From Planctomycetota bacterium (GTDB lineage: Bacteria; Planctomycetota; Uabimicrobiia; Uabimicrobiales; Uabimicrobiaceae): a stretch of 64,000 nucleotides of DNA. The position numbers and the translations under genes were made by a program. Shown here one piece after another: positions 1 through 64,000 of the stretch (the stretch's first letter is position 1; every line of letters starts with the position of its first letter). The notes beneath the pieces are model-generated. The model was given only the letters and a program-made list of their open reading frames with translations. It was not told the DNA's origin and did no database searches. The stretch covers positions 62,001 through 126,000 of the forward strand of contig JAJDCR010000024.1 in NCBI GenBank assembly GCA_029260735.1, written 5' to 3'.

Positions 1-187
1 CAGGATTTCTTAAAATACTTGTAATTAACTTTGACTCCTTAGTATCAAAATCTCTTCCAACGATGGCTTCAGAAACCGGCAATAAAGTATTTCTGTTCTG
101 AGAAAGAGCATTTATATCAAAGGGATTTGCCATAAACCCATATTTACTCCAGAGATTTTGTGATAAATCAGGTAATTTCCAGTTCAT
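1..187 (-). CDS. N-terminal fragment of an unidentified protein, cut by the window edge
   Basis: An open frame starts at an ATG on the minus strand (position 187) and runs without a stop for 62 codons to the window edge. The segment reads MANPFDINALS and then IVGRDFDTKES. An NPF motif followed by a VGR motif near the N-terminus is often seen just before the P-loop of AAA/STAND-type ATPases, but the P-loop itself would lie outside the window, so the family is only a guess. There is no strong ribosome site. The upstream DNA holds the 58-bp tandem repeat, which may belong to its control region. Confidence 0.5.
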   Translation of the reverse strand, partial: MNWKLPDLSQNLWSKYGFMANPFDINALSQNRNTLLPVSEAIVGRDFDTKESKLITSILRNP

Positions 188-280
188 AATATTATCCAAA
201 AAATAAATCACATATTCTAATCATTTCTGATAAGAATATATTTTGAGGAGATAAAAGTCAAGATATTTTTGCAATTTCTC

Positions 281-477
281 ATCAACTTTGATACCCAATG
301 ATAACTATTGATTAGAAAATCCTTTTCTTTCAAATCCTATCAACTTTGATACCCAATGATAACTATTGATTAGAAAACCCTTCTCCTTCAAATCCCATCA
401 ACTTTGATACTCAATGATAACTATTGATTAGAAAACCCTCTCCTTCAAATCCCATCAACTTTGATACCCAATGATAA
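281..477. repeat. 58-bp tandem repeat, about 3.4 copies
   Basis: Units begin at 281, 339, 397 and 454; the spacing is 58, 58 and 57 bp, and the last unit is cut after about 24 bp. The copies differ at only a few positions. Each opens with ATCAACTTTGAT, an ATCAA/TTGAT inverted repeat with a 2-bp centre, followed by CAATGATAACTATTGATTAG. There is no unique sequence between copies, so this is not a CRISPR array. It lies about 95 bp upstream of the leftward gene starting at 187, so an operator array is possible, as is a simple variable-number repeat. Confidence 0.85.
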
Positions 478-987
478 GGGAAAAAAGTATATTTGGATGT
501 ACAATTCTCTTTACAATTTTTTGAATATCTTTGCTTTTACTGGTGTTTGTACAATAGAAAAAATATATGTGAAGGGATTAACTCCGAAAATGTCGCTTTA
601 TCCGGCATCAAGTTTGTCGGCGAATGGTTTGAGGTGGCTAAGGTTGGGGGCTTCATTCCGTGAACTCTTTATTTCCACTACTGAGCTTTTATTGTCTAAA
701 CTACGGCAAGGAATTAAAAGGAATGCAAAGTGGACAAGGAATGGAATCTTTGTCGGGGTAAAGAAAATCAGAGATGGTTATGGCATGTAATTGATCATTA
801 AACAGCAAGGTTCTCGCTTACGTTTTTGACAGGCGACTTGTTTTAGATGACTCTCTTCTAGTAGTGGTTTTGAATGTCCTGAAATTGCTTGCCCAAAAAC
901 AACATATCTGGTTCACTACCGATTTTCCCTATACATCTCCCAATATTAGTAAGCCCCAATAGTGAAAATACAACCCAAGAATTAAAG
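478..987. other. No convincing gene; possibly decayed coding DNA
   Basis: About 500 bp lie between the tandem repeat and the small membrane protein gene. A rightward frame of about 109 codons (461-790) could start at TTG inside the repeat, but it has no ribosome site and no recognisable motif. Short protein-like stretches occur in other frames: about 560-660 (ending VAKVGGFIP then a stop) and about 860-960 (ending YTSPNISKPQ then a stop). This frame switching suggests a degraded gene, but I cannot name it. Confidence 0.35.
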
Positions 988-1203
988 TTAAAATAGAAGA
1001 AATAAGAGCGTTCCGTATTCGTTTCCTTCGAAGGAAAAAATAAGAGTCATGATACCAATAAATATAACAAACAGACTAAGATTGACACCGTCACTAATTG
1101 CAGAATCTAGGCTTATAAACATCGACAGAAAAGATATAGGAATAGCAAATAATAAAAAAATAAAAGTTAATGTAAAAATTAATATAAAAGCAATATTTTT
1201 CAT
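988..1203 (-). CDS. Small hydrophobic membrane protein of unknown function
   Basis: The frame encodes 71 residues starting MKNIAFILIFTLTF. Residues 5-30 and 41-58 are strongly hydrophobic and would form two membrane segments, joined by a short polar loop (SLDSAISDG). The C-terminus after the second segment (EGNEYGTLLFLLF) is again hydrophobic. I recognise no family. No neighbour is close enough for an operon, and the upstream sequence shows no clear ribosome site. The high A/T content alone could yield a hydrophobic frame of this size, so the gene is plausible but unproven. Confidence 0.35.
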   Translation of the reverse strand: MKNIAFILIFTLTFIFLLFAIPISFLSMFISLDSAISDGVNLSLFVIFIGIMTLIFSFEGNEYGTLLFLLF

Positions 1204-1420
1204 AACTTTTTTTCCATAACGGAATTGGTAGTTTTTTATTTTTCACCAAAAGCGGCCAAGAACCATTTAATCCTGGCCAAAACCAAAATTATAGTCGCAA
1301 TTAATTCAAGTCCAAAATGGCGATAAAATTAAGCCCCGCCAGTTATAAAATCTAGCCGCTACAAGTAAAAATATGAAGAATTAAAATTTTGTTTTTTTCT
1401 TATTTTAGATTTCACAAGTA

Positions 1421-1533
1421 AGGGTGTGTTGTCATTCAGCTAATATCGTTATGCAACTATAAATAGAGTAAAGAGTTATAATTGAATATGTCTAAGGAAT
1501 ATTGTAAAGAAAAGCTGAATGAGGACACGCCCT
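1421..1533. mobile_element. MITE-like element with 21-bp terminal inverted repeats
   Basis: Positions 1421-1441 (AGGGTGTGTTGTCATTCAGC and one more base) are an imperfect inverted copy of 1513-1533, with 18 of 21 positions matching. The 113-bp element has no coding capacity. Its right end carries the TAG stop codon of the FHA gene at 1532. Similar GGYGTGTC strings occur near 5013, 31430 and 36490, which hints at a dispersed family. Clear target duplications are not visible. The rest of the gap (1204-1420) shows nothing recognisable. Confidence 0.5.
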
Positions 1534-3307
1534 AATGAAACATAGGCATCAAATCATCGATACCAGCTAAATCATGTCCGTCGTGGTTTTTCGGAAATTG
1601 TTCAGCCGCATTTTTCAGCATTGTTCCTCGCTCCAGAGCATCTTGGGCATTCTTTAAGCGGGGCTCTAGAACTTTAGATATTTCTTCGACTTGAGGATCT
1701 TTGATTTTTGTTTCAATTTCCTTGATCAAACCTTTTAGCATGTTGAACTGTGCCATCAACTCTTGGATAGGAACTGTTGGTCGAGGGTTAGCTAAACGGT
1801 ACAAAGTATTGTTAGCATCAGAAAGTACCTTCACGACATAGCTAACTCTCTCTTCCGCGATAATCTCATCAAGAGGAGCTAATTGACTGCCATCATAACT
1901 GAAAGCAAAAGTTTCTCTTATCTCTTGGATCTTATCGACTCTCTCTTGAGCTTGGCTTTTACTTCTCATTGAGCTACTAAAAATCTGAGCGAGGCCATTC
2001 ATTGGTTCATTATTAATCACTTTTTGAGCACGAAGAAATTCTTTTTCGTAGATACTATATTGCTGCATAACTTCTTGAAGAGGGTTTGTCGGAGTAGGCT
2101 TAATTAAACCCATAAGAGTTTTTTCAAGATTGCCCAGTAAATAATCGACATACTGAATTCTCTTTCCTCTTTGTAAATTCTCGGCAACTTGTTTTTTATT
2201 CTCTGCTTCAGACTTTTCCAATTCTTCAAGTAGAATTCGTTCTTTTTCTTGGCGAATTTTCTCTTCCTCGGCTTTTTTAGTAGCTTCTGTAGCTTCATGG
2301 AAAGAGACTTGCTGGATGTCGTTACCAGGAGTTGTCTTCTTTTCTTCTGATGTCTTCGTTGATTTTGTATAGTTTCCGATCTTGGGATTGATGGACTTCT
2401 TTTCACTTGTAAAAACCCATTTTCCCAAAACGAAGTAATCTACAAGCAGAAAAGACAATCCTCCCAAAATTGCTGCGGCTAACAGCCAAGAGAAAGCAGA
2501 TTTTTTTGCTTTAGGTCCATCCTCTTCATCTTCATACTCTTCGTTTTGTTTTTCTTTACGTTTTTCTTTGCGTTTTTCTAAGTAAGAAAGTTCTTCGGTA
2601 GGAGCCGCCGCAGAAATTTCCTCAAAAGAGGGACTATCATCATCATCTTCTTCGTTCAAAGCCGCTTCCATTTCAGCTTGGATAGCAGCAAGCTCTTTTT
2701 TATCGATTAAAGCAAACTTGTACTTATAAGAACCAATGCTAATCAGGTCATCTTTACGCAAAGGTTTTTTAGTTATTTGGAGATCATTGACAAAGGTTCC
2801 ATTTGCACTTTTAAGATCTTCAATATAATAAAGATTTCCTTCTCGGGTAATTTTTGTATGCTGCCGAGACATCATTTTATCTACAATTTGAACATCACAT
2901 TCAGGAACTCGCCCTATGATAGTGCACTCTTTAGTCAAATCAACATTGGATGCCGTCGGAGGAAAAGTGATGAGAAGACGGCCAACCTCTTCGCTAGAAA
3001 TTTCTGTGCCTTCTACTTTCTCAAAATTAATATAAATCTTGGTGTCGCCAATATGAACCACGTCACCATCTAAAATTTCTTCCTCTGAGAATCTCTCATT
3101 GTTAACGTAAGTTCCCGAAGTACTTCCCTTATCTTTAATAAAGCAACCATCAGAAGAGATTTTAATTTCAGCGTGTTTTCGGGAAGCCTTCATGTCTCGC
3201 AAGACAATTGTATTTTCCGGAACTCTTCCTATCGAGTGAATCCCGTCTCCTAACTGGAGTTCTTGGATAACCTCGTCTTTAATGTTAATAATTTCGATAT
3301 TGAGCAT
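1532..3307 (-). CDS. Membrane-anchored protein with two FHA domains
   Basis: The protein has 591 residues. FHA domains bind phosphothreonine peptides, so it probably reads the output of Ser/Thr kinases such as those encoded at 11.4-14.3 and 37.8-42.8 kb. The first FHA domain spans about 1-95 (GRVPEN at 27-32, SRKH at 42-45, STSGTYVN at 62-69). The second spans about 110-200 (GRVPEC at 132-137, SRQH at 147-150, SANGTFVN at 167-174). A very acidic then basic linker leads to one hydrophobic segment at about 271-297. The remaining 300 residues are helical, with an E/K-rich coiled coil and two related blocks, each containing a P-T-x-P-(L/I)-Q-E element. The FHA domains should be cytoplasmic and the helical part on the other side of the membrane. 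The stop codon lies in the end of a MITE-like repeat, so the native C-terminus may have been altered. Confidence 0.85.
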   Translation of the reverse strand: MLNIEIINIKDEVIQELQLGDGIHSIGRVPENTIVLRDMKASRKHAEIKISSDGCFIKDKGSTSGTYVNNERFSEEEILDGDVVHIGDTKIYINFEKVEGTEISSEEVGRLLITFPPTASNVDLTKECTIIGRVPECDVQIVDKMMSRQHTKITREGNLYYIEDLKSANGTFVNDLQITKKPLRKDDLISIGSYKYKFALIDKKELAAIQAEMEAALNEEDDDDSPSFEEISAAAPTEELSYLEKRKEKRKEKQNEEYEDEEDGPKAKKSAFSWLLAAAILGGLSFLLVDYFVLGKWVFTSEKKSINPKIGNYTKSTKTSEEKKTTPGNDIQQVSFHEATEATKKAEEEKIRQEKERILLEELEKSEAENKKQVAENLQRGKRIQYVDYLLGNLEKTLMGLIKPTPTNPLQEVMQQYSIYEKEFLRAQKVINNEPMNGLAQIFSSSMRSKSQAQERVDKIQEIRETFAFSYDGSQLAPLDEIIAEERVSYVVKVLSDANNTLYRLANPRPTVPIQELMAQFNMLKGLIKEIETKIKDPQVEEISKVLEPRLKNAQDALERGTMLKNAAEQFPKNHDGHDLAGIDDLMPMFH

Positions 3308-3482
3308 GCCGCACCCTAAACTAAGTAAGGAACTAGGTCAAATTTTTTGAGCCCACTTCCTAAAGTACAATATCATTTAGCCTCTTATAACTATTCTTAT
3401 AATATTTTATAAGAAAACGGAGTTTTTTTCAATATATTTAAAATTTTTCGGATAAAATAATTCCCAAGAGAATAATCTTTAC

Positions 3483-4712
3483 TTAAGAAAAATTACCTAA
3501 CCTTAAGACAATAGCAATATTCAAAAGTGTTCTTTCAATAAAAGACTTCGCTTCTACCGATTCTTGCTCTTTCCCTTCTTCTGGAGAATGGATAGAACAA
3601 TGACAATTCCGCCCAATAGGGCCTAGTCCATCAACAGTAGGAACTAAATCCCAAAGATGACAGGCATCGCTAGCTCCCTTCCGCCAAACAGGAACTAACT
3701 CTAAACCAAGCTCTTGAGCACACTGGAGAACAACTTCTGCTAGTTTTTCACTCTTGTCATTATGAGGCCAAGGTGGATAGTTAACTAATTGTGTGACCTT
3801 AACTTGACAACGGTAGCTTTTGTCGGCATTTTCAATTTCTCCTGGGCCATTGAGAGTTAGCAATTGATTTACCGCCCACTTATAAGTATCTTCGTCTTTA
3901 ATCCGAACATCTATTTCACAATAAGCATGATCAGGAACTCGATTGGGGACAATACCGCCGGATATTTTACCCACATTAAAAGTTACCCCGCGCTCATAAT
4001 CGGTCAAATTCTGGATTAGAGAAATTTTTTCTGCAAGCTCCCAGACGGCATTGGCACCTTGTTGGTGATGAGTACCAGAATGAGCTTGCCGACCAACTGT
4101 TTCTAAACGAAAACGAAGTGCCCCTTTACGAGAAGTAACAAAGTCACTACCTTTCTCTAAAGGGTTGCCTAGCTCATAGACTAAACAAGCCAAAGTTTTT
4201 TTGTTGGCAAACCCTCTGGCTAACTTGGGAAAATCCCCAAATCCTTCTTCTTCAATAGCATTAAGCATGATTTTCCAAGTAAAATGTTCAAAAAAATCAC
4301 GTTTCTGAGTAAAAAGAGCTTTCATCATCATGTAAATGACAATAGTACCTCCTTTTATATCTGAAACACCAGGCCCGTAAATAGTTCCACTCTCTTCTCT
4401 CCATAGAAAATCATGATGTTTTTCTTCTTCCGGGAGATAAACAGTATCAAGATGGGAAACGCAGATAAAATTATCTTCCACCTTGCCTGGTCGTGTCAAA
4501 AATATATGATCTCCACACTCTGGATGAGTGGAAGGAATCACTTTTACTTCGAAACCGAGAGGGCGAAAAAAGTCTATGCAAAGTTCTCCTACCGCATTGA
4601 CTCCCTCCCTATTACGAGTATAGGAGTTAATGCTAACGATATCTTTCAGTTTTTGCAGAGATTCCTCTTCAATTTCTTTTAGATATTCCCAGAAAGAATT
4701 CTTTTCTTCCAT
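3483..4712 (-). CDS. M20 family metallopeptidase / deacylase (ArgE-DapE-CPG2-like)
   Basis: The 409-residue protein has the M20 metal-site pattern: SHLDT (H87, D89), GPGVSDIKGG (D118), the acidic EEEGFGD motif (154-160) and a later E/H-rich segment. HSGTHHQQGANAV at about 211-223 fits the start of the lid/dimerisation domain. The family uses two zinc ions to remove N-acyl groups or cleave C-terminal residues from peptides. The exact substrate cannot be told from sequence; it resembles the carboxypeptidase G2/ArgE branch. There is no signal peptide, so it is probably cytoplasmic. The ATG is preceded by GGAGG. A MITE-like element starts about 24 bp upstream, so the promoter must lie in or beyond it. 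Confidence 0.85.
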   Translation of the reverse strand: MEEKNSFWEYLKEIEEESLQKLKDIVSINSYTRNREGVNAVGELCIDFFRPLGFEVKVIPSTHPECGDHIFLTRPGKVEDNFICVSHLDTVYLPEEEKHHDFLWREESGTIYGPGVSDIKGGTIVIYMMMKALFTQKRDFFEHFTWKIMLNAIEEEGFGDFPKLARGFANKKTLACLVYELGNPLEKGSDFVTSRKGALRFRLETVGRQAHSGTHHQQGANAVWELAEKISLIQNLTDYERGVTFNVGKISGGIVPNRVPDHAYCEIDVRIKDEDTYKWAVNQLLTLNGPGEIENADKSYRCQVKVTQLVNYPPWPHNDKSEKLAEVVLQCAQELGLELVPVWRKGASDACHLWDLVPTVDGLGPIGRNCHCSIHSPEEGKEQESVEAKSFIERTLLNIAIVLRLGNFS

Positions 4713-4735
4713 TATTCCTCCATAAGGATCTGTTA

Positions 4736-4896
4736 TAAGTGGGGAATCAAAAGTTTTTGGACTTTTTTAGTTTAGAAATTTTGATTTCTGACAAGAAGCG
4801 ACGAAGCGCATAGTCTTTTTCTGTAATTGAGGAGCGACGAAGTCAGAGATCAAAAGAGCAAGCTAAAATGTCCAAAAACTTTTGGTTTCTCACTTA
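4736..4896. mobile_element. MITE-like element with about 34-bp inverted ends and flanking TA
   Basis: The left end (4736-4770, core CAAAAGTTTTTGGAC) is an imperfect inverted copy of the right end (4863-4896), with most positions matching. Both outer edges read TA-AGTG / CACT-TA, as expected for insertion at TA by IS630/Tc1-mariner-type transposases. The interior codes for nothing and repeats the string GCGACGAAG twice. Related ends recur near 36461-36527 and 36690-36712. It sits between the M20 gene and the divergent HEAT-protein gene. Nothing else is visible in the 4713-5082 gap apart from a promoter at 4962. Confidence 0.6.
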
Positions 4897-4961
4897 AAAT
4901 TAGCTTGGTCAGAAAAATTTTATAACAGGCTCTTAGATTTCATCGTTTGAACTGTAGGTGC

Positions 4962-4989
4962 TTGACACTTCCGAACAATTCTTTATACT
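4962..4989 (+). promoter_or_regulatory. Sigma70-type promoter for the HEAT-repeat protein gene
   Basis: A perfect TTGACA (4962-4967) is followed after 16 bp by TATACT (4984-4989), one mismatch from the consensus. It lies about 95 bp upstream of the start codon at 5083 and just outside the MITE-like element. Confidence 0.65.
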
Positions 4990-5082
4990 TAACCCCTAAA
5001 ACAATGTGTAATAGAGACACGCCTACTACACATCATAAAGAAAAATGCATCCCTTGCCAACTGAAAACAAAGGAAACCTTCC

Positions 5083-6753
5083 ATGAAAAAAGTTTTGTTA
5101 CTTATCTCTTTACTCTCTTTAGGTGGATTTCTATTTATTCTTTCTCAAAAGTTTGAGGAACATAACGCAGAGCAAGTAACTCCAGAGGACTATATCAAAA
5201 AAGAGCTGACTTTTCTCAGCGACAAAGATCCTACTCGGAGAAGAGATGCTGCGGAAAAAGTTATTGCTCTAGGAACTCAAGCTGCTCCTATTATGTTGAA
5301 AACACTAGAAGAAAGTGAAGATGATTTATTTCGGCAAGGCATTATAGGTACTCTAGGGCAAATGTCCGAGCAAGCAAAGTTAAGCAAGCCTGCCCTACAT
5401 AAATTATTAGCCGAAGACAACTCCATTATGATAGTTATTGCGACAATGCGCGCTCTACTCATATTACAAGAACCAGAAGAAAAAATACTTTTAGCTCTAG
5501 AAGAAAGACTAGAATTTTTTCTGGACAACCTTTCTCCATCTATCCCTCAAGTCGAGAATTACATTTGTATTTTTTGGGGAAAAGAAGCAGTTGCGAGTAT
5601 TTTAAAAAAGCTAGAAGAAAAAGAAGAGAAAATACCTTTTATCCAACTTCTGGGAAAAATAGGGCATCCCCAAGCGGGAGAAACTCTTTTTAATATGCTA
5701 GAGACAAGGTCAGAGCAAATAGACTCTCCTCTAAATATTGAGCTAATAAAAGCCATGGGACGTATAGGCTACCGCCCAGCCAGAGAAAGTATTGAAAAGA
5801 TATTAGCCTCATCGGAAATTTCAGAAGCCTTACGAGATACGAGCGAAGAAGCTCTTCTTTATATCAATTTTTGGTACGGACAAAAATCGGAACTATCTCC
5901 AGAGCTGAGAGAAAAAACGGAAGAAACCATCGACTTGGTCTATTCTTTTCTCGATGACCTAAATAGCTACGAGCTAGATAATGTATCTACCTTAAGCCAA
6001 CGAAAAGGCAAAAAAGCCATCCCTTTTATTCAAGTTTCTGGAAAAATTACGGGAGTGAAGGAAAAGAAGTTTCTTCTCCAACAAAACATTGAATACCTAC
6101 AAGGCAATCAACCACCAGAATATGCTTTCCTTAGTTTTGATGGAACCTACGAATGGTTTTATTTGGGCAAAAACCCTTTTGATGGAGATACTCTTAACCG
6201 CATAGATATGACAACTCTTGCTTTACCTGGACGCCCCTTTGATGCTTGGAACTCTACGGGCACAGGTCTGCTCACAGGCAATGACTATCCTCAAACCGTG
6301 GCTGCTTTTTTGAATATCTATGACTTCCAGTGGGTAGCACACAAAATTCATGAGTCAGGAGAGGCATACATCGATATAAAAGGGCAGGTAAAGGCTTTTC
6401 CTCTAATGGAGTATCTTGCGCAAACAGGACAGCTCCAGGCCTTTGTCGATAGGTCTATGCTCTATCAGTTTATGAATATGCACTCAAAAATTGAAATGCA
6501 AGTGCGAGCCAAAGACGGAGCGGTTATGGGATGGACACTGGAAGCAAAGCAAAAATCGAACCTTGCTCAAATGGTTTTTGAAGCAAAAAATATTACCATC
6601 AATCCAGAAATTATCGAAGAGAAATTTAGCTTCCCAGGAGCAAGCCAAGTGAATGATTTGACTTCAAAATTTATCTCTTTCTTTACGAGCAGGAAAAAGC
6701 AAAGAGAAAAATCATTGATCTTACTCGAAGAATACAGAGAGCTTTATAAGTAG
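5083..6753 (+). CDS. Exported or membrane-anchored HEAT-repeat protein
   Basis: The protein has 556 residues. An N-terminal hydrophobic segment (about 4-22, LLLISLLSLGGFLFILS) with no clear cleavage site suggests a signal anchor or signal peptide. Residues 35-290 form helical HEAT-like repeats, visible as recurring D-x-x-x-R-x-x-A-A and L-x-x-x-G-x-x-A patterns (for example RRRDAAEKVIALG and ALRDTSEEALLYI). HEAT repeats are usually protein-binding scaffolds. Residues 320-530 are different, rich in beta-type sequence with many aromatics and a GRPFDAW motif. They recall periplasmic LolA-like lipid-binding folds, but this is only an impression. The start ATG has AAAGGA 8 bp upstream. It converges with the mglA gene. 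Confidence 0.7.
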   Translation: MKKVLLLISLLSLGGFLFILSQKFEEHNAEQVTPEDYIKKELTFLSDKDPTRRRDAAEKVIALGTQAAPIMLKTLEESEDDLFRQGIIGTLGQMSEQAKLSKPALHKLLAEDNSIMIVIATMRALLILQEPEEKILLALEERLEFFLDNLSPSIPQVENYICIFWGKEAVASILKKLEEKEEKIPFIQLLGKIGHPQAGETLFNMLETRSEQIDSPLNIELIKAMGRIGYRPARESIEKILASSEISEALRDTSEEALLYINFWYGQKSELSPELREKTEETIDLVYSFLDDLNSYELDNVSTLSQRKGKKAIPFIQVSGKITGVKEKKFLLQQNIEYLQGNQPPEYAFLSFDGTYEWFYLGKNPFDGDTLNRIDMTTLALPGRPFDAWNSTGTGLLTGNDYPQTVAAFLNIYDFQWVAHKIHESGEAYIDIKGQVKAFPLMEYLAQTGQLQAFVDRSMLYQFMNMHSKIEMQVRAKDGAVMGWTLEAKQKSNLAQMVFEAKNITINPEIIEEKFSFPGASQVNDLTSKFISFFTSRKKQREKSLILLEEYRELYK

Positions 6754-6809
6754 GGGCGTGCGGTGCGTCCCTTGTGGACCAAAGCATTCCATCTCTTACC
6801 CAGCGTTAC

Positions 6810-6852
6810 GGACAACCACAAGGGCCTTTGCAGGCGGCCCTTGTAGTTGTCC
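6810..6852. repeat. Strong GC-rich hairpin between convergent genes
   Basis: The 17-bp arms 6810-6826 and 6836-6852 (GGACAACCACAAGGGCC against its complement) have one mismatch and a 9-nt loop. The hairpin ends exactly where the mglA stop codon begins. It is much richer in GC than its surroundings and continues into a related string (CCCTTGTGG) at about 6769. It could act as a terminator for either gene, although there is no T-run, or be a REP-like dispersed palindrome. Confidence 0.6.
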
Positions 6853-7527
6853 CTACTCAGGACGTTTTTTGTGTTTTCCAAAGGTGAATTTCTTTTTGGG
6901 AACACTTTTTAAGCGAGGCGATGGGGAAGAGGGAGATGTACAAAGCATCTTTTCGACTGCCTTGAGCACTAAACCCGAAATGGATCTTAAAGTAGGAAAA
7001 ACACCTTCTCCTGTTACAGCAATAGCGCCGTAGCGGGGCACTTTCAATTTAGAATTTATCGACTCATCCATCTCTTCTTCTGACATAATATCAGGAAGGT
7101 CTCTTTTGTTATATTGGATAACTAAGGGAATTTCTTCAATATTAATTCCATTTTGCTTTAAGTTTTCCTCTAGGTTTTTCAAAGACTCTACGTTTGATTC
7201 TTTCTGTGTTTTTTGGCTGTCAGCGACAAAGACAATGCCGTCTGCTCGCTGTAAAACAAGTTTACGAGTAGCATCATAGTAAACTTGACCAGGAACCGTA
7301 AAAAGACGCAGTTTGGTTTTTAGCCCACCTATTTTTCCTAAATCCAGAGGCATAAAATCAAAAAAGAGCGTGCGATCTTGTTGGGTCGAAATGGCTGTTA
7401 GTCGTCCCCGATGGGTGGTCGGGGCTTTCTCATGAATAACTTCCAAATTGGTCGTTTTACCAGACAAACCTGGACCATAATAAACGATCTTTAAGCTTAC
7501 CTCTCCCGTACCATAATTAATATCCAT
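6853..7527 (-). CDS. mglA: MglA-type Ras-like GTPase
   Basis: MglA proteins are small cytoplasmic GTPases that set cell polarity and steer gliding and type IV pilus machinery, with MglB as the usual GAP. The P-loop GPGLSGKTT is near the N-terminus, followed by the MglA signature DRTLFFDFMPLDLG, then FTVPGQ (switch II) and NKRD (base recognition). The C-terminal tail is Lys/Pro/Ser-rich (SPSPRLKSVPKKKF), which is unusual for MglA. The start is the ATG at 7527, because AAAGGA sits 10 bp upstream of it; an in-frame TTG 9 bp earlier would touch that ribosome site. No mglB is visible in the window. The gene follows the peptide-binding protein gene with a short gap, so they probably share a transcript. 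A pilT gene lies at 29.5 kb. Confidence 0.92.
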   Translation of the reverse strand: MDINYGTGEVSLKIVYYGPGLSGKTTNLEVIHEKAPTTHRGRLTAISTQQDRTLFFDFMPLDLGKIGGLKTKLRLFTVPGQVYYDATRKLVLQRADGIVFVADSQKTQKESNVESLKNLEENLKQNGINIEEIPLVIQYNKRDLPDIMSEEEMDESINSKLKVPRYGAIAVTGEGVFPTLRSISGLVLKAVEKMLCTSPSSPSPRLKSVPKKKFTFGKHKKRPE

Positions 7528-7541
7528 AAACGACAAATCCT

Positions 7542-9128
7542 TTAGTCAATCATTTTCCAATCTTCGGGAAAATGAAAAAAATAGTGTGGGTGTATTTTGA
7601 TATTTTGCAGTCGCTGAGTATGAACCGCCCATGAATCGATTTGCCATAAAAACAAATAAGCGACATCTCGATGAAGAATTCCATGGATTTGATGGCAAAT
7701 AGACTGTATAGACCAAGGGTTTAGTGTATTATTTAGTTCATAAGTTAACTCAACCAACTGTGAGTTTCGATAACTCGAAAAATCTTGCTTTTTACGGGTA
7801 TAGTCAAAAGATTCGAAAAAAGAAAAAAAATCTAAAGTAGTTTCAAAATGATAGCGCTTATAAACTAAATCAAAATCATTTCTCTCACTATCCTCTTCCT
7901 GACTAACAAGGGTAATCTCAATCCCGAGAGAACGAAAAGATTTTTGTATTTCTTGGCAAACCAAACTGATACCAGGGATAGACTTAGGATAATGAAGAGA
8001 AAGGCGAAAATTTTCTCCATTTTTACTCCACCGGCCATCGGTATTTTTACGATAACCTTGCTCCTGGAAAATTTCTTGGACAATTCTATTTGCATAAGAT
8101 AAATCATAAGCATGGGCTTCAATTTTTGGATTATTGACCCAAGACCTCACAGGAAAAGGCCCTGTCAAAATAGAAAAAGTTTTTTTGTTTTTTTGTCTCG
8201 ATTGAGGAGAATGAAAAGCTTTACTAATAATTTCTTCTCGATTTATGGCCTGAAGAAGAGCACGGCGAAAAAGAGAATTTCCCAAAAAAGCAGACTGAGA
8301 ATGCTGGGGGTTGTTGTTTAAGGCGATAAAGTGAATAGCTTCGTTATGGTAATGACGGGAGGAGAAAGAAGAGTTTGTCAGCGATAAGTCATCCTCCAAA
8401 CTTTGCAAATCCGGTATCAAATGGATTTTGCCAGATTTCAAATCCGCTTTTGCTTGTTCCCTTTCCTGATAAACTCGGAGAATTATTTTTTCCAAAAAGG
8501 GACGATGACGGTACTGAAAATATTTGTTTGCCGTAAGAGTTATCGTGTCTGTCCCCAAACCACTTTCATACTTGAAAGGTCCACAGCCCACTGGATTTTT
8601 GCTAAAAGGATGAGAATCAGATAGGTAGTTGGTGCGAAAAATATGCTTAGGTAAAATCTTAAAGGTAAAAAGAGAAAGGGGCCGATAAAAAGGACGTGAC
8701 ATAGTAATGGTAAGAGCTTTTGGATTAATAAAAGTAACATCTTCGACAAACTGGGCTAGGAGAGCAGAGCGATGCATTGTTTTCTCATGGAAAAGAAGCC
8801 CTAAAGTAAACTCAACATCTCGGGCAGTAAGCGGAGTACCATCTTGCCAAAAAAGTTTATCTCTTAAAATGAAAGTATAAGAAAGTCCATCAGGTGAAAT
8901 GTCAACATCACGGGCCAAAGAGAAAATAAATTCTCCCTCTTCATTCTCAACGACCAAACTATCAAAAATGAACTGCAACAAACGTTTTTCTACTGGTTTA
9001 CCTGCGGTAATGGGATCTAGTCGGGAGGGCGTGCCAAAATCCCCATAAATCATCACTTTCTCTCCCCCGTAAAGGCTAATCAAAAGAGAGAAAATGATTC
9101 CAAGTAACCAGCAAATTTTTTTTTTCAT
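7542..9128 (-). CDS. ABC transporter solute-binding protein, family 5 (peptide/nickel type)
   Basis: The mature part shows the DppA/OppA layout: the FIFDSLVVENEEGEFIFSLA region, then the family signature YTFILRDKLFWQDGTPLTA with D-V-x-F-T-L, and later GCGPFKYE and ALLQAINREEI. The family binds oligopeptides or similar solutes in the periplasm and passes them to an ABC permease. I chose the ATG at 9128, which begins MKKKICWLLGIIFSLLISLYG, a typical signal peptide; the frame continues 33 codons upstream, but that part holds a hairpin and is not protein-like. No permease or ATPase gene adjoins it. A lone DppC-like permease lies far away at 52.7 kb. Its partner on the same strand is mglA. Confidence 0.85.
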   Translation of the reverse strand: MKKKICWLLGIIFSLLISLYGGEKVMIYGDFGTPSRLDPITAGKPVEKRLLQFIFDSLVVENEEGEFIFSLARDVDISPDGLSYTFILRDKLFWQDGTPLTARDVEFTLGLLFHEKTMHRSALLAQFVEDVTFINPKALTITMSRPFYRPLSLFTFKILPKHIFRTNYLSDSHPFSKNPVGCGPFKYESGLGTDTITLTANKYFQYRHRPFLEKIILRVYQEREQAKADLKSGKIHLIPDLQSLEDDLSLTNSSFSSRHYHNEAIHFIALNNNPQHSQSAFLGNSLFRRALLQAINREEIISKAFHSPQSRQKNKKTFSILTGPFPVRSWVNNPKIEAHAYDLSYANRIVQEIFQEQGYRKNTDGRWSKNGENFRLSLHYPKSIPGISLVCQEIQKSFRSLGIEITLVSQEEDSERNDFDLVYKRYHFETTLDFFSFFESFDYTRKKQDFSSYRNSQLVELTYELNNTLNPWSIQSICHQIHGILHRDVAYLFLWQIDSWAVHTQRLQNIKIHPHYFFHFPEDWKMID

Positions 9129-9171
9129 AGAATTAGAGTTCCATACACCAAAGCGTGTTATATATGAATAG

Positions 9172-9210
9172 CCCAGGGTAAAGTGAGCCAAAGGCCAACG
9201 ATACCCTGGG
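9172..9210. promoter_or_regulatory. Hairpin between nhaC and the solute-binding protein gene
   Basis: The arms CCCAGGGTA (9172-9180) and TACCCTGGG (9202-9210) are perfect complements with a 21-nt loop. The hairpin lies downstream of nhaC and 44 bp upstream of the chosen start of the next leftward gene. It may be a terminator, a processing site or a dispersed palindrome. There is no T-run. Confidence 0.4.
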
Positions 9211-9256
9211 GTTAGGCACAAGCACAAAAATAATATTTGTGCTGGAGCTTTGTTTT

Positions 9257-11248
9257 CTAAGTCGTTTCAGCCGAAGGAACTTCTTGGAAAACATAATAAA
9301 CAAGAGCAATCATAGCTACAATTCCTGCAGGCAAACAAAGCCAAGGAGAAACGCCAAGGCCGATGGGGATATAGCCAAAAACGCAAGCAATTATTGCAGA
9401 AAGTAAGGCATAGGGCATCTGGGTCTTGACGTGATCAATATGATCAGCCCCACAAGCCATAGAGGACATTACCGTGGTGTCAGAAATAGGAGAGCAGTGG
9501 TCTCCAAAAGAGGCACCAGCCAAAATACTTCCGAGAGTTCCCATGACAATGTAATTGCTCGTGGTAAGCTCTAAACCTAGCTGAGCAGTGGAAAGATCTA
9601 TCGCTAAAGGGAGAACTAAAGGAAACATTAATCCCATTGTTCCCCAAGAAGTTCCCGTAGCAAAAGCAACAACAGCAGAGATGATAAAACCTAAAAAGGG
9701 GAGCATCTTTGCCGAAAGTAAGTCTTTTGTTCCATAAAAAATATAGCGGTTTGTGCCTAGCTCTGTACAAATTTCTTTGATTGTCCAAGCCATAACCAGA
9801 ACTAAAATCGCCAAAATCATGGACTTAACTCCACGAATCCAGGCATTAATAGTATCTCCCGTACTCAGAATATTCTGAGATACTGCTAAAATAGCGGCAC
9901 TTAAACCTCCCCAGAAAGCTGCCCAGAGGAGAACATCATAAGAATTAGCAGACGAAATGGAATCGCGTAAAACATAGAAAAGAGACTGATCTTTTGCCAA
10001 AGCATCCAGTTGTCTGTAGCCGTCATAAAAAAGCCCGAAGATAGCGACCATTATTACGGTAAAGATAGGAATTAATGCGTTATACCATCGACAAGGCTTT
10101 CCTTCTGGTGGTTCGATTTGTTCCATTTCTTCACTGGTTAAGGGACGGGCGTTCTCAGAAAGAACCGCTCCTGTTTTCCGAGCTCTTTTTTCCGCTTCTA
10201 GCATCGGACCAAAATCTTTTCCCGTATAGGAAATAATAAAAACAAAAATTATAGTAAAAATGCTATAAAAATGGAACGGGAGTGAGTGAAGAAAGTACTC
10301 AAACGCCTTAGTATCTTGTCCAAAAGATTCTAAAACGCTAGAAATAAGACCCAATTCATAGCCAATCCAAGTAGAGATCAAAGCGATACTACAAACAGGG
10401 GCAGCCGTCGAGTCGACGATGTAGGACAGTTTTTCCCGGGAAATCCGTAAGCGATCTGTAATAGAGCGCATGCTGTTGCCCACTATAAGAGTATTTGCAT
10501 AGTCGTCAAAAAAGATCACGATACCTAAAAACCAAGTGGAAACCATACCACCGCGAGGCGTTCGTGCTCGCTTGGAAATTCTTTCGACCATATCATGGAT
10601 ACCACCAGAGCTGGCGACAACTCCGATCATTCCTCCGATCATGAGACTAAAGACAATGATATGGACATAATCTTCGTTACTCAGAGTCGCAATAAGAGTA
10701 GTATCTACAACATAAACAAGACTATAAAACGGATTCCATCCTGCTCCCAGAAGAACATAAACTCCTACCCAAACTCCTGCAAAAAGAGAGAGCAACACTT
10801 CTTTGGTTACAATAGCTAATATAATGGCAATTAAAGGAGGTAAAATTGTTAAGATAGGAGTAAAAGAGGAAGAAGTGTTGACGGGTGTTGATTCGGTTTC
10901 ATCGACAAGAGTTACTGTAACATCAAGACCTCTTATCTCTGCTTTTTCTAAGGTCAGAACTCCTTCTTCAAAGGAAAGTTCACCTGACTTTGTTTCGATA
11001 CTTTCGACTTTATCTTTCATCGAATAGATGAAAAGTCCTTCTATTTTGACAACTCCTGAAAAATCGGAGAGAGGATTGTTCTCTTTATCGACAGCCTCTA
11101 TTGTAATTTCGCTAGGGACATAACGAGGCACAGGGGCGGAAGTACGAAATTTAACTTCCGCTTCTTGACCGGAAACAAAAGATATTCCCAAGCTCAAGAG
11201 AATCAAAAGAACAAGAAAGACGTGTTTCTTTTGCCGTAAAAAGGGCAT
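9257..11248 (-). CDS. nhaC: NhaC-family Na+/H+ antiporter with an extracytoplasmic N-terminal domain
   Basis: The protein (663 residues from the chosen start) begins with a signal peptide ending near SFVSGQE. A region of about 110 residues follows, with beta-type sequence resembling an Ig-like or bacterial surface domain (APVPRYVPSEITIEAVDKEN). A polytopic membrane domain of roughly a dozen segments makes up the rest. NhaC-family motifs include FDDYANTLIVGNSMR, STAAPVCSIALISTWIGYELG, GTSWGTMG and GDHCSPISDTTVMSS. The family exchanges sodium for protons at the inner membrane; amino-acid antiport by relatives cannot be excluded. The ATG at 11248 is chosen because AAGGAG lies 9 bp upstream; a TTG 24 bp earlier has no such site. 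A terminator of the preceding kinase gene lies just upstream. Confidence 0.85.
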   Translation of the reverse strand: MPFLRQKKHVFLVLLILLSLGISFVSGQEAEVKFRTSAPVPRYVPSEITIEAVDKENNPLSDFSGVVKIEGLFIYSMKDKVESIETKSGELSFEEGVLTLEKAEIRGLDVTVTLVDETESTPVNTSSSFTPILTILPPLIAIILAIVTKEVLLSLFAGVWVGVYVLLGAGWNPFYSLVYVVDTTLIATLSNEDYVHIIVFSLMIGGMIGVVASSGGIHDMVERISKRARTPRGGMVSTWFLGIVIFFDDYANTLIVGNSMRSITDRLRISREKLSYIVDSTAAPVCSIALISTWIGYELGLISSVLESFGQDTKAFEYFLHSLPFHFYSIFTIIFVFIISYTGKDFGPMLEAEKRARKTGAVLSENARPLTSEEMEQIEPPEGKPCRWYNALIPIFTVIMVAIFGLFYDGYRQLDALAKDQSLFYVLRDSISSANSYDVLLWAAFWGGLSAAILAVSQNILSTGDTINAWIRGVKSMILAILVLVMAWTIKEICTELGTNRYIFYGTKDLLSAKMLPFLGFIISAVVAFATGTSWGTMGLMFPLVLPLAIDLSTAQLGLELTTSNYIVMGTLGSILAGASFGDHCSPISDTTVMSSMACGADHIDHVKTQMPYALLSAIIACVFGYIPIGLGVSPWLCLPAGIVAMIALVYYVFQEVPSAETT

Positions 11249-11270
11249 CAGGCTTTTCTCCTTATACAGC

Positions 11271-11307
11271 AAAGAGGCTACCCGAAGTTTACTCGGATAG
11301 CCTCTTT
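11271..11307 (-). terminator. Rho-independent-like terminator after the kinase gene
   Basis: AAAGAGGCTA at 11271-11280 pairs with TAGCCTCTTT at 11298-11307, and the stem extends inward to about 14 bp around an AGTTTA-type loop. It lies 54 bp beyond the stop of the kinase gene and just ahead of the nhaC ribosome site. The T-run is weak, so partial read-through is possible. Confidence 0.65.
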
Positions 11308-11360
11308 GGTTTAACTCATAACAAATAAATTAAGAGTGAATAGTAAAAACGAAGTAACAT

Positions 11361-14318
11361 CTAAAGAATTTCTTTCACTGTGCGAAAACCAACTACATTC
11401 CACCAATCGTTTGGCTCCATGAAGCTACGGAAAGTAACTCGTAGATGGCAAGGGTCACTATTAAAAGCTCCTCCTCGAACAGTACGTCCTTCACCGGTGC
11501 GAGGTCCTTGAGGATTACTAGCCGGAGCGGACTGGTAATAAATATCGCTATACCAATCTCGGCACCATTCCCAAACATTTCCTGCCATATCTAAGCAACC
11601 ATAAGGTGCTGCTGCATCCATATAACTACCTACAGGAGAAGGACTCCATTCTCCATACTTCGGCTCTTGGCGATAGTTACATTTCCATTGCATACCACTA
11701 TCAGGAGCTTCATCTCCCCAAGGATAGATCCGGTGAGGAGCTTGGTTTTTTTGAATCATCATATTATCGCCATCAAAAAAAGATCCTCCTCGGGCTGCTT
11801 TCTCCCATTGGGCTTCGGTGGGAAGTGATTTCCCTGCCCACTGAGCATAAGCAGTCGCATCTTCCCAGGTAACATTAATGACGGGTTGAGATTCATCTAA
11901 TTCCCAAGAAGGCAAGACGGGTTTAGGGTGACCTGTTTCTTCACAAAAATGGTTGTATTGGTACCAAGTAACAGGACATTCATCAATGAGGTAAGCATTG
12001 AGAATTGCTTCGTGTTCAGGGCCTTCTCCTAAAGTGGTTCCATCTCCTTCGTACCCCATTATAAAACCACCTGCAGGAACATGTACCATTGTGGCGCCAT
12101 CTTTTTCGCACATAATCATGTCCCCTTCCCATATGTATCCCATGGGAAGAGAAACTTTGGCGAGAGCTTGAGTGGGGCTCATGGAGCAGATTTCGGAGTC
12201 TTTTTCTTCCTTGACTAAAATTCGTCCGACACCTGGCCCTTCTGCCATTGGTGTAGCTCCTATTTCCATAGGAGAGAAAGCATCTTCTGGCTCAGCATCT
12301 TCTATTCCTATTTCCATAGGAGCAAAAGTATCTTCTTCTTCCTCTGAAAGGTCAAAAACCAGATCATTAGGAGCCTCATCAGAAGATTCTTCCAAGTCTA
12401 ACCCCATTTGGCTTAGATCCATACCGCCTTCAGGAATCATTTCCTCTTGGTCATTAGAAGCTTCGGCTTCCCATTCATCGGGAGATATTACTGTGGATTC
12501 CCCACCAAAGCCCAAGCTACTATCACTAGGCTCTTCGGTTCCTCCTAAGTCATCAGCAGAGATGATTACCGACTCTAGTTGCTCTAAATCATCCAAGTCA
12601 CCGCCTAGGCTATCTTCTTTAGGAGAGCTTGGTTTAGAATTCTTTGGCTCTTTGTCAAAGGAGTCTTCGACCTCTTCGGCAAAGATATCACCAAAATCAT
12701 CGTTGTTATCGGGTACTTCTGTTGCCATCATTACCTCTTCTATGGGATTTTCTGATTGTACAGGTTCCACTATTCCTATTGCGTCATCAAGCGATAGAGA
12801 TGCATACAATTCATTGGGCACTTCTGCCATGATTGCAGCTGCATCCACCGGTAACGCCGAAGCATCAATAGGTAACGCGGCAGCATATCCCTCTTCGTTT
12901 GATTCCTCTTCAATAGTAGCTTCACCATAGGATATCTCAAACCCTGGACTCTCTGTTGTCGTTGCTTCAGCAGACATTTCTGCTTGCTTAGCTAATTTTG
13001 AATGAGCCATATCCATTGCTCTTTCGAGGATTTGAGCTATTTTTTCCACAACTTGTGCAGCTGTATACCTATCCTGAGCATGAGGCATTAGGCAATACCC
13101 CACAAACTCTCCGACCAATTCTCTTACATCAGGAGAAAGAGCAAAAATATTTTCAGGAGGAGGAGTTTTTCCCGTAATCAAAAACATAAAGGTTTTTCCA
13201 AGACCAAAAACATCTACTCGAGGATCAAGTTTACTTCCCCCAAACTGTTGTTCAGGAGCCATGTATCCCCAAGTTCCCGCAATATTTTTTGCAATGAGAC
13301 TGTGATTAGACGTTTTGTACTCAAGAGTACGACTAATTTCATCGACGTTTGGCAACATACAAGCAATACCAAAGTCTATAATTTTGATCTCACCAGTCTT
13401 AGGATCATAGAGAATGTTATTCGGTTTGATATCTCGATGAATTATCGGCATATCTTGATTATGGACAACTGATAGGGTATCCGCTACCTCGGCAATTATG
13501 CTTAAAGCTTCTTTTACCTCAAGAGGATTACCTTTTCTTTCATCTTCCAGATAGCGTTGTAAATCCGGGCCATCAAAATATTCCATGACAATAAAAGGCT
13601 TGTTTCCTTTATGTCTCCGAATATCATAAAACCGTAATACTCTTGGGTCTTTAATTTTTTTTGCGGTAAAAGCTTCTGAAAAGACTTCTTTTAAGGTTCC
13701 TGTTACATTGCGCCAAAGAGTCTTGACGACGACTTTTCTTTCTTCGTAATTGTCGTTGCAGAGGAAGGTGACTCCCATTCCTCCTACTCCAAGAATTCTA
13801 ATAGGTGCATATCTTTCCACGTCAAAAAGATTACACTCTTCGTTTTCAGCTTCCAGTGATTGCATCATATAACTAAGGGCTGCTTCAAAATTTCCCTTGT
13901 TAATGTAAGCATGGAAAAGATTACTTTCGATCCAAGCTCTTTCAGGACGACTACTACCAGGCAAAAGAACTAAAGCTCGTCGAAAATATTCTTCCGCTTT
14001 TTCGGGCAATCTCAAAGCGTTTAGAATTACCCCCAGCTTATTTGCTAAGATCGATTTCTGAGGATTTGTATTGGGAATTTTTTCAAATAAAGCCAGAGCC
14101 TTTTCTACCTTGGGTGATTCGTCTGCTAAGTTGGCTCCCAAAAGCATGTGGGAGAACTCTACCCTGTCTCTGCCAATGACTTCCATTGCTCGCTTAATTA
14201 AGCGCTCTATTTCTTCTATGATCTCTTGGATATTTCCCAAACCAGGATTACTTTCGATGTTCAAGTGCTTCACTCTCTCATATCCCTCCGTCCAAACGGA
14301 TTTTAGTTTTTTGGACAA
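11361..14318 (-). CDS. Ser/Thr protein kinase with N-terminal TPRs and C-terminal FGE/SUMF1-like domain
   Basis: The protein has 985 residues. Residues 50-165 hold TPR-like helices. The kinase domain spans about 170-435: glycine loop GVGGMGV (176-182), Lys199, HRDIKPNN (Asp296), DFG (315-317) and the activation-segment APEQ. All key residues are present, so it should be active. An acidic linker of about 300 residues follows, rich in E, D and S. Residues 745-985 form a formylglycine-generating-enzyme-like domain (VPAGGFIMG near its start, GNVWEWCRDWY, VRGGAFNSD, NVVGFR at the end). The cysteine pair needed by true FGE is not in place (GGAFNSDPC), so this part probably binds rather than catalyses. 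The start appears to be TTG, with AGGAAA just upstream. No membrane segment is seen. It lies downstream of the FHA and CHAT genes. Confidence 0.9.
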   Translation of the reverse strand: MSKKLKSVWTEGYERVKHLNIESNPGLGNIQEIIEEIERLIKRAMEVIGRDRVEFSHMLLGANLADESPKVEKALALFEKIPNTNPQKSILANKLGVILNALRLPEKAEEYFRRALVLLPGSSRPERAWIESNLFHAYINKGNFEAALSYMMQSLEAENEECNLFDVERYAPIRILGVGGMGVTFLCNDNYEERKVVVKTLWRNVTGTLKEVFSEAFTAKKIKDPRVLRFYDIRRHKGNKPFIVMEYFDGPDLQRYLEDERKGNPLEVKEALSIIAEVADTLSVVHNQDMPIIHRDIKPNNILYDPKTGEIKIIDFGIACMLPNVDEISRTLEYKTSNHSLIAKNIAGTWGYMAPEQQFGGSKLDPRVDVFGLGKTFMFLITGKTPPPENIFALSPDVRELVGEFVGYCLMPHAQDRYTAAQVVEKIAQILERAMDMAHSKLAKQAEMSAEATTTESPGFEISYGEATIEEESNEEGYAAALPIDASALPVDAAAIMAEVPNELYASLSLDDAIGIVEPVQSENPIEEVMMATEVPDNNDDFGDIFAEEVEDSFDKEPKNSKPSSPKEDSLGGDLDDLEQLESVIISADDLGGTEEPSDSSLGFGGESTVISPDEWEAEASNDQEEMIPEGGMDLSQMGLDLEESSDEAPNDLVFDLSEEEEDTFAPMEIGIEDAEPEDAFSPMEIGATPMAEGPGVGRILVKEEKDSEICSMSPTQALAKVSLPMGYIWEGDMIMCEKDGATMVHVPAGGFIMGYEGDGTTLGEGPEHEAILNAYLIDECPVTWYQYNHFCEETGHPKPVLPSWELDESQPVINVTWEDATAYAQWAGKSLPTEAQWEKAARGGSFFDGDNMMIQKNQAPHRIYPWGDEAPDSGMQWKCNYRQEPKYGEWSPSPVGSYMDAAAPYGCLDMAGNVWEWCRDWYSDIYYQSAPASNPQGPRTGEGRTVRGGAFNSDPCHLRVTFRSFMEPNDWWNVVGFRTVKEIL

Positions 14319-14438
14319 AAGTTTCCTAAGGTTCTTTTATGAAAGACCTGCATAAAGAGAAAAACTATATAATATTATTATATCAAAAAATGTTTCGAAT
14401 CCAACAAGGAATTTTTCTAAGGAATTTTTCTAATTTTT

Positions 14439-14720
14439 CTAAGAAAGATAGAAGACAACTTCCGACTTTCCTAAAATTAATCGATCACCATCACAAAGAA
14501 TCGTTTCCAAAATTAAATTTTCATTTAGTTTGGTTCCATTTTGGCTATGTAAATCGATTAAGATATAGTCCTCTTCCACTTGAACAATTTCGCAGTGAAC
14601 TCGCGATAATTTTATGTCTTTAATGCATAATGTGCAACGAGAAGAACGACCAATTGTGGCATAGTGAGTAAAATCAACGGCTTCTTTTTTTTCAGAATTA
14701 TCAATGACCAGTCTTGCCAT
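14439..14720 (-). CDS. Small single-domain FHA protein
   Basis: From the chosen ATG the protein has 93 residues and is almost entirely one FHA domain, with GRSSRC, SRVHCEI, SQNGTKLN and LGKSEVVF in the expected order. It should bind phosphothreonine, plausibly on the kinase encoded 120 bp downstream or on its target. The ATG at 14720 has AAAGGA about 5 bp upstream; an in-frame TTG lies 15 bp earlier. It starts 26 bp after the CHAT gene, so the two are very probably co-transcribed. Very short FHA proteins of this type often serve as adaptors. Confidence 0.88.
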   Translation of the reverse strand: MARLVIDNSEKKEAVDFTHYATIGRSSRCTLCIKDIKLSRVHCEIVQVEEDYILIDLHSQNGTKLNENLILETILCDGDRLILGKSEVVFYLS

Positions 14721-14746
14721 ATAAATCCTTTCCAAGATTACAAGAC

Positions 14747-17700
14747 CTATCCATTGAGAAGCAATACACTGCTATTGGGATCCCCGGCGGCAATCTCTGC
14801 CAGGAGAATATCGCGCTTGGGAATACGTAGCTTGGCTTCACATCGAGGACAACGAGCTTTTTTCCCTGCCATCGGAAGAAAACAATTGATGTTCTCAGCA
14901 CATTTAGGGCAAATGGAACTAATCTTGACATTATCATAGGGAGTGGATTGCCCTCGGACTCGAATTTTTTTCTGGCAATGAGGACAGCGAGCTTTACCTC
15001 CTGTTTTAGGGAGGATACAGCGAATTTTATTCCCACATTCAGGACAACGAGTTTTTGCAATAATCTTACTTACCTGGGCATTTTTCTTAACCTCGTCCAA
15101 GTCAATTTTGTCTTCTTCTTTAGCGCTTTTTTTGGCCGGCTCATCGTATTTTTTTATGGCCTCATCTGTCAGAGAAGAGAGAGCTTCTTCTACATTTTGG
15201 AACTCCTGAGTCCCAACCTCTCCTTCCATATTCAGCTCTTCAATGTAAACAACGCTATCGGCCTCAAGAGGATCGCTTGCCTTATCGGAAACTTCCGTTA
15301 AACCAGCACCAAAGCAAAATAATGCTCCCCAATAACAAGGACTTTTATAAGGCTGAAATTCATCCAGTGGTGACATCTCTGGTGCAAGAAAAGAAACATC
15401 CTGCACGACTGGTAAGTAAGGGGATGTGTAAAGAATCCTTGTTGCCCGAGAAGAGTCGCGCGCTATTAAACTCTCTAAAGCTTCATCCCACCAACTATCT
15501 AATTCTGTTAAGTTGTCTATTTGTTGAAGTTGCTCAATAATTTCTGCAACAGTGATGGCCCGTAAAACATTCTGAGCCTCTTGTAAGGCCATAGCAATGC
15601 CCAGTCCTTGGCCAATTCCTTCGTAAAACTTACTCCACAAAAGAAGCAGGGCAATTCGAGGAAGAGGCCACATTGCTTGGATAAAGTTTTTTGCTCCACA
15701 GTTTAAGAAGGCTTGAGCAAAACCTGTAAACTCACCTCCATTTTCCAAAGCATAAACTTTGCGATGTCCACCAGAAAGGGTAATCACTTCGGTTTGGAAG
15801 AGCTTCAAGTTTTCCATAATGCTAGGAAGAGTGAGATACTCCGCTTCTTCAGAAGGAAGAAAGATACTCGATTGCAAAGCATCAGGAAAAACAATAGTAT
15901 TTTCTATCGCTAAGTGAGTGTAGTTATAGTCGCTAATCTCTTCGGAAACTTTTTCCCAAAGAATTTGATCTGGTTCGATCTTGTCTACTTTGTCCGGCCA
16001 ACTCTTTTCGATAAAATGAAGCTCATCAGAAAGATGAGATCCTGTTGGTTGATATGTGGCCAAGAGAAGTTGTCCATCTTCCGTTTTAGGACGCAAAGAG
16101 CTTTCCAAAAACATACGAGCAGAAGGAGCGTAGATGATTTCATAGTAATCTTGTAAGAAAATTTCATCTTCCCCTTCCTCAATCATAGGAAGGGCGTGTA
16201 TAGGACAAAGTTCCCAGAGTCCCTGCATAACAAAAACAAGATTATCGGCACAGCGATCTTCTAGGCGAACGAGAAGCTCTGGAAAAAGTTTCTGGGAAAT
16301 ACCATAATTAATTTTATTAAATTTTTCTTGCCAATTTTTATAAGCTTCCGCAGGCGTTTTCCAAGTGTATTTATCAAGTTCTTTAGCAAGTTGTTGTTTT
16401 CGCTGGACTTGACTAGGATCTTCCGCAATCGCTTTTTGTTCTCGATAACAGCGTAAAAAGTGTTCAATTTGAAAAAGAGGACGATAAAGCTTTTGCAAAT
16501 AAGAGATATTCAAATTCTCAAAACAAATTACGTCTATTTTTCGGCGATCCACTAAAAACACAATGGTTTCTTGTCCTGTAACAATAAACTCTAGAAGAAC
16601 CGTCGCCTCAGAAAGAGCATTTTGAACAGTGATAGGATCAAAGCGAAATTCGTAGCCAAAAGTAGAACTCCACCCGGGGTCTAAAACCTCTAACTGCATA
16701 CGAAACTGATCCACTTTTTCTTTATCGTCACGAAGAGTTTTTCGCATAGAAAGAAAAGACTCTTTATCTATATTCTGATCTAATTCTTCTCGGACAAGTT
16801 TGTAGAAACGATGTAGCCTTTTGAGGGCTGCTAGGTACTCTTTTTTTTCTTCGGGGTTAGCATTACATCTTTGAAGAAGATGCTTCTCTTCTAGTCTTCC
16901 AAAAAATTTCCAATACTGGGCTTGCTCGGCAAAATGCAAGGACTGAGCAGGATTCCCCATTTTCACACAACAACTAATGATTTGAGAAAAAATAAGGTAA
17001 TGCTCTTTTTGAAACTCTAAATCTTGGGGAGGAAAGTAATAGCGATACTCTTCTAATATTTTAATTCCCGCCAATAAAAAGTGACGAGCTTCTTCATATT
17101 CATCGTTCTTCAGGTAAGTTGATCCTATCTGAAAATTTAAACGAAAAAGAGTGAGCCAGTCTTCCATTTCACTGGCTAAAGGAATAGCATCTTGCCAAGA
17201 CTCGATAGCATCTTCGTTTCTCTCAACTTGGGCATAACTCATTCCTAGAACATAGAGGGTTTTGTATTCTCGAACTGTATTTTTTTTCTCTCGAGCACTT
17301 TGAAGCACTTTCAAAAAAGAGGTAATTTCTTTTTTCTTCTGCTCTAATGACTCTGGTAAAATATCTTCTTCTTCTTCAATAGAGTCAACAAACTCTTCTC
17401 CATCATCAGGTAAAGTAGAAGCAGAAGGAGGTGCTGCGAGAGGAGTAGCTACCGGAGCGGGTCTAACCGGTTCTTCCCGAGTACGGGAAGGAGTTTCTAT
17501 GTTTTCTTGGTCGATAATTCGCATAAGTTTTCGAGCTTCTTCGTAGCAACGAATAGCTTCAGAGAACTGTCCAATATCTTTGTATAGATCTCCTAGCAAA
17601 GACTGAATTTTGACTTCGCTTTTTTTCTCATTGGCTTTTTGAATAATTCTCAGGGAGTGATTGAGTTTAGTGAGAGCTTCTTCTTTTTTTCCTTCGCTAA

Positions 17701-18433
17701 CTAATTGGACAGATTCTTTGCTTAAAGTAATTGCCTCTCCTTTTTTGTCCCCTACCTTTTGGAAAAGAGCAATAGTTTTTTTATAGCCATCCAGAACGAT
17801 ACTGCTGTTATCTTCTTTTTCGTAAAGAGCCAAAAGATCGTAAGCTACTTGGCTCGCATACTCAGGGTGACTATCTGCAACTGTAGCAAAAGATTTTAGG
17901 TAAAGCTCTATTGCTTCATTCTTCTTAACCAAGCTTTGATTAAGCCAAGCCAGATTTTTTAGAGCTTGGGCTGTTTTCAAAGGAGAGTTCATATTTTGCC
18001 CAATGGTCAAAGATTGTCGATAAAAGTCTTGGGCCTGCTGAGCTCGGCCGGCATGTAAATAGCCGTCGCCATAGTATTTGTAATAACGATAAAGACTCTC
18101 TTGATCGTTATTTTCAGCGGCATAGCTTTGGCTGATACTAAAAAAATCATGAGCGGAAGTAAAGTCTTCACTCAAAAGAGCTCCCCACCCTTGCCAAAAT
18201 TTAGCCTCATGAACTTCCTTAGAAGAAAGGGTTAATTCTGCCCAGGACATTAGCAAACAAGAAAGAGAGTAGACGATACTTGGTTTTTCCTGTGCCTTAA
18301 AAGGAATTTCCACAACAATTTCTTGCCAAACTTCTTCATTTTGTCCTAGCGATTCAACCCAAGTTTTTGCTTCCTCTGTGGGAAGAATTCCTGTGGCTAA
18401 TTGTTCTGCCATCTCATAAAAGATCTCTTTCAT
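14747..18433 (-). CDS. TPR-CHAT protein with two C-terminal zinc ribbons; CHAT active site appears lost
   Basis: The protein has 1228 residues. TPR-like helices occupy about 80-310 and 370-510, separated by a Pro/Ala-rich and acidic linker (315-360). A CHAT domain (caspase-like protease fold, HetF-associated) spans about 600-1043, shown by YEIIYAPSARMF, GGEFTGFAQAFLNCGAKNF, FYEGIGQG and the final YWGALFCFGAG. In active CHAT proteases a catalytic His sits in an H-x-A-T-H motif and Cys in an L-S-A-C motif. Here the aligned stretches read THLAIEN (840-845) and LSGGH (886-890), so both residues seem replaced. The C-terminus carries two Cys4 ribbons (C1130, C1133, C1150, C1153 and C1175, C1178, C1195, C1198). 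It heads a leftward operon with the small FHA gene and the kinase, and faces away from the large GTPase gene. Confidence 0.88.
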   Translation of the reverse strand: MKEIFYEMAEQLATGILPTEEAKTWVESLGQNEEVWQEIVVEIPFKAQEKPSIVYSLSCLLMSWAELTLSSKEVHEAKFWQGWGALLSEDFTSAHDFFSISQSYAAENNDQESLYRYYKYYGDGYLHAGRAQQAQDFYRQSLTIGQNMNSPLKTAQALKNLAWLNQSLVKKNEAIELYLKSFATVADSHPEYASQVAYDLLALYEKEDNSSIVLDGYKKTIALFQKVGDKKGEAITLSKESVQLVSEGKKEEALTKLNHSLRIIQKANEKKSEVKIQSLLGDLYKDIGQFSEAIRCYEEARKLMRIIDQENIETPSRTREEPVRPAPVATPLAAPPSASTLPDDGEEFVDSIEEEEDILPESLEQKKKEITSFLKVLQSAREKKNTVREYKTLYVLGMSYAQVERNEDAIESWQDAIPLASEMEDWLTLFRLNFQIGSTYLKNDEYEEARHFLLAGIKILEEYRYYFPPQDLEFQKEHYLIFSQIISCCVKMGNPAQSLHFAEQAQYWKFFGRLEEKHLLQRCNANPEEKKEYLAALKRLHRFYKLVREELDQNIDKESFLSMRKTLRDDKEKVDQFRMQLEVLDPGWSSTFGYEFRFDPITVQNALSEATVLLEFIVTGQETIVFLVDRRKIDVICFENLNISYLQKLYRPLFQIEHFLRCYREQKAIAEDPSQVQRKQQLAKELDKYTWKTPAEAYKNWQEKFNKINYGISQKLFPELLVRLEDRCADNLVFVMQGLWELCPIHALPMIEEGEDEIFLQDYYEIIYAPSARMFLESSLRPKTEDGQLLLATYQPTGSHLSDELHFIEKSWPDKVDKIEPDQILWEKVSEEISDYNYTHLAIENTIVFPDALQSSIFLPSEEAEYLTLPSIMENLKLFQTEVITLSGGHRKVYALENGGEFTGFAQAFLNCGAKNFIQAMWPLPRIALLLLWSKFYEGIGQGLGIAMALQEAQNVLRAITVAEIIEQLQQIDNLTELDSWWDEALESLIARDSSRATRILYTSPYLPVVQDVSFLAPEMSPLDEFQPYKSPCYWGALFCFGAGLTEVSDKASDPLEADSVVYIEELNMEGEVGTQEFQNVEEALSSLTDEAIKKYDEPAKKSAKEEDKIDLDEVKKNAQVSKIIAKTRCPECGNKIRCILPKTGGKARCPHCQKKIRVRGQSTPYDNVKISSICPKCAENINCFLPMAGKKARCPRCEAKLRIPKRDILLAEIAAGDPNSSVLLLNG

Positions 18434-18500
18434 GCAATCTCTTTCTTCTAAAATTTTAGAGACTTTCGTAGAATATTTTTCTATTATAAAAAATCTGGCT

Positions 18501-18506
18501 TATAAT
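18501..18506 (+). promoter_or_regulatory. Possible -10 box of the GTPase gene
   Basis: A perfect TATAAT lies at 18501-18506 in the divergent gap between the CHAT and GTPase genes. The -35 region is only T-rich. The first in-frame ATG of the GTPase frame (18505) lies inside this hexamer, so if the promoter is real, translation must start further on. Confidence 0.4.
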
Positions 18507-18588
18507 GCAAGTAAGAAGCTTGTTATTTGGGTACCCATGGGTAGCCCTTCCTAAAATGAAAATGGATTTCAATATAAGGCTAAAAGCA

Positions 18589-21500
18589 ATGAATGCAAAA
18601 CTACCATCGTTTCCCCACCACGACGCAAGAACAAAAGTTATTGCCCTCTTAGGTTACACTGGAGTTGGTAAAACCAGTCTTATTACTGCAGGCTATTTTA
18701 AAAGCATTATACATAGCAAAGATGCTTTTACCAAAAAGTTTTTCCAGAGAATGGAAGATGAGCTGAGAACTCATGGAGAAATCCCCCTAACTCTAGGAGA
18801 AGCTTCGACATTAAACTTTATAGAACCAGACTCTCGTAACGAATTTACTTTGCAAGATTTTTCGGGAGAGCACATTAAATTAGAGCGCAAAGAAGAGGAA
18901 CATTACCAAAACTTGCTAGAACGAGCGAACCAAGCAGACGCTTTAATTTGCCTTCTGTCCGCCAGCAACTTTTATCAAAAAAGCCAAATCAACGAAGAAG
19001 TCGATGCCATTCAAACATTCGTCAATAAAATTCGAGGACTAGGAACTCGTATTCCCATCGTAGTTGTTTTAACCAAGTGTGATATTGTTCCTCGTTTTTA
19101 TACAACCATTCCTGTACTTCGTTCTTTTTGCCATTTTTTCTCTCGCCTTCCCTTTATGTCCATTCCGGCAGAAGAAGGCCTAGCTCTAACTCAAAAGAGA
19201 TTTCCTAAAATCTTTCAAGGTTTTGATTTCAGAGGAAAAGGGCCTAAAACCGTCTTCCTAGGAATGGCCTTACCTCGGCTTAATATACTAAAATCTATGC
19301 CTCGTGGTTTTAAATGGTTAAATAGAGCTTCTCGTATTCTCTTTAGCGACCCCAAGTGGCTCTTCCAGAACAGCATTCACTTAGAAAACACTTTTCATTT
19401 TTGTTTTCAGGCTATTCAAGTATCTATTTTGCGAGATCTTCTTGTCTACCACCATAAAGAAGAAGAAAACAGTAAAAAACTTTTAGAAAAATTTTCTGAG
19501 GAGCTAGTAGAAAAGCAAAGCTATGGCAAACAATTTTACTTTCATGAGTACCTTAGTCAAATTGTTGATGACACAAAAAACATCATTACAGAGGTAGATA
19601 AAGAGGTCGCTAATCTTTCTTATAGTGCAAATCGCCTTTTAAAATCGAATCTCGCTTTAGCCCAAAACTTAGAAGCATGGTTACTAGAAGCCGAAGAAAA
19701 AATACGCCGTTTTCAAAAACCTTGGAGCGAGGGCGCCAAACAAACTCTTTTGGCCTTGCGTCGAGACACCCTAAGTGAGATCCGTGAACGCTTGCACGAA
19801 CTTGTCCAATTAGCTCTGGAAGACCCTGAAAAGTCTCACTTCTATGAAATGCTCGAAACTCTCAAACTCCATCGTGACGTCGGGCATATCAGTATTTGGC
19901 AAGAAGAAGAAATCAATCTTCCCGACGTTTCTACCTTGCAAAATCAACTTCTCAATCATCTTGTTCGCTTGACTGCGCAAAGAAAAGATCTTTCTCTTTC
20001 TCTTTATGAAGAGGATCGAAACAAGTACAAGCAAATTTTTCCCGAAGGCTCCGAAAATAGACTATCCTTTTTAGACGATTTAGTCGAATGTTCCACAGAG
20101 CTCAAAAAAAGCCTAAACTCTACTAACCAAGGAACTCATGATTGGGGCGAGCAGGTCTTGCCTGCCCTAAGAAAATGGGAGAACTCTTGGGTTCGTTTGC
20201 AAACTTGCTTTTCTTTGTCCGAAGAAAGTAACGTTCGCCAAGAAAGTGAAAAAGCTGTTCTTCAGAGCCTAGAGGACAAAATCAAAGATGTTGATGATTT
20301 TCCACGCTTCTTTTTTTGGGCATCAGAGTTAAAGGAGATTCTCCGATGCCTTTCCTCCCAAGAGCAACTAGCTGAAGTGATTAGTAAAGCGGAGGAAAAA
20401 TCACAAAACCTATTGCAAGCTGAAATCCAAGAGATCAAAACAAAAGCCCAAAAAATAATCCATACAGGAAGAAACCTTCCCGAGAAACTCAAAGAGTGGC
20501 TTCAAGAATGTCACCATCGGAAAAATTTAGTCGGAAAAATAGCGGGAGAAAAAGGAAGTACCACTCTAAAGGAAACAGAGAAAGATATCCTTTTAGAAGT
20601 AAAAAAACATCTTCAAAGTTTAATGACAGAGATTAACGAAGGAGGAGCGAAACTAGCTTTTTGGAAAGCAATAGATATTCTTTATGTCTGTCAAAAAATC
20701 AGCCAAGAGAATATTTACTCAGACCATGCATTGACTCTTCCTCCCACTGTTACTTTGGAAAAAGAGGCTTTTTCTTATTTAGTCACTCTAACCTTGGAAC
20801 AGGATATTTTAAATCATATAAATTACCAAGAAGACCAAGTTAAGTTCAAAAGTATTTTAGCAGGGTCCCCTCCTCCTGCTCTAGTTAGTTTGGATGCTTT
20901 TGTTTCCACCTGGCTTTCCCTTCAGAAGAACTGTCAAAATGTTCACTCTCATCCCGTTCAAGAATGGGAGAGATTAGTCTTACTCCCTATGCGAGAACTG
21001 CATCGTTACTGGCAAGAGATTTGGCAAGAAATTGAGCAAAAAAACCGAATAGAAACCACTAGCGAAACTTCTTTATCTCAAAAAAGCAAGTTGCTCCAGC
21101 AAATTGAGACCGAGGTGACCCGATCCCTCCAGGAGCAACTCCAAAAAGTAAAACTAGAGCAACTACGCGACTGGATTCGACACCTGCGGCCTCTCCTTTC
21201 TTTTCCCGAAAACCAAAAGCTCCTAGACGAGCACTTAGAAAATGCTCAAACCCGTATCCGCAAACAATTCCAAGATGATCTCCAAGATTTTATCACTCAG
21301 TGCCAAACCTTAGCAACAGGAGCAACTAAAATTTCTCCTCAAGAAAAGGAAATAAGCGAAGAGTATTGGCAACGGTTCTTAGGAAGTGTTCAATCTTTAG
21401 AAATTAGTACGGAAAAGTTCCCCTATGCCGAGCTAACTTTAGATGAAAAAACTTTTGAAGTATACAATCTCTCCGCCCCAAACGCTTTGAAGAATTCTCT

Positions 21501-22068
21501 TAATCAGTGGGTTACAGCCTTAGAGAAATCCAAACTGCTCTCTATAAAAAAATGCCAAGAGATTATTATAGTAATTGATCATCTGAGAGAAATTTTCCGT
21601 CGCCCTCAAACCCTTCAAAGCTTGCGTAACTTAGTCGAGCAAAAGGAAAAAGACAAGCGCCAAAAAAGGAAGCATCTTTTTGTTCTAGTAGGGTTGCTGC
21701 TCCTAAGCTTAATTATTTTTGACAAGTACCAAGCTTATTCTTATGAAAAAAGAGAGATTTTGGGTCTCAACCAGTTTCGTAGTCAGTTAGTATCTGGATA
21801 TTTAGAAACAGAAGATTTAGAGCGGTGGGAACGTAAGCTGGAAGATCTAACGAACTGGGCCCAGAGCGCAAAAATCTCTCTCATCGCCCGAGAAAACTTA
21901 TTGGAACTAAGAGCTTTTCAATGGAAAAAGGGGCAAGAGAAAAAGGACTTCTCTACAGAGGAAAACACTTCCACTATAGAACGTCTAAAACGAGCAGAGA
22001 GGGGTATTCAAAAAGAAAACCCTCTTTTCAAGTCACATCTTTTGAGAGAGGCTTTAAAGGAAAAATAA
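18589..22068 (+). CDS. Large P-loop GTPase with long coiled coil and C-terminal membrane anchor
   Basis: From the chosen start the protein has 1159 residues; the frame is open back to an ATG at 18505. The GTPase domain is at the N-terminus: GYTGVGKTS (P-loop), DFSG (G3) and TKCD (G4, in place of NKxD). About 700 residues of heptad-rich helix follow, with repeated L-E/K/Q patterns. A single hydrophobic segment (FVLVGLLLLSLIIF) lies about 130 residues before the end, leaving a short acidic tail. The P-loop branch resembles TRAFAC GTPases used in bacterial conflict systems or IcmF-like proteins, but I cannot place it more closely. I prefer the ATG at 18589, which has AAGG 9 bp upstream; the ATG at 18505 lies within a TATAAT. 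Divergent to the CHAT operon. Confidence 0.75.
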   Translation: MNAKLPSFPHHDARTKVIALLGYTGVGKTSLITAGYFKSIIHSKDAFTKKFFQRMEDELRTHGEIPLTLGEASTLNFIEPDSRNEFTLQDFSGEHIKLERKEEEHYQNLLERANQADALICLLSASNFYQKSQINEEVDAIQTFVNKIRGLGTRIPIVVVLTKCDIVPRFYTTIPVLRSFCHFFSRLPFMSIPAEEGLALTQKRFPKIFQGFDFRGKGPKTVFLGMALPRLNILKSMPRGFKWLNRASRILFSDPKWLFQNSIHLENTFHFCFQAIQVSILRDLLVYHHKEEENSKKLLEKFSEELVEKQSYGKQFYFHEYLSQIVDDTKNIITEVDKEVANLSYSANRLLKSNLALAQNLEAWLLEAEEKIRRFQKPWSEGAKQTLLALRRDTLSEIRERLHELVQLALEDPEKSHFYEMLETLKLHRDVGHISIWQEEEINLPDVSTLQNQLLNHLVRLTAQRKDLSLSLYEEDRNKYKQIFPEGSENRLSFLDDLVECSTELKKSLNSTNQGTHDWGEQVLPALRKWENSWVRLQTCFSLSEESNVRQESEKAVLQSLEDKIKDVDDFPRFFFWASELKEILRCLSSQEQLAEVISKAEEKSQNLLQAEIQEIKTKAQKIIHTGRNLPEKLKEWLQECHHRKNLVGKIAGEKGSTTLKETEKDILLEVKKHLQSLMTEINEGGAKLAFWKAIDILYVCQKISQENIYSDHALTLPPTVTLEKEAFSYLVTLTLEQDILNHINYQEDQVKFKSILAGSPPPALVSLDAFVSTWLSLQKNCQNVHSHPVQEWERLVLLPMRELHRYWQEIWQEIEQKNRIETTSETSLSQKSKLLQQIETEVTRSLQEQLQKVKLEQLRDWIRHLRPLLSFPENQKLLDEHLENAQTRIRKQFQDDLQDFITQCQTLATGATKISPQEKEISEEYWQRFLGSVQSLEISTEKFPYAELTLDEKTFEVYNLSAPNALKNSLNQWVTALEKSKLLSIKKCQEIIIVIDHLREIFRRPQTLQSLRNLVEQKEKDKRQKRKHLFVLVGLLLLSLIIFDKYQAYSYEKREILGLNQFRSQLVSGYLETEDLERWERKLEDLTNWAQSAKISLIARENLLELRAFQWKKGQEKKDFSTEENTSTIERLKRAERGIQKENPLFKSHLLREALKEK

Positions 22069-22125
22069 CAAAAAAACAAGGGATTGTAGATCAAGGTTAA
22101 ACCATTGCCCAAGCAGCAAAAAATC

Positions 22126-22154
22126 TTGACAAAAATTCCATAATGTGGTATAGG
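22126..22154 (+). promoter_or_regulatory. Sigma70-type promoter for the peroxiredoxin gene
   Basis: TTGACA at 22126-22131 is perfect. After a 17-bp spacer comes TATAGG (22149-22154), a weaker -10 box. The peroxiredoxin start codon is 66 bp further on. Confidence 0.6.
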
Positions 22155-22220
22155 CCGAAAGATAGTTTTTTCACGACTTTAGAACGGAAATAATTTTGTA
22201 CTTATAAAAGGATTGCAAAA

Positions 22221-22703
22221 ATGTCTTTAAACATAGGTGATCAAGCCCCTGATTTTACACTAAAGAGTCATAAATTAGAAGATGTTACTTTAAGTAGCTT
22301 TGCTGGGCAAAAGAATGTTGTTCTGCTTTTTTTTCCTTTGGTTAACACAGGTGTTTGCGAAAAAGAAATGTGTCATACCCGAGATAATTTAGGAAAGTAT
22401 GGAGACTTGAACGCAGAAGTTCTTGCAATTAGCGTAGATAGTCCATTTGCTCAATCTTTATGGGCTGAAAAGCACGGTTTTGAGTTCTCCCTCTTGAGTG
22501 ACTTTAACAAAGAAGTCAGCGCCAGCTACAATTGTCTATATGAAAGTTTTGTTCCTGAAAAATTTGGATTTAAAGGTGTCTCTAAAAGATCTGCTTTTGT
22601 CGTAGATAAAGAAGGCAAGATTCAGTATACAGAAATTTCTGAAAGTCCTGGACAAGAGCCTAACTATGATGCTATTCAGGAAGCTTTAGGAAAACTCTCT
22701 TAG
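22221..22703 (+). CDS. Peroxiredoxin (AhpC/TSA superfamily)
   Basis: The 160-residue protein has the thioredoxin-fold start GDQAPDFTL and the peroxidatic motif PLVNTGVC with Cys46; C51 follows in EKEMC. It reduces peroxides at the expense of a thiol. The length and the motif are closest to the BCP/AhpE-like one-domain group. Whether C51 is a resolving cysteine cannot be said. The ATG has AAAAGGA 7 bp upstream, and a sigma70-type promoter lies upstream. A short palindrome separates it from the rhodanese gene, so the two may be partly co-transcribed. Confidence 0.9.
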   Translation: MSLNIGDQAPDFTLKSHKLEDVTLSSFAGQKNVVLLFFPLVNTGVCEKEMCHTRDNLGKYGDLNAEVLAISVDSPFAQSLWAEKHGFEFSLLSDFNKEVSASYNCLYESFVPEKFGFKGVSKRSAFVVDKEGKIQYTEISESPGQEPNYDAIQEALGKLS

Positions 22704-22742
22704 GTATCTAAAATCTAAGAAATTACTAAAGATTATCTCATA

Positions 22743-22767
22743 GAAATGGTTCTACCAGAACCATTTC
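22743..22767. terminator. Short perfect hairpin after the peroxiredoxin gene
   Basis: GAAATGGTTCT (22743-22753) and AGAACCATTTC (22757-22767) pair perfectly around a 3-nt loop. The sequence after it is T-containing (AGTATTTTC) but not a clean T-run. It may end or weaken transcription before the rhodanese gene, or be an operator. Confidence 0.5.
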
Positions 22768-22796
22768 AGTATTTTCACAAAGGGAACCAATAAACT

Positions 22797-23117
22797 ATGC
22801 TCAAAGAAATTTCTCCGATCGATGTAAAAAAAATGTTAGACTCTAGTGAGTCCTTGCGTTTTATTGATGTTCGTGACCCTTGGGAGTATGAGTTGGTCAA
22901 AATCGAAAAAGCCGAGCTCATGCCTTTAGGCGAATTCAATGAGCTTTCTCAACAGTTAAAACAAGAAGAAACCATCATTATCTACTGTCATCATGGAATG
23001 AGATCCGCCCAAGCATGTCAGCTTTTACTAGAGCGAGAATATGCCAACGTAAGTAACCTAAAAGGGGGTATTGACGCTTGGGCCGACGAAGTGGACTTAA
23101 GTATGGTCAAATATTAA
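22797..23117 (+). CDS. Single-domain rhodanese-like protein
   Basis: The 106-residue protein has the rhodanese pattern: FIDVRDPWEYE near residue 22, the active-site loop YCHHGMRS with Cys64, and the closing GGIDAWADEVD. It is of GlpE/PspE size. Rhodaneses carry sulfane sulfur on the cysteine for transfer to a thiol acceptor. It lies 12 bp before pdxS, and the region upstream has an AAAGGGA ribosome site. Its position among peroxiredoxin and GCS2-type ligase genes fits a thiol or sulfur role, which is inference. Confidence 0.88.
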   Translation: MLKEISPIDVKKMLDSSESLRFIDVRDPWEYELVKIEKAELMPLGEFNELSQQLKQEETIIIYCHHGMRSAQACQLLLEREYANVSNLKGGIDAWADEVDLSMVKY

Positions 23118-23129
23118 AAGAGGAGAAAA

Positions 23130-24011
23130 ATGATGGAAGATCGTAAACAGCTCAATCGCAACCTTGCGCAAATGCTCAAGGGAGGAGTGATCATGGATGT
23201 GGTCAACGCAAAAGAAGCCAAGATTGCCGAGCAAGCCGGAGCAGTTGCCGTAATGGCATTAGAAAGAGTTCCTTCAGATATTCGCAGAGACGGGGGAGTG
23301 GCTCGGATGTCTGACCCGGCAATGATTATGGAAATACAAGAAGCGGTAAGTATTCCCGTTATGGCAAAAGTTAGAATTGGCCATTTTGTCGAAGCGCAAA
23401 TTTTAGAAGCCATTAGTATTGATTACATCGATGAGTCAGAAGTTTTGACTCCGGCCGATGAACTTCACCACATTAATAAACATAAATTCAAAGTTCCTTT
23501 TGTTTGCGGAGCAAATAATCTAGGAGAAGCTCTTCGTCGAATCGCGGAAGGAGCTTGTATGATGAGAACCAAAGGAGAAGCAGGAACAGGAAATGTCGTG
23601 GAAGCCGTTCGCCATATGAGAGCAATCACAAGCGACATTCGCCGTCTCAAGAACATGGAACTAGAAGAACTGATGGTCTACGCGAAAAACACGGGATCTC
23701 CTTTTGAATTAGTTTGCCAAGTCGCTAAAGAAGGCAAATTGCCTGTTGTTAATTTTGCCGCAGGCGGTATTGCTACTCCTGCCGATGCTGCTTTACTTAT
23801 GCAACTAGGCTCTGATGGTATCTTTGTCGGTTCGGGTATTTTTAAATCGGAAAACCCTGAAAAAAGAGCCCAAGCGATTGTCAAAGCAACAACTGCTTAC
23901 CAAGATCCTAAAGTGCTAGCAGAAGTATCTTCTCGTATTGGAAAACCTATGTCTGGTCTAGACGTAAGCAACATGGAAGAGACGGAAAGGCTGGCCACCC
24001 GAGGTTGGTAA
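23130..24011 (+). CDS. pdxS: Pyridoxal 5'-phosphate synthase, PdxS (lyase) subunit
   Basis: This is the synthase subunit of the DXP-independent vitamin B6 pathway, which makes PLP from ribose 5-phosphate, glyceraldehyde 3-phosphate and ammonia from PdxT. Its 293 residues are the family length. Visible signatures include [13 protein letters not shown] (Asp23), RIPSDIRR-like [17 protein letters not shown], the catalytic Lys80 in [29 protein letters not shown], and [13 protein letters not shown] with the phosphate-binding [16 protein letters not shown] lies just upstream of two consecutive ATG codons (23130 and 23133), either of which could be used. pdxT follows after 10 bp. Confidence 0.97.
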
Positions 24012-24021
24012 AAAAGATAAT

Positions 24022-24618
24022 ATGAAAAAAACGATTGGGGTACTTGCCTTGCAAGGAGGTGTTGCTGAACATCTCCAAAAAATCGAAGCCATGGGAGCCC
24101 AAAAGAAAGAAGTTCGCTTTCCCTCTGACTTAGAAGGAATTGATGGAATTATTCTTCCAGGTGGAGAAACTACCTGTATAGGCAAACTACTCATAGAAAA
24201 TGGCTTAGCAGAGCCTCTTCGAAAAATGTTAGAAGAGGGTTTACCCGTTTGGGGAACCTGTGCCGGAGCCATTTTGTTAGCAAAAGAGATCGACGGAAAA
24301 AAAAACAACTCTCCGATAGGTCTTATGGATATAGGGGTAAAAAGAAATGCTTACGGAAAGCAACTCGATAGTTTTATTGAAACTATCCCCTCTATTCCCT
24401 TGATTAGCTCACAACCAATATCTCTTATTTTTATTCGAGCTCCTCGTTTTGTCCGATTAGGTAAAACGGTAGAGCCTTTAGTCGAAATTTCTACTGCGCA
24501 AGGAGGTAGAGAAATTGTTGCTGCCCAGAAAAATAATTTTTTAGCAACGGCCTTTCATCCAGAGCTGGGGAATGGGACAGCATTTCATGAATATTTTCTC
24601 CATCACTTTATAAGGTGA
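24022..24618 (+). CDS. pdxT: Pyridoxal 5'-phosphate synthase, PdxT (glutaminase) subunit
   Basis: PdxT releases ammonia from glutamine and feeds it to PdxS. The 198-residue protein is of family length. It shows GVLALQGGVAEH at the start, PGGET (46-50), the nucleophile Cys80 in WGTCAGAILLA, RNAYGKQLDSF, and the catalytic His179-Pro-Glu181 in AFHPEL. All triad residues are in place. It starts 10 bp after pdxS and stops 4 bp before the GTG of the GCS2-type ligase gene. Because PLP is a cofactor of both GcvP (33.5 kb) and LysA (59.9 kb), this locus supplies enzymes also encoded in the window. Confidence 0.96.
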   Translation: MKKTIGVLALQGGVAEHLQKIEAMGAQKKEVRFPSDLEGIDGIILPGGETTCIGKLLIENGLAEPLRKMLEEGLPVWGTCAGAILLAKEIDGKKNNSPIGLMDIGVKRNAYGKQLDSFIETIPSIPLISSQPISLIFIRAPRFVRLGKTVEPLVEISTAQGGREIVAAQKNNFLATAFHPELGNGTAFHEYFLHHFIR

Positions 24619-24622
24619 AGCT

Positions 24623-25777
24623 GTGTTACTAAAAAAAGGCTTAGAAGTAGAAATGTACACTGGTACTTTCTCCGGTGACATTGTTGGTTTTTCCGATAAA
24701 ATCGTGGAAAATTTAGAAGGATTTGTTCGAGAACCGGACAAAAGAAATGTGGAGTATATGACTACTCCTTGTCGAGAGTATGAAGAACTTCTCTGTCAGC
24801 TGATTCAACCACGTTTGCGTCTACGAGAATTCTTAAAAGGACAGGGAGATTATACGATCATTCCAGGGAGCACACTTTCTCTAGGTGATAGTTCCCAATT
24901 CTATCCTTCTGATCCAGGCAATCCTTATCACGAATTTATCGAAAAAACATACGGTACTAAAGTGGTCACGGCAAGCATCCATATTAACATTGGCTTAGAT
25001 GATATAGAAGTGTTAATGCGTGCTTGGCGAGTCATTCGCCTAGAGGCATCTCTCTATTTGGCATTGAGCGCATCATCTCCTTTTTTGGATAGAAAAACGA
25101 CAGGATTTCATTCAACTCGGTGGAGTAGCTTTCCAAAAACTCATGCCGCAATGCCTATTTTTGCAAGCCACCAAGACTATATTGATTGGACTCACGAGCA
25201 ACTTAGGCAAGGCACAATGCAAAATGTGCGCCATCTTTGGACTTCAGCGCGGCCCAATGGGCCTGATCGTCCGACGGATTTAGACAGACTGGAGTTGAGA
25301 ATCTGCGACCTTATCTCTGATCCGTTGAAAATTCTCGCTCTAACTGCTCTGATGGAAGCAAGAGTTTGGCAAGTGATGGAAGATCCTAGCTTAGATCCTC
25401 TAACAAACTCTCCTCACTCTCTAGAAGAGCTGGCATTAATCGCAGCAAAGAACGAAGACTTAGCTAGTGAAAAAAGCTTAGACGCTTGTTTACACAGTTG
25501 GCAAACCGGAGAGACAATTTGTGCCCGCGATTGGCTCACCGAAATCTACCACCAAGTTTTCCCCTGGGCCCAGAAGCACGGCTTTGATAAATTTCTCCGG
25601 CCCCTTTGCTCTATTCTAGAAAACGGCAATGAAGCTCAAATTTGGCTCAAGCAGTTGGAAAAGGGAGAAAATCTTACAGAAATTTTCTCTCAGCGAATTG
25701 CCGAAATGATGAAAGAAGAGTCTGAACTAAATCGTAATCATTGCCAAGAAATGCTTCCCTCCTGCGCGGATTCATAA
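24623..25777 (+). CDS. GCS2-type carboxylate-amine ligase (glutamate-cysteine ligase-like)
   Basis: The 384-residue protein reads as the GCS2 family: EVEMYTG near the start, then STLSLGDSS, the core ASIHINIGLDDIEVLMRAWR, SASSPFLDRKTTGFHSTR, and ARPNGPDRPTDLDRLELRICD. These enzymes join glutamate to cysteine with ATP, making gamma-glutamylcysteine, or act on related substrates; the sequence resembles the form described from cyanobacteria and plants more than the E. coli GshA. The start is GTG at 24623 with AAGGTGA just upstream, 4 bp after pdxT. No glutathione synthetase is visible here. The linkage to peroxiredoxin and rhodanese supports a thiol function. Confidence 0.75.
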   Translation: MLLKKGLEVEMYTGTFSGDIVGFSDKIVENLEGFVREPDKRNVEYMTTPCREYEELLCQLIQPRLRLREFLKGQGDYTIIPGSTLSLGDSSQFYPSDPGNPYHEFIEKTYGTKVVTASIHINIGLDDIEVLMRAWRVIRLEASLYLALSASSPFLDRKTTGFHSTRWSSFPKTHAAMPIFASHQDYIDWTHEQLRQGTMQNVRHLWTSARPNGPDRPTDLDRLELRICDLISDPLKILALTALMEARVWQVMEDPSLDPLTNSPHSLEELALIAAKNEDLASEKSLDACLHSWQTGETICARDWLTEIYHQVFPWAQKHGFDKFLRPLCSILENGNEAQIWLKQLEKGENLTEIFSQRIAEMMKEESELNRNHCQEMLPSCADS

Positions 25778-25797
25778 GAGAAATAAAGCATACCTTC

Positions 25798-25830
25798 TAC
25801 TTTAGCTGCTATTGCTATGCAGCTAAAGTA
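25798..25830. terminator. Hairpin between convergent genes
   Basis: TACTTTAGCTGC (25798-25809) and GCAGCTAAAGTA (25819-25830) pair perfectly over 12 bp with a 9-nt loop. It lies between the end of the GCS2-type gene (25777) and the end of the leftward gene at 25883, so it can serve both. Confidence 0.6.
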
Positions 25831-25882
25831 CCTTCATCTAATCCTTCCAGCAACCAAACATGAGAGCTCACAAATCTCTTTT

Positions 25883-26710
25883 CTAAAAGTTCTCTTCTTT
25901 TGAGTTATGTTTTAAATATTGCTCCAGCATTTCTGATTCAGGCATCAATATATTTTTGATAGAATATTCGCTGACATGATAACTTGAAGAATTAGAAAAA
26001 ATATAGCGGCCCAGAAAAAAACAAAGCGTTCGCCACAAAACAAGTTGCTGAATAACTAATTTAGAAGTATTTTTGTACTCTTTTATAAATTGTTCACTAA
26101 GCCAGCCATTAACACGTTCTATAGATGCTTCTCTTTTGATCTTTGAATCGTTATATCTTAGCCTACATTCGTTGAGTACTTCGATTTTATTGAGTTGGAT
26201 AGAGCTAGAAAAATAAAAATTTTGAATAAGAACTTCTTGGATATCGCACGAAGCCCACCAGTGAATATCGTCAAATTGATTTTGATAAGGCAAAACTATG
26301 CTATCGCGAACAACTTCATAATGAAAAGCCATCAACTGCTCATCGTTAGTCAAAAAAGTTTGGAAATCTAACCATTTTATGGGAGTGTCTTTTGTTTTTG
26401 AAGAAAAAACAGGCACCGCAATAGCTGGTTTTAGTGCCAGTAAATAGTTTTCAAATTCATCCCATCCACCCGTTTGAAAAGCTATATCGTCATCGCAAAA
26501 TATATAGTAAAGGTATTCCCCCTTTGCTCTTGCCATTTCAAGTAGCTTATTTCGTCCCTGTGCCCAAGTAGAATTTGGGAAAAAAAATGCTTCTTTAATA
26601 GCCTCGTCGTAGGTTAGAAATATAGCATCAGCGTTATTTCTATTAGCTAAAGGCAAATATTCTTGAACCAAGCGAGATTCGCCTTGAACCAAGTAGATAA
26701 AGTTTTTCAT
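25883..26710 (-). CDS. Glycosyltransferase-like protein of unknown specificity
   Basis: The protein has 275 residues. I recognise no named family. The N-terminal region alternates short beta strands and helices, and CDDDIAFQ (72-79) resembles the DxD metal-binding motif of GT-A-fold glycosyltransferases, preceded by RNKLLEMARAKGEYLYYIF as in that fold. WWASCDIQEV near residue 150 and an aromatic-rich C-terminus are further landmarks. It has no signal peptide. The ATG has AGAGG upstream. It sits downstream of the UDP-glucose pyrophosphorylase gene on the same strand, so it might use UDP-glucose, which is inference from position only. Confidence 0.55.
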   Translation of the reverse strand: MKNFIYLVQGESRLVQEYLPLANRNNADAIFLTYDEAIKEAFFFPNSTWAQGRNKLLEMARAKGEYLYYIFCDDDIAFQTGGWDEFENYLLALKPAIAVPVFSSKTKDTPIKWLDFQTFLTNDEQLMAFHYEVVRDSIVLPYQNQFDDIHWWASCDIQEVLIQNFYFSSSIQLNKIEVLNECRLRYNDSKIKREASIERVNGWLSEQFIKEYKNTSKLVIQQLVLWRTLCFFLGRYIFSNSSSYHVSEYSIKNILMPESEMLEQYLKHNSKEENF

Positions 26711-26791
26711 TTTGATCCTCTAGATCACGCTACTTAGGGCATCTCCCCCTAAATAAATCCAAAAACAAACAAAAAATCCACACAGTCTATT

Positions 26792-28186
26792 CTATATATT
26801 GATGACAGTATCACAAACTTCTTTTTCTAAAAATTCTTTCGTTTCTCTGCTAGAGTTAATAATTTTCACAGTCCCTTTCATTTTGACAGGGCAAGAAAAA
26901 ATTACATCTCCCTCAACAGTAAAAGAATCACATTCTAGAAAAGAGGGGGCTCCTTGGGGAAAACGCTCCTCTAGTTGATCGATTTTGCTATAGTAGCGAT
27001 CATCAAGTTTGATAACAATATCTCCTCTTCTCCGAGCTGGATTAGGGTGGATTTTGCCTTCTTTGCTTAGCTCAAAAAAATCTGACCACAAAAGAAGAAG
27101 TTCATTACATTTTTTGACGGGAGCAAAACGAGTGCGGGGTACTTCAAGAGCTGCTGCTTGAGGAAAGCAAGAAATAGCTGCCCCCATAGCAGTTTCTAAC
27201 TGGTAGACTTCAGGTGATTTGTTATCTCGAGGATTAAGTCGCTTGCTATTGCGAATCATGGGAAGACCTAAAATACTGCTTCTTTCTTGCAAGACTGTAC
27301 TGAGTTGAGCAAGATCTACCCAAATGCTATTGGTGTTAAAGTAGCAATAGCGTTCAATATCCCCAAAAGCTTCTTTTTCTTCCTCCAAACACTGAGCCGA
27401 TTCTCGGAGAAGCAATCCTCCCTCCGTTTTTCTTGCCAGATGCCCTCCTTTTTTATCCATTTCTGTCCTTTGGGTAACTTCCATCATAAAGGGGAAGCTC
27501 TTCTCTGCAAAATAGCCAAGGATACGCTCACTCATCGTTGCAGCCAAGTTATCAATGTTCGAAATAAAGGCATAATGAATATTCTGAGAAAGTAATTTAT
27601 CTAAAAGACCAGAAGTTACAAGAGCACAGTAAATATCACCATGCCCAGGAGGATTCCACTCTAGTTGGGGATTTTCAGGACACAGAGCAGGAGATAAGTC
27701 TTGCTGAAGAATTTTAGGGAATTTGTGCTGAAGAAAACACTCTGTCGGAAGATCAGGGTAAAGAGCAAGAACTTCCCTAGTATCGTGATCTGTGCTAAAG
27801 CTGTTCATGAAAATAAGAGTAGGACTTTGTCCTCCAGAAACTTTTGCTAGCTTCTCCATTTGCTGAGCAACTATATCCAAAAAGCTTTTACCAGCTTTTA
27901 CTTCTAAGAGAGACTTAGACTTGTTAAGCCCCATACTTGTCCCTAAGCCTCCATTAAGCTTAATCACAGCAGTTCGTGGCAAAAGAGAACATCCTTTTTC
28001 TTTATACGAGGAAAGCTTATCGTAATGCTCTAAATCATCTCTACTTATGGGAAGAATATCTTTCTCTAAGATAAAACCAGAGCTTCCCTCAACAAGCTTT
28101 TCGTAGTAGTAACAAAAAGTATCTACCACCACTTCAGGTAAAGATTCTCCTAGCATTTTTTGACGAAAAAGGGGAAAACGATTCAT
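26792..28186 (-). CDS. UTP-glucose-1-phosphate uridylyltransferase, eukaryotic-type (UDPGP family)
   Basis: The enzyme makes UDP-glucose from UTP and glucose 1-phosphate. The 464-residue protein begins with the UDPGP nucleotide-binding motif LNGGLGTSMG at residues 77-86, then LNKSKSLLEV. It continues with the family motif PPGHGDIYCAL, FISNIDNLAATM and FNTNSIWVDL. This is the type found in eukaryotes and some bacteria, not the GalU type of most proteobacteria. A C-terminal beta-helix-like tail with VEGDVIFSCPVKMKG is present, as in the family. AAAGG precedes the ATG by several bases. The glycosyltransferase-like gene follows 81 bp downstream. Confidence 0.92.
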   Translation of the reverse strand: MNRFPLFRQKMLGESLPEVVVDTFCYYYEKLVEGSSGFILEKDILPISRDDLEHYDKLSSYKEKGCSLLPRTAVIKLNGGLGTSMGLNKSKSLLEVKAGKSFLDIVAQQMEKLAKVSGGQSPTLIFMNSFSTDHDTREVLALYPDLPTECFLQHKFPKILQQDLSPALCPENPQLEWNPPGHGDIYCALVTSGLLDKLLSQNIHYAFISNIDNLAATMSERILGYFAEKSFPFMMEVTQRTEMDKKGGHLARKTEGGLLLRESAQCLEEEKEAFGDIERYCYFNTNSIWVDLAQLSTVLQERSSILGLPMIRNSKRLNPRDNKSPEVYQLETAMGAAISCFPQAAALEVPRTRFAPVKKCNELLLLWSDFFELSKEGKIHPNPARRRGDIVIKLDDRYYSKIDQLEERFPQGAPSFLECDSFTVEGDVIFSCPVKMKGTVKIINSSRETKEFLEKEVCDTVINI

Positions 28187-28270
28187 AAAATGACCTTTCT
28201 ATTTTTTAGATGATTCCAAGTTGCAATTATGATAGTTTACTAAGAAACTCTATTAGTGGAAGGAATTTAA

Positions 28271-29398
28271 ATGAATAAGAAGTGGATTTTTATCGCTGTT
28301 CCAACTTTAGTCATAACCCTGTTGGTTCTACTAGGAGTAGGAACAGGGCATTATTTGGCTACCTATCCTTTTCACAGAAAAATTAGCAAAAGAATTTCCA
28401 GTGAAAGTATGGGAAAGCTTTTATCCTCGGAAAAAAGAGAAGAGCTAGCCAAAGTTTATCATCCTCAAAAAGACCTTCTTTCCCTTATGGACAATTTCTC
28501 TTGGAATGTTGCCAATACTGTAACCCCCTTTGTCGGAAACGGACCTAGGCCAGGAAAAAGTGCTAATGCTCATATTAACAATCTACAATGCCGTTCTTCT
28601 CGAGAAATTATTTTTCCCAAACCCCAAAATGTCATTCGTATTTTTTTAACCGGAGGATCTACAGCCTATGGATCGGGAGCTCCTAGTGATGAAACGACAG
28701 TGGGAGGATACTTAGAAAGCCTACTCCAGGAAAACCTCAGGAAAACTTCAGAAAAAAAATATGAAGTCTTCACTTTAGCCACCCCGGCCTGGGCCTCCAC
28801 TCACGAACGCATTGCTATAGAAAACCGCATTTCGGAATGGGAACCTGATCTAGTCATATCTCTTTCGGGAGTAAATGATGTTCATTGGGGACGATTAGGC
28901 AATAACAGTCTTTGGTTTCAAACTTATGAAGACGAATTTTTTAGCATCCTACTCAATAACGCTCATAAAAAAGCCGGCTACCCTTCGTTGATAGACGTTA
29001 GTGATATCCAAGAAAACCCCGTCTCGCCTTCTCTTGTCGCCCAAAGGTTGCGTAAAAATATTCTTTTGAGCAGCTACGTTCTCTCCTTTTCTCAAGTCCC
29101 TTATGTTTTCTTTTTACAGCCGAGCTTAGCCTTAACTCAAAAAGAACTCAGCAATAGAGAAGAAAAACTCTTACGAGACCAAGAATATTTTACCCAGTGC
29201 TACCAAGAAATTGCCCAAGAACTATCCAAAGTTCCCGCTCCCTTTTTTCATTTTTCTGATCTCCGTTCCGTTTTTGACTCTCTTCCTTCTGACAATGAAA
29301 TATTCTTAGATTCCTATCATTTCGGAGACAAAGGAAATCAAATTATTGCCCAAGCCATGTTTGAGTTTTTAGGGAAGACAAATTTGTTTTTGGAATAA
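28271..29398 (+). CDS. Membrane-anchored SGNH/GDSL hydrolase-like protein
   Basis: The protein has 375 residues. An N-terminal hydrophobic segment (about 5-25) suggests a signal anchor, placing the rest outside the cytoplasm. The SGNH blocks are visible: GGSTAYGSG with Ser130, SGVNDVHWG with Asn202, and DSYHFGDKGN with Asp347 and His350. All catalytic positions are present, so it is probably an esterase or acyl hydrolase, possibly acting on a glycan or lipid of the envelope. The substrate is unknown. The ATG has GGAAGGA upstream. It is divergent from the UDP-glucose pyrophosphorylase gene and converges with pilT. Confidence 0.82.
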   Translation: MNKKWIFIAVPTLVITLLVLLGVGTGHYLATYPFHRKISKRISSESMGKLLSSEKREELAKVYHPQKDLLSLMDNFSWNVANTVTPFVGNGPRPGKSANAHINNLQCRSSREIIFPKPQNVIRIFLTGGSTAYGSGAPSDETTVGGYLESLLQENLRKTSEKKYEVFTLATPAWASTHERIAIENRISEWEPDLVISLSGVNDVHWGRLGNNSLWFQTYEDEFFSILLNNAHKKAGYPSLIDVSDIQENPVSPSLVAQRLRKNILLSSYVLSFSQVPYVFFLQPSLALTQKELSNREEKLLRDQEYFTQCYQEIAQELSKVPAPFFHFSDLRSVFDSLPSDNEIFLDSYHFGDKGNQIIAQAMFEFLGKTNLFLE

Positions 29399-29452
29399 AC
29401 TCAGAACTTATCTAAACCCTCGCATGGACTTAGGGCAGTTTAAAACAAACAA

Positions 29453-30805
29453 CTATTTTTTCTTAAAAAACATAGAAGCCTTTTTATCTGGTATACCTGA
29501 ACTGGGCTTCTTAGGTGCAACATTCGAAAGAGACTGTCTTGATCCGGGAGGAGCACTAGGTCTAGAGCTCTTTGCGAAAGGGTTAGGCTGTTGTTGTGGT
29601 GCTGGACTGCTTGGGCGAGGCCTATTAAGGACAGCATGTGGTCCCGTAGCAGGTCCTGAGGACGGATTTTGGAGAGAGGGAGATTTTTGAGTAGAAGAAG
29701 AATCTACAGCACGATGCTCTGTCGAAGAAGGGGGAGTAAAAGGAATCATATTTTGCTTAAACTTAGTGACGAGATCTTCCTTTGATGTGGCCTTCATATA
29801 GGCTTCCATCGGGTCAACGGAGCCTTCTTTTACGAATTTGAGAAGAGAGTCGTTTAAGAGGATCATCCCACTTTTCATACCTGTTTGCATCGCCGATGGA
29901 ATTTGATAAGTTTTTCCATCGCGGATCATATTAGCAATCCCGCCGGTTACAACTAAAATCTCTAGAGCAGCAACTCGACCTTTTGGCTTCTTTTTGCAAA
30001 GAGTCTGGGCAATAACTCCTTTCAAAGAAGAGGAGAGCATAGTTCTAATTTGGGTTTGTCGCCCTGTGGGAAATTGATCGATAATTCGGTCTACTGTACT
30101 CGGAGCAGTATTGGTGTGGAGAGTTCCAAAAACTAAGTGGCCTGTTTCGGCAGTTTCAATAGCAATTTCGATGGTTTCCAAGTCTCGCATCTCCCCCACC
30201 AGAACGATATCGGGGTCTTGACGCAAAGCCGCTCGTAAAGCATTTTTGAAATTCTTCGTGTGTCGATGAACTTCTCGTTGGTTAATTAGACATTGGATGT
30301 CTTGGTGAACAAATTCAATGGGGTCTTCGATTGTGATTAAGTGGTCTGCCCGACTTTTGTTAATAAAGTCGATCATCGCTGCTAAAGTCGTTGATTTACC
30401 ACTACCTGTCGGTCCTGTAACGACAACAAAACCTTTAGATAAATAACAAAGATTAATAACCGCAGGAGGTAAATTTAACTGTTCGGCGGTTAGTACCTCC
30501 GATGGAATTTGCCGGAAAACTCCCCCTATTCCAAAACGATCCATAAAGACATTTCCACGAAACCGAGCGTGTCCCTCAATTTCATAAGCAAAGTCGGTAT
30601 CCCAAATTTCTTCAAACTCTCGTCGATTGCGATCTGGCATAATTTCAAAGAGAAGTTGACGGAGATGATCAGCAGGGATTTTTTGTTCCGTCAAAGCTTT
30701 CATTTCTCCCGACTCGCGGATCATAGCTTTTTTGTTGCTAGAGATATGTAAGTCAGAAGCACCACGTTCAAGCATTTTAATTAAAAAAGTATCAATACTA
30801 GGCAT
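29453..30805 (-). CDS. pilT: PilT-type twitching motility ATPase with a Pro/Ser-rich tail
   Basis: PilT is the hexameric ATPase at the base of type IV pili that retracts them. The 450-residue protein has the DLHIS motif near residue 18, Walker A GPTGSGKST (131-139), the Asp box ITIEDPIEF, Walker B VLVGEMRD (201-208) and the His box TGHLVFGTLHTN. Residues 1-350 match the family length; the last 90 residues are Pro/Ser/Gln-rich (for example PAPQQQPNPFAKSSRPS) and are not usual. No other pilus gene is in the window; mglA lies at 6.9 kb. The repeat-protein gene precedes it by 61 bp on the same strand. Confidence 0.92.
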   Translation of the reverse strand: MPSIDTFLIKMLERGASDLHISSNKKAMIRESGEMKALTEQKIPADHLRQLLFEIMPDRNRREFEEIWDTDFAYEIEGHARFRGNVFMDRFGIGGVFRQIPSEVLTAEQLNLPPAVINLCYLSKGFVVVTGPTGSGKSTTLAAMIDFINKSRADHLITIEDPIEFVHQDIQCLINQREVHRHTKNFKNALRAALRQDPDIVLVGEMRDLETIEIAIETAETGHLVFGTLHTNTAPSTVDRIIDQFPTGRQTQIRTMLSSSLKGVIAQTLCKKKPKGRVAALEILVVTGGIANMIRDGKTYQIPSAMQTGMKSGMILLNDSLLKFVKEGSVDPMEAYMKATSKEDLVTKFKQNMIPFTPPSSTEHRAVDSSSTQKSPSLQNPSSGPATGPHAVLNRPRPSSPAPQQQPNPFAKSSRPSAPPGSRQSLSNVAPKKPSSGIPDKKASMFFKKK

Positions 30806-30866
30806 TTTGTATTCCCCAAAAAAATAGTCACTATGGTTTCATAACTCCAACAAAATTCGAAAAGGT

Positions 30867-31394
30867 TTATTCCTTTTCATTTTTGGGTGTCTCTTCGCTA
30901 TCCATAGAGATCTCTCCTGTTTTTTCACTTATTTCAGGAGTTTCGCTTGGTTCAGGAGTTTCACTTGGTTCAGGAGTCTCGCTTGGTTTAGGAGTCTCAA
31001 TTGGTTTAGGAGTCTCACTTGGTTTAGGAGTCTCAATTGGTTCAAGAGTCCCATTTGGTTTAGGAGTCTCAATTGGTTTAGGAGTCTCAATTGGTTCAGA
31101 GGTAGTATGGCTTGTTTCAAGAACAGCTGTTTCTTCTGGCTCAGGATCAGGATGAACAAGCATATCGGCAGGAAACATTAACTCTATGTGGTCACGACTA
31201 ACATTAATGAACTTGGCCTTAAAAAGCTCATCTCCATCTTTTTTATCGGAAACAGTTACACCTGTCACCGCGATGAATGTCTTTGCTTCGTCTAAGTAAT
31301 CCGTCAAACGTGAGCCCACCGGCAGAGAAATCTTACCGTTGATCACATAATTCCTAGAAATAATGGTAACTTCTGTCATTTGTTCATAGTCCAT
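30867..31394 (-). CDS. Small protein with a folded N-terminal domain and a Thr-Pro-rich repeat tail
   Basis: The protein has 175 residues. Residues 1-80 look globular and beta-rich (EVTIISRNYVINGKISLP, RLTDYLDEAKTFIAVTG); proteins with this RNYVINGK...RLTDYL pattern are known near pilus and chemotaxis genes, but I cannot name the family with confidence. Residues 95-160 are repeats of a six-residue unit of the form P-(I/S)-E-T-P-(K/E), then an acidic end. The tail is probably disordered and may vary in length. The start ATG has GGAGG 8 bp upstream. It is just ahead of pilT and likely co-transcribed. Confidence 0.7.
   Translation of the reverse strand: MDYEQMTEVTIISRNYVINGKISLPVGSRLTDYLDEAKTFIAVTGVTVSDKKDGDELFKAKFINVSRDHIELMFPADMLVHPDPEPEETAVLETSHTTSEPIETPKPIETPKPNGTLEPIETPKPSETPKPIETPKPSETPEPSETPEPSETPEISEKTGEISMDSEETPKNEKE
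30935..31096. repeat. 18-bp in-frame tandem repeat, 9 units
   Basis: Nine consecutive 18-bp units of the form YAGGAGTYTCRCTTGGTT code for the P-x-E-T-P-x repeats of the gene just upstream of pilT. Because 18 is a multiple of 3, gain or loss of units keeps the frame. The repeat keeps several frames open on both strands, which creates false ORFs. Confidence 0.9.
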
Positions 31395-31461
31395 TAAGAA
31401 AACCTCCGAATAGAATAATAACTTAGGTGTGTCCTAAACCATAGTAACACATTAAAATGAG

Positions 31462-31484
31462 TTAGGTGCTTGCCAAGCACCTAA
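31462..31484 (-). terminator. Terminator hairpin after gcvT
   Basis: TTAGGTGCTT (31462-31471) and AAGCACCTAA (31475-31484) pair perfectly around a 3-nt loop. It lies 11 bp past the gcvT stop codon on the minus strand and is followed by CTCATTTTAAT. It would end the gcvP-epimerase-gcvT transcript. Confidence 0.7.
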
Positions 31485-31494
31485 GTTCTCTTTG

Positions 31495-32598
31495 CTATCT
31501 AACTCTCGAATAAAAAGGAGAGGAAACCACTTCTACGGGGTAAAAGTTTTTACCTATTTTTACATTTAAGCGACTTCCCAAACTCGCTCGTTCTACAGGA
31601 ATATAGGCTAAAGCAATACTTTTCCCTAACGTGGGGGAAAGAGTTCCACTAGTAACTTCTCCTACCTCAATATCCTCTTCTTTTTCTGAAAGATAAACTT
31701 TGCAACCACTTCGAGCAATGCGCTTACTTTTTACTTCTAAGCAAGCTAGCTTTTTAGAAAAGCCTTCTTCTTTGATGCGAAGCAATGCTTTTTTTCCCAT
31801 AAAGTTTTCTTTTTTAAGTTTTACGGCAAAAGAGAGATTTGCTTGAAAAGGATGAGTTTGTTCATTAATTTCATGTCCGTAAAGAGGCATTCCTGCTTCT
31901 AGTCTTAGAGTGTCTCTTGCTGCTAGTCCAATAGGAACTAAGTCATGATGAAATCCCAAAGAGAGAATTTGGTTCCAAATTTTGATCACATCGATCATAT
32001 CAAAGTAGAGCTCAAAACCATCTTCTCCTGTGTAGCCCGTTCGAGCAATCAGAGTAGATTTACCGAGGATTTCAGTCTCTAAGCAACTATAGTATTTCAT
32101 TACCGAGAGATCTTCTGTGGTAAGTTCTTTCATTACATCAAGAGCTTGGGATCCTTGAATAGCTAACATGGCAATTTTTTCACTATCATCGGATATCTGA
32201 ACGTCGTAAGAAGAAGAGTTTTCTCCTAGCCAGCCCAAGACTTTTTCTAAGTTAGCTCCATTGCAAACTACCAAGTAGCTTTCCTCGCGACAATAGGTAA
32301 TAATGTCATCTAAAATCAAACCTTTTTCGTTAAGCAAAAGACCATAACGGGCCATAGAAGGTTTCATCTGAGCAATATCGGAGCTAACTAGATAATCTAA
32401 AAAAGAGCTTGCATCAGAGCCTGAGATGGTGATGCGCCCCATGTGACAAAGATCAAAAAGTCCCACATGATGACGAACAGCATTGTGTTCTTCATTAACA
32501 GTGGTATAACATACTGGCATTTCAAAACCAGCAAAAGGAACCATCTTAGCTCCTAGTTCTCGGTGTACTTGATCTAGTTTAGTTTTTCGTAAAGTCAT
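31495..32598 (-). CDS. gcvT: Aminomethyltransferase (glycine cleavage T protein)
   Basis: The T protein takes the aminomethyl group from lipoyl-GcvH and makes methylene-tetrahydrofolate and ammonia. The 367 residues match the family length. Visible landmarks are the start LDQVHRELGAKMVPFAGFEMP, LFDLCHMGRI, RTGYTGEDGFELYF, GLAARDTLRLEAGMPLYGHE and GEVTSGTLSPTLGKSIALAY. It is the last gene of the gcvP-epimerase-gcvT run, 27 bp after the epimerase. No gcvH or lpd is found in the window, so the complex is completed by genes elsewhere. Confidence 0.96.
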   Translation of the reverse strand: MTLRKTKLDQVHRELGAKMVPFAGFEMPVCYTTVNEEHNAVRHHVGLFDLCHMGRITISGSDASSFLDYLVSSDIAQMKPSMARYGLLLNEKGLILDDIITYCREESYLVVCNGANLEKVLGWLGENSSSYDVQISDDSEKIAMLAIQGSQALDVMKELTTEDLSVMKYYSCLETEILGKSTLIARTGYTGEDGFELYFDMIDVIKIWNQILSLGFHHDLVPIGLAARDTLRLEAGMPLYGHEINEQTHPFQANLSFAVKLKKENFMGKKALLRIKEEGFSKKLACLEVKSKRIARSGCKVYLSEKEEDIEVGEVTSGTLSPTLGKSIALAYIPVERASLGSRLNVKIGKNFYPVEVVSSPFYSRVR

Positions 32599-32625
32599 TA
32601 AGAAATATATCTTTCTAGAAATAAA

Positions 32626-33519
32626 TTACTTTTTTAACAAATGCAAAAGAGCCTCTTCCAGATGAGAATACTGGAAGGTATAGCCTGTACTTAGTAAGCG
32701 CTGAGCAGAAAGGCTTGTACTTGCAAGCATCAATTCATCGGCCATTTCTCCGAAAGTCAAGCGAATGGTAAAAAGGGGAACGCGCATTTTCGGGCGTCGC
32801 CCAATCACTCGGCCTAAAGTATGAGCAAAATCATACTGAGTTACCGGAAAGGGAGAAGCTATGTTAATAGGCCCCTCTATATTTTCCGATAGCATTAAAT
32901 GCTCAATAGCTCCCACGACATCATCAATAGAAATCCAGCTAATATACTGTTTTCCATCCCCCAAAACTCCTCCCATTCCCATTCTGGATAGGGTAAAAGT
33001 TTTACCAAGGGCTCCTTTTGTCGGATGCAAAACAACACCCAAGCGTAGATTAATAACGCGAATTCCTTTTTGCCGAAGAACTTGACAAGCATCTTCCCAT
33101 CCTTGACACACTTGGGCTAAGAAACCAGATCCTGCGGAATCTTCTTCTGCAAGAACCTTACTTCCTCGATCTCCATAGTAGCCAACAGCAGAAGCACAAA
33201 TCATTAATTTGGGAGGAGAGGAAAGTGCTGCCAGTTTCTCGCAGAGAATCCTTGTTCCTTTCACTCGACTATCCTCGATGAGTTTTTTTTTGTTTCGGCT
33301 CCAGCGTTGATCGTCCAGGGGTTCTCCTGCTAAATGAATCACAACTTCAATTCCTTCAAGAGAAGAGGTATCAACCTCTCCTGATAGAGGATTCCAGTAT
33401 GTTTTATTTTTTTGGGCACGAGACCGCGTTAAGCAAATAACCTCATGTTGTTTTTTTTCTAGATGGGGCCGTAGAGCTGACCCAATCAAGCCGGAGGCCC
33501 CACTCAGAAGTATCTTCAT
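32626..33519 (-). CDS. NAD(P)-dependent epimerase/SDR-family protein (TIGR01777/YfcH type)
   Basis: The 297-residue protein starts with the nucleotide-binding GASGLIGSAL motif and carries the family-typical sections IHLAGEPLDDQRWSRNKKKL, SRVKGTRIL, SASAVGYYG-like CASAVGYYGDRG, LRLGVVLHPTKGALGK and WISIDDVVGAIEHLM, then PINIASPFPVTQYDFA. The family is extended-SDR; its reaction is not established. Its position between gcvP (3 bp gap) and gcvT (27 bp gap) implies co-transcription but no obvious link to glycine cleavage. Confidence 0.93.
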   Translation of the reverse strand: MKILLSGASGLIGSALRPHLEKKQHEVICLTRSRAQKNKTYWNPLSGEVDTSSLEGIEVVIHLAGEPLDDQRWSRNKKKLIEDSRVKGTRILCEKLAALSSPPKLMICASAVGYYGDRGSKVLAEEDSAGSGFLAQVCQGWEDACQVLRQKGIRVINLRLGVVLHPTKGALGKTFTLSRMGMGGVLGDGKQYISWISIDDVVGAIEHLMLSENIEGPINIASPFPVTQYDFAHTLGRVIGRRPKMRVPLFTIRLTFGEMADELMLASTSLSAQRLLSTGYTFQYSHLEEALLHLLKK

Positions 33520-33522
33520 AGT

Positions 33523-36417
33523 TTAAGTTCCAGAATATGCTTCCAGAGGAGGACAAGAGCAAACTAAGTTGCGATCCCCATAGACATTATCGACACGAGA
33601 AACACTTGTCCAAAATTTATTCTCTTTGGTATAAGGCAAAGGGAAAGCAGCCTTTTCTCTAGAGTAAGAGTGAGCCCAGTTTTCCGAGACAACCTCTTGT
33701 GCTGTATGCGGTGCATTTTTCAAAACATTGTCATTGGGATCAGCTTTTCCCTCAATCACTTCTTGAATTTCCTCACGGATAGAGATCAAAGCATCGCAAA
33801 ATCGATCCAGCTCGTCCTTTGATTCACTTTCCGTCGGCTCAATCATAATTGTATCGGGAACAGGCCAAGACATTGTAGGTGCATGGAAACCATAGTCCAT
33901 TAAACGTTTGGCAACATCTTCTACATTTATATTAGCACTACGGAAAGGTTGAAAATTTAAGATCATTTCATGAGCCACTTGTCCACGATCTCCACAAAAA
34001 AGGAGTTCATAGTGGCTCTGTAAACGAGCTCGGATGTAGTTGGCATTAAGAATAGCAATCCGAGTGGCTTCTTTTACCCCTTGTTGTCCGAGCATCAAAA
34101 TGTAAGCATATGATATCAAAAGAATACTTGCACTACTCCACGGAGCTGAGGAGATTGCGGATATCGCTTTTTCTCCTCCCGTTTTAACCAAGGAATGTCC
34201 CGGTAAATAAGGGGCTAGATGCTCCGCCACACAAATCGGGCCCATACCAGGTCCTCCTCCTCCGTGGGGGATGCTGAAAGTTTTATGAAGATTCAAGTGA
34301 CAAACATCCGTACCGATTTCGGCAGGGCTAGTCAACCCCACTTGAGCATTCATATTTGCACCGTCCATATAGACAAGTCCACCATGCTCGTGGACAAAAT
34401 CACAAATTTCTCGAACACTTTCCTCAAAAACACCATGAGTAGAAGGGTAAGTTAGCATCAAGCAGGAAAGAGTTTGGCTGTGTAGCTCTACCTTTTGTCG
34501 CAAATCAGCGAAATCAACATCTCCTCTTTCATCACATTTGACAATAACGACCTTCATTCCCGCCATCACCCCACTAGCAGGATTTGTCCCGTGAGCAGAG
34601 GAAGGAATCAGAACAACATCACGGTCTAAGCTTGCTCTATCTAAATGGTAAGCTCGGATGACCATAAGTCCGGCATATTCCCCCTGAGCTCCCGAGTTTG
34701 GTTGAAGAGAAGCTGCGGTAAAGCCTGTAATTTCACAAAGATCCTTCTCTAATTGGCGAAAAATTTCCTGGTAACCTTGGCTTTGTTCCAGAGGAACAAA
34801 AGGATGAATATCTGAAAACTCTGGCCAGCTCAGAGCCATCATTTCCGCAGCGGCGTTTAACTTCATAGTGCAAGATCCTAGAGGAATCATGGATGAAGTC
34901 AGGGATAAATCTCTGTTCTCCAGTTTCTTCAAATAACGCATCATTTTTGTTTCTGTATGGTAGAGATGAAAAACTGGGTGATCTAAAAAAGGACTTTGTC
35001 GTTTTAATTTTGGAGATACATTAACCTTTAGAGACTCATAAGAAGGATACTCTATTTTTTTGACCTCTTGGTTTTTCGCTTGAGCAAAAATAGAGACAAT
35101 ATCCTGAATATCTTCCGGTAAAGTTGTTTCATCCAAAGAAATGCCAATGCTCTTTTCGTTGGTATAGCAAAAGTTTATTTTATGAGCAAGCGCTCTTTCT
35201 CGAATGATGCTAAGTTGTTCTGGTTCTATTGAGATACTTAAAGTATTGAAGTAATAGGTATTTTTTTGGATATAACCATAACTTTGGAGGGACTGTTCGA
35301 GCACCTGAGTTAAATTATGAATGCGCCTAGCAATAGCGGTTAAGCCTTTTGGCCCATGATAAACAGCATACATACTAGCCATAATAGCCAAGAGAGCTTG
35401 AGCAGTACAAATGTTAGATGTCGCTTTTTCCCGTCGAATATGCTGTTCTCTGGTTTGCAAAGAAAGACGATAGGCTTTTTTACCATGCCTATCATGAGAA
35501 ACTCCGACAAGACGGCCAGGCATATTCCTTTGGAACTGCTGTCGAGTCGCAAAGAAGGCCGCATGTGGTCCTCCGTAACCTAAAGGAACTCCAAAGTTTT
35601 GGGCACTCCCTACGACAGCATCCGCCCCCCACTCTCCCGGAGGAGTTAGAAGAGTTAGCGATAGCAAATCAGTTGTAACACTGACATAAATATTCTTTTC
35701 TTGAGCCTGAGTGACTAAGCTGCTGTAATCATGGATAGATCCATCTCCATCGGGATAAGAAAGAAGAATTCCAAAAAAACCATCTTCTTTCAGAAAAACC
35801 CTACTAGAAAGATCTCCAATAACTAAATCTATTCCTAAAGGAGCAGCTCGGGTTTTCAGAATATCAATAGTTTGAGGAAAACAATTTTCAGAAACAAAAA
35901 AGCGAGGATGAGTAATTTTTCGTTTGTTCTTTAATCGAAAAAACAAACCCATTGCTTCAGCAGCAGCTGTTCCCTCGTCAAGAAGAGAAGCATTCGCAAT
36001 TTCCATTCCTGTTAAATCAGCCACCAAGGTTTGAAAATTCAAGAGCGCTTCTAAGCGCCCTTGAGAGATTTCTGCTTGGTAAGGAGTGTATTGAGTGTAC
36101 CAACCAGGATTTTCAAAAATATTTCGTTGGATAACCGGAGGAATGATGCAATTGTAATAACCCAAGCCAATAAAAGATCGAAAAACTTGGTTTTTTTGAG
36201 ATAGTTTTTTTAAAGAAGAGAGTAACTCTCTCTCACTTACAGCAGAAGAAAGATTCAGATCTTTCTTTAAGCGAATTTTTTCAGGAACAGTTTGTTCAAT
36301 TAGCTCTTCAAGAGAGCTGACCCCAATCGTTTTTAGCATCTCTTTTTGCTCTTCTTGATCAGGTCCTATATGCCGTTTTGTAAATAAGTCAGTCGATTTC
36401 CAGTGCATAAATATCAT
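33523..36417 (-). CDS. gcvP: Glycine dehydrogenase (decarboxylating), single-chain P protein
   Basis: The P protein decarboxylates glycine with PLP and passes the aminomethyl group to GcvH. The 964 residues are the full single-chain form. The N-half begins [16 protein letters not shown], followed by [13 protein letters not shown]. The PLP lysine is near residue 712 in [21 protein letters not shown]. The C-terminal half includes [13 protein letters not shown] and [13 protein letters not shown]. Two start codons are possible: the first ATG at 36417 or the one 9 bp on (MHWKST); neither has a clear ribosome site. No glycine riboswitch fold was recognised upstream. It leads the operon with the epimerase and gcvT. 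Confidence 0.96.
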
Positions 36418-36735
36418 TCAGTTAGCTTAAGAATAGTTCCTAGCTAAACTTAACCTTTCTAAAGTGTGGGATCAAAAGTTCTAAACTAGGGCACACCCTA
36501 AATGTCCAAAAATTTTTGGCTCCTCACCAAATTTCAAACAAAAATTGTATCTTTGTCTCTGTATCTCTGTATCTTTGTCTAATGATAGATTTTACCTCTT
36601 CTTACCAACAAAACATCTTGATTAAAGAGGGGGGATATTATAACATAAGTGAAGGGGGATTCTAAAGACGAAAAAATTTTAAGTAGGGAATCCAAAATTT
36701 TTGGTTTCTTTCCTCAATAAACGAAAGGTTCTACC
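36418..36735. repeat. Intergenic gap with degenerate copies of the 4.7-kb MITE ends
   Basis: Between the divergent gcvP and ChaN-like genes, 36461-36527 contains GTGTGGGATCAAAAGTT and, after an AGGGCACACCCT string, TCCAAAAATTTTTGGCTCCT. A third related string, GGGAATCCAAAATTTTTGG, lies at about 36695. These match the ends of the element at 4736-4896. Between them lies a short run of TATCTTTGTCTCTG-like repeats (about 36549-36580). No gene is visible in this gap. Confidence 0.5.
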
Positions 36736-37632
36736 ATGCGAAAACTAGCTGGTATATGTACAGTTCTGTTCTTGCTTTGCAGTGTAACTTGGGCTCAGTG
36801 GCCTAAAATCTATAACAGCGAAACTCAAGAGTGGACGAGTTGGGAAAAACTCTCTGTCGAGATAAAACAATCTCAAATGATTTATGTAGGAGAACTTCAC
36901 AACCACAATTGGGGACACAAGGTCGAACTTTTGATTCTAGAAAAAGTGTTTGCTCAAAAGGAAAATGTTGCTATTGCTCTTGAAATGTTTGAGCGAGATA
37001 CTCAATTTATTCTAGATGGGTATTTGACCGGGCAAGTTACAGAAGAATTCTTCCTTCAGAACAGTCGTCCTTGGGGTAACTACGCTACAGATTACCGACC
37101 ACTTATCGAATTTTCCAAAGCCTATCGTCTTCCTGTCTTAGGAATGAATGTTCCTCGACGCTATGCCTCTTTCGTTGCAAAAGGAAAAGACAAAATCCTT
37201 TGGCAAATGCCAGCCACTGAGCAAAGTTTTTTAGCCAAAGAAATTTTAGCACCTCAAGACAAATACCATACTAAATTTTACGAAACGATGAAAGGGCATG
37301 TTCCTCCCGCTGTAATTGAACTCTACTATAGATCTCAATGCCTAAAAGACGATACAATGGCTCGTTCCATGGTCGAGTTTTTCCACAAAAATCCTCAGGC
37401 TACTATTATTTCATACACAGGGGCTTTTCATAGCGATGAACACTTGGGACTTGTCTCTAAGGTCAAAGAACAGCTTCCTCAAACTCCTCATCTACTCTTG
37501 ACGATCATACCAGTTGAACAAGGTAAGAAAATTTCTCCTCAGAAATATGCTCACTTGGCCGATTATGTACTATTTGCTCCCGGTAATACCACAAAAGAAA
37601 GAGGAGACCTTGAGAGTTTACTACAAAAGTAA
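36736..37632 (+). CDS. Exported ChaN-like protein (heme-binding uptake family)
   Basis: The 298-residue protein has a signal peptide ending at TWAQ (residues 1-20). The ChaN-type motif GELHNHNWGHK lies near residue 53, followed by IALEMFERDTQ and TDYRPLIEFSKAYRLPVLGMN, all typical of the family first described as iron/heme-regulated lipoproteins. There is no lipobox cysteine, so it should be periplasmic rather than a lipoprotein. Haem binding is the family assignment only; it has not been shown for this sequence. A hairpin lies after its stop, before the large kinase gene. Confidence 0.85.
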   Translation: MRKLAGICTVLFLLCSVTWAQWPKIYNSETQEWTSWEKLSVEIKQSQMIYVGELHNHNWGHKVELLILEKVFAQKENVAIALEMFERDTQFILDGYLTGQVTEEFFLQNSRPWGNYATDYRPLIEFSKAYRLPVLGMNVPRRYASFVAKGKDKILWQMPATEQSFLAKEILAPQDKYHTKFYETMKGHVPPAVIELYYRSQCLKDDTMARSMVEFFHKNPQATIISYTGAFHSDEHLGLVSKVKEQLPQTPHLLLTIIPVEQGKKISPQKYAHLADYVLFAPGNTTKERGDLESLLQK

Positions 37633-37667
37633 GGCACAAAACTCTTGTGTTAGGTATTAGGAATATT

Positions 37668-37700
37668 CTAGGAACCCCATATGTTACCTGGGTTTCCTAG
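37668..37700 (+). terminator. Hairpin after the ChaN-like gene
   Basis: CTAGGAACCC (37668-37677) pairs with GGGTTTCCTAG (37690-37700) with one bulged T. Weaker pairing extends outward into AGGAATATT and ATTCTAGTAT. A run of Ts follows at about 37715-37721. It fits a terminator ahead of the kinase gene. Confidence 0.5.
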
Positions 37701-37750
37701 ATTCTAGTATCCAACTTTTTTGGTGGCTCATTACACGAAGGTAACAAACA

Positions 37751-40700
37751 ATGGATAAAACATCGCCAGAACAACAAGATCGACAATGCCAGATCATTTT
37801 GCATACCTTAAACTCCATGGGGTTTTATGACAAAGAGCAAGTTCTTGTTCTCTGGCAGCAGTGGCAGAAAAAGCCTTCGCAAACAACTCTTTCTCCCTCT
37901 CAGTTTTTGACCCAAGTAGGAGTCACTCCTGATTCTTTACAGCAAGTAATTCAGCAATTACGACAAAAAGCAACCAATCTAAAAGTCAGTACAGACTCTC
38001 CTAACAATGCCCCAGAAATTCACACTGCAAATCAAAAATTGGCCGCAGAACTACATCGCTCTGGCTTAATTGGTGCAGAAACCCTTCAAGTTTTTTTGCA
38101 AAAATGCAATCGAGAAAAATCTAACTTAGGGCAGACTCTTGTTCGAGAACATCGCTTAGGTATGTCTGAGTTAATTCAAGCAATAAAACGTATCTCTAAT
38201 TGTCGCCATGAGGAAACTCTACTCGCCCAAGTTAATGTTAATGTTAATGAGAATGTTAATGTTAATGTTAATGAGAATAAAGGAGAAAAAAACAGTTCTC
38301 CTTTATTAGAGCAAAAATTTCCTAATTATCGCTTAATTCGCGAACTTGCTCGGGGAGGAATGGGGATTGTCTATCTTGCTCAAGAACTTAGTTCAGAACG
38401 GATGGTGGCCTTGAAAGTTCTTCTGGCCGGAGATGATGCTAACCAAACAGAAATAAAACGTTTTTTTCGAGAAGCTCGTGCTATTGCCCAGATCGATGCT
38501 CCGAATATTATTCCGATCTATGACATGGGAAAACAGGGGGAATATCCTTACTTCACCATGAAATACATCGAAGGGAAAACGCTTGAGGATCTCTTAAAAA
38601 ATTCATCTAAAAATCCACGTCCGACGATTAAAATCCTCGAAAAAATAGCTCGGGCCTTGGCGGTAGCTCATGAAAAAGGTATTTTACACCGAGACATTAA
38701 GCCTGCTAATATTTTAGTGGATGCGGACAAAGAGCCTTACCTCGCGGATTTTGGCTTAGTCAAAGTCATTGATAGCAACACCCAACTAACTATGACCGGT
38801 ACTGTTATGGGAACTCCTTTTTACATGTCACCAGAACAAGTAAACGCCGAGAGATCTTTAGATCATAGAAGTGACATTTACAGTTTGGGAATAATTCTTT
38901 ACCAATTATTAACGGGAAAATTGCCTTTTGATGCCAATACTTTACCTGCTTTGTATGAAAAAATACTCTACGAAGAACCTATTCCGCTAAAGCATATTGT
39001 AAAAAGTATCAACCGAGATATCAGTTTGATTTGCACGAAAGCAATGGATAAACTTCCCAGTTTGCGCTACCAAAACGCAAAAGAACTAGCCGATGACTTG
39101 CAGAGATACCTAAATAAAGAGAAGGTTTCCGCTCGACGTGTCAATGTCAGAAAAGTCGCTCACCAAGGACAACGCTACTATCAGAGAAACTTTTTTTGGC
39201 TAAACCTGGGGGGAACTCTATTTTTTTTAACTCTCTTCCTCTGGTTCGGTTGGCAAAAAATACAAGACAAAAATTATTTAGAACAAATAGAGAAGAGAAA
39301 TCAGGCAGGACTCCGGTGCGCTCAAGCGGAAGAGCTTCTTTTAAAGAAAAAATATGCAGCCGCATTAGAGCTGCTGAGGAAAACGACAACAAACTTTCCT
39401 CAGTCAGCCCAAGCCCATCTATTGTTGGGACGCACTCACATGGAGCTAGAGAATAATCTAGAAGCAGATAGAGAATTTGCCCAAGCTCGGCTAAAAGCTC
39501 CTCAAAGCCATGAGACTCTCTATTACTCTAGTCTTTTCTTTTATAAGCAAAAAAAATCGAAAGAAGCTCTTACTTTAATTGATAGAGCACTTCAATACAA
39601 AAAAGATTTCTCAGAGGGCTATCGTTTGCGCGCTTCTATTTATCGAGAAGTAGGGGAAGAGGTTAAATCAAGTCAAGATATAGCAAAAGCAAATGATCTA
39701 GAAACAAAAAATTTAGAAGAAGAGATAAAACAAGCTCTTGCTCTTCAAAATAGCGAGAACTTTACTCAAGCTTTAGCTATTTTTGACAGGATATTACACC
39801 ATTATCCCAATAGTGAGGTCGCCTACTTACAAAGATCTCAAATCCTCTATGGGAAAGGAGATATTCATCAAGCTTTAGCAGATGTTTCTAAGGCTCTGGA
39901 GCTAAATCCTAAGTACGAGTATCATTTTCTCAAAGGAAAGTGGCTAGAAGAGTTAGGGCACACTAAAAAAGCTCTCTTTCACTTCAAAGAAGCTTATGAG
40001 CTTACAAAGAAAAAAAAAGAGCGAGAGCTCAGTCAGGAAAAAATAGCACATCTTTTTTTACTTCAAAAAGAGTATAAACAAGCTATTGTTCATTACGAGA
40101 CTCTTTGGGCAAGCGGAGTAAATTCAGCATCTCTCCACCTAGGGTTAGCCCAGGCTTTTTATCATCAAAAAAAATATCCTGATTCGGCCAAACATTTAAA
40201 AAAGACCTTATCTTTTCCTGCCTTACCAGATATATCTAAAGCCCAAGCTTTCTATCTTTTAGGAAAAATTTCTCAGCAAAAAAAAGACTTAGAGACCACT
40301 CTTAATTACTGGCATAAAGCTTATAATTTGGCCCAAGATAGAATACCTAGTTTACTCTATGAGCTAGGGCAAATTCATTTTGAAAAAGAAAACTGGCTCC
40401 AAGCCGAGAATTTTTTATCTTCTTCTATTGTCAGAAATCCTCATAACTACCAATCTTTCCGTCTACTGGGAGATAGTTATCTGAAGCAAAGTAAATATTC
40501 TCAAGCAACAGATGCCTATAGTAAATGTATCCAGCTCAAGCCTTGGGTCGCAGAAAACTATCAACAAAGAGCTCTTTCTTTTCGATTAATGGGACAATTT
40601 CAAGAAAGTCAGAGGGACTTTCTCAAAACCATCGAGTTGCTCCCCGAAAATTTTGATAAGGTAGTGGATTTTTTTGCCAATACACAAGAAGAAACCGATC

Positions 40701-42817
40701 TTCAGAGAAGGGAATTTACCCACAAAATCTCTGAAGAACTCGTTTATAAATTTTATCAGAAAATCGATATCGAGCTTTTTGCTATCTCCAAAAGAAATCT
40801 TTACCAAGAGTACATGCAAGAATTTGTGGTAAAAGAGTATCCTGTTTGGGACAAACCTAAGGTGACTCTTTTCATGAAAGCTATTGAAGAAAATGACTCT
40901 CCTTCTGTTCTGGAAATAGCCAAGGAAGGATTACTCTCAGCAGGAGCTCCTGTTGAGATATATGAGGCATTGCAAACAGAGCAAAAAAGAAAAGATCTCT
41001 CTCCTGCTTCCCAACGCCGTTTTCAAAAAACCACTCAAGATATTTACAATTTTTATATGCTTTCAGCACAAAAACATTTTGAACAACTTATCGTTAGTCA
41101 TTACATTGCCCACAACCAAGATGCTTTAAAAAGTATTTATGAACAGAGAAAACATGGACTTGATGTCTTGGAGAAAATTATTTTAACTGCGAAAAATCCC
41201 ATTCTTCGTTTTCTCGCAAGTCAAGCTCTTTTGGATCTATGTACTATAGAAGCAAGGGCTAAGTTAAAGAAACTTCTCCAATCAGTAGAACCCATGAATC
41301 GTTTTTGGGCCTCAATAGTTTTGGTAAGAGACGACGTATCTTTGTCCCAAGAGTCATTTCTAGTTGCCATGCAAAGCAAAGATCCCTTTGTCCGTCAACT
41401 CGTAGTGTCTTACATTCCAGAAAAACACTTGGACCATATTCAGCCTTTACTTAAAGACGACGATATTCGAGTGCAAATAAGTGCCGCCCGAAGGCTTTGG
41501 ACAAAAAATCACCCTTTAGCAAAAGAAATTCTAGAAAAAGGATTTTCGCATACAGAACCTTCCATTCGAGCTTTTGCCTATGATTCTTTTTGGCGTTCCA
41601 ACAAAAAATTGCAAGAAGATAAAGATCTTAAAGAGAAATACATTCAAAAATATCTACCTAGTTTGGAGATAGCTTGCGAAGACCCATCTCCTTTAGTTCG
41701 TCGGATTGTGATTTCTATTTTGTCTGACCTCTATCATCCGAAAATTTTTCCTCTTTTAAAAAAACGTCTAGAGGAAGATACAAATCCATTAGTTCGCTTG
41801 CAAACAATTTTTAGCTTAGGGTTAAAAGGACGAACCGATATTCTTTTTGAAACGATTATAGACACTAGTCAGACTTTTGTTTTTCGTCTAGTCCCTCTCT
41901 TTGCAGCAAAAACAAGCTCGACTTTAGCTAATGTGGGAGTTTTTCAGGGGCTCCAACTAGTGCAAGCTCTAACGGAAGATCCTGAACCGAGAATGCGGGT
42001 CATGGTTTTGGAGTATTTGGCCAAAAGAACAAAAAAAGGTGGGCTGAGCTTCCTTCTAAGGTATCTAGAAAGTCCTGATCACTACACCCGCCTAGGGGTA
42101 ATGTTAGGCATGAAGAATGCCACAAAGGAGACCTTGCCTCAACTGGAAAAGTTACTCTATGACCCTAGTGATCAAGTACGTGTTGCAACGGCTTCCACGA
42201 TAGTCCAAGTTTTGCTACGAAATAAAGTGCCTAATCAAGCCAAGTATGAGGCTATTATAGATAGTCTACCTACTCTCCTCAAGAGGGGGGCTGCTTTTTC
42301 TTACGCAAGATCGGTCACTGATTTAGGCGAAATGCGCGACTCTCTACGTTCGATGGAAGGGTGGAACTTAGATGAAATGCGCTATCTATTTATTGAAACT
42401 ATGACATCTAACATATGGAAAAGAGCTTCAGGCTCAAAGTCCTCCTCTTATCTTCAAAGATGTTTATCTGTTATGGACAAGGCCGTCTCTCTTGATCCTG
42501 ATAATGCAGAATATTTGTTGTACAGCGGAGTCTTGCACTATCTGGTAGAAGATTACTCTCGAAGTGAAGAGCGTATAAAAAAAGCTCTTACTTACCAAGA
42601 TGACTTAATGGTTTATCATTTATGGTTAGCTCAGGTACGCTATGCTCGCAGCTCATATAAAGAAGCCTTAGAGGGGGTCGAGTTTATCTTAGAAAAACGT
42701 CCTTGGAATTATCCTGCTCTCGAACTGAAAGCAAAAATTTTACAGAAAATGGATCGCCAAGAAGAATTAAAGATAGTCTCCGAGCGCCTCCTTCACTTGA
42801 AAAAAAATAGCTATTAA
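37751..42817 (+). CDS. Membrane Ser/Thr kinase with TPR and HEAT repeats
   Basis: The protein has 1688 residues. Residues 1-150 are helical and carry two similar blocks (helices ending LTQVGVTPDSLQQVIQ and LVREHRLGMSELIQAI). A V-N-V-N-E-N stretch (161-176) leads into the kinase domain (about 193-455): RGGMGIVY loop, Lys222, HRDIKPAN (Asp315), DFG (333-335) and GTPFYMSPEQ. All key residues are present. One membrane segment is at about 482-500. TPR-like repeats run from about 510 to 960, HEAT-like repeats from about 1130 to 1530, then more TPR. The kinase would be in the cytoplasm and the repeat scaffold outside the membrane. AAGGT precedes the ATG. The ECF sigma gene starts 79 bp after the stop, so the two may work together. 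Confidence 0.9.
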   Translation: MDKTSPEQQDRQCQIILHTLNSMGFYDKEQVLVLWQQWQKKPSQTTLSPSQFLTQVGVTPDSLQQVIQQLRQKATNLKVSTDSPNNAPEIHTANQKLAAELHRSGLIGAETLQVFLQKCNREKSNLGQTLVREHRLGMSELIQAIKRISNCRHEETLLAQVNVNVNENVNVNVNENKGEKNSSPLLEQKFPNYRLIRELARGGMGIVYLAQELSSERMVALKVLLAGDDANQTEIKRFFREARAIAQIDAPNIIPIYDMGKQGEYPYFTMKYIEGKTLEDLLKNSSKNPRPTIKILEKIARALAVAHEKGILHRDIKPANILVDADKEPYLADFGLVKVIDSNTQLTMTGTVMGTPFYMSPEQVNAERSLDHRSDIYSLGIILYQLLTGKLPFDANTLPALYEKILYEEPIPLKHIVKSINRDISLICTKAMDKLPSLRYQNAKELADDLQRYLNKEKVSARRVNVRKVAHQGQRYYQRNFFWLNLGGTLFFLTLFLWFGWQKIQDKNYLEQIEKRNQAGLRCAQAEELLLKKKYAAALELLRKTTTNFPQSAQAHLLLGRTHMELENNLEADREFAQARLKAPQSHETLYYSSLFFYKQKKSKEALTLIDRALQYKKDFSEGYRLRASIYREVGEEVKSSQDIAKANDLETKNLEEEIKQALALQNSENFTQALAIFDRILHHYPNSEVAYLQRSQILYGKGDIHQALADVSKALELNPKYEYHFLKGKWLEELGHTKKALFHFKEAYELTKKKKERELSQEKIAHLFLLQKEYKQAIVHYETLWASGVNSASLHLGLAQAFYHQKKYPDSAKHLKKTLSFPALPDISKAQAFYLLGKISQQKKDLETTLNYWHKAYNLAQDRIPSLLYELGQIHFEKENWLQAENFLSSSIVRNPHNYQSFRLLGDSYLKQSKYSQATDAYSKCIQLKPWVAENYQQRALSFRLMGQFQESQRDFLKTIELLPENFDKVVDFFANTQEETDLQRREFTHKISEELVYKFYQKIDIELFAISKRNLYQEYMQEFVVKEYPVWDKPKVTLFMKAIEENDSPSVLEIAKEGLLSAGAPVEIYEALQTEQKRKDLSPASQRRFQKTTQDIYNFYMLSAQKHFEQLIVSHYIAHNQDALKSIYEQRKHGLDVLEKIILTAKNPILRFLASQALLDLCTIEARAKLKKLLQSVEPMNRFWASIVLVRDDVSLSQESFLVAMQSKDPFVRQLVVSYIPEKHLDHIQPLLKDDDIRVQISAARRLWTKNHPLAKEILEKGFSHTEPSIRAFAYDSFWRSNKKLQEDKDLKEKYIQKYLPSLEIACEDPSPLVRRIVISILSDLYHPKIFPLLKKRLEEDTNPLVRLQTIFSLGLKGRTDILFETIIDTSQTFVFRLVPLFAAKTSSTLANVGVFQGLQLVQALTEDPEPRMRVMVLEYLAKRTKKGGLSFLLRYLESPDHYTRLGVMLGMKNATKETLPQLEKLLYDPSDQVRVATASTIVQVLLRNKVPNQAKYEAIIDSLPTLLKRGAAFSYARSVTDLGEMRDSLRSMEGWNLDEMRYLFIETMTSNIWKRASGSKSSSYLQRCLSVMDKAVSLDPDNAEYLLYSGVLHYLVEDYSRSEERIKKALTYQDDLMVYHLWLAQVRYARSSYKEALEGVEFILEKRPWNYPALELKAKILQKMDRQEELKIVSERLLHLKKNSY
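38231..38278. repeat. Hexanucleotide microsatellite in the kinase gene
   Basis: Two identical 24-bp blocks (three GTTAAT units and one GAGAAT) code for V-N-V-N-V-N-E-N twice, just before the kinase domain. Length changes in steps of 6 bp would keep the frame. Confidence 0.85.
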
Positions 42818-42896
42818 AAAATATTTTTTTGACCCAAAAAATTTGTGAACAACTATTGGGCAAATGGGTTTTATATAATAAATAGGAATTAAAAGT

Positions 42897-43466
42897 ATGG
42901 ATGAAGATATAGCCCTCATGTTGCAAGTTAAGCAAGATGAGCTGGGAGCTTATGAAAAACTATATTGCAAACACTGTCGTGCCATTGGAAATTTTTTCTT
43001 ACGTATGGGGTGTGGACAAGATGCGGCAGAAGATTGTGTGCAAGAAGTTTTCATGCGTATTTGGAGAGCTCGTTACAATTATGAGCCTCGAGCTAAGTTC
43101 ACCACGTATGCTTTTCAAATCGCAAAAAACTATTGGATCAATGAACACCATAAAAAAAAGAGACGCCCAACAACTTTTCATTTAGAGAATAACAACTACA
43201 ACGACGATAGTATTTCTCAAGAAGAGTTTTTTGCAGATAATTCTCCTCCTGAAGAAGAAGTTTTAACTCGAGAATTAAACGAGAAAATCCAAGAAGCTGT
43301 TAATGCTCTAAGTCAAAACTATAAAATGGTTTTTGTTCTTAGCCAATTCGAAGGTTTTAAGTACCGAGAAATTGCGGAGATATTGGAGATTCCTATTGGA
43401 ACTGTAAAATCTCGGATGTCCACTGCCGAAAAGAAACTTCGTGAGAAACTGGAACACTATATTTAG
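42897..43466 (+). CDS. ECF-type RNA polymerase sigma factor
   Basis: The 189-residue protein has sigma region 2 (about 20-95: GAYEKLYCKHCRAIGNFF, AAEDCVQEVFMRIWRAR, FTTYAFQIAKNYWINEH) and region 4 (about 125-185: LSQNYKMVFVLSQFEGFKYR then EIAEILEIPIGTVKSRMSTAEKKLREKL). There is no N-terminal region 1, so it is ECF class. It would direct transcription of a small regulon, normally held by an anti-sigma factor. The FecR-type gene lies 150 bp downstream and is a plausible partner. A hairpin and the small ORF lie between them. The upstream sequence has AGGAATT before the ATG. Confidence 0.93.
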   Translation: MDEDIALMLQVKQDELGAYEKLYCKHCRAIGNFFLRMGCGQDAAEDCVQEVFMRIWRARYNYEPRAKFTTYAFQIAKNYWINEHHKKKRRPTTFHLENNNYNDDSISQEEFFADNSPPEEEVLTRELNEKIQEAVNALSQNYKMVFVLSQFEGFKYREIAEILEIPIGTVKSRMSTAEKKLREKLEHYI

Positions 43467-43471
43467 TAATG

Positions 43472-43518
43472 TGCTTTTTCCGTTTTTCCCGCTTTTGCAG
43501 GAAAAAACGGAAAAAGCA
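43472..43518 (+). terminator. Hairpin after the sigma factor gene
   Basis: TGCTTTTTCCGTTTTTCC (43472-43489) pairs with its complement at 43500-43518, with one extra base bulged. No T-run follows. It could attenuate expression of the FecR-type gene relative to the sigma factor, or stabilise the upstream mRNA. Confidence 0.55.
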
Positions 43519-43543
43519 AACTATTAAGAAAGGAGAGAACCAA

Positions 43544-43630
43544 ATGAAAATTACTATCCACCACATTTACTTAAATTTTTGCCAAACAAGTTGGCAAAGA
43601 ATGAGGAGCCACAACAATGTCATCTCCTAA
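43544..43630 (+). CDS. Candidate 28-residue ORF overlapping the FecR-type gene start
   Basis: The ATG at 43544 has a strong AAGGAG 8 bp upstream. The frame reads MKITIHHIYLNFC and onward to a TAA at 43628-43630, which overlaps the first 14 bp of the FecR-type gene in another frame. Its mRNA contains a TTGCCAA/TTGGCAA hairpin just before the next gene's ribosome site. Translation of this leader could therefore open that hairpin and couple the two genes. The peptide has no known motif. It might be chance, but the ribosome site is better than that of many genes here. Confidence 0.5.
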   Translation: MKITIHHIYLNFCQTSWQRMRSHNNVIS

Positions 43631-44858
43631 TCATGAAGATTTGCTAGCGTACTGCAAAGGAGAAGAAGAAGGTCTACCTAACCGCCAAGGAATAGAAGAC
43701 CAGGTTTCCCAGTGTCCTGAAACAGCGAAACTTTGTGAAGAAATAGAAAATCACTTAAAACTATACCAAAAACTACCATCTTTTGAACCATCTCCTCAGC
43801 TTTGGGAAAACTTGAAAGAGGAAGCTTCTTCTTCCTTAAAAAAAACTCCCGCAAAACAAAGCAACCTTTTTTTCACTATCTCCCTGCGTGAATTTATCTT
43901 GCCCGCAATAACTATTGCAGCAGCTCTGTTGTTTATCTTTGTTCTTCTTTCTTCTTGGGGAAATTTAAAACCACTTCGCTTACATATGACCCAAGGAATA
44001 GCCTCTCTGTCTCCTCAATTTTCAGGAACAACTCACCTAAATATGAATTCCTTACTCCAAGGACAATGGCAAGGAAAAGTTTCTTCTCAAACCCAAATCG
44101 CTACTCTAGTAAACACCACAGCAAAATTTCAACTTCCCTCTCAAGTAACTTGCTTTCTAGGATTTAACACCAAAATTTTGCTTCATAGTGAAAAAGAAAT
44201 TCAATTAAAAAAGGGAGATCTTTACATCGAAGTGCCTTCGGGGAAACCCTTTCATATAAATACTCCCCAGGGAAAAATAGAAGTTCTCGGAACAGTTTTT
44301 TATTTGTCTTGCAACAGCACCGATCCTTTTCTCCGTGTTTATAGAGGAAAAGTTTCTTTTCGTAATGATCATGGCCACCAAGTTGTCTCATCAGGCAAAG
44401 AACTTAAACTGACTGCTTCTTTACTATCTTCTCCTCAAGCTCAAGCAAACTCAGATATTCCTCATTGGACAAAAGCTCCTTTCTCTCTATACATAAAAAA
44501 ACACACAAATAATTTAGGTCATTTGGAAATCGAAACCGAAATCAAAAATCTTGGTCCAGAAAAGTTGGAATTGAGTTTTTTTGCAGGGGCAACCCCCCAC
44601 TTTCTTGTTGATATAAAAAATGTTTCATCCCCTGATAAAAGCTATAAAGCCCCACTTTTTTCTTCTCCTCCTGATGCTTCCGCCAAAATATCTCTTTCTC
44701 CCAGTAACAGCATCCAGTTGAAACGAGATTTAACTTCTCTTATCTCAGCTCCAGGAGAGTACATTGTCTCAGTAATTTACCAAGGGCCTTTTTCATCTCA
44801 AATAAATTCTGATGGGATAATCAATAGTAATTCCGTATCTATTCATATCCCTAAGTAG
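43617..44858 (+). CDS. FecR-domain membrane protein, probable anti-sigma factor
   Basis: The 413-residue protein has a short cytoplasmic N-terminal region (1-82, with HEDLLAYCKGEEE and C-P-E-T recalling the zinc-binding start of anti-sigma factors), one membrane segment at about 95-115 (FILPAITIAAALLFIFVLL), and a periplasmic part. A FecR-like core is seen at about 160-260: SSQTQIATLVNT, LKKGDLYIEVPSGKPFHINTP, and VLGTVFYLS with LRVYRGKVSF. The C-terminal 140 residues are beta-rich and end SVSIHIPK, of unknown type. FecR proteins sense periplasmic signals and control an ECF sigma factor, here the gene just upstream. GAGGAG precedes the ATG. Confidence 0.8.
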   Translation: MSSPNHEDLLAYCKGEEEGLPNRQGIEDQVSQCPETAKLCEEIENHLKLYQKLPSFEPSPQLWENLKEEASSSLKKTPAKQSNLFFTISLREFILPAITIAAALLFIFVLLSSWGNLKPLRLHMTQGIASLSPQFSGTTHLNMNSLLQGQWQGKVSSQTQIATLVNTTAKFQLPSQVTCFLGFNTKILLHSEKEIQLKKGDLYIEVPSGKPFHINTPQGKIEVLGTVFYLSCNSTDPFLRVYRGKVSFRNDHGHQVVSSGKELKLTASLLSSPQAQANSDIPHWTKAPFSLYIKKHTNNLGHLEIETEIKNLGPEKLELSFFAGATPHFLVDIKNVSSPDKSYKAPLFSSPPDASAKISLSPSNSIQLKRDLTSLISAPGEYIVSVIYQGPFSSQINSDGIINSNSVSIHIPK

Positions 44859-44945
44859 TGTAGCTTTACCGCAAAAACCTATTATTTTTTGTTGAAATAA
44901 ACCGAGTAATACTTCCGCCAGAGTTCGCTGAAAGGATGCTTACGC

Positions 44946-47423
44946 ATGTCCCTTACACTTGTTCGAGATAAGATCTCTCAACTCAAAAAGAAAATCTATG
45001 CCTTCATTTTTTTGCGAGGTGGTTTACATATTCTTTTAATCTTATTCTCTATTGCCCTACTCTCTTTTTTAGCTGATTTTTTTCTACAATTTCCTCTTCT
45101 TGTACGTCAGATTCTTTTCCTGAGCTATCTCGGGTTTCTTTGCTATGCTGTTTATCAACATCTATGGGTTCCTTTTTCAACTCCTATCTCTGATGAAGAC
45201 GTTGCTATTGCTATTGAAAAAGAAAACCCTGCTTTAAAAGACCGTTTAATTTCTGCTTTACAATTTTCGAGATTGCTAGATGATCCCGAATACCATGACT
45301 CACCTGTTTTAACCCGCCAAGTAATTGGGGAAGTTGAAAAAATTAGTCAAGAAATTAAGTTTTCGAAGATCATTGATTTTTCTAAACTGCTCCGAGCTTT
45401 TGTTATCCCTATACTGCTTTTTTCCTCTATCCAAGCCGGAAAATCTTACTCGCCCAAACTATATAAAGTATGGATGGACAGAAATTTGTACATGAGAGAT
45501 ATCTCCTGGCCTCGAAGCACAAATCTTTTTCTGATCAAACAAGATTTCTTCGTCGAAAAAAACCAAGCGATTAAGATTGAGTTTTCTTCTCCCTTTCGAT
45601 CAGAGGATGCTCAAAACTTGCTTTTAATGTCAAAAACAGAAGCAGGAATTTTGTGGAAAAAAAATAAAGTCCAAGTTCAAGATAGTAAAATTCTTGTAAA
45701 CTTAGACTCGATCAAAGAAAACACCTATTTTTATCTCAAGTCAGAGCAGTTTTCTTCTGATATTTATCTTCTACGTCTGGCCAACTTTGAAAAGAATGAA
45801 GACTCCCTCAAAAACAAAATAGAATTAACCCTCCCCGACCCAAGTTTTATCAAGTCAAGAGGAGAGCGTCTAACCATACGAGTATTCGCTGTAGGAAAAA
45901 CTCCTTCTATTGTTTCCCTATTTTACAAAACAGAGGAGGAAGAAGAGTGGACGGAAGAGCCTATGGGGCGACAAGGAGAAAATACTTTCAAGTTCACTTT
46001 TCAAACTCTTACCAAGAAAATTCTCTTTTTTATCGTAGGAGGAGATGATAACGATAAAAAACCTGTTTATCAGATTGAGGTGTTGAACCCTCCTACTATT
46101 GAAAACATTGCTCTTTGGCACAGCTACCCTGAGTACACTCAGAAACCATCCACTCCAAAAGATGAGCCTTTAAAAGATGGAAACATTAAGGCTTTAGAAG
46201 GAAGTAAAGTCAAAATTAAGATCTCTACAAACATCTCCATCACCAAAGGGAAAATTGTTTTTTCAGAAAAGCATCAGACTATTCTAAAAGACATACCCCT
46301 AAAAAAAATTACTCCTCAAGTTTTAGAAGCTGACCTAGAAGCCAAAATGGATACTCGTTATACAATTACTCTAGAGGGTGAAAATGGACTTTCTGACCCA
46401 AACCCCTCTAACTACTATATCCGAGTGCAAAAAGATCAAGCCCCTTATATTAAAAGAATAGCTCCTAAAAGCAATTACCAAAACATGTTAGCGACGGGTG
46501 CCTTACCCCTAGAATACCTAGTTTCGGATGATTATGGTTTGAGTAAGTCCACTCTTTTATACAAAGTAAACCGAAGTGAAAATTGGGAAAAACTCTCTCT
46601 GCCCTTAGGGCCACAAGAAAAAACAGAAGATGCTCTCAGAGCTCTCGCAAAAGGTAAAATTGTTCTTTCTTCGCTAAAAATTAGAGACACTATTGAAGGG
46701 CAAGAATCTGCGAAAGAAAGAAGTTTACAGGAAGGGGATACTCTATACTTTAAATTTCGAGTCGAAGATAACAATAATATTTCTGGCCCTGGAATAAAAG
46801 AAACAGATTCTTTGAGCATTGAAATTGTAAGTAAAACGGATTTGCTTCGTAAACTCAATGAAAAGCTTTTAATGATTAAACAAGACCTAAGCAAAATTGC
46901 CGAGGAACAAAGAGACAAAAAGGATTACTTAGATCTATTTGTCGCAGAGCAATCCAAAGTTGAAATAGGCGATCTTGCCCAAATTTTAAATCTCCATTTT
47001 ACTCAAAGAAGTATCACACGAGATACTTATCAAGTAGCTGAAGATGTAAGGGAAGTTCTAAACATTGCTGAAAACAATGAAGTATGGGATATCTACACTA
47101 AAGACCGAGTAGAAAATGTTCAAAATTTACTCCTTTCCATTTCGAATAAAACTTCCCAAGGGGAAGACAGTGGTCTATCAGAAGGAGTAGAGAAAAAATT
47201 AATACAAGCTTATCAAGTTTTACGCCAAGAAGAAAAGAAAGGAAGAAAACTTCTTCAACAATCTGTCGAAGAACAAGAAAAAATTCTCTTTCAAATGCAA
47301 GAAGCCATTCGTCTACTAGGACAATGGGAAGATTTTAATGAAATTGTAAAAGACTTAGAAAAGATTTTAGATAAATCGAAGACGCAATTAATGCCGATGC
47401 TCGAAAAATCTATAAACAAATAG
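44946..47423 (+). CDS. DUF4175-like membrane protein
   Basis: The 825-residue protein has two N-terminal membrane segments (about 22-42 and 50-65) and a third near 150-165. Between them the sequence reads VAIAIEKENPALKDRLISALQF, the hallmark of a family (DUF4175) seen mainly in Planctomycetes and related bacteria. The large C-terminal part (about 180-640) is beta-rich with Ig-like sections and should be periplasmic. The last 180 residues are helical and E/K/Q-rich. No function is known. AAAGGA precedes the ATG. The next gene starts 12 bp later, so they share a transcript. Confidence 0.8.
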   Translation: MSLTLVRDKISQLKKKIYAFIFLRGGLHILLILFSIALLSFLADFFLQFPLLVRQILFLSYLGFLCYAVYQHLWVPFSTPISDEDVAIAIEKENPALKDRLISALQFSRLLDDPEYHDSPVLTRQVIGEVEKISQEIKFSKIIDFSKLLRAFVIPILLFSSIQAGKSYSPKLYKVWMDRNLYMRDISWPRSTNLFLIKQDFFVEKNQAIKIEFSSPFRSEDAQNLLLMSKTEAGILWKKNKVQVQDSKILVNLDSIKENTYFYLKSEQFSSDIYLLRLANFEKNEDSLKNKIELTLPDPSFIKSRGERLTIRVFAVGKTPSIVSLFYKTEEEEEWTEEPMGRQGENTFKFTFQTLTKKILFFIVGGDDNDKKPVYQIEVLNPPTIENIALWHSYPEYTQKPSTPKDEPLKDGNIKALEGSKVKIKISTNISITKGKIVFSEKHQTILKDIPLKKITPQVLEADLEAKMDTRYTITLEGENGLSDPNPSNYYIRVQKDQAPYIKRIAPKSNYQNMLATGALPLEYLVSDDYGLSKSTLLYKVNRSENWEKLSLPLGPQEKTEDALRALAKGKIVLSSLKIRDTIEGQESAKERSLQEGDTLYFKFRVEDNNNISGPGIKETDSLSIEIVSKTDLLRKLNEKLLMIKQDLSKIAEEQRDKKDYLDLFVAEQSKVEIGDLAQILNLHFTQRSITRDTYQVAEDVREVLNIAENNEVWDIYTKDRVENVQNLLLSISNKTSQGEDSGLSEGVEKKLIQAYQVLRQEEKKGRKLLQQSVEEQEKILFQMQEAIRLLGQWEDFNEIVKDLEKILDKSKTQLMPMLEKSINK

Positions 47424-47435
47424 GAGGACTGACCA

Positions 47436-50400
47436 TTGATTCCTTTAGACAAAATACTCTCCAAAACTTTTCTCTTGGCTCTTATACTCACTTCGGGGAT
47501 AATTTTTTCTCCCCTATCTGGCCAAGAAAATAGAAGTATTCAAGAGAAGAAACTAATTCAAGCCCAAAAAAATATCCAACAAATGCTGGATGAAATTGCT
47601 GAAAAAATGAAAAGAGTAGAGAAACGTCTCATCAAAGAAGGCCGAGAAGACGAAGCAGAAAAACTCCGCCAAGCGATGGACAAAATTCTCTATAACTTTG
47701 GTAGTGAAGGAGACCTAAAAGATCCTCTAAGAGACGACATGTCCAAGGTTTTGAAAGACATTCAAAATGGACATAACCGGCTAGCTATGCAGCGCCTTTC
47801 TATCATCCACGAAAAATTGGAAACCCTTATCGATTTTCTCCTTGACCGCACTGCTCAAGATGATATTGACGAGAAATTAAAAGAAACAAGAGAACTTGCT
47901 GAAAAAACAGCAAAAACTATCGAGAAGCAAAAAAAGATTCAACAAGAGTCAAAAAAAGTTGAGAAAGAGCAAAAAGAAAACCTCAGTCAAGATTTAAAAG
48001 ACATTCAAAAAGAAAGCAAAGAACTTGCTCAGGAACAAAAAGAATTACAGGAGAAAACAAAAGAAAGTGCCAAAAATGTAGATCCTGAACTACAAAAAAT
48101 GCAAAACGACTTAGAAAAACTCCAAGAAGACCAAGCTCAAGTCCAAGAAGACACCAAAAAGGCTGAGGAGTTACCTAGTACTCAAGAGCAACTTAAGGAA
48201 ATCGAAAAACTAACAAGCGAACAAAGAGAAGTAACAGAGCAACTCCAAGAATTTACCGAGCAACAAGAATGGCAAAAACAGCTCGAAGAAATGATGGAGA
48301 AGCAAAAGGAACTGACTCAGCTAAAGCAAAATCAAAGCCAAGAAGAAGCGGGAAAAAAGGAGCAAGAGGAAAAACTCCAAGAACTCCAAGAACTCAGTGA
48401 GGCCGCTGCTAACTTGCGCAAAGAACAGGAAAAAACAGTTGAGCAAACGGAAAAATCAGCTGCCTTAGCCAACTTAAAAGAGAAGCTCGAAGATCTCCAA
48501 AACCGACAAGAGAAAGCAAACCGAGCCCTTAAAGTAATGAAAGAGAGAGATATCAACAATGCAGCGTTTAATCGTCGTTTAGGACGAGGGCAAAAGCGTT
48601 TGGCCGATGCGGCAAAAGAGTTAGCGAAAAACCTTCAAAAAGCTGCCGAAGACAAAGATATCCAAGAATTGGCTGAAAATACACCTTCCCAAGATGTATC
48701 TAAGAGTGCTAAGGAGATGGCAGAGATGCTTGAAAAAGCAGCTCAAGATATGGACAAAGCCGTCGAAATGGCTGAGAATAGTGATCTCAACCAAATGGAA
48801 GAGAAGCAAGCCGATGCCATGCAAAAACTCTCTGCAGCAATGGACGCTCTCAAAGAAAAGCCAGAACTTCTTGACTTAGGCAAGAAAGCCTCTGAGCAAC
48901 TAGAGAAGAGACAAAAAGAACACGAGCAAGCTGCTCAACAACTAGCAAACAATCTCGAAAAAATAGCTCCCCAAAAAGAAGCTCTTGAGAAAACACCTGA
49001 ATGGGCAAAACTCGCCCAAGAAAAGATGAAAGAAGCTTATGATAAGCTGAGCGAAAAAAACCCTGAAGAAGCCGTAAAAAAGCAAGAGACCGCTTTAGAA
49101 TTCTTAAGTGCAGTGGAAGACAGCTTGAATAAAAGCATAGAAAAAGAAAGCCAAAAGAAAGGCGGCGAATTTCAAAATAGCTTAAGTCAAGCCCAAAAAA
49201 GTCTAGCGGAAAAATTGGCTCAAATGTCTGAGCAAAACCAAGCGCAAAAGGGGAATAAAGAAGATCTCCAAAAGCAAATGGCCGAAGCTAGTAAAAAAAT
49301 GGAAGAAGCCGCTCAGTTGGCCCAAGATGGTTCTCAAGAGAAACGTATAGAAGCTCAAAAAGAAGCTCAAAAAGCTCTAGAGAAAGCTTTTGAAGAAGCC
49401 CAAGCGAATAAAACTCCCGCCCCAGACAAAGAATGGCTAGAAGAACAAAAGAAAATTGCTGAAAATGCAAAAAAACTTGCGGATGCCCTAGCCAAAAAAC
49501 CAGAGTTGGCAGAAGCCATCAAAAAAGCTCTTCCCGACATGGAAAAAGCCTTTGACGAAGTAAAAGAAAAGAAGTTTCCGGAGGCTCAAGCAGATAGCAC
49601 CCGAGCTCTTGCTCAGCTAGAACAAGCCCAAAAAATGCTCCAAGAAAAACTCTCGGAGCAAATGAAATCTGCAGGGCAAGCCCAAATCGAACAAGAAGCT
49701 CTCGAACAAACCAGCCGCCGCTTAGCTCGCGAACTCAAAGATATGCAAGAAAAGCACCAAGGCAAACCTTCCGCTCAAAGTATGGAGAAAGCTCTCCAAG
49801 AGATGAAGGAAGCCAGCGAATCGATGAACCAAGCAAACCAAGAGCTCAATAAAGACAATCTTGCGAATGCAAAAGAGCAGCAAAACAAAGCGCAGCAAAA
49901 GATGCAGGAAGCTTCTAAAGCTTTAGAGCAAGTTCAAGACAAACAACAAAACAGCCAAGAAAAAACCAATGAAAGCTTGGCTCAAAACCAAGAAAACCTA
50001 AACAAAAAAGCAGAGCAATTGCAAAAGAAGATGGAGAATATGATGAATTCTCCCAAGGTTTCTGGAGAAAATAAGAAAAAACTCGAAGAAGCCAAAAAAA
50101 TGCTTGAAGAAGCCCAAGAGAAAATGAAAAAGTCGCTGAAAAGACTCAAGAAAAAGCGACCAAAAGAGGCCGAGCAAGACCAGAAAGAAGCTCAGGAAGC
50201 TCTAGCTAAATCAGAAAAACTTCTCTCGGAAATGAAAAATGAGTCTTTAACACAAAACCAACAACAGCGTATGCAGAAACTCAAAGAAGAGCAGAAAAAA
50301 GTCGAGGAAGAGGCCAAAAAACTCGCGAAAGAGCTCGAACGACTCAAGCGAAAAAAAGCCGCGGAATCGACAAAAAAAGCTTCTGAAGAAATGGCCCAAG

Positions 50401-51179
50401 CCCAAGAGAATATGGAGCAAGGCAAAACAAGTGAAGCCATTGAGAATCAGCAAGAGGCTATAGAAAACATGGAGCAAACTAAGGAGGAGATAGAAGAAGA
50501 AAAAGCTCGCTACGAAAACTTGCGGCAAGAGCAACTTCTTTTTGACCTAGAAGCCGAGTTAAAAGATATGCTCAAAGCCCAAAAAGAAATCAATGAAAAA
50601 ACTTTAAGTTTATATAAGACAAAAGAAAAATTTGGTTTTACTCGTCGTAGTCTCAGAGACTTGATAAACTTAAAAGGAGATCAAAGCACTCTTTTGACCC
50701 AGTCAGAAGAAGTTGTCAAAACTCTCAAAGAAGAAAGAAGCCAGGTCTTTGGTTGGATCATGGAGCGAGTCAAAGTCAACATGGATGAAACAGTGAAGAA
50801 CTTGGCTCGTAAAGAAGTCGGCCCGCTCACTCAGTCTCTCCAATCAGAAGTTGTCGAGAAAGTAACCCAGTTAATTGCCACTCTCCAAGAAGAGCAAGAT
50901 CGGCGTAAACAAGAAAAGCAAGAGCAACAAGGGCAAGAAGGACAAGAAGGGCAACAGCAGTTGGAAGAAAAAATCCTTCCGCCAATTGCAGAGCTCAAAA
51001 TGTTGCGCGACATGCAAATTGCCATCAAAGACAAAACCCTCAAGATCTACAACCAAGTGAAAGAGAATAAAAGTCTAGATGAGTTTTCTCGCCGTCGTCT
51101 AGAAAGACTCGGTCATGAAGAAGGTGATTTGGCCGAAATCACAAAACGTTTTATTGAGTCTTTAGAGAACAATCGTTAA
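47436..51179 (+). CDS. Giant exported coiled-coil protein (E/K/Q/A-rich)
   Basis: The 1247-residue protein starts with TTG at 47436, backed by AGGAGG 8 bp upstream. Residues 7-30 form a signal peptide (FLLALILTSGIIFSPLSGQEN). The rest is almost entirely helical, with heptads of L, M, A and many K, E, Q, for example LQKQMAEASKKMEEAAQLAQ. The helix type resembles long periplasmic rods, but no named family fits. Near residue 1040 a less charged segment (RRSLRDLINLKGDQSTLLTQ) interrupts the coil, and the end reads RRRLERLGHEEGDLAEITKR. It follows the DUF4175-like gene by 12 bp and probably works with it. Low-complexity composition means homology searches will be unreliable. Confidence 0.85.
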   Translation: MIPLDKILSKTFLLALILTSGIIFSPLSGQENRSIQEKKLIQAQKNIQQMLDEIAEKMKRVEKRLIKEGREDEAEKLRQAMDKILYNFGSEGDLKDPLRDDMSKVLKDIQNGHNRLAMQRLSIIHEKLETLIDFLLDRTAQDDIDEKLKETRELAEKTAKTIEKQKKIQQESKKVEKEQKENLSQDLKDIQKESKELAQEQKELQEKTKESAKNVDPELQKMQNDLEKLQEDQAQVQEDTKKAEELPSTQEQLKEIEKLTSEQREVTEQLQEFTEQQEWQKQLEEMMEKQKELTQLKQNQSQEEAGKKEQEEKLQELQELSEAAANLRKEQEKTVEQTEKSAALANLKEKLEDLQNRQEKANRALKVMKERDINNAAFNRRLGRGQKRLADAAKELAKNLQKAAEDKDIQELAENTPSQDVSKSAKEMAEMLEKAAQDMDKAVEMAENSDLNQMEEKQADAMQKLSAAMDALKEKPELLDLGKKASEQLEKRQKEHEQAAQQLANNLEKIAPQKEALEKTPEWAKLAQEKMKEAYDKLSEKNPEEAVKKQETALEFLSAVEDSLNKSIEKESQKKGGEFQNSLSQAQKSLAEKLAQMSEQNQAQKGNKEDLQKQMAEASKKMEEAAQLAQDGSQEKRIEAQKEAQKALEKAFEEAQANKTPAPDKEWLEEQKKIAENAKKLADALAKKPELAEAIKKALPDMEKAFDEVKEKKFPEAQADSTRALAQLEQAQKMLQEKLSEQMKSAGQAQIEQEALEQTSRRLARELKDMQEKHQGKPSAQSMEKALQEMKEASESMNQANQELNKDNLANAKEQQNKAQQKMQEASKALEQVQDKQQNSQEKTNESLAQNQENLNKKAEQLQKKMENMMNSPKVSGENKKKLEEAKKMLEEAQEKMKKSLKRLKKKRPKEAEQDQKEAQEALAKSEKLLSEMKNESLTQNQQQRMQKLKEEQKKVEEEAKKLAKELERLKRKKAAESTKKASEEMAQAQENMEQGKTSEAIENQQEAIENMEQTKEEIEEEKARYENLRQEQLLFDLEAELKDMLKAQKEINEKTLSLYKTKEKFGFTRRSLRDLINLKGDQSTLLTQSEEVVKTLKEERSQVFGWIMERVKVNMDETVKNLARKEVGPLTQSLQSEVVEKVTQLIATLQEEQDRRKQEKQEQQGQEGQEGQQQLEEKILPPIAELKMLRDMQIAIKDKTLKIYNQVKENKSLDEFSRRRLERLGHEEGDLAEITKRFIESLENNR

Positions 51180-51240
51180 AAAATACCTTCTTGTTAAACT
51201 TCTGAATTTTCGACCGAAGAAAATTCTCTAGCTATTTTAA

Positions 51241-51278
51241 GAGCCTATTCAAAAATGAACTAATTTTTGAATAGGCTC
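51241..51278 (+). terminator. Perfect 16-bp hairpin between coiled-coil genes
   Basis: GAGCCTATTCAAAAAT (51241-51256) pairs exactly with ATTTTTGAATAGGCTC (51263-51278) around a 6-nt loop. It stops 2 bp before the AAGGAG-containing leader of the next gene. There is no T-run after it, so it may process or weaken the transcript rather than end it. Confidence 0.55.
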
Positions 51279-51293
51279 TATAAGGAGATCATC

Positions 51294-52337
51294 ATGTTCA
51301 AATATAAATTTATTCTTTTTATACTAACTCTCTCTATGTGTACCTTCGTCTTGGCTCAAGAAGTCGAAGAAAAGAAAAAAGAAAAGAAAAAAGATCCTCT
51401 GGAGATGTTAAAAGAGATTCAGAAAAAAATGGAAGAGATTGAAAAAGACCTCTCCCGAGGAAGTGTCAATCGTAAACCTATCAAAAACCGCCAAGCAGAA
51501 AAAGCTGCGGAAAATCTTAAAGAAAGCCAAGAGAGGCAAAAAAAGGTTATCGAAGAAATTGAAAAACTTCTCGAAAGCAAAAATGGTGCTGGCGGAGCTA
51601 AAAACACAAGCAAGCAACTTGAGAAAATGATGCAATCAGAAGGACAAGAAGCAGAGGAAATCAAAAAGCGCCTCCTCGAAGAAACAGCTAACCAAGAAGA
51701 TGTCGCCCAGAAAATAGAAGAACTTCTCGAAGTAAAAGATGACCAACTCCAGGCAATTGAAAAACTTGAAAAAATAATGCGCGATGCCGGCATGAAGCAA
51801 GAAAATGTCCAAGAGCAAATGGAGCAACTCCTGCGCGATATGGAAAAACAAAAAGACATTGCCAAAAGTATCGAAAAACTTGTTGAAAACATAGATAAGC
51901 AACAAAAAGCCATCTCCGAAATGGAGCAACTTTTCAATAGCTTAGAAGACAATCAGAAAGACATCGTCAAGGAAATCGATAAAATTATCAAAGAAGCTGA
52001 AAACCAAAAACCAAAGTACCAAAGATCCACCCGTAGCAACAAACCACAGAAACCAAAGTCTCAAAAACAAGAGCAAAAACCCGATCAAAAAAATAAAGAC
52101 AAAAATCAAAAACCAGAAAAGCCTGAAAATCCAGATAATAGAGGGGAAACCCCCGAAAAAGACAGTAAGACCGACGAGAAAAAACCCGAAGATGATAACG
52201 AGCGCTGGGGAGACCTACCTCCTCACATTCGCGAATACATCAACGCTCAGCGAAAAACAAAAACTCCCAGCAAATACAAAGAAATGATTATTGAGTATTA
52301 CAAACGCCTAGCGGAACAGAAAGCGGATGGCAAGTAA
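51294..52337 (+). CDS. Exported coiled-coil protein
   Basis: From the chosen ATG the protein has 347 residues. A signal peptide ends near MCTFVLAQE. The mature protein begins with a Lys/Glu run, and about 40-230 is coiled coil with recurring I-E-K-L-(L/V)-E blocks about 30 residues apart (IEKLLESK, IEELLEVK, IEKLVENI). A Pro/Lys/Gln-rich stretch (about 235-295) and a C-terminal block (RWGDLPPHIREYINAQRK and EMIIEYYKRLAEQ) follow. That final block recurs in planctomycete proteins of this kind, by my recollection. The ATG at 51294 has AAGGAG 7 bp upstream; a TTG 27 bp earlier lies in the hairpin region. Likely a smaller partner of the 1247-residue rod. Confidence 0.8.
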   Translation: MFKYKFILFILTLSMCTFVLAQEVEEKKKEKKKDPLEMLKEIQKKMEEIEKDLSRGSVNRKPIKNRQAEKAAENLKESQERQKKVIEEIEKLLESKNGAGGAKNTSKQLEKMMQSEGQEAEEIKKRLLEETANQEDVAQKIEELLEVKDDQLQAIEKLEKIMRDAGMKQENVQEQMEQLLRDMEKQKDIAKSIEKLVENIDKQQKAISEMEQLFNSLEDNQKDIVKEIDKIIKEAENQKPKYQRSTRSNKPQKPKSQKQEQKPDQKNKDKNQKPEKPENPDNRGETPEKDSKTDEKKPEDDNERWGDLPPHIREYINAQRKTKTPSKYKEMIIEYYKRLAEQKADGK

Positions 52338-52403
52338 ACGTTAAATTCTTTTTTGTAGTAGCTAAGTATTACAAAATGTTTTTCTTTCAGCTGTCCCTGT
52401 ATT

Positions 52404-52586
52404 CACTGCGGAGCAGTGGAGGAACGTAGCCAGGGGTTTTAACCCCTGGAAATAAAGGTATACAGAAAATTCTGGTGCCGTAGTACCAAGGAAATTAATT
52501 CCTGCGTACCTATGGCACACTATTGTCTATTCATCTTGTTCCAGGGCATAAATGCCCTGGCTACGTTCCTCAGTCGCTCCGCGACC
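52404..52586. repeat. Cluster of palindromic dispersed repeats (REP-like)
   Basis: Four hairpins are packed here: CACTGCGGAGCAGTG (52404-52418), CCAGGGGTTTTAACCCCTGG (52430-52449), an imperfect one at 52475-52518, and CCAGGGCATAAATGCCCTGG (52541-52560). The string GAGGAACGTAGCCAGGG occurs at 52419-52435 and, inverted, at about 52555-52571. So the block is two inverted copies of one element around another palindrome. The rest of the 52338-52738 gap shows no gene; an open frame from 52523 into the permease runs through the repeats and is not protein-like. Confidence 0.75.
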
Positions 52587-52738
52587 ATAAAACAAAAGAT
52601 TTTTCTTATTTCACAGTAGTCGGGCGTTGCCCTGGACTAGGTTATATAAGCTTTTTCAGACTAAAAAAACCTACCTCCACTCAACCTAAAATGGGGAACG
52701 CCCAAAAAAATAACCGTTCTTACAAAATAAAATCCATC

Positions 52739-53545
52739 ATGAAAACAAAATCGATCTATCTTTTTATCCTTAGTTTTCTTCTTTTAACCCTTATTCTAGC
52801 ATCTTTTATCATTCCATCTTTTGTTCCCAAAGAAAAAGAAGACCATTGGAATCATCCACCCGCTTTAGAATCATTTCTATGGTTCGGAGTTTTTGAGGGA
52901 GAAAATCTTCTACCTGTTATTTTAGAATCTGCTCAAAGATCTTTTATATTGAGTTTTCTAGCTCTCTTTTTGAGTTTGGCAGTAGGTTTGATTCTCATTT
53001 TCTTTGATTTTTATGAAAAAACCCGCCCCAAGATACAGGCTTTTTTTAGCGGAGCCATTTATTTTCCTCGGCTTTTTTTTCTGATTTTTCTTTCCGCCCT
53101 CTGTGGCTTAGAAAAACCCTCTCAGCTTGCCTATAGCACCTCTTTTTATTTAATTGTTCTCATGGGAGTAACAGGGGGAATTTTCTTAGCAGCACAAACT
53201 TCTGTTCAAGTGACTCAGTTACGAGAGCAACTTTTTGTCTATTTTGCTTCGACTCTGCGGCAAAGTTCTTTGCGAATATTTTTCCAGCATATCCTTTTGA
53301 ATTGCACAACTTTACCTTTGAGCATAACGAAGCAACTGAGAGACAATATACTTTTCCTCTCTGTTCTAACTTTTGTCGGCGTGGTCCACCTACAGCCAGA
53401 AGATTTAGGAGGGCTGATTTATAAACTATACTCTTCTCCCGAAGCATTCTATGAAGGATGGTGGATTCTATTTTTTCCCTGCGCTTTTTTAATCTTTTTA
53501 ATTTTACTTTTTGATCTTCTCAGCCACCATTTTTTGAAAAAATAA
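52739..53545 (+). CDS. Orphan ABC transporter permease (DppC/OppC-like)
   Basis: The 268-residue protein has an N-terminal membrane segment, a periplasmic loop (VPKEKEDHWNHPPALESFLWFG), then about five segments. The section ESAQRSFILSFLALFLSLAVGLILIF and the later ITKQLRDNILFLSVLTFVGV and DLGGLIYKLY match the C-type permease of peptide ABC transporters, including a degenerate EAA-type loop. There is no partner permease or ATPase beside it. The frame is open upstream to 52523, but that stretch crosses dispersed palindromes; I prefer the ATG at 52739, though it has no clear ribosome site. A family 5 binding protein gene lies at 7.5 kb. Confidence 0.65.
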   Translation: MKTKSIYLFILSFLLLTLILASFIIPSFVPKEKEDHWNHPPALESFLWFGVFEGENLLPVILESAQRSFILSFLALFLSLAVGLILIFFDFYEKTRPKIQAFFSGAIYFPRLFFLIFLSALCGLEKPSQLAYSTSFYLIVLMGVTGGIFLAAQTSVQVTQLREQLFVYFASTLRQSSLRIFFQHILLNCTTLPLSITKQLRDNILFLSVLTFVGVVHLQPEDLGGLIYKLYSSPEAFYEGWWILFFPCAFLIFLILLFDLLSHHFLKK

Positions 53546-53646
53546 ATTTTCCATTTCGCTTTTTAGCAAGCATATTGGTATTATGATGCAGAAATCATAT
53601 GATACATGCTAGGAAAATATTTTCCTCTGTCGATTAGGAGACAACC

Positions 53647-55137
53647 ATGCAAAAAATTGCAGTTATCGTTCTTTTGTGCTTATTTTTAGGCAGTTCTCTC
53701 TTCGCACAAGAACAGAATTATAAAATAGACTGCACAACTATCAGAAGTTGTTTACTTCGTGCCATCAAAAGCAACTTAGATTTAAAAGTGGAAGGGTACA
53801 ACCCCAAACTCGCCGCCTACGATATTATCGTTGCAGAAAGTGTCTTTGACCCCAACTTGAGCGCTCGATATACTTACGTGGATGATAAGCCCGTTCAGTT
53901 CAGCGACCTCAACCCTACAACAGCAGAACTTTCCTCTAGTTTTACTTTTGGTCTATCTAAAGCAAATGCTTTAGGAGGAAACGTTCAGTTAAACTACAAT
54001 GTTAGTTATTTAAACTCTGACAACAACTTTATTCAGTTTGATCGAGTTTGGCAAAACCAAATTGAAGTCCGGGCAAGTCAACCTTTACTACGAAACATGG
54101 GTGTGGATGTCAACACATCAGCAATTCGAATCGCCAAAAATGACCACGATACATCTCTCTATGCTTTCCAGGGAAAAGCTTTACAAGTACTAACCTCTGT
54201 ACAAACAGCCTACTTAGATTTAGTCAACGCCAGAGAAAACTATGAACTGCAACGAGAGTCGCTTCGATTGTCACAAAATCTATACAAAATTACAGAAGCA
54301 AGAATCAAAGCAGGAACCCTTGCCGCAGCTGATATACTAGATGCAGAGCGAGATATTGCTTTCAAGCAAGATAGTCTAATTCTAGCAGATCGTCAAGTGG
54401 CTGCCACTGAGGACATCCTAAAGCAATTAATCAATCCCCTTGACGTAAATTATTACAAAACGATTCGCTTAGTCCCCACTGATCGTCCTGTTTTCAACCC
54501 CATTGGAATAGACTTTGACAAGAGTTTAAAGCATGCTTTAGAAAACCGAGTGGACATTAAACAACTCAAAAAGCAATTAGAAAATGCAAACATTGACATC
54601 GGCTTCCAAAAAAATCAATTGCTTCCTGAGTTTAATATTGAAGCGGGCATACAATTTGGAGGAGTGGGAGAGGTTAATCCTGACGCAGCAAAGCAGGTAA
54701 CAAACTTAGATTTTCCTCGCTGGGACGTTCTTGTCAGTTTAAACATTCCTCTGGGAAATCGATCTGCTGAAGCCAAATATAAAAGGTCTTTGACTCAAAA
54801 GAAACAGCTTAAAGCGGAAATGGAAAGATTAAAAAGTCTTGTTATTTTAGAAATTCGCAATACTGTTTTAGACTTAGATACAGCTTCCAAGCGGGTAAGA
54901 ACTGCCCGCATTGCCCGAGACTTAGCGGAAAAACAACTCATCAACGAAGAGAACAAATACCGCGCTGGAATCATTGCTTTATTCCAAGTCCAAGATACCG
55001 AACAAAAACTAACCGAAGCCAAGATCAATGAGATCAATACCATTATTGCCTATCAAAAATCGATTGTTCAATTGGAGAAAGCAGAAGGTGCTTTAGGTCG
55101 CAGTTTAAAACGATATAATATTCGCCTCGGCCCTTAG
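53647..55137 (+). CDS. TolC-family outer membrane efflux protein
   Basis: The 496-residue protein has a signal peptide ending SSLFAQEQ. TolC-like features follow: the conserved ALKSNLDLK-like AIKSNLDLKVEGYNP near residue 38, two beta-strand stretches, and two long helical repeats, each containing an outer membrane factor pattern such as TAYLDLVNARENYELQRESLRLSQ and KYRAGIIALFQVQDTEQKL. These form trimeric channels in the outer membrane for export systems. No membrane-fusion protein or inner pump is next to it. AGGAG is 6 bp before the ATG. A clear terminator follows. Confidence 0.88.
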   Translation: MQKIAVIVLLCLFLGSSLFAQEQNYKIDCTTIRSCLLRAIKSNLDLKVEGYNPKLAAYDIIVAESVFDPNLSARYTYVDDKPVQFSDLNPTTAELSSSFTFGLSKANALGGNVQLNYNVSYLNSDNNFIQFDRVWQNQIEVRASQPLLRNMGVDVNTSAIRIAKNDHDTSLYAFQGKALQVLTSVQTAYLDLVNARENYELQRESLRLSQNLYKITEARIKAGTLAAADILDAERDIAFKQDSLILADRQVAATEDILKQLINPLDVNYYKTIRLVPTDRPVFNPIGIDFDKSLKHALENRVDIKQLKKQLENANIDIGFQKNQLLPEFNIEAGIQFGGVGEVNPDAAKQVTNLDFPRWDVLVSLNIPLGNRSAEAKYKRSLTQKKQLKAEMERLKSLVILEIRNTVLDLDTASKRVRTARIARDLAEKQLINEENKYRAGIIALFQVQDTEQKLTEAKINEINTIIAYQKSIVQLEKAEGALGRSLKRYNIRLGP

Positions 55138-55177
55138 GATTTGCCAGATATTTTCCGTGAATAGATGAAACAAAAAG

Positions 55178-55218
55178 TCCCCAGAGATTTGTTGTCTCTT
55201 ATGACAAATCTCTGGGGA
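55178..55218 (+). terminator. Terminator of the TolC-family gene
   Basis: TCCCCAGAGATTTGT (55178-55192) pairs perfectly with ACAAATCTCTGGGGA (55204-55218) over 15 bp with an 11-nt loop, and TTTTCTG follows. It lies 40 bp beyond the stop codon. Confidence 0.88.
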
Positions 55219-55370
55219 TTTTCTGTTTGCAATAATCGCTAGATTTGAAACTCTTAAGGACTTTTTTAGAAAATCAAAAAAGATTTGGTTTGCTTCCTGG
55301 GAAAAAATCGGCCAAAAAATAGATACACAGTTTTATTTCAAACACTTAACAACAAACAGCAGGAGTTTTT

Positions 55371-56393
55371 ATGTTCCATAAACTTTTTTGCATCTTACTC
55401 GTACTCACTGTCGCGTCTGTGTCACTTATTTCTCAAGAGAAACAAAAACCCTATGATCAGCAGCAATTGTCATCTCTAAAAACAGATATAAAAAACTGGA
55501 ATGAGTGGCGCGAAGCTAATTCCAGAATTGAAATCAATTTACAAGGTGCAGATCTATCCAAGCTTGACTTAGGAAAAGCAAACCTATCTAATGCTAACCT
55601 TGAAAAGGTAAACTTAAGTGGTTCTCAACTTCGGGAAGCTAACCTTGAGGGAGCCAATTTAAAGAACGCTAATTTGCAAGATTCAGATATGGCAGGAGCA
55701 AACTTGTCCCATGCAAATCTAACAAAAGCCCAAATGCAAAACAGTTTTCTCAACAGTGCTCAGTTTTACTTTGCCAATCTACAAGATGCCAACTTAACCA
55801 AGACAACTATGGTTCATACCCAATTCATACGAGCTAACTTAGAAAATGTTAACTTCACTGGGGCAAACTTGTACATGGCCCGAGCTATGGGGGCCAATAT
55901 GAACAATGTCAACTTTACCGAAGCAAATACCTTCTATTTTGAGTATTTTGGAGCAAGCGTCGAGGGAGTTAAGGAGTTATATGGACAAGAGTCTGATCTT
56001 GCCAATGAAAAACAAGTGGCCCTTTTGCAAAAAGGCGCATCTGCTTGGAATAAATGGCGCCAAGAAAACCCTAAATCATACATCAATTTGCATGGGACAG
56101 ATTTTAGCAAAATCAATTTGACCCAAGTAAACTTATCTGGTGCCGATTTAGAAGGAGTAAACTTTAGCGAAACCAATTTAAGCGAAGCCAATTTAGAAAA
56201 AGCGAACCTGACAGGAGCTTCTCTCGGCAAAGCAAAACTGAACAAAGCCAACTTAAAAAATGCGACCCTCGAAGGAGCAGATTTACAATACGCTATCTTA
56301 GATGGTGCTAACGTAGAAAATTGCTTTCTCTGGAAAGCGAACATGAAATGGGCAAGCGTCAGTGGCGTTGATTTAAGCAAAGCGAAAAAATAG
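55371..56393 (+). CDS. Exported pentapeptide-repeat protein, duplicated
   Basis: The 340-residue protein has a signal peptide ending near VSLISQEK. Two similar halves follow, each starting with W-N-x-W-R and then an I-N-L-x-G-x-D-x-S-K motif (NWNEWREANSRIEINLQGAD and AWNKWRQENPKSYINLHGTD). Each continues with pentapeptide repeats of the form A-(D/N)-L-x-x (ADLSKLDLGKANLSNANLEK in the first). These fold as right-handed quadrilateral beta-helices. Most known ones are cytoplasmic, but the signal peptide places this one outside. Function is not known. AGGAG is 6 bp upstream of the ATG. Confidence 0.85.
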   Translation: MFHKLFCILLVLTVASVSLISQEKQKPYDQQQLSSLKTDIKNWNEWREANSRIEINLQGADLSKLDLGKANLSNANLEKVNLSGSQLREANLEGANLKNANLQDSDMAGANLSHANLTKAQMQNSFLNSAQFYFANLQDANLTKTTMVHTQFIRANLENVNFTGANLYMARAMGANMNNVNFTEANTFYFEYFGASVEGVKELYGQESDLANEKQVALLQKGASAWNKWRQENPKSYINLHGTDFSKINLTQVNLSGADLEGVNFSETNLSEANLEKANLTGASLGKAKLNKANLKNATLEGADLQYAILDGANVENCFLWKANMKWASVSGVDLSKAKK

Positions 56394-57018
56394 GCTATTC
56401 GCTTGGGGCTAAAGCCCCATATGTGTTAGCCTGAGTCGTAAGTTGTTGAATATATCTCCGAAGCCTCACCCTTTCGGAAACCATGTCCAGGTGGAATGCA
56501 CGAAAAATGCACGACGAGGTTGCGGAGAAACATAACAAATTCTTTGTCCTGAAAGGACAACACAACACAACCCAGCCTAGGATGAAGTCCTAGGAAAATC
56601 CAAGCCCGGGACAAAACAGCCCTGAAGGGGCGCAACTCTTCCTGGCATCGGCCCACCGAAAATACTCCATAGCTTCTTTGTCATTTTTCGAAATTCTCTT
56701 TGATGGATTGATGGAACTCGGTTTTGCGCTGAATAAGACGAGTACGTAAGTTCTTCCCTAGGCTTGGTTTCCCTAGGACTTCATCCTAGGCTGGGTTGTG
56801 TCGTTCTTTCAGAACTCAACGTTGGTTCTTTATTTTCTCTAGGCGCTGTGCGCGGAGAATTGGTTTCTCTGGGCGTTATGTGCATTGTGCGCGGGAAGGA
56901 TTGTTTTCTCTGGTGTTGTATTCTCAGGCATATGTGTCTGGAGTGGGCACATAAGAATAAGAAATCGTTTTTCGTATGAGGTTTTGCCATCCTAAGCATC
57001 AAAATCCCCCAAAAACTG
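56394..57018. repeat. Repeat-rich intergenic region with palindromes
   Basis: No gene is evident in these 625 bp. A 30-bp string beginning ACACAACCCAGCCTAGGATG occurs at 56565-56594 and again, inverted and identical, at 56772-56801. Each copy is preceded by a small palindrome (TTGTCCTGAAAGGACAA in the first) and contains CCTAGGATGAAGTCCTAGG. Other short hairpins are GGGGCTAAAGCCCC (about 56405) and GCCCTGAAGGGGC (about 56620). At 56830-56930 a TTTCTCTRGGCG-type unit is repeated two to three times. Base composition differs from the neighbours. Confidence 0.7.
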
Positions 57019-57717
57019 ATGGAGAGCTCTTTTGAAAAAAGAGAGGTTCTTTTTCTTCCTTTATATAAAACCGTGCTATATCCCCCTCCAGGAATTACTC
57101 ATAAAGTAGTAGAGTTTACCTGGAAAATGCAACGAATTTTTTTTGAAATAGAGAGCTTGTCAATAGTTGATAGCACGACAAAAGTGACGGACAGTCTACG
57201 GGGCAAGTTGATCAAAGGGAAACATACTAAGTTGGTTATCGGAGAAAAAATACGTCCTTTTAATGGCAAAGAAAATTACGTCCCCTTTCACAATGTGCAC
57301 GTTTATGATCCCAAAGATAACTTTCTTGCCGCCACATCATGGAAACGAGGAAGAAGGTTTATCGAAAACGGAAAAGCCATTATCCGCACGCACACACCAT
57401 TTTCCATCCAACTCTCTTATGAAATAAACCTGTCGTCATCGCATAACCCTCTGCGATACTCTGGTGGTACCTTATCGCTCAACTTCTGTGAAATTTGTCA
57501 GAGCAAAAATAATCTGACCCGCCATCACATCTGGCCAAACTGGCATCCTCGCTCCACTCCAGAAGGTTCCAAGGATTGCACCTTCAATACCGCCGTGCTC
57601 TGCCAAACATGTCACTCCGACGTAGAAAAATTCTATAGAGAGGCCTTGGCTATCGAGGAGAACATCAACTTTGAAGAGCTTTATCAGGAATTTTGTGGTC
57701 GCTATTGTAGGGAATGA
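57019..57717 (+). CDS. HNH endonuclease-like protein
   Basis: The 232-residue protein has an HNH/zinc region near residues 155-205: FCEICQSKNNLTRHHIWP, then a Cys pair in LCQTCHSDVEKF. The pattern is C-x-x-C ... H-H ... C-x-x-C-H, as in HNH nucleases. The preceding 150 residues are beta-rich with many basic residues and contain VPFHNVHVYDPKDNF; I cannot assign them. The gene lies in the middle of a repeat-rich island, with no clear ribosome site. It may be mobile, although no transposase or phage gene is near. Confidence 0.7.
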   Translation: MESSFEKREVLFLPLYKTVLYPPPGITHKVVEFTWKMQRIFFEIESLSIVDSTTKVTDSLRGKLIKGKHTKLVIGEKIRPFNGKENYVPFHNVHVYDPKDNFLAATSWKRGRRFIENGKAIIRTHTPFSIQLSYEINLSSSHNPLRYSGGTLSLNFCEICQSKNNLTRHHIWPNWHPRSTPEGSKDCTFNTAVLCQTCHSDVEKFYREALAIEENINFEELYQEFCGRYCRE

Positions 57718-57772
57718 AAGGCTGAAACGAGGCTTATTTAAAACCGTTCTAAGTAAATATGTTCTGGAGGGC

Positions 57773-58144
57773 GAGGCTTATCTGAAACTGTTAAAGAGAA
57801 AGATGATCAAAAACCCTTCTAAGCACCATGTTCTCTGGAGGGCGAGGCTCCTACCGAGCAGGGGGTGTGCAAGGCTTCCTGATATTTTTATCTTGGCACA
57901 ACCCCGGCGCGGCAGGAGCCTTGCCCTCCACCCTTGCCTTGTATTAAGGGTCGTTTCTGATATGGTATTTAAGAATACCCATTTAGATCAGAGGTCTCAA
58001 TATGAAACCTCTGAACAAATAAATGTGCTTTAATACCATCAGGAGCCAAGCACAACCCCGGTGCGGCAGGAGCCTTACCCTCCAGAACATATTACTTAGA
58101 ACGGTTTTCGATCATCTTTTTTTAAACGGTTTCAGATAAGCCTC
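57773..58144. repeat. Long dispersed repeat in inverted copies
   Basis: The stretch starting GAGGCTTATCTGAAAC at about 57774 and running to about 57874 occurs again inverted at about 58048-58144, ending GTTTCAGATAAGCCTC. A third, partial copy lies at about 57731-57775. Within these, GGAGGGCGAGGCTCCTACC (57838-57856) also pairs with an inverted copy at about 57911-57929, forming a tighter hairpin with a GTGTGC/GCACA core. The copies differ by several bases, so they are not recent. Apart from these repeats, the 57718-58184 gap shows no gene; a frame at 57671-58033 runs through them and is not credible. Confidence 0.75.
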
Positions 58145-58184
58145 ACTCTCCTTACAGCACTTAGGGTTGTTTTCCACCCAAAAC

Positions 58185-59882
58185 CTAAGAGCGAGCAAAT
58201 TCCTCCAAAACATCGACCATCATCTGCACTCTATTGCCATAGCTTCCTGGTAAATCCCATTTTTCTACGTACTCTAAGAGCTTTAGAATATCTTCCAAGG
58301 GAAGGCTTTTGAATTTACGGCTCCAGTAAGGGCTTTTGAGCATTTTCTCTAAAGAGAGCAAGGAAGCTTGGTAGCCTCTCTGGTCTTGTCGTGCCAGTCG
58401 ATCTAGGTGAGTTATAAGATGAGTGATACTGATCTCTTCTAGACGTCCTATTCGTCCTTTTAGCCACATAAGAGATCGCTCTGTGTAGAGGTAACCTGAG
58501 TAGATTCTGAGTTTTTGGACGGTGAACTCTGTCCAGATATGGCATTCTTGGAAAACGTTTCCCGGAGAGATTTCGACATGATGGTCTTCTAGTTTGACAG
58601 AATCTGTGTAAAAGGTGTAGGGGTAGTTAATCCCGTCGATGACGCTTTGGCTTCCTCGCAGGATAAAAGAGTATTCCTTGAGTTTACGCATGGGGATATT
58701 GATATCATAAGGTTCTTTTCCTGGGTCTAACCAGAATCTTTGTTTTACGGTGCGGTACTCTCGAAAACGAAACTCTAGATTATACTCTTTGCCTGTTTCC
58801 CACTTTTCATCAAAAGAAACTTTTTTTCCTTCGAGCAAAACTTCCAAGGGTTCAATTAACTTGTCGCCTTCTTTTGTTAGCTTGAGAAGAACAGTGCGCA
58901 TCTTTTCGCCTTCTTCTTCCTCATCACTCCAACCTTGTTTTTTTACCAATGCTTGAAAGCGAGGGTCGTAGTGAAGAAAACGGAGATCGGAGTTTTCGAC
59001 AACCGCTTCTTTTTGTTTAAAACCTTTATCTAAAGCCATTTCTAAGTTATAGATAGCTTTAGAGATATCTGCTTTCTGCGCTTGGGGAGATTGACTGGAG
59101 TGAATAGAGGAGCGTAAGCTATAAACACACGCCGCAGCATAGTAGGCTTCTCCGTAGTTCGAATCAAACTTTATCGTATGAAAAAAATCATCAATCGCTC
59201 CATTGAGATCTCCCATAATTTTACGAAGTTGAGCTCGTCTATAATAAGAGATCGCATCTGCGGGTTGTTCAGAGAAGTCAATCAGTTTCCAAAGGCGATT
59301 TTTTCGCCGTTGATTTTCTGCAATGAAAACATTCCCTTTACCACCAAAGCGAATAGAGGTAACCTCATCATTATTGGTCGAAAGAGTGGCTAGTAAATGA
59401 TTTTTTTCGATGAGCCAAAGTTTCATCGTTCCATCCAAACTTGCACTCGCTAAAATTTGCCCAGAAGGATGAAAGACCAAATGTGTAATGGTATCGCTAT
59501 GAGCAGGAATATTAGTGGTAAGTTGCCAATCTCGACAAGACCATGCTTTTATCGTTCCGTCCTTGCTAGCACTAGCGAGAATTTTCTTATCGGGGCTAAA
59601 GAGAACCTGGGTAACATTTTTTGTATGACCTGAGAGCACTTGAATGCTTTCACCGGAACTAGACTCGATCACTTGAATATCAGAAGTAAAGCCGCTATAG
59701 GCAACCCACTGCCCATCACGGCTTTGATCAACGGGCCCTAAGTCACTAGCTTCCTTTGTTAACTGCCACTCACTCGGGGTTAATTTTTGAGCTTCAATTC
59801 CTAAACTAAAACAGAAAAAAGACAGAATCAATGCTCCTGTTTTCATCTTTAAGCTATTCATCGATGGTAACTTCCTTTTCAT
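58185..59882 (-). CDS. Exported WD40 and TPR protein
   Basis: The 565-residue protein has a hydrophobic N-terminal segment (about 13-31) ending GIEAQKL, so it is exported or anchored. WD40-type repeats are seen at about 55-190 (VLSGHTKNVTQVLFSPDKKI, SASKDGTIKAWS, SASLDGTMKLWL), only about four blades. TPR-like sequence follows (ISYYRRAQLRKIMGDLNGAI and EAYYAAACVYSL). The C-terminal 270 residues include a Lys/Tyr-rich beta part and a helical end. The ATG overlaps the lysA stop codon by 4 bp, so translation is coupled. A second ATG (M8, at 59861) has AAGGA upstream and could be the real start. Confidence 0.8.
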   Translation of the reverse strand: MKRKLPSMNSLKMKTGALILSFFCFSLGIEAQKLTPSEWQLTKEASDLGPVDQSRDGQWVAYSGFTSDIQVIESSSGESIQVLSGHTKNVTQVLFSPDKKILASASKDGTIKAWSCRDWQLTTNIPAHSDTITHLVFHPSGQILASASLDGTMKLWLIEKNHLLATLSTNNDEVTSIRFGGKGNVFIAENQRRKNRLWKLIDFSEQPADAISYYRRAQLRKIMGDLNGAIDDFFHTIKFDSNYGEAYYAAACVYSLRSSIHSSQSPQAQKADISKAIYNLEMALDKGFKQKEAVVENSDLRFLHYDPRFQALVKKQGWSDEEEEGEKMRTVLLKLTKEGDKLIEPLEVLLEGKKVSFDEKWETGKEYNLEFRFREYRTVKQRFWLDPGKEPYDINIPMRKLKEYSFILRGSQSVIDGINYPYTFYTDSVKLEDHHVEISPGNVFQECHIWTEFTVQKLRIYSGYLYTERSLMWLKGRIGRLEEISITHLITHLDRLARQDQRGYQASLLSLEKMLKSPYWSRKFKSLPLEDILKLLEYVEKWDLPGSYGNRVQMMVDVLEEFARS

Positions 59883-61126
59883 TGAGAACTCTCAAAATCT
59901 ACGATGACTTGATTGCGAAAGAGATCTTCTAGATTCTCTCGTTTTCGGATTAAATAATCTTGTTGTTTATGCAGCAAAACTTCTGCCGGCTTTATTCTAC
60001 TATTGTAATTCGAACTCATAGAAAAGCAATAGGCTCCCGCATTTAAAAAACATAAAACATCCCCTTCTTTAATGCTAGGAATTCTACGGTCTATCGCAAA
60101 AGTATCTTCTTCACAGATATACCCCACTACATTATAAATACGAGGTTTACCTGTGGGATTGGTTATATTTAGAATTTCATGATGAGATTTGTAAAACATA
60201 GGGCGCAAAAGGTGGTTTTGCCCGCTGTTAACTCCTGCAAAAATAGTAGAGGGAGTTTGCTTTACCACATTTGTCGTAACCAGAAAATAACCTGCTTCGC
60301 TGACAAAAAACTTTCCTGGCTCAAACCAAAGCTCCAAATCTCGGCCATATTTTTGGCAAAAAGAGGAAAAGCTTTTCTTTACTTCTTGCCCCAGCTCAAC
60401 AATATTGGTTTCTGATTGTCCTGGATGGTAAGGAACTTTAAACCCACTTCCAAAATCCATAAACTGCAGCTCAGAGAAATGAGAAGCTGCTTCATAAACC
60501 ACTTCTGCTGCTTGAAGAAAAGAACGATAATCTACAATATCCGAGCCTGTATGCATATGTAGACCAATCACTTGGATTTGATAATTTTCAACGATCCTGA
60601 GTAAATGTCTGAGTTGGTAGATAGAAATACCAAACTTAGAGTCGATATGTCCCGTTTGAATCTGAGGATTTCCTCCTGCGACAACGTGAGGATTCAGACG
60701 CAAACAGCAAGGAACTTTACTTCCATAATGGTCGCCAAACTGCTCTAAAAGAGAAAGGTTATCAATATTAACAAGCACTCCTTTTTCGACAACTTGAGCG
60801 ACCTCACTAAACGACACACAATTGGGAGTCATAATAATATCTTGAGCAGGAATACCAGCTCGAAAAGCCGTTTCCACTTCTTCCCAAGAAACCGCATCAA
60901 TTCCGACCCCCCAACCATGCAAGAGTCGAAGAATATTAATATTGGTTAAAGCTTTGCAGGCATACTTAAAACGAACAGGTAGTCCAGAAAACGCTTCTTG
61001 CAGCCTCTTTAACTGAAGCTGCATTCGGTCTGTGTCATAAACATAAAGCGGAGTTCCATATTTTTCCGCTAAGTCCAGAAGCGGTATGCCTTGGATCTGG
61101 TACTGATTATCTGTTAAGCTTAGCAT
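59879..61126 (-). CDS. lysA: Diaminopimelate decarboxylase
   Basis: The enzyme makes lysine from meso-diaminopimelate, using PLP. The 415 residues are of family length. The PLP lysine is K58 in YACKALTN. The family also shows HTGSDI, FGSGFKVPYHPGQ, EPGKFF (the phosphate-binding and substrate part), and, near the end, CEEDTF and NAGAYCFSMSSNYNSR. The downstream gene starts within its stop codon. No other lysine pathway gene is near. No ribosome site is clear at the ATG. Confidence 0.95.
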   Translation of the reverse strand: MLSLTDNQYQIQGIPLLDLAEKYGTPLYVYDTDRMQLQLKRLQEAFSGLPVRFKYACKALTNINILRLLHGWGVGIDAVSWEEVETAFRAGIPAQDIIMTPNCVSFSEVAQVVEKGVLVNIDNLSLLEQFGDHYGSKVPCCLRLNPHVVAGGNPQIQTGHIDSKFGISIYQLRHLLRIVENYQIQVIGLHMHTGSDIVDYRSFLQAAEVVYEAASHFSELQFMDFGSGFKVPYHPGQSETNIVELGQEVKKSFSSFCQKYGRDLELWFEPGKFFVSEAGYFLVTTNVVKQTPSTIFAGVNSGQNHLLRPMFYKSHHEILNITNPTGKPRIYNVVGYICEEDTFAIDRRIPSIKEGDVLCFLNAGAYCFSMSSNYNSRIKPAEVLLHKQQDYLIRKRENLEDLFRNQVIVDFESSQ

Positions 61127-61191
61127 ATTAGTTGTACAATTCTAGACAAAGAGAAAGGAATTTTATTCATCATCATCACTAAAAAAAACTC

Positions 61192-64000: not shown

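Follow-up and report, generated by a model that had tools for sequence, protein, structure and literature searches.

The four leftward genes at the centre of this study – encoding a TPR protein with a catalytically dead CHAT domain and zinc ribbons, a one-domain FHA protein, a kinase fused to an FGE fold and an NhaC-type antiporter – are best read as an order-specific phospho-switch that bears no hallmark of defence, and whose partner contacts and output we infer. Taken as a whole, the explanation that these genes form a single operon for phospho-signalling, restricted to the Uabimicrobium order, with the large GTPase that faces them an independent gene, stands in our estimation at about an even chance of being right. 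The features on which the argument depends are collected in Table 1.

Table 1. Features of the four-gene block, of its divergent neighbour and of a second operon. Positions are those of the window unless a locus is named.
Feature	Position	Strand	Remarks
NhaC-type Na+/H+ antiporter, conserved fourth gene	9257..11272	-	PF03553; 88 bp after kinase gene
985-aa fusion of TPR, Ser/Thr kinase and FGE fold, without TM segment	11361..14318	-	Pfam; TTG start
Kinase domain, residues 171–388	13155..13808	-	PF00069, 126.9 bits, E 1.2e-36; VVVK, HRDIKPNN, DFG
FGE-fold domain, residues 742–982	11373..12095	-	PF03781 (FGE-sulfatase), 176.3 bits, E 1.1e-51
93-aa protein with a single FHA domain, predicted phosphothreonine reader	ATG 14720 to stop 14439	-	PF00498, 61.6 bits, E 1e-16
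First gene of block: 1228-aa protein with TPR, pseudo-CHAT and two zinc ribbons	14747..18433	-	Pfam TPR_12 and CHAT
Pseudo-CHAT domain, residues 714–1042	15308..16294	-	PF12770, 69.3 bits against a cut-off of 24, E 4.9e-19
Zinc ribbons and conserved tail at C-terminus, about residues 1129–1228	14750..15049	-	CPxC...CPxC pairs in sequence
DO-GTPase2-like GTPase, helical body, one TM-like segment	18589..22068	+	PF19993, 34.8 against 27 bits, E 1.8e-8
Second operon, window genome: PP2C, vWA, zinc-ribbon FHA, kinase, pseudokinase-FN3	L066:106-10289 (G000:C47)		other contig than block
PP2C, vWA and kinase part of second operon	L066:4344-10289		PP2C at L066:8040-10289

The window – the whole stretch of 64,000 nucleotides that was analysed – lies within a single contig of a draft genome of 174 contigs and 8.7 Mb. 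Comparisons drew upon six genomes of the order, labelled G000 (the window genome) to G005, most of them incomplete drafts. Completeness estimates range from 59 to 86%, and absences from these genomes are consequently soft; they are least so in the single-contig chromosome of the closest relative, Ca. Uabimicrobium amorphum SRT547 (G001; NZ_AP019860.1), a member of the same family and a planctomycete that engulfs other cells. G003, a Brocadiia MAG, represents a third genus. Elsewhere in the window, positions 47436-51179 hold a 1247-aa ORF to which no Pfam family was matched, where the AT skew is strong (0.39 to 0.51). No RNA element in Rfam was matched between positions 9000 and 26000, and a scan found promoter-like sites somewhat more often, and terminators less often, than shuffled expectation, which we do not take as evidence.

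An earlier note on this DNA had described three of the leftward genes, and for these the reading frames, the domains (now confirmed with Pfam) and the gaps (26 bp between CHAT and FHA, 120 bp between FHA and kinase) are as it claimed; the conserved antiporter gene it left out. A central issue is whether such proximity means anything in a genome where CHAT is matched 30 times, FHA 52 times and the kinase domain at least 150 times, so that loose clustering of the three would be unremarkable. We estimate roughly, at 0.004, the probability that for any CHAT gene an FHA gene read in the same direction would by chance start within 50 bp. That the clustering goes beyond chance follows from comparison with another genus, in which the order is kept amid unrelated flanks: the U. 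amorphum chromosome carries CHAT, FHA, kinase-FGE and antiporter genes in this order on one strand, and a comparison of 37 window proteins with the 30 kb around this locus returned orthologous matches for the four block genes only. Two further signalling proteins of the window, one of 591 aa with two FHA domains (1532-3307, on the strand of the block) and one of 1688 aa that combines a kinase with TPR and HEAT repeats (37751-42817), gave generic domain matches only. The CHAT–FHA pair recurs in the third genus, G003, and its spacing passes from 26 bp in the window to 2 bp in U. amorphum and an 8 bp overlap in G003. Kept side by side between genera, these genes suggest a dedicated switch.

The complete block is nonetheless known from two genera, the window genome and U. 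amorphum, and the linkage of kinase and antiporter likewise. It could therefore be argued that CHAT and FHA are a real pair and that the four genes are otherwise co-inherited neighbours without a common pathway, kinase-FGE and antiporter being adjacent through shared ancestry of the family only. This would account for G003, where the pair lacks an adjacent kinase gene (it lies on another contig), for G002, where FHA and kinase genes are on different contigs, and for the 120–186 bp that separate FHA from kinase. Indeed, the separate kinase of G003, together with the altered kinase of G002, the failure to find a CHAT gene in that genome and the position of its FHA gene beside a sensor-like gene, are points against a single operon. 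Yet the four genes have stayed together although nothing of either flank has kept its arrangement from one genus to the other, and protein identities of 27–58% within the block mark that separation as long. We thus think mere co-inheritance unlikely, though it deserves some weight.

The first gene of the block departs from the CHAT peptidases at the active site. The CHAT fold itself is recognized well above the Pfam cut-off, and eight strong CHATs of the same genome carry H-x-A-T-H-G and L-S-A-C-[ED]-T-G at the active site. The window protein has HLAIEN and LSGGH in place of the His-Cys catalytic dyad, and the label "pseudo-CHAT" that had been given to it is correct. Its orthologues read HLALHS and FSANE in U. 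amorphum and HFGIYG and LSASE in G003; the cysteine is thus missing from all three and the histidine from two of them. These three are the only full-length orthologues found among 294 genomes of the phylum, the remaining matches spanning the CHAT domain alone. Identity between the window and U. amorphum proteins is 27–30%, and reaches 67% over the last zinc ribbon – a motif that Pfam matches weakly – and the tail. An AlphaFold model from a three-sequence alignment was weak for the CHAT half (mean pLDDT 45); a fold search with this model gave separase as a marginal best match (E 8e-4). Profile searches of the PDB in this study returned TPR proteins or insignificant matches. The pseudo-CHAT protein resembles the TPR-CHAT proteases in the succession of TPR and CHAT fold and in the best structural match of the weak model, but has lost the dyad and carries, as a tail, two zinc ribbons with a conserved C-terminus. 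A planctomycete TPR-CHAT protein at L025 (G018:C39) reads LSATEC at the cysteine position and LAARS at the histidine position, which suggests that dead CHATs arise repeatedly.

The kinase-FGE protein is found in five of the six genomes of the order and is 49% identical between the window and U. amorphum. VVVK, HRDIKP and DFG are kept in the kinases of the window, U. amorphum, G003 and G004 (with SVVK in G003). The G002 copy (L056:1-3777, G002:C44) has HRY for HRD and DIG for DFG, and with the catalytic Asp lost it is probably a pseudokinase. In the FGE half, the segment RGGS...C....C contains two cysteines which we take to be the active-site pair of the enzyme; the window protein lacks them (RGGAFNSDPCHL), as do the proteins of U. 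amorphum, G003 and G004. As judged from these residues, the FGE-fold domain is probably non-enzymatic. We also considered that the protein might be the variable protein of a DGR, and rejected this: a DNA search of its own draft genome found no template repeat matching the FGE C-terminus, and the short matches that were found are most plausibly paralogous FGE genes. Nor is the kinase a MAD6 of the MADS system, scoring 110 bits against an equivalog cut-off of 460.

Orthologues of the FHA protein were likewise found in five of the six genomes; the core residues are invariant across these five, and identity between window and U. amorphum is 48%. At the G002 locus (L049:8776-11245, G002:C19) a gene for a 733-aa PAS/Hpt sensor-like protein lies a few bases further on, in the place of kinase-FGE. 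A tested precedent for a TPR-bearing kinase that acts with a small FHA protein exists in PknG and OdhI/GarA of Actinobacteria (PMC8546545), and the block shares with that system both a soluble, TPR-carrying Ser/Thr kinase and a small FHA-only reader or substrate. The two also differ. Some 20 residues precede the FHA core and no ETTS phosphosite was found among them, the OdhI equivalog is matched at 34.9 bits against a cut-off of 200, the TPR of the kinase is N-terminal, no rubredoxin domain is seen and an FGE fold is added, as is the pseudo-CHAT partner.

Across the divergent gap lies the GTPase, which the earlier note had counted as a member of the cluster. Its ORF opens at 18505 (18505-22068, + strand; 1,187 aa), and ATG 18589 is the likelier start because orthologues begin at ORF residue 29; the intervening gap is then about 155 bp, in agreement with the 150 bp reported before. 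The motifs GYTGVGKTS, DFSGE – with the Walker B glutamate – and TKCD are intact. Of the "coiled-coil GTPase with a C-terminal membrane anchor" that had been described, one hydrophobic TM-like segment is seen (near residues 1054-1072), but the body is better termed all-helical; an AlphaFold model from three aligned sequences was weak (mean pLDDT 59, G domain unfolded) and its fold search returned generic helical proteins. The family occurs in three of 294 genomes of the phylum. No member turned up in the single-contig U. amorphum chromosome, and in G003 and G005 the gene lies away from the block, flanked in the latter by a WD40-type kinase gene and an apparent rpsB. The earlier note had named scattered orthologues in relatives as what would refute its cluster; within the family CHAT, FHA and kinase-FGE withstand this check and the GTPase does not; on linkage we ruled it out as a member of the system, and it is probably an independent neighbour only.

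This bears directly upon the suggestion that the locus is a four-part conflict (defence) system resembling those centred on DO-GTPases, with a GTPase switch, a CHAT effector or scaffold, and kinase and FHA regulators. The suggestion draws upon the DO-GTPase2 match with its Walker B glutamate, upon the presence in the window genome of FN3, PP2C, vWA and kinase genes of the kind that accompany some GAP1-N2 systems (PMC7159879), and upon the occurrence of CHAT and FGE folds in conflict systems (PMC10907252). However, GAP1, the partner that defines DO-GTPase systems, was not found when GAP1-M (PF20014) was sought in all six genomes of the order, although a control genome was matched; the GTPase shows no N-terminal zinc ribbons, is unlinked to the FN3, PP2C and vWA genes in G000, G003 and G005, and is linked to the block in no other genome. 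Moreover the CHAT is dead, no DGR was found, and the kinase-FGE and pseudokinase-FN3 genes are near-universal and low-copy in the order, not patchy. Searches with PADLOC and NCBIfam models gave no convincing match – those from PADLOC fall on generic kinase domains or TPRs – and no defence model was matched at a curated cut-off where one exists. The earlier hint of a conflict system is accordingly weak, and we regard a defence role as improbable.

The antiporter invites a different reading. As the last gene of the block it is conserved, more strongly than the other three, with 58% identity to the gene at the same place in U. amorphum. The kinase could conceivably control ion transport directly, the operon then being a sodium/pH regulator whose antiporter is gated by phosphorylation and by FHA binding. 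The case for such gating is linkage in two genera, and we give this version little credence. In U. amorphum a gene that reads as glutamate dehydrogenase (gdhA, L039:1262-2620) is convergent to the antiporter gene; a link to a GarA-like metabolic target through it was set aside, the gene being convergent and not conserved in the window.

A finding that may widen the phospho-switch came from U. amorphum, where 9 bp upstream of the CHAT gene lies a gene for a 1405-aa pseudokinase with FN3 repeats and, further upstream on the same strand, genes for a kinase, a zinc-ribbon FHA protein, a vWA protein and a PP2C phosphatase. Across the three genomes compared (G000, G001 and G002) these five genes occur in the same order; alignments show PP2C, kinase and MIDAS motifs intact in each, and the vWA protein is 68% identical. 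Each of the six genomes of the order has one copy of the pseudokinase-FN3 gene, which is absent from the 143 other genomes of the phylum that were sampled. The junction of second operon and block is seen in U. amorphum alone; we take it as a hint, drawn from a single genome, that both operons serve one pathway. Its vWA (with a DISGSM MIDAS motif), PP2C and kinase genes recall the TerY-P triad, in which the kinase carries a C-terminal zinc ribbon (PMC11090510), and zinc ribbons are present in the set; here, however, the kinase stops just past its kinase domain without such a ribbon, FHA and pseudokinase-FN3 genes are added, and the window block itself has none of the three triad members. The block thus resembles the logic of PknG-OdhI and TerY-P while meeting the definition of neither, and in the literature searched we found no system with the gene order CHAT, FHA, kinase-FGE, antiporter.

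For the phospho-switch that we favour, a plausible course of events can be proposed. The kinase-FGE protein may use its TPR and its non-enzymatic FGE fold to sense a ligand or a protein, and would then phosphorylate itself or a partner. On the resulting phosphothreonine the small FHA protein would dock, with the dead CHAT protein perhaps serving as a TPR/zinc-ribbon scaffold that holds kinase, FHA protein and target. The PP2C phosphatase of the second operon could reset the switch, and the antiporter is by linkage a candidate output, or may be merely co-transcribed. More tentative still, and on balance doubtful, is the idea that both operons form a nine-gene phospho-switch private to the order to which the cell-engulfing planctomycetes belong. 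Its parts would be two kinases, two FHA readers and a PP2C eraser, with a vWA protein, a pseudokinase and a dead caspase-like protein as scaffolds.

The kinase-reader-scaffold block shows that TPR-CHAT and FGE folds can both be kept without their enzymatic residues. For Ca. Uabimicrobium amorphum, 525 Ser/Thr kinases have been predicted (PMC11032199); little is known of which components cooperate, and the block is a candidate pathway. If the nine-gene switch is real, the pathway would be a dedicated one, with a possible role in engulfment, surface behaviour or membrane energetics, and it would open a way into the very large kinase network of this lineage.
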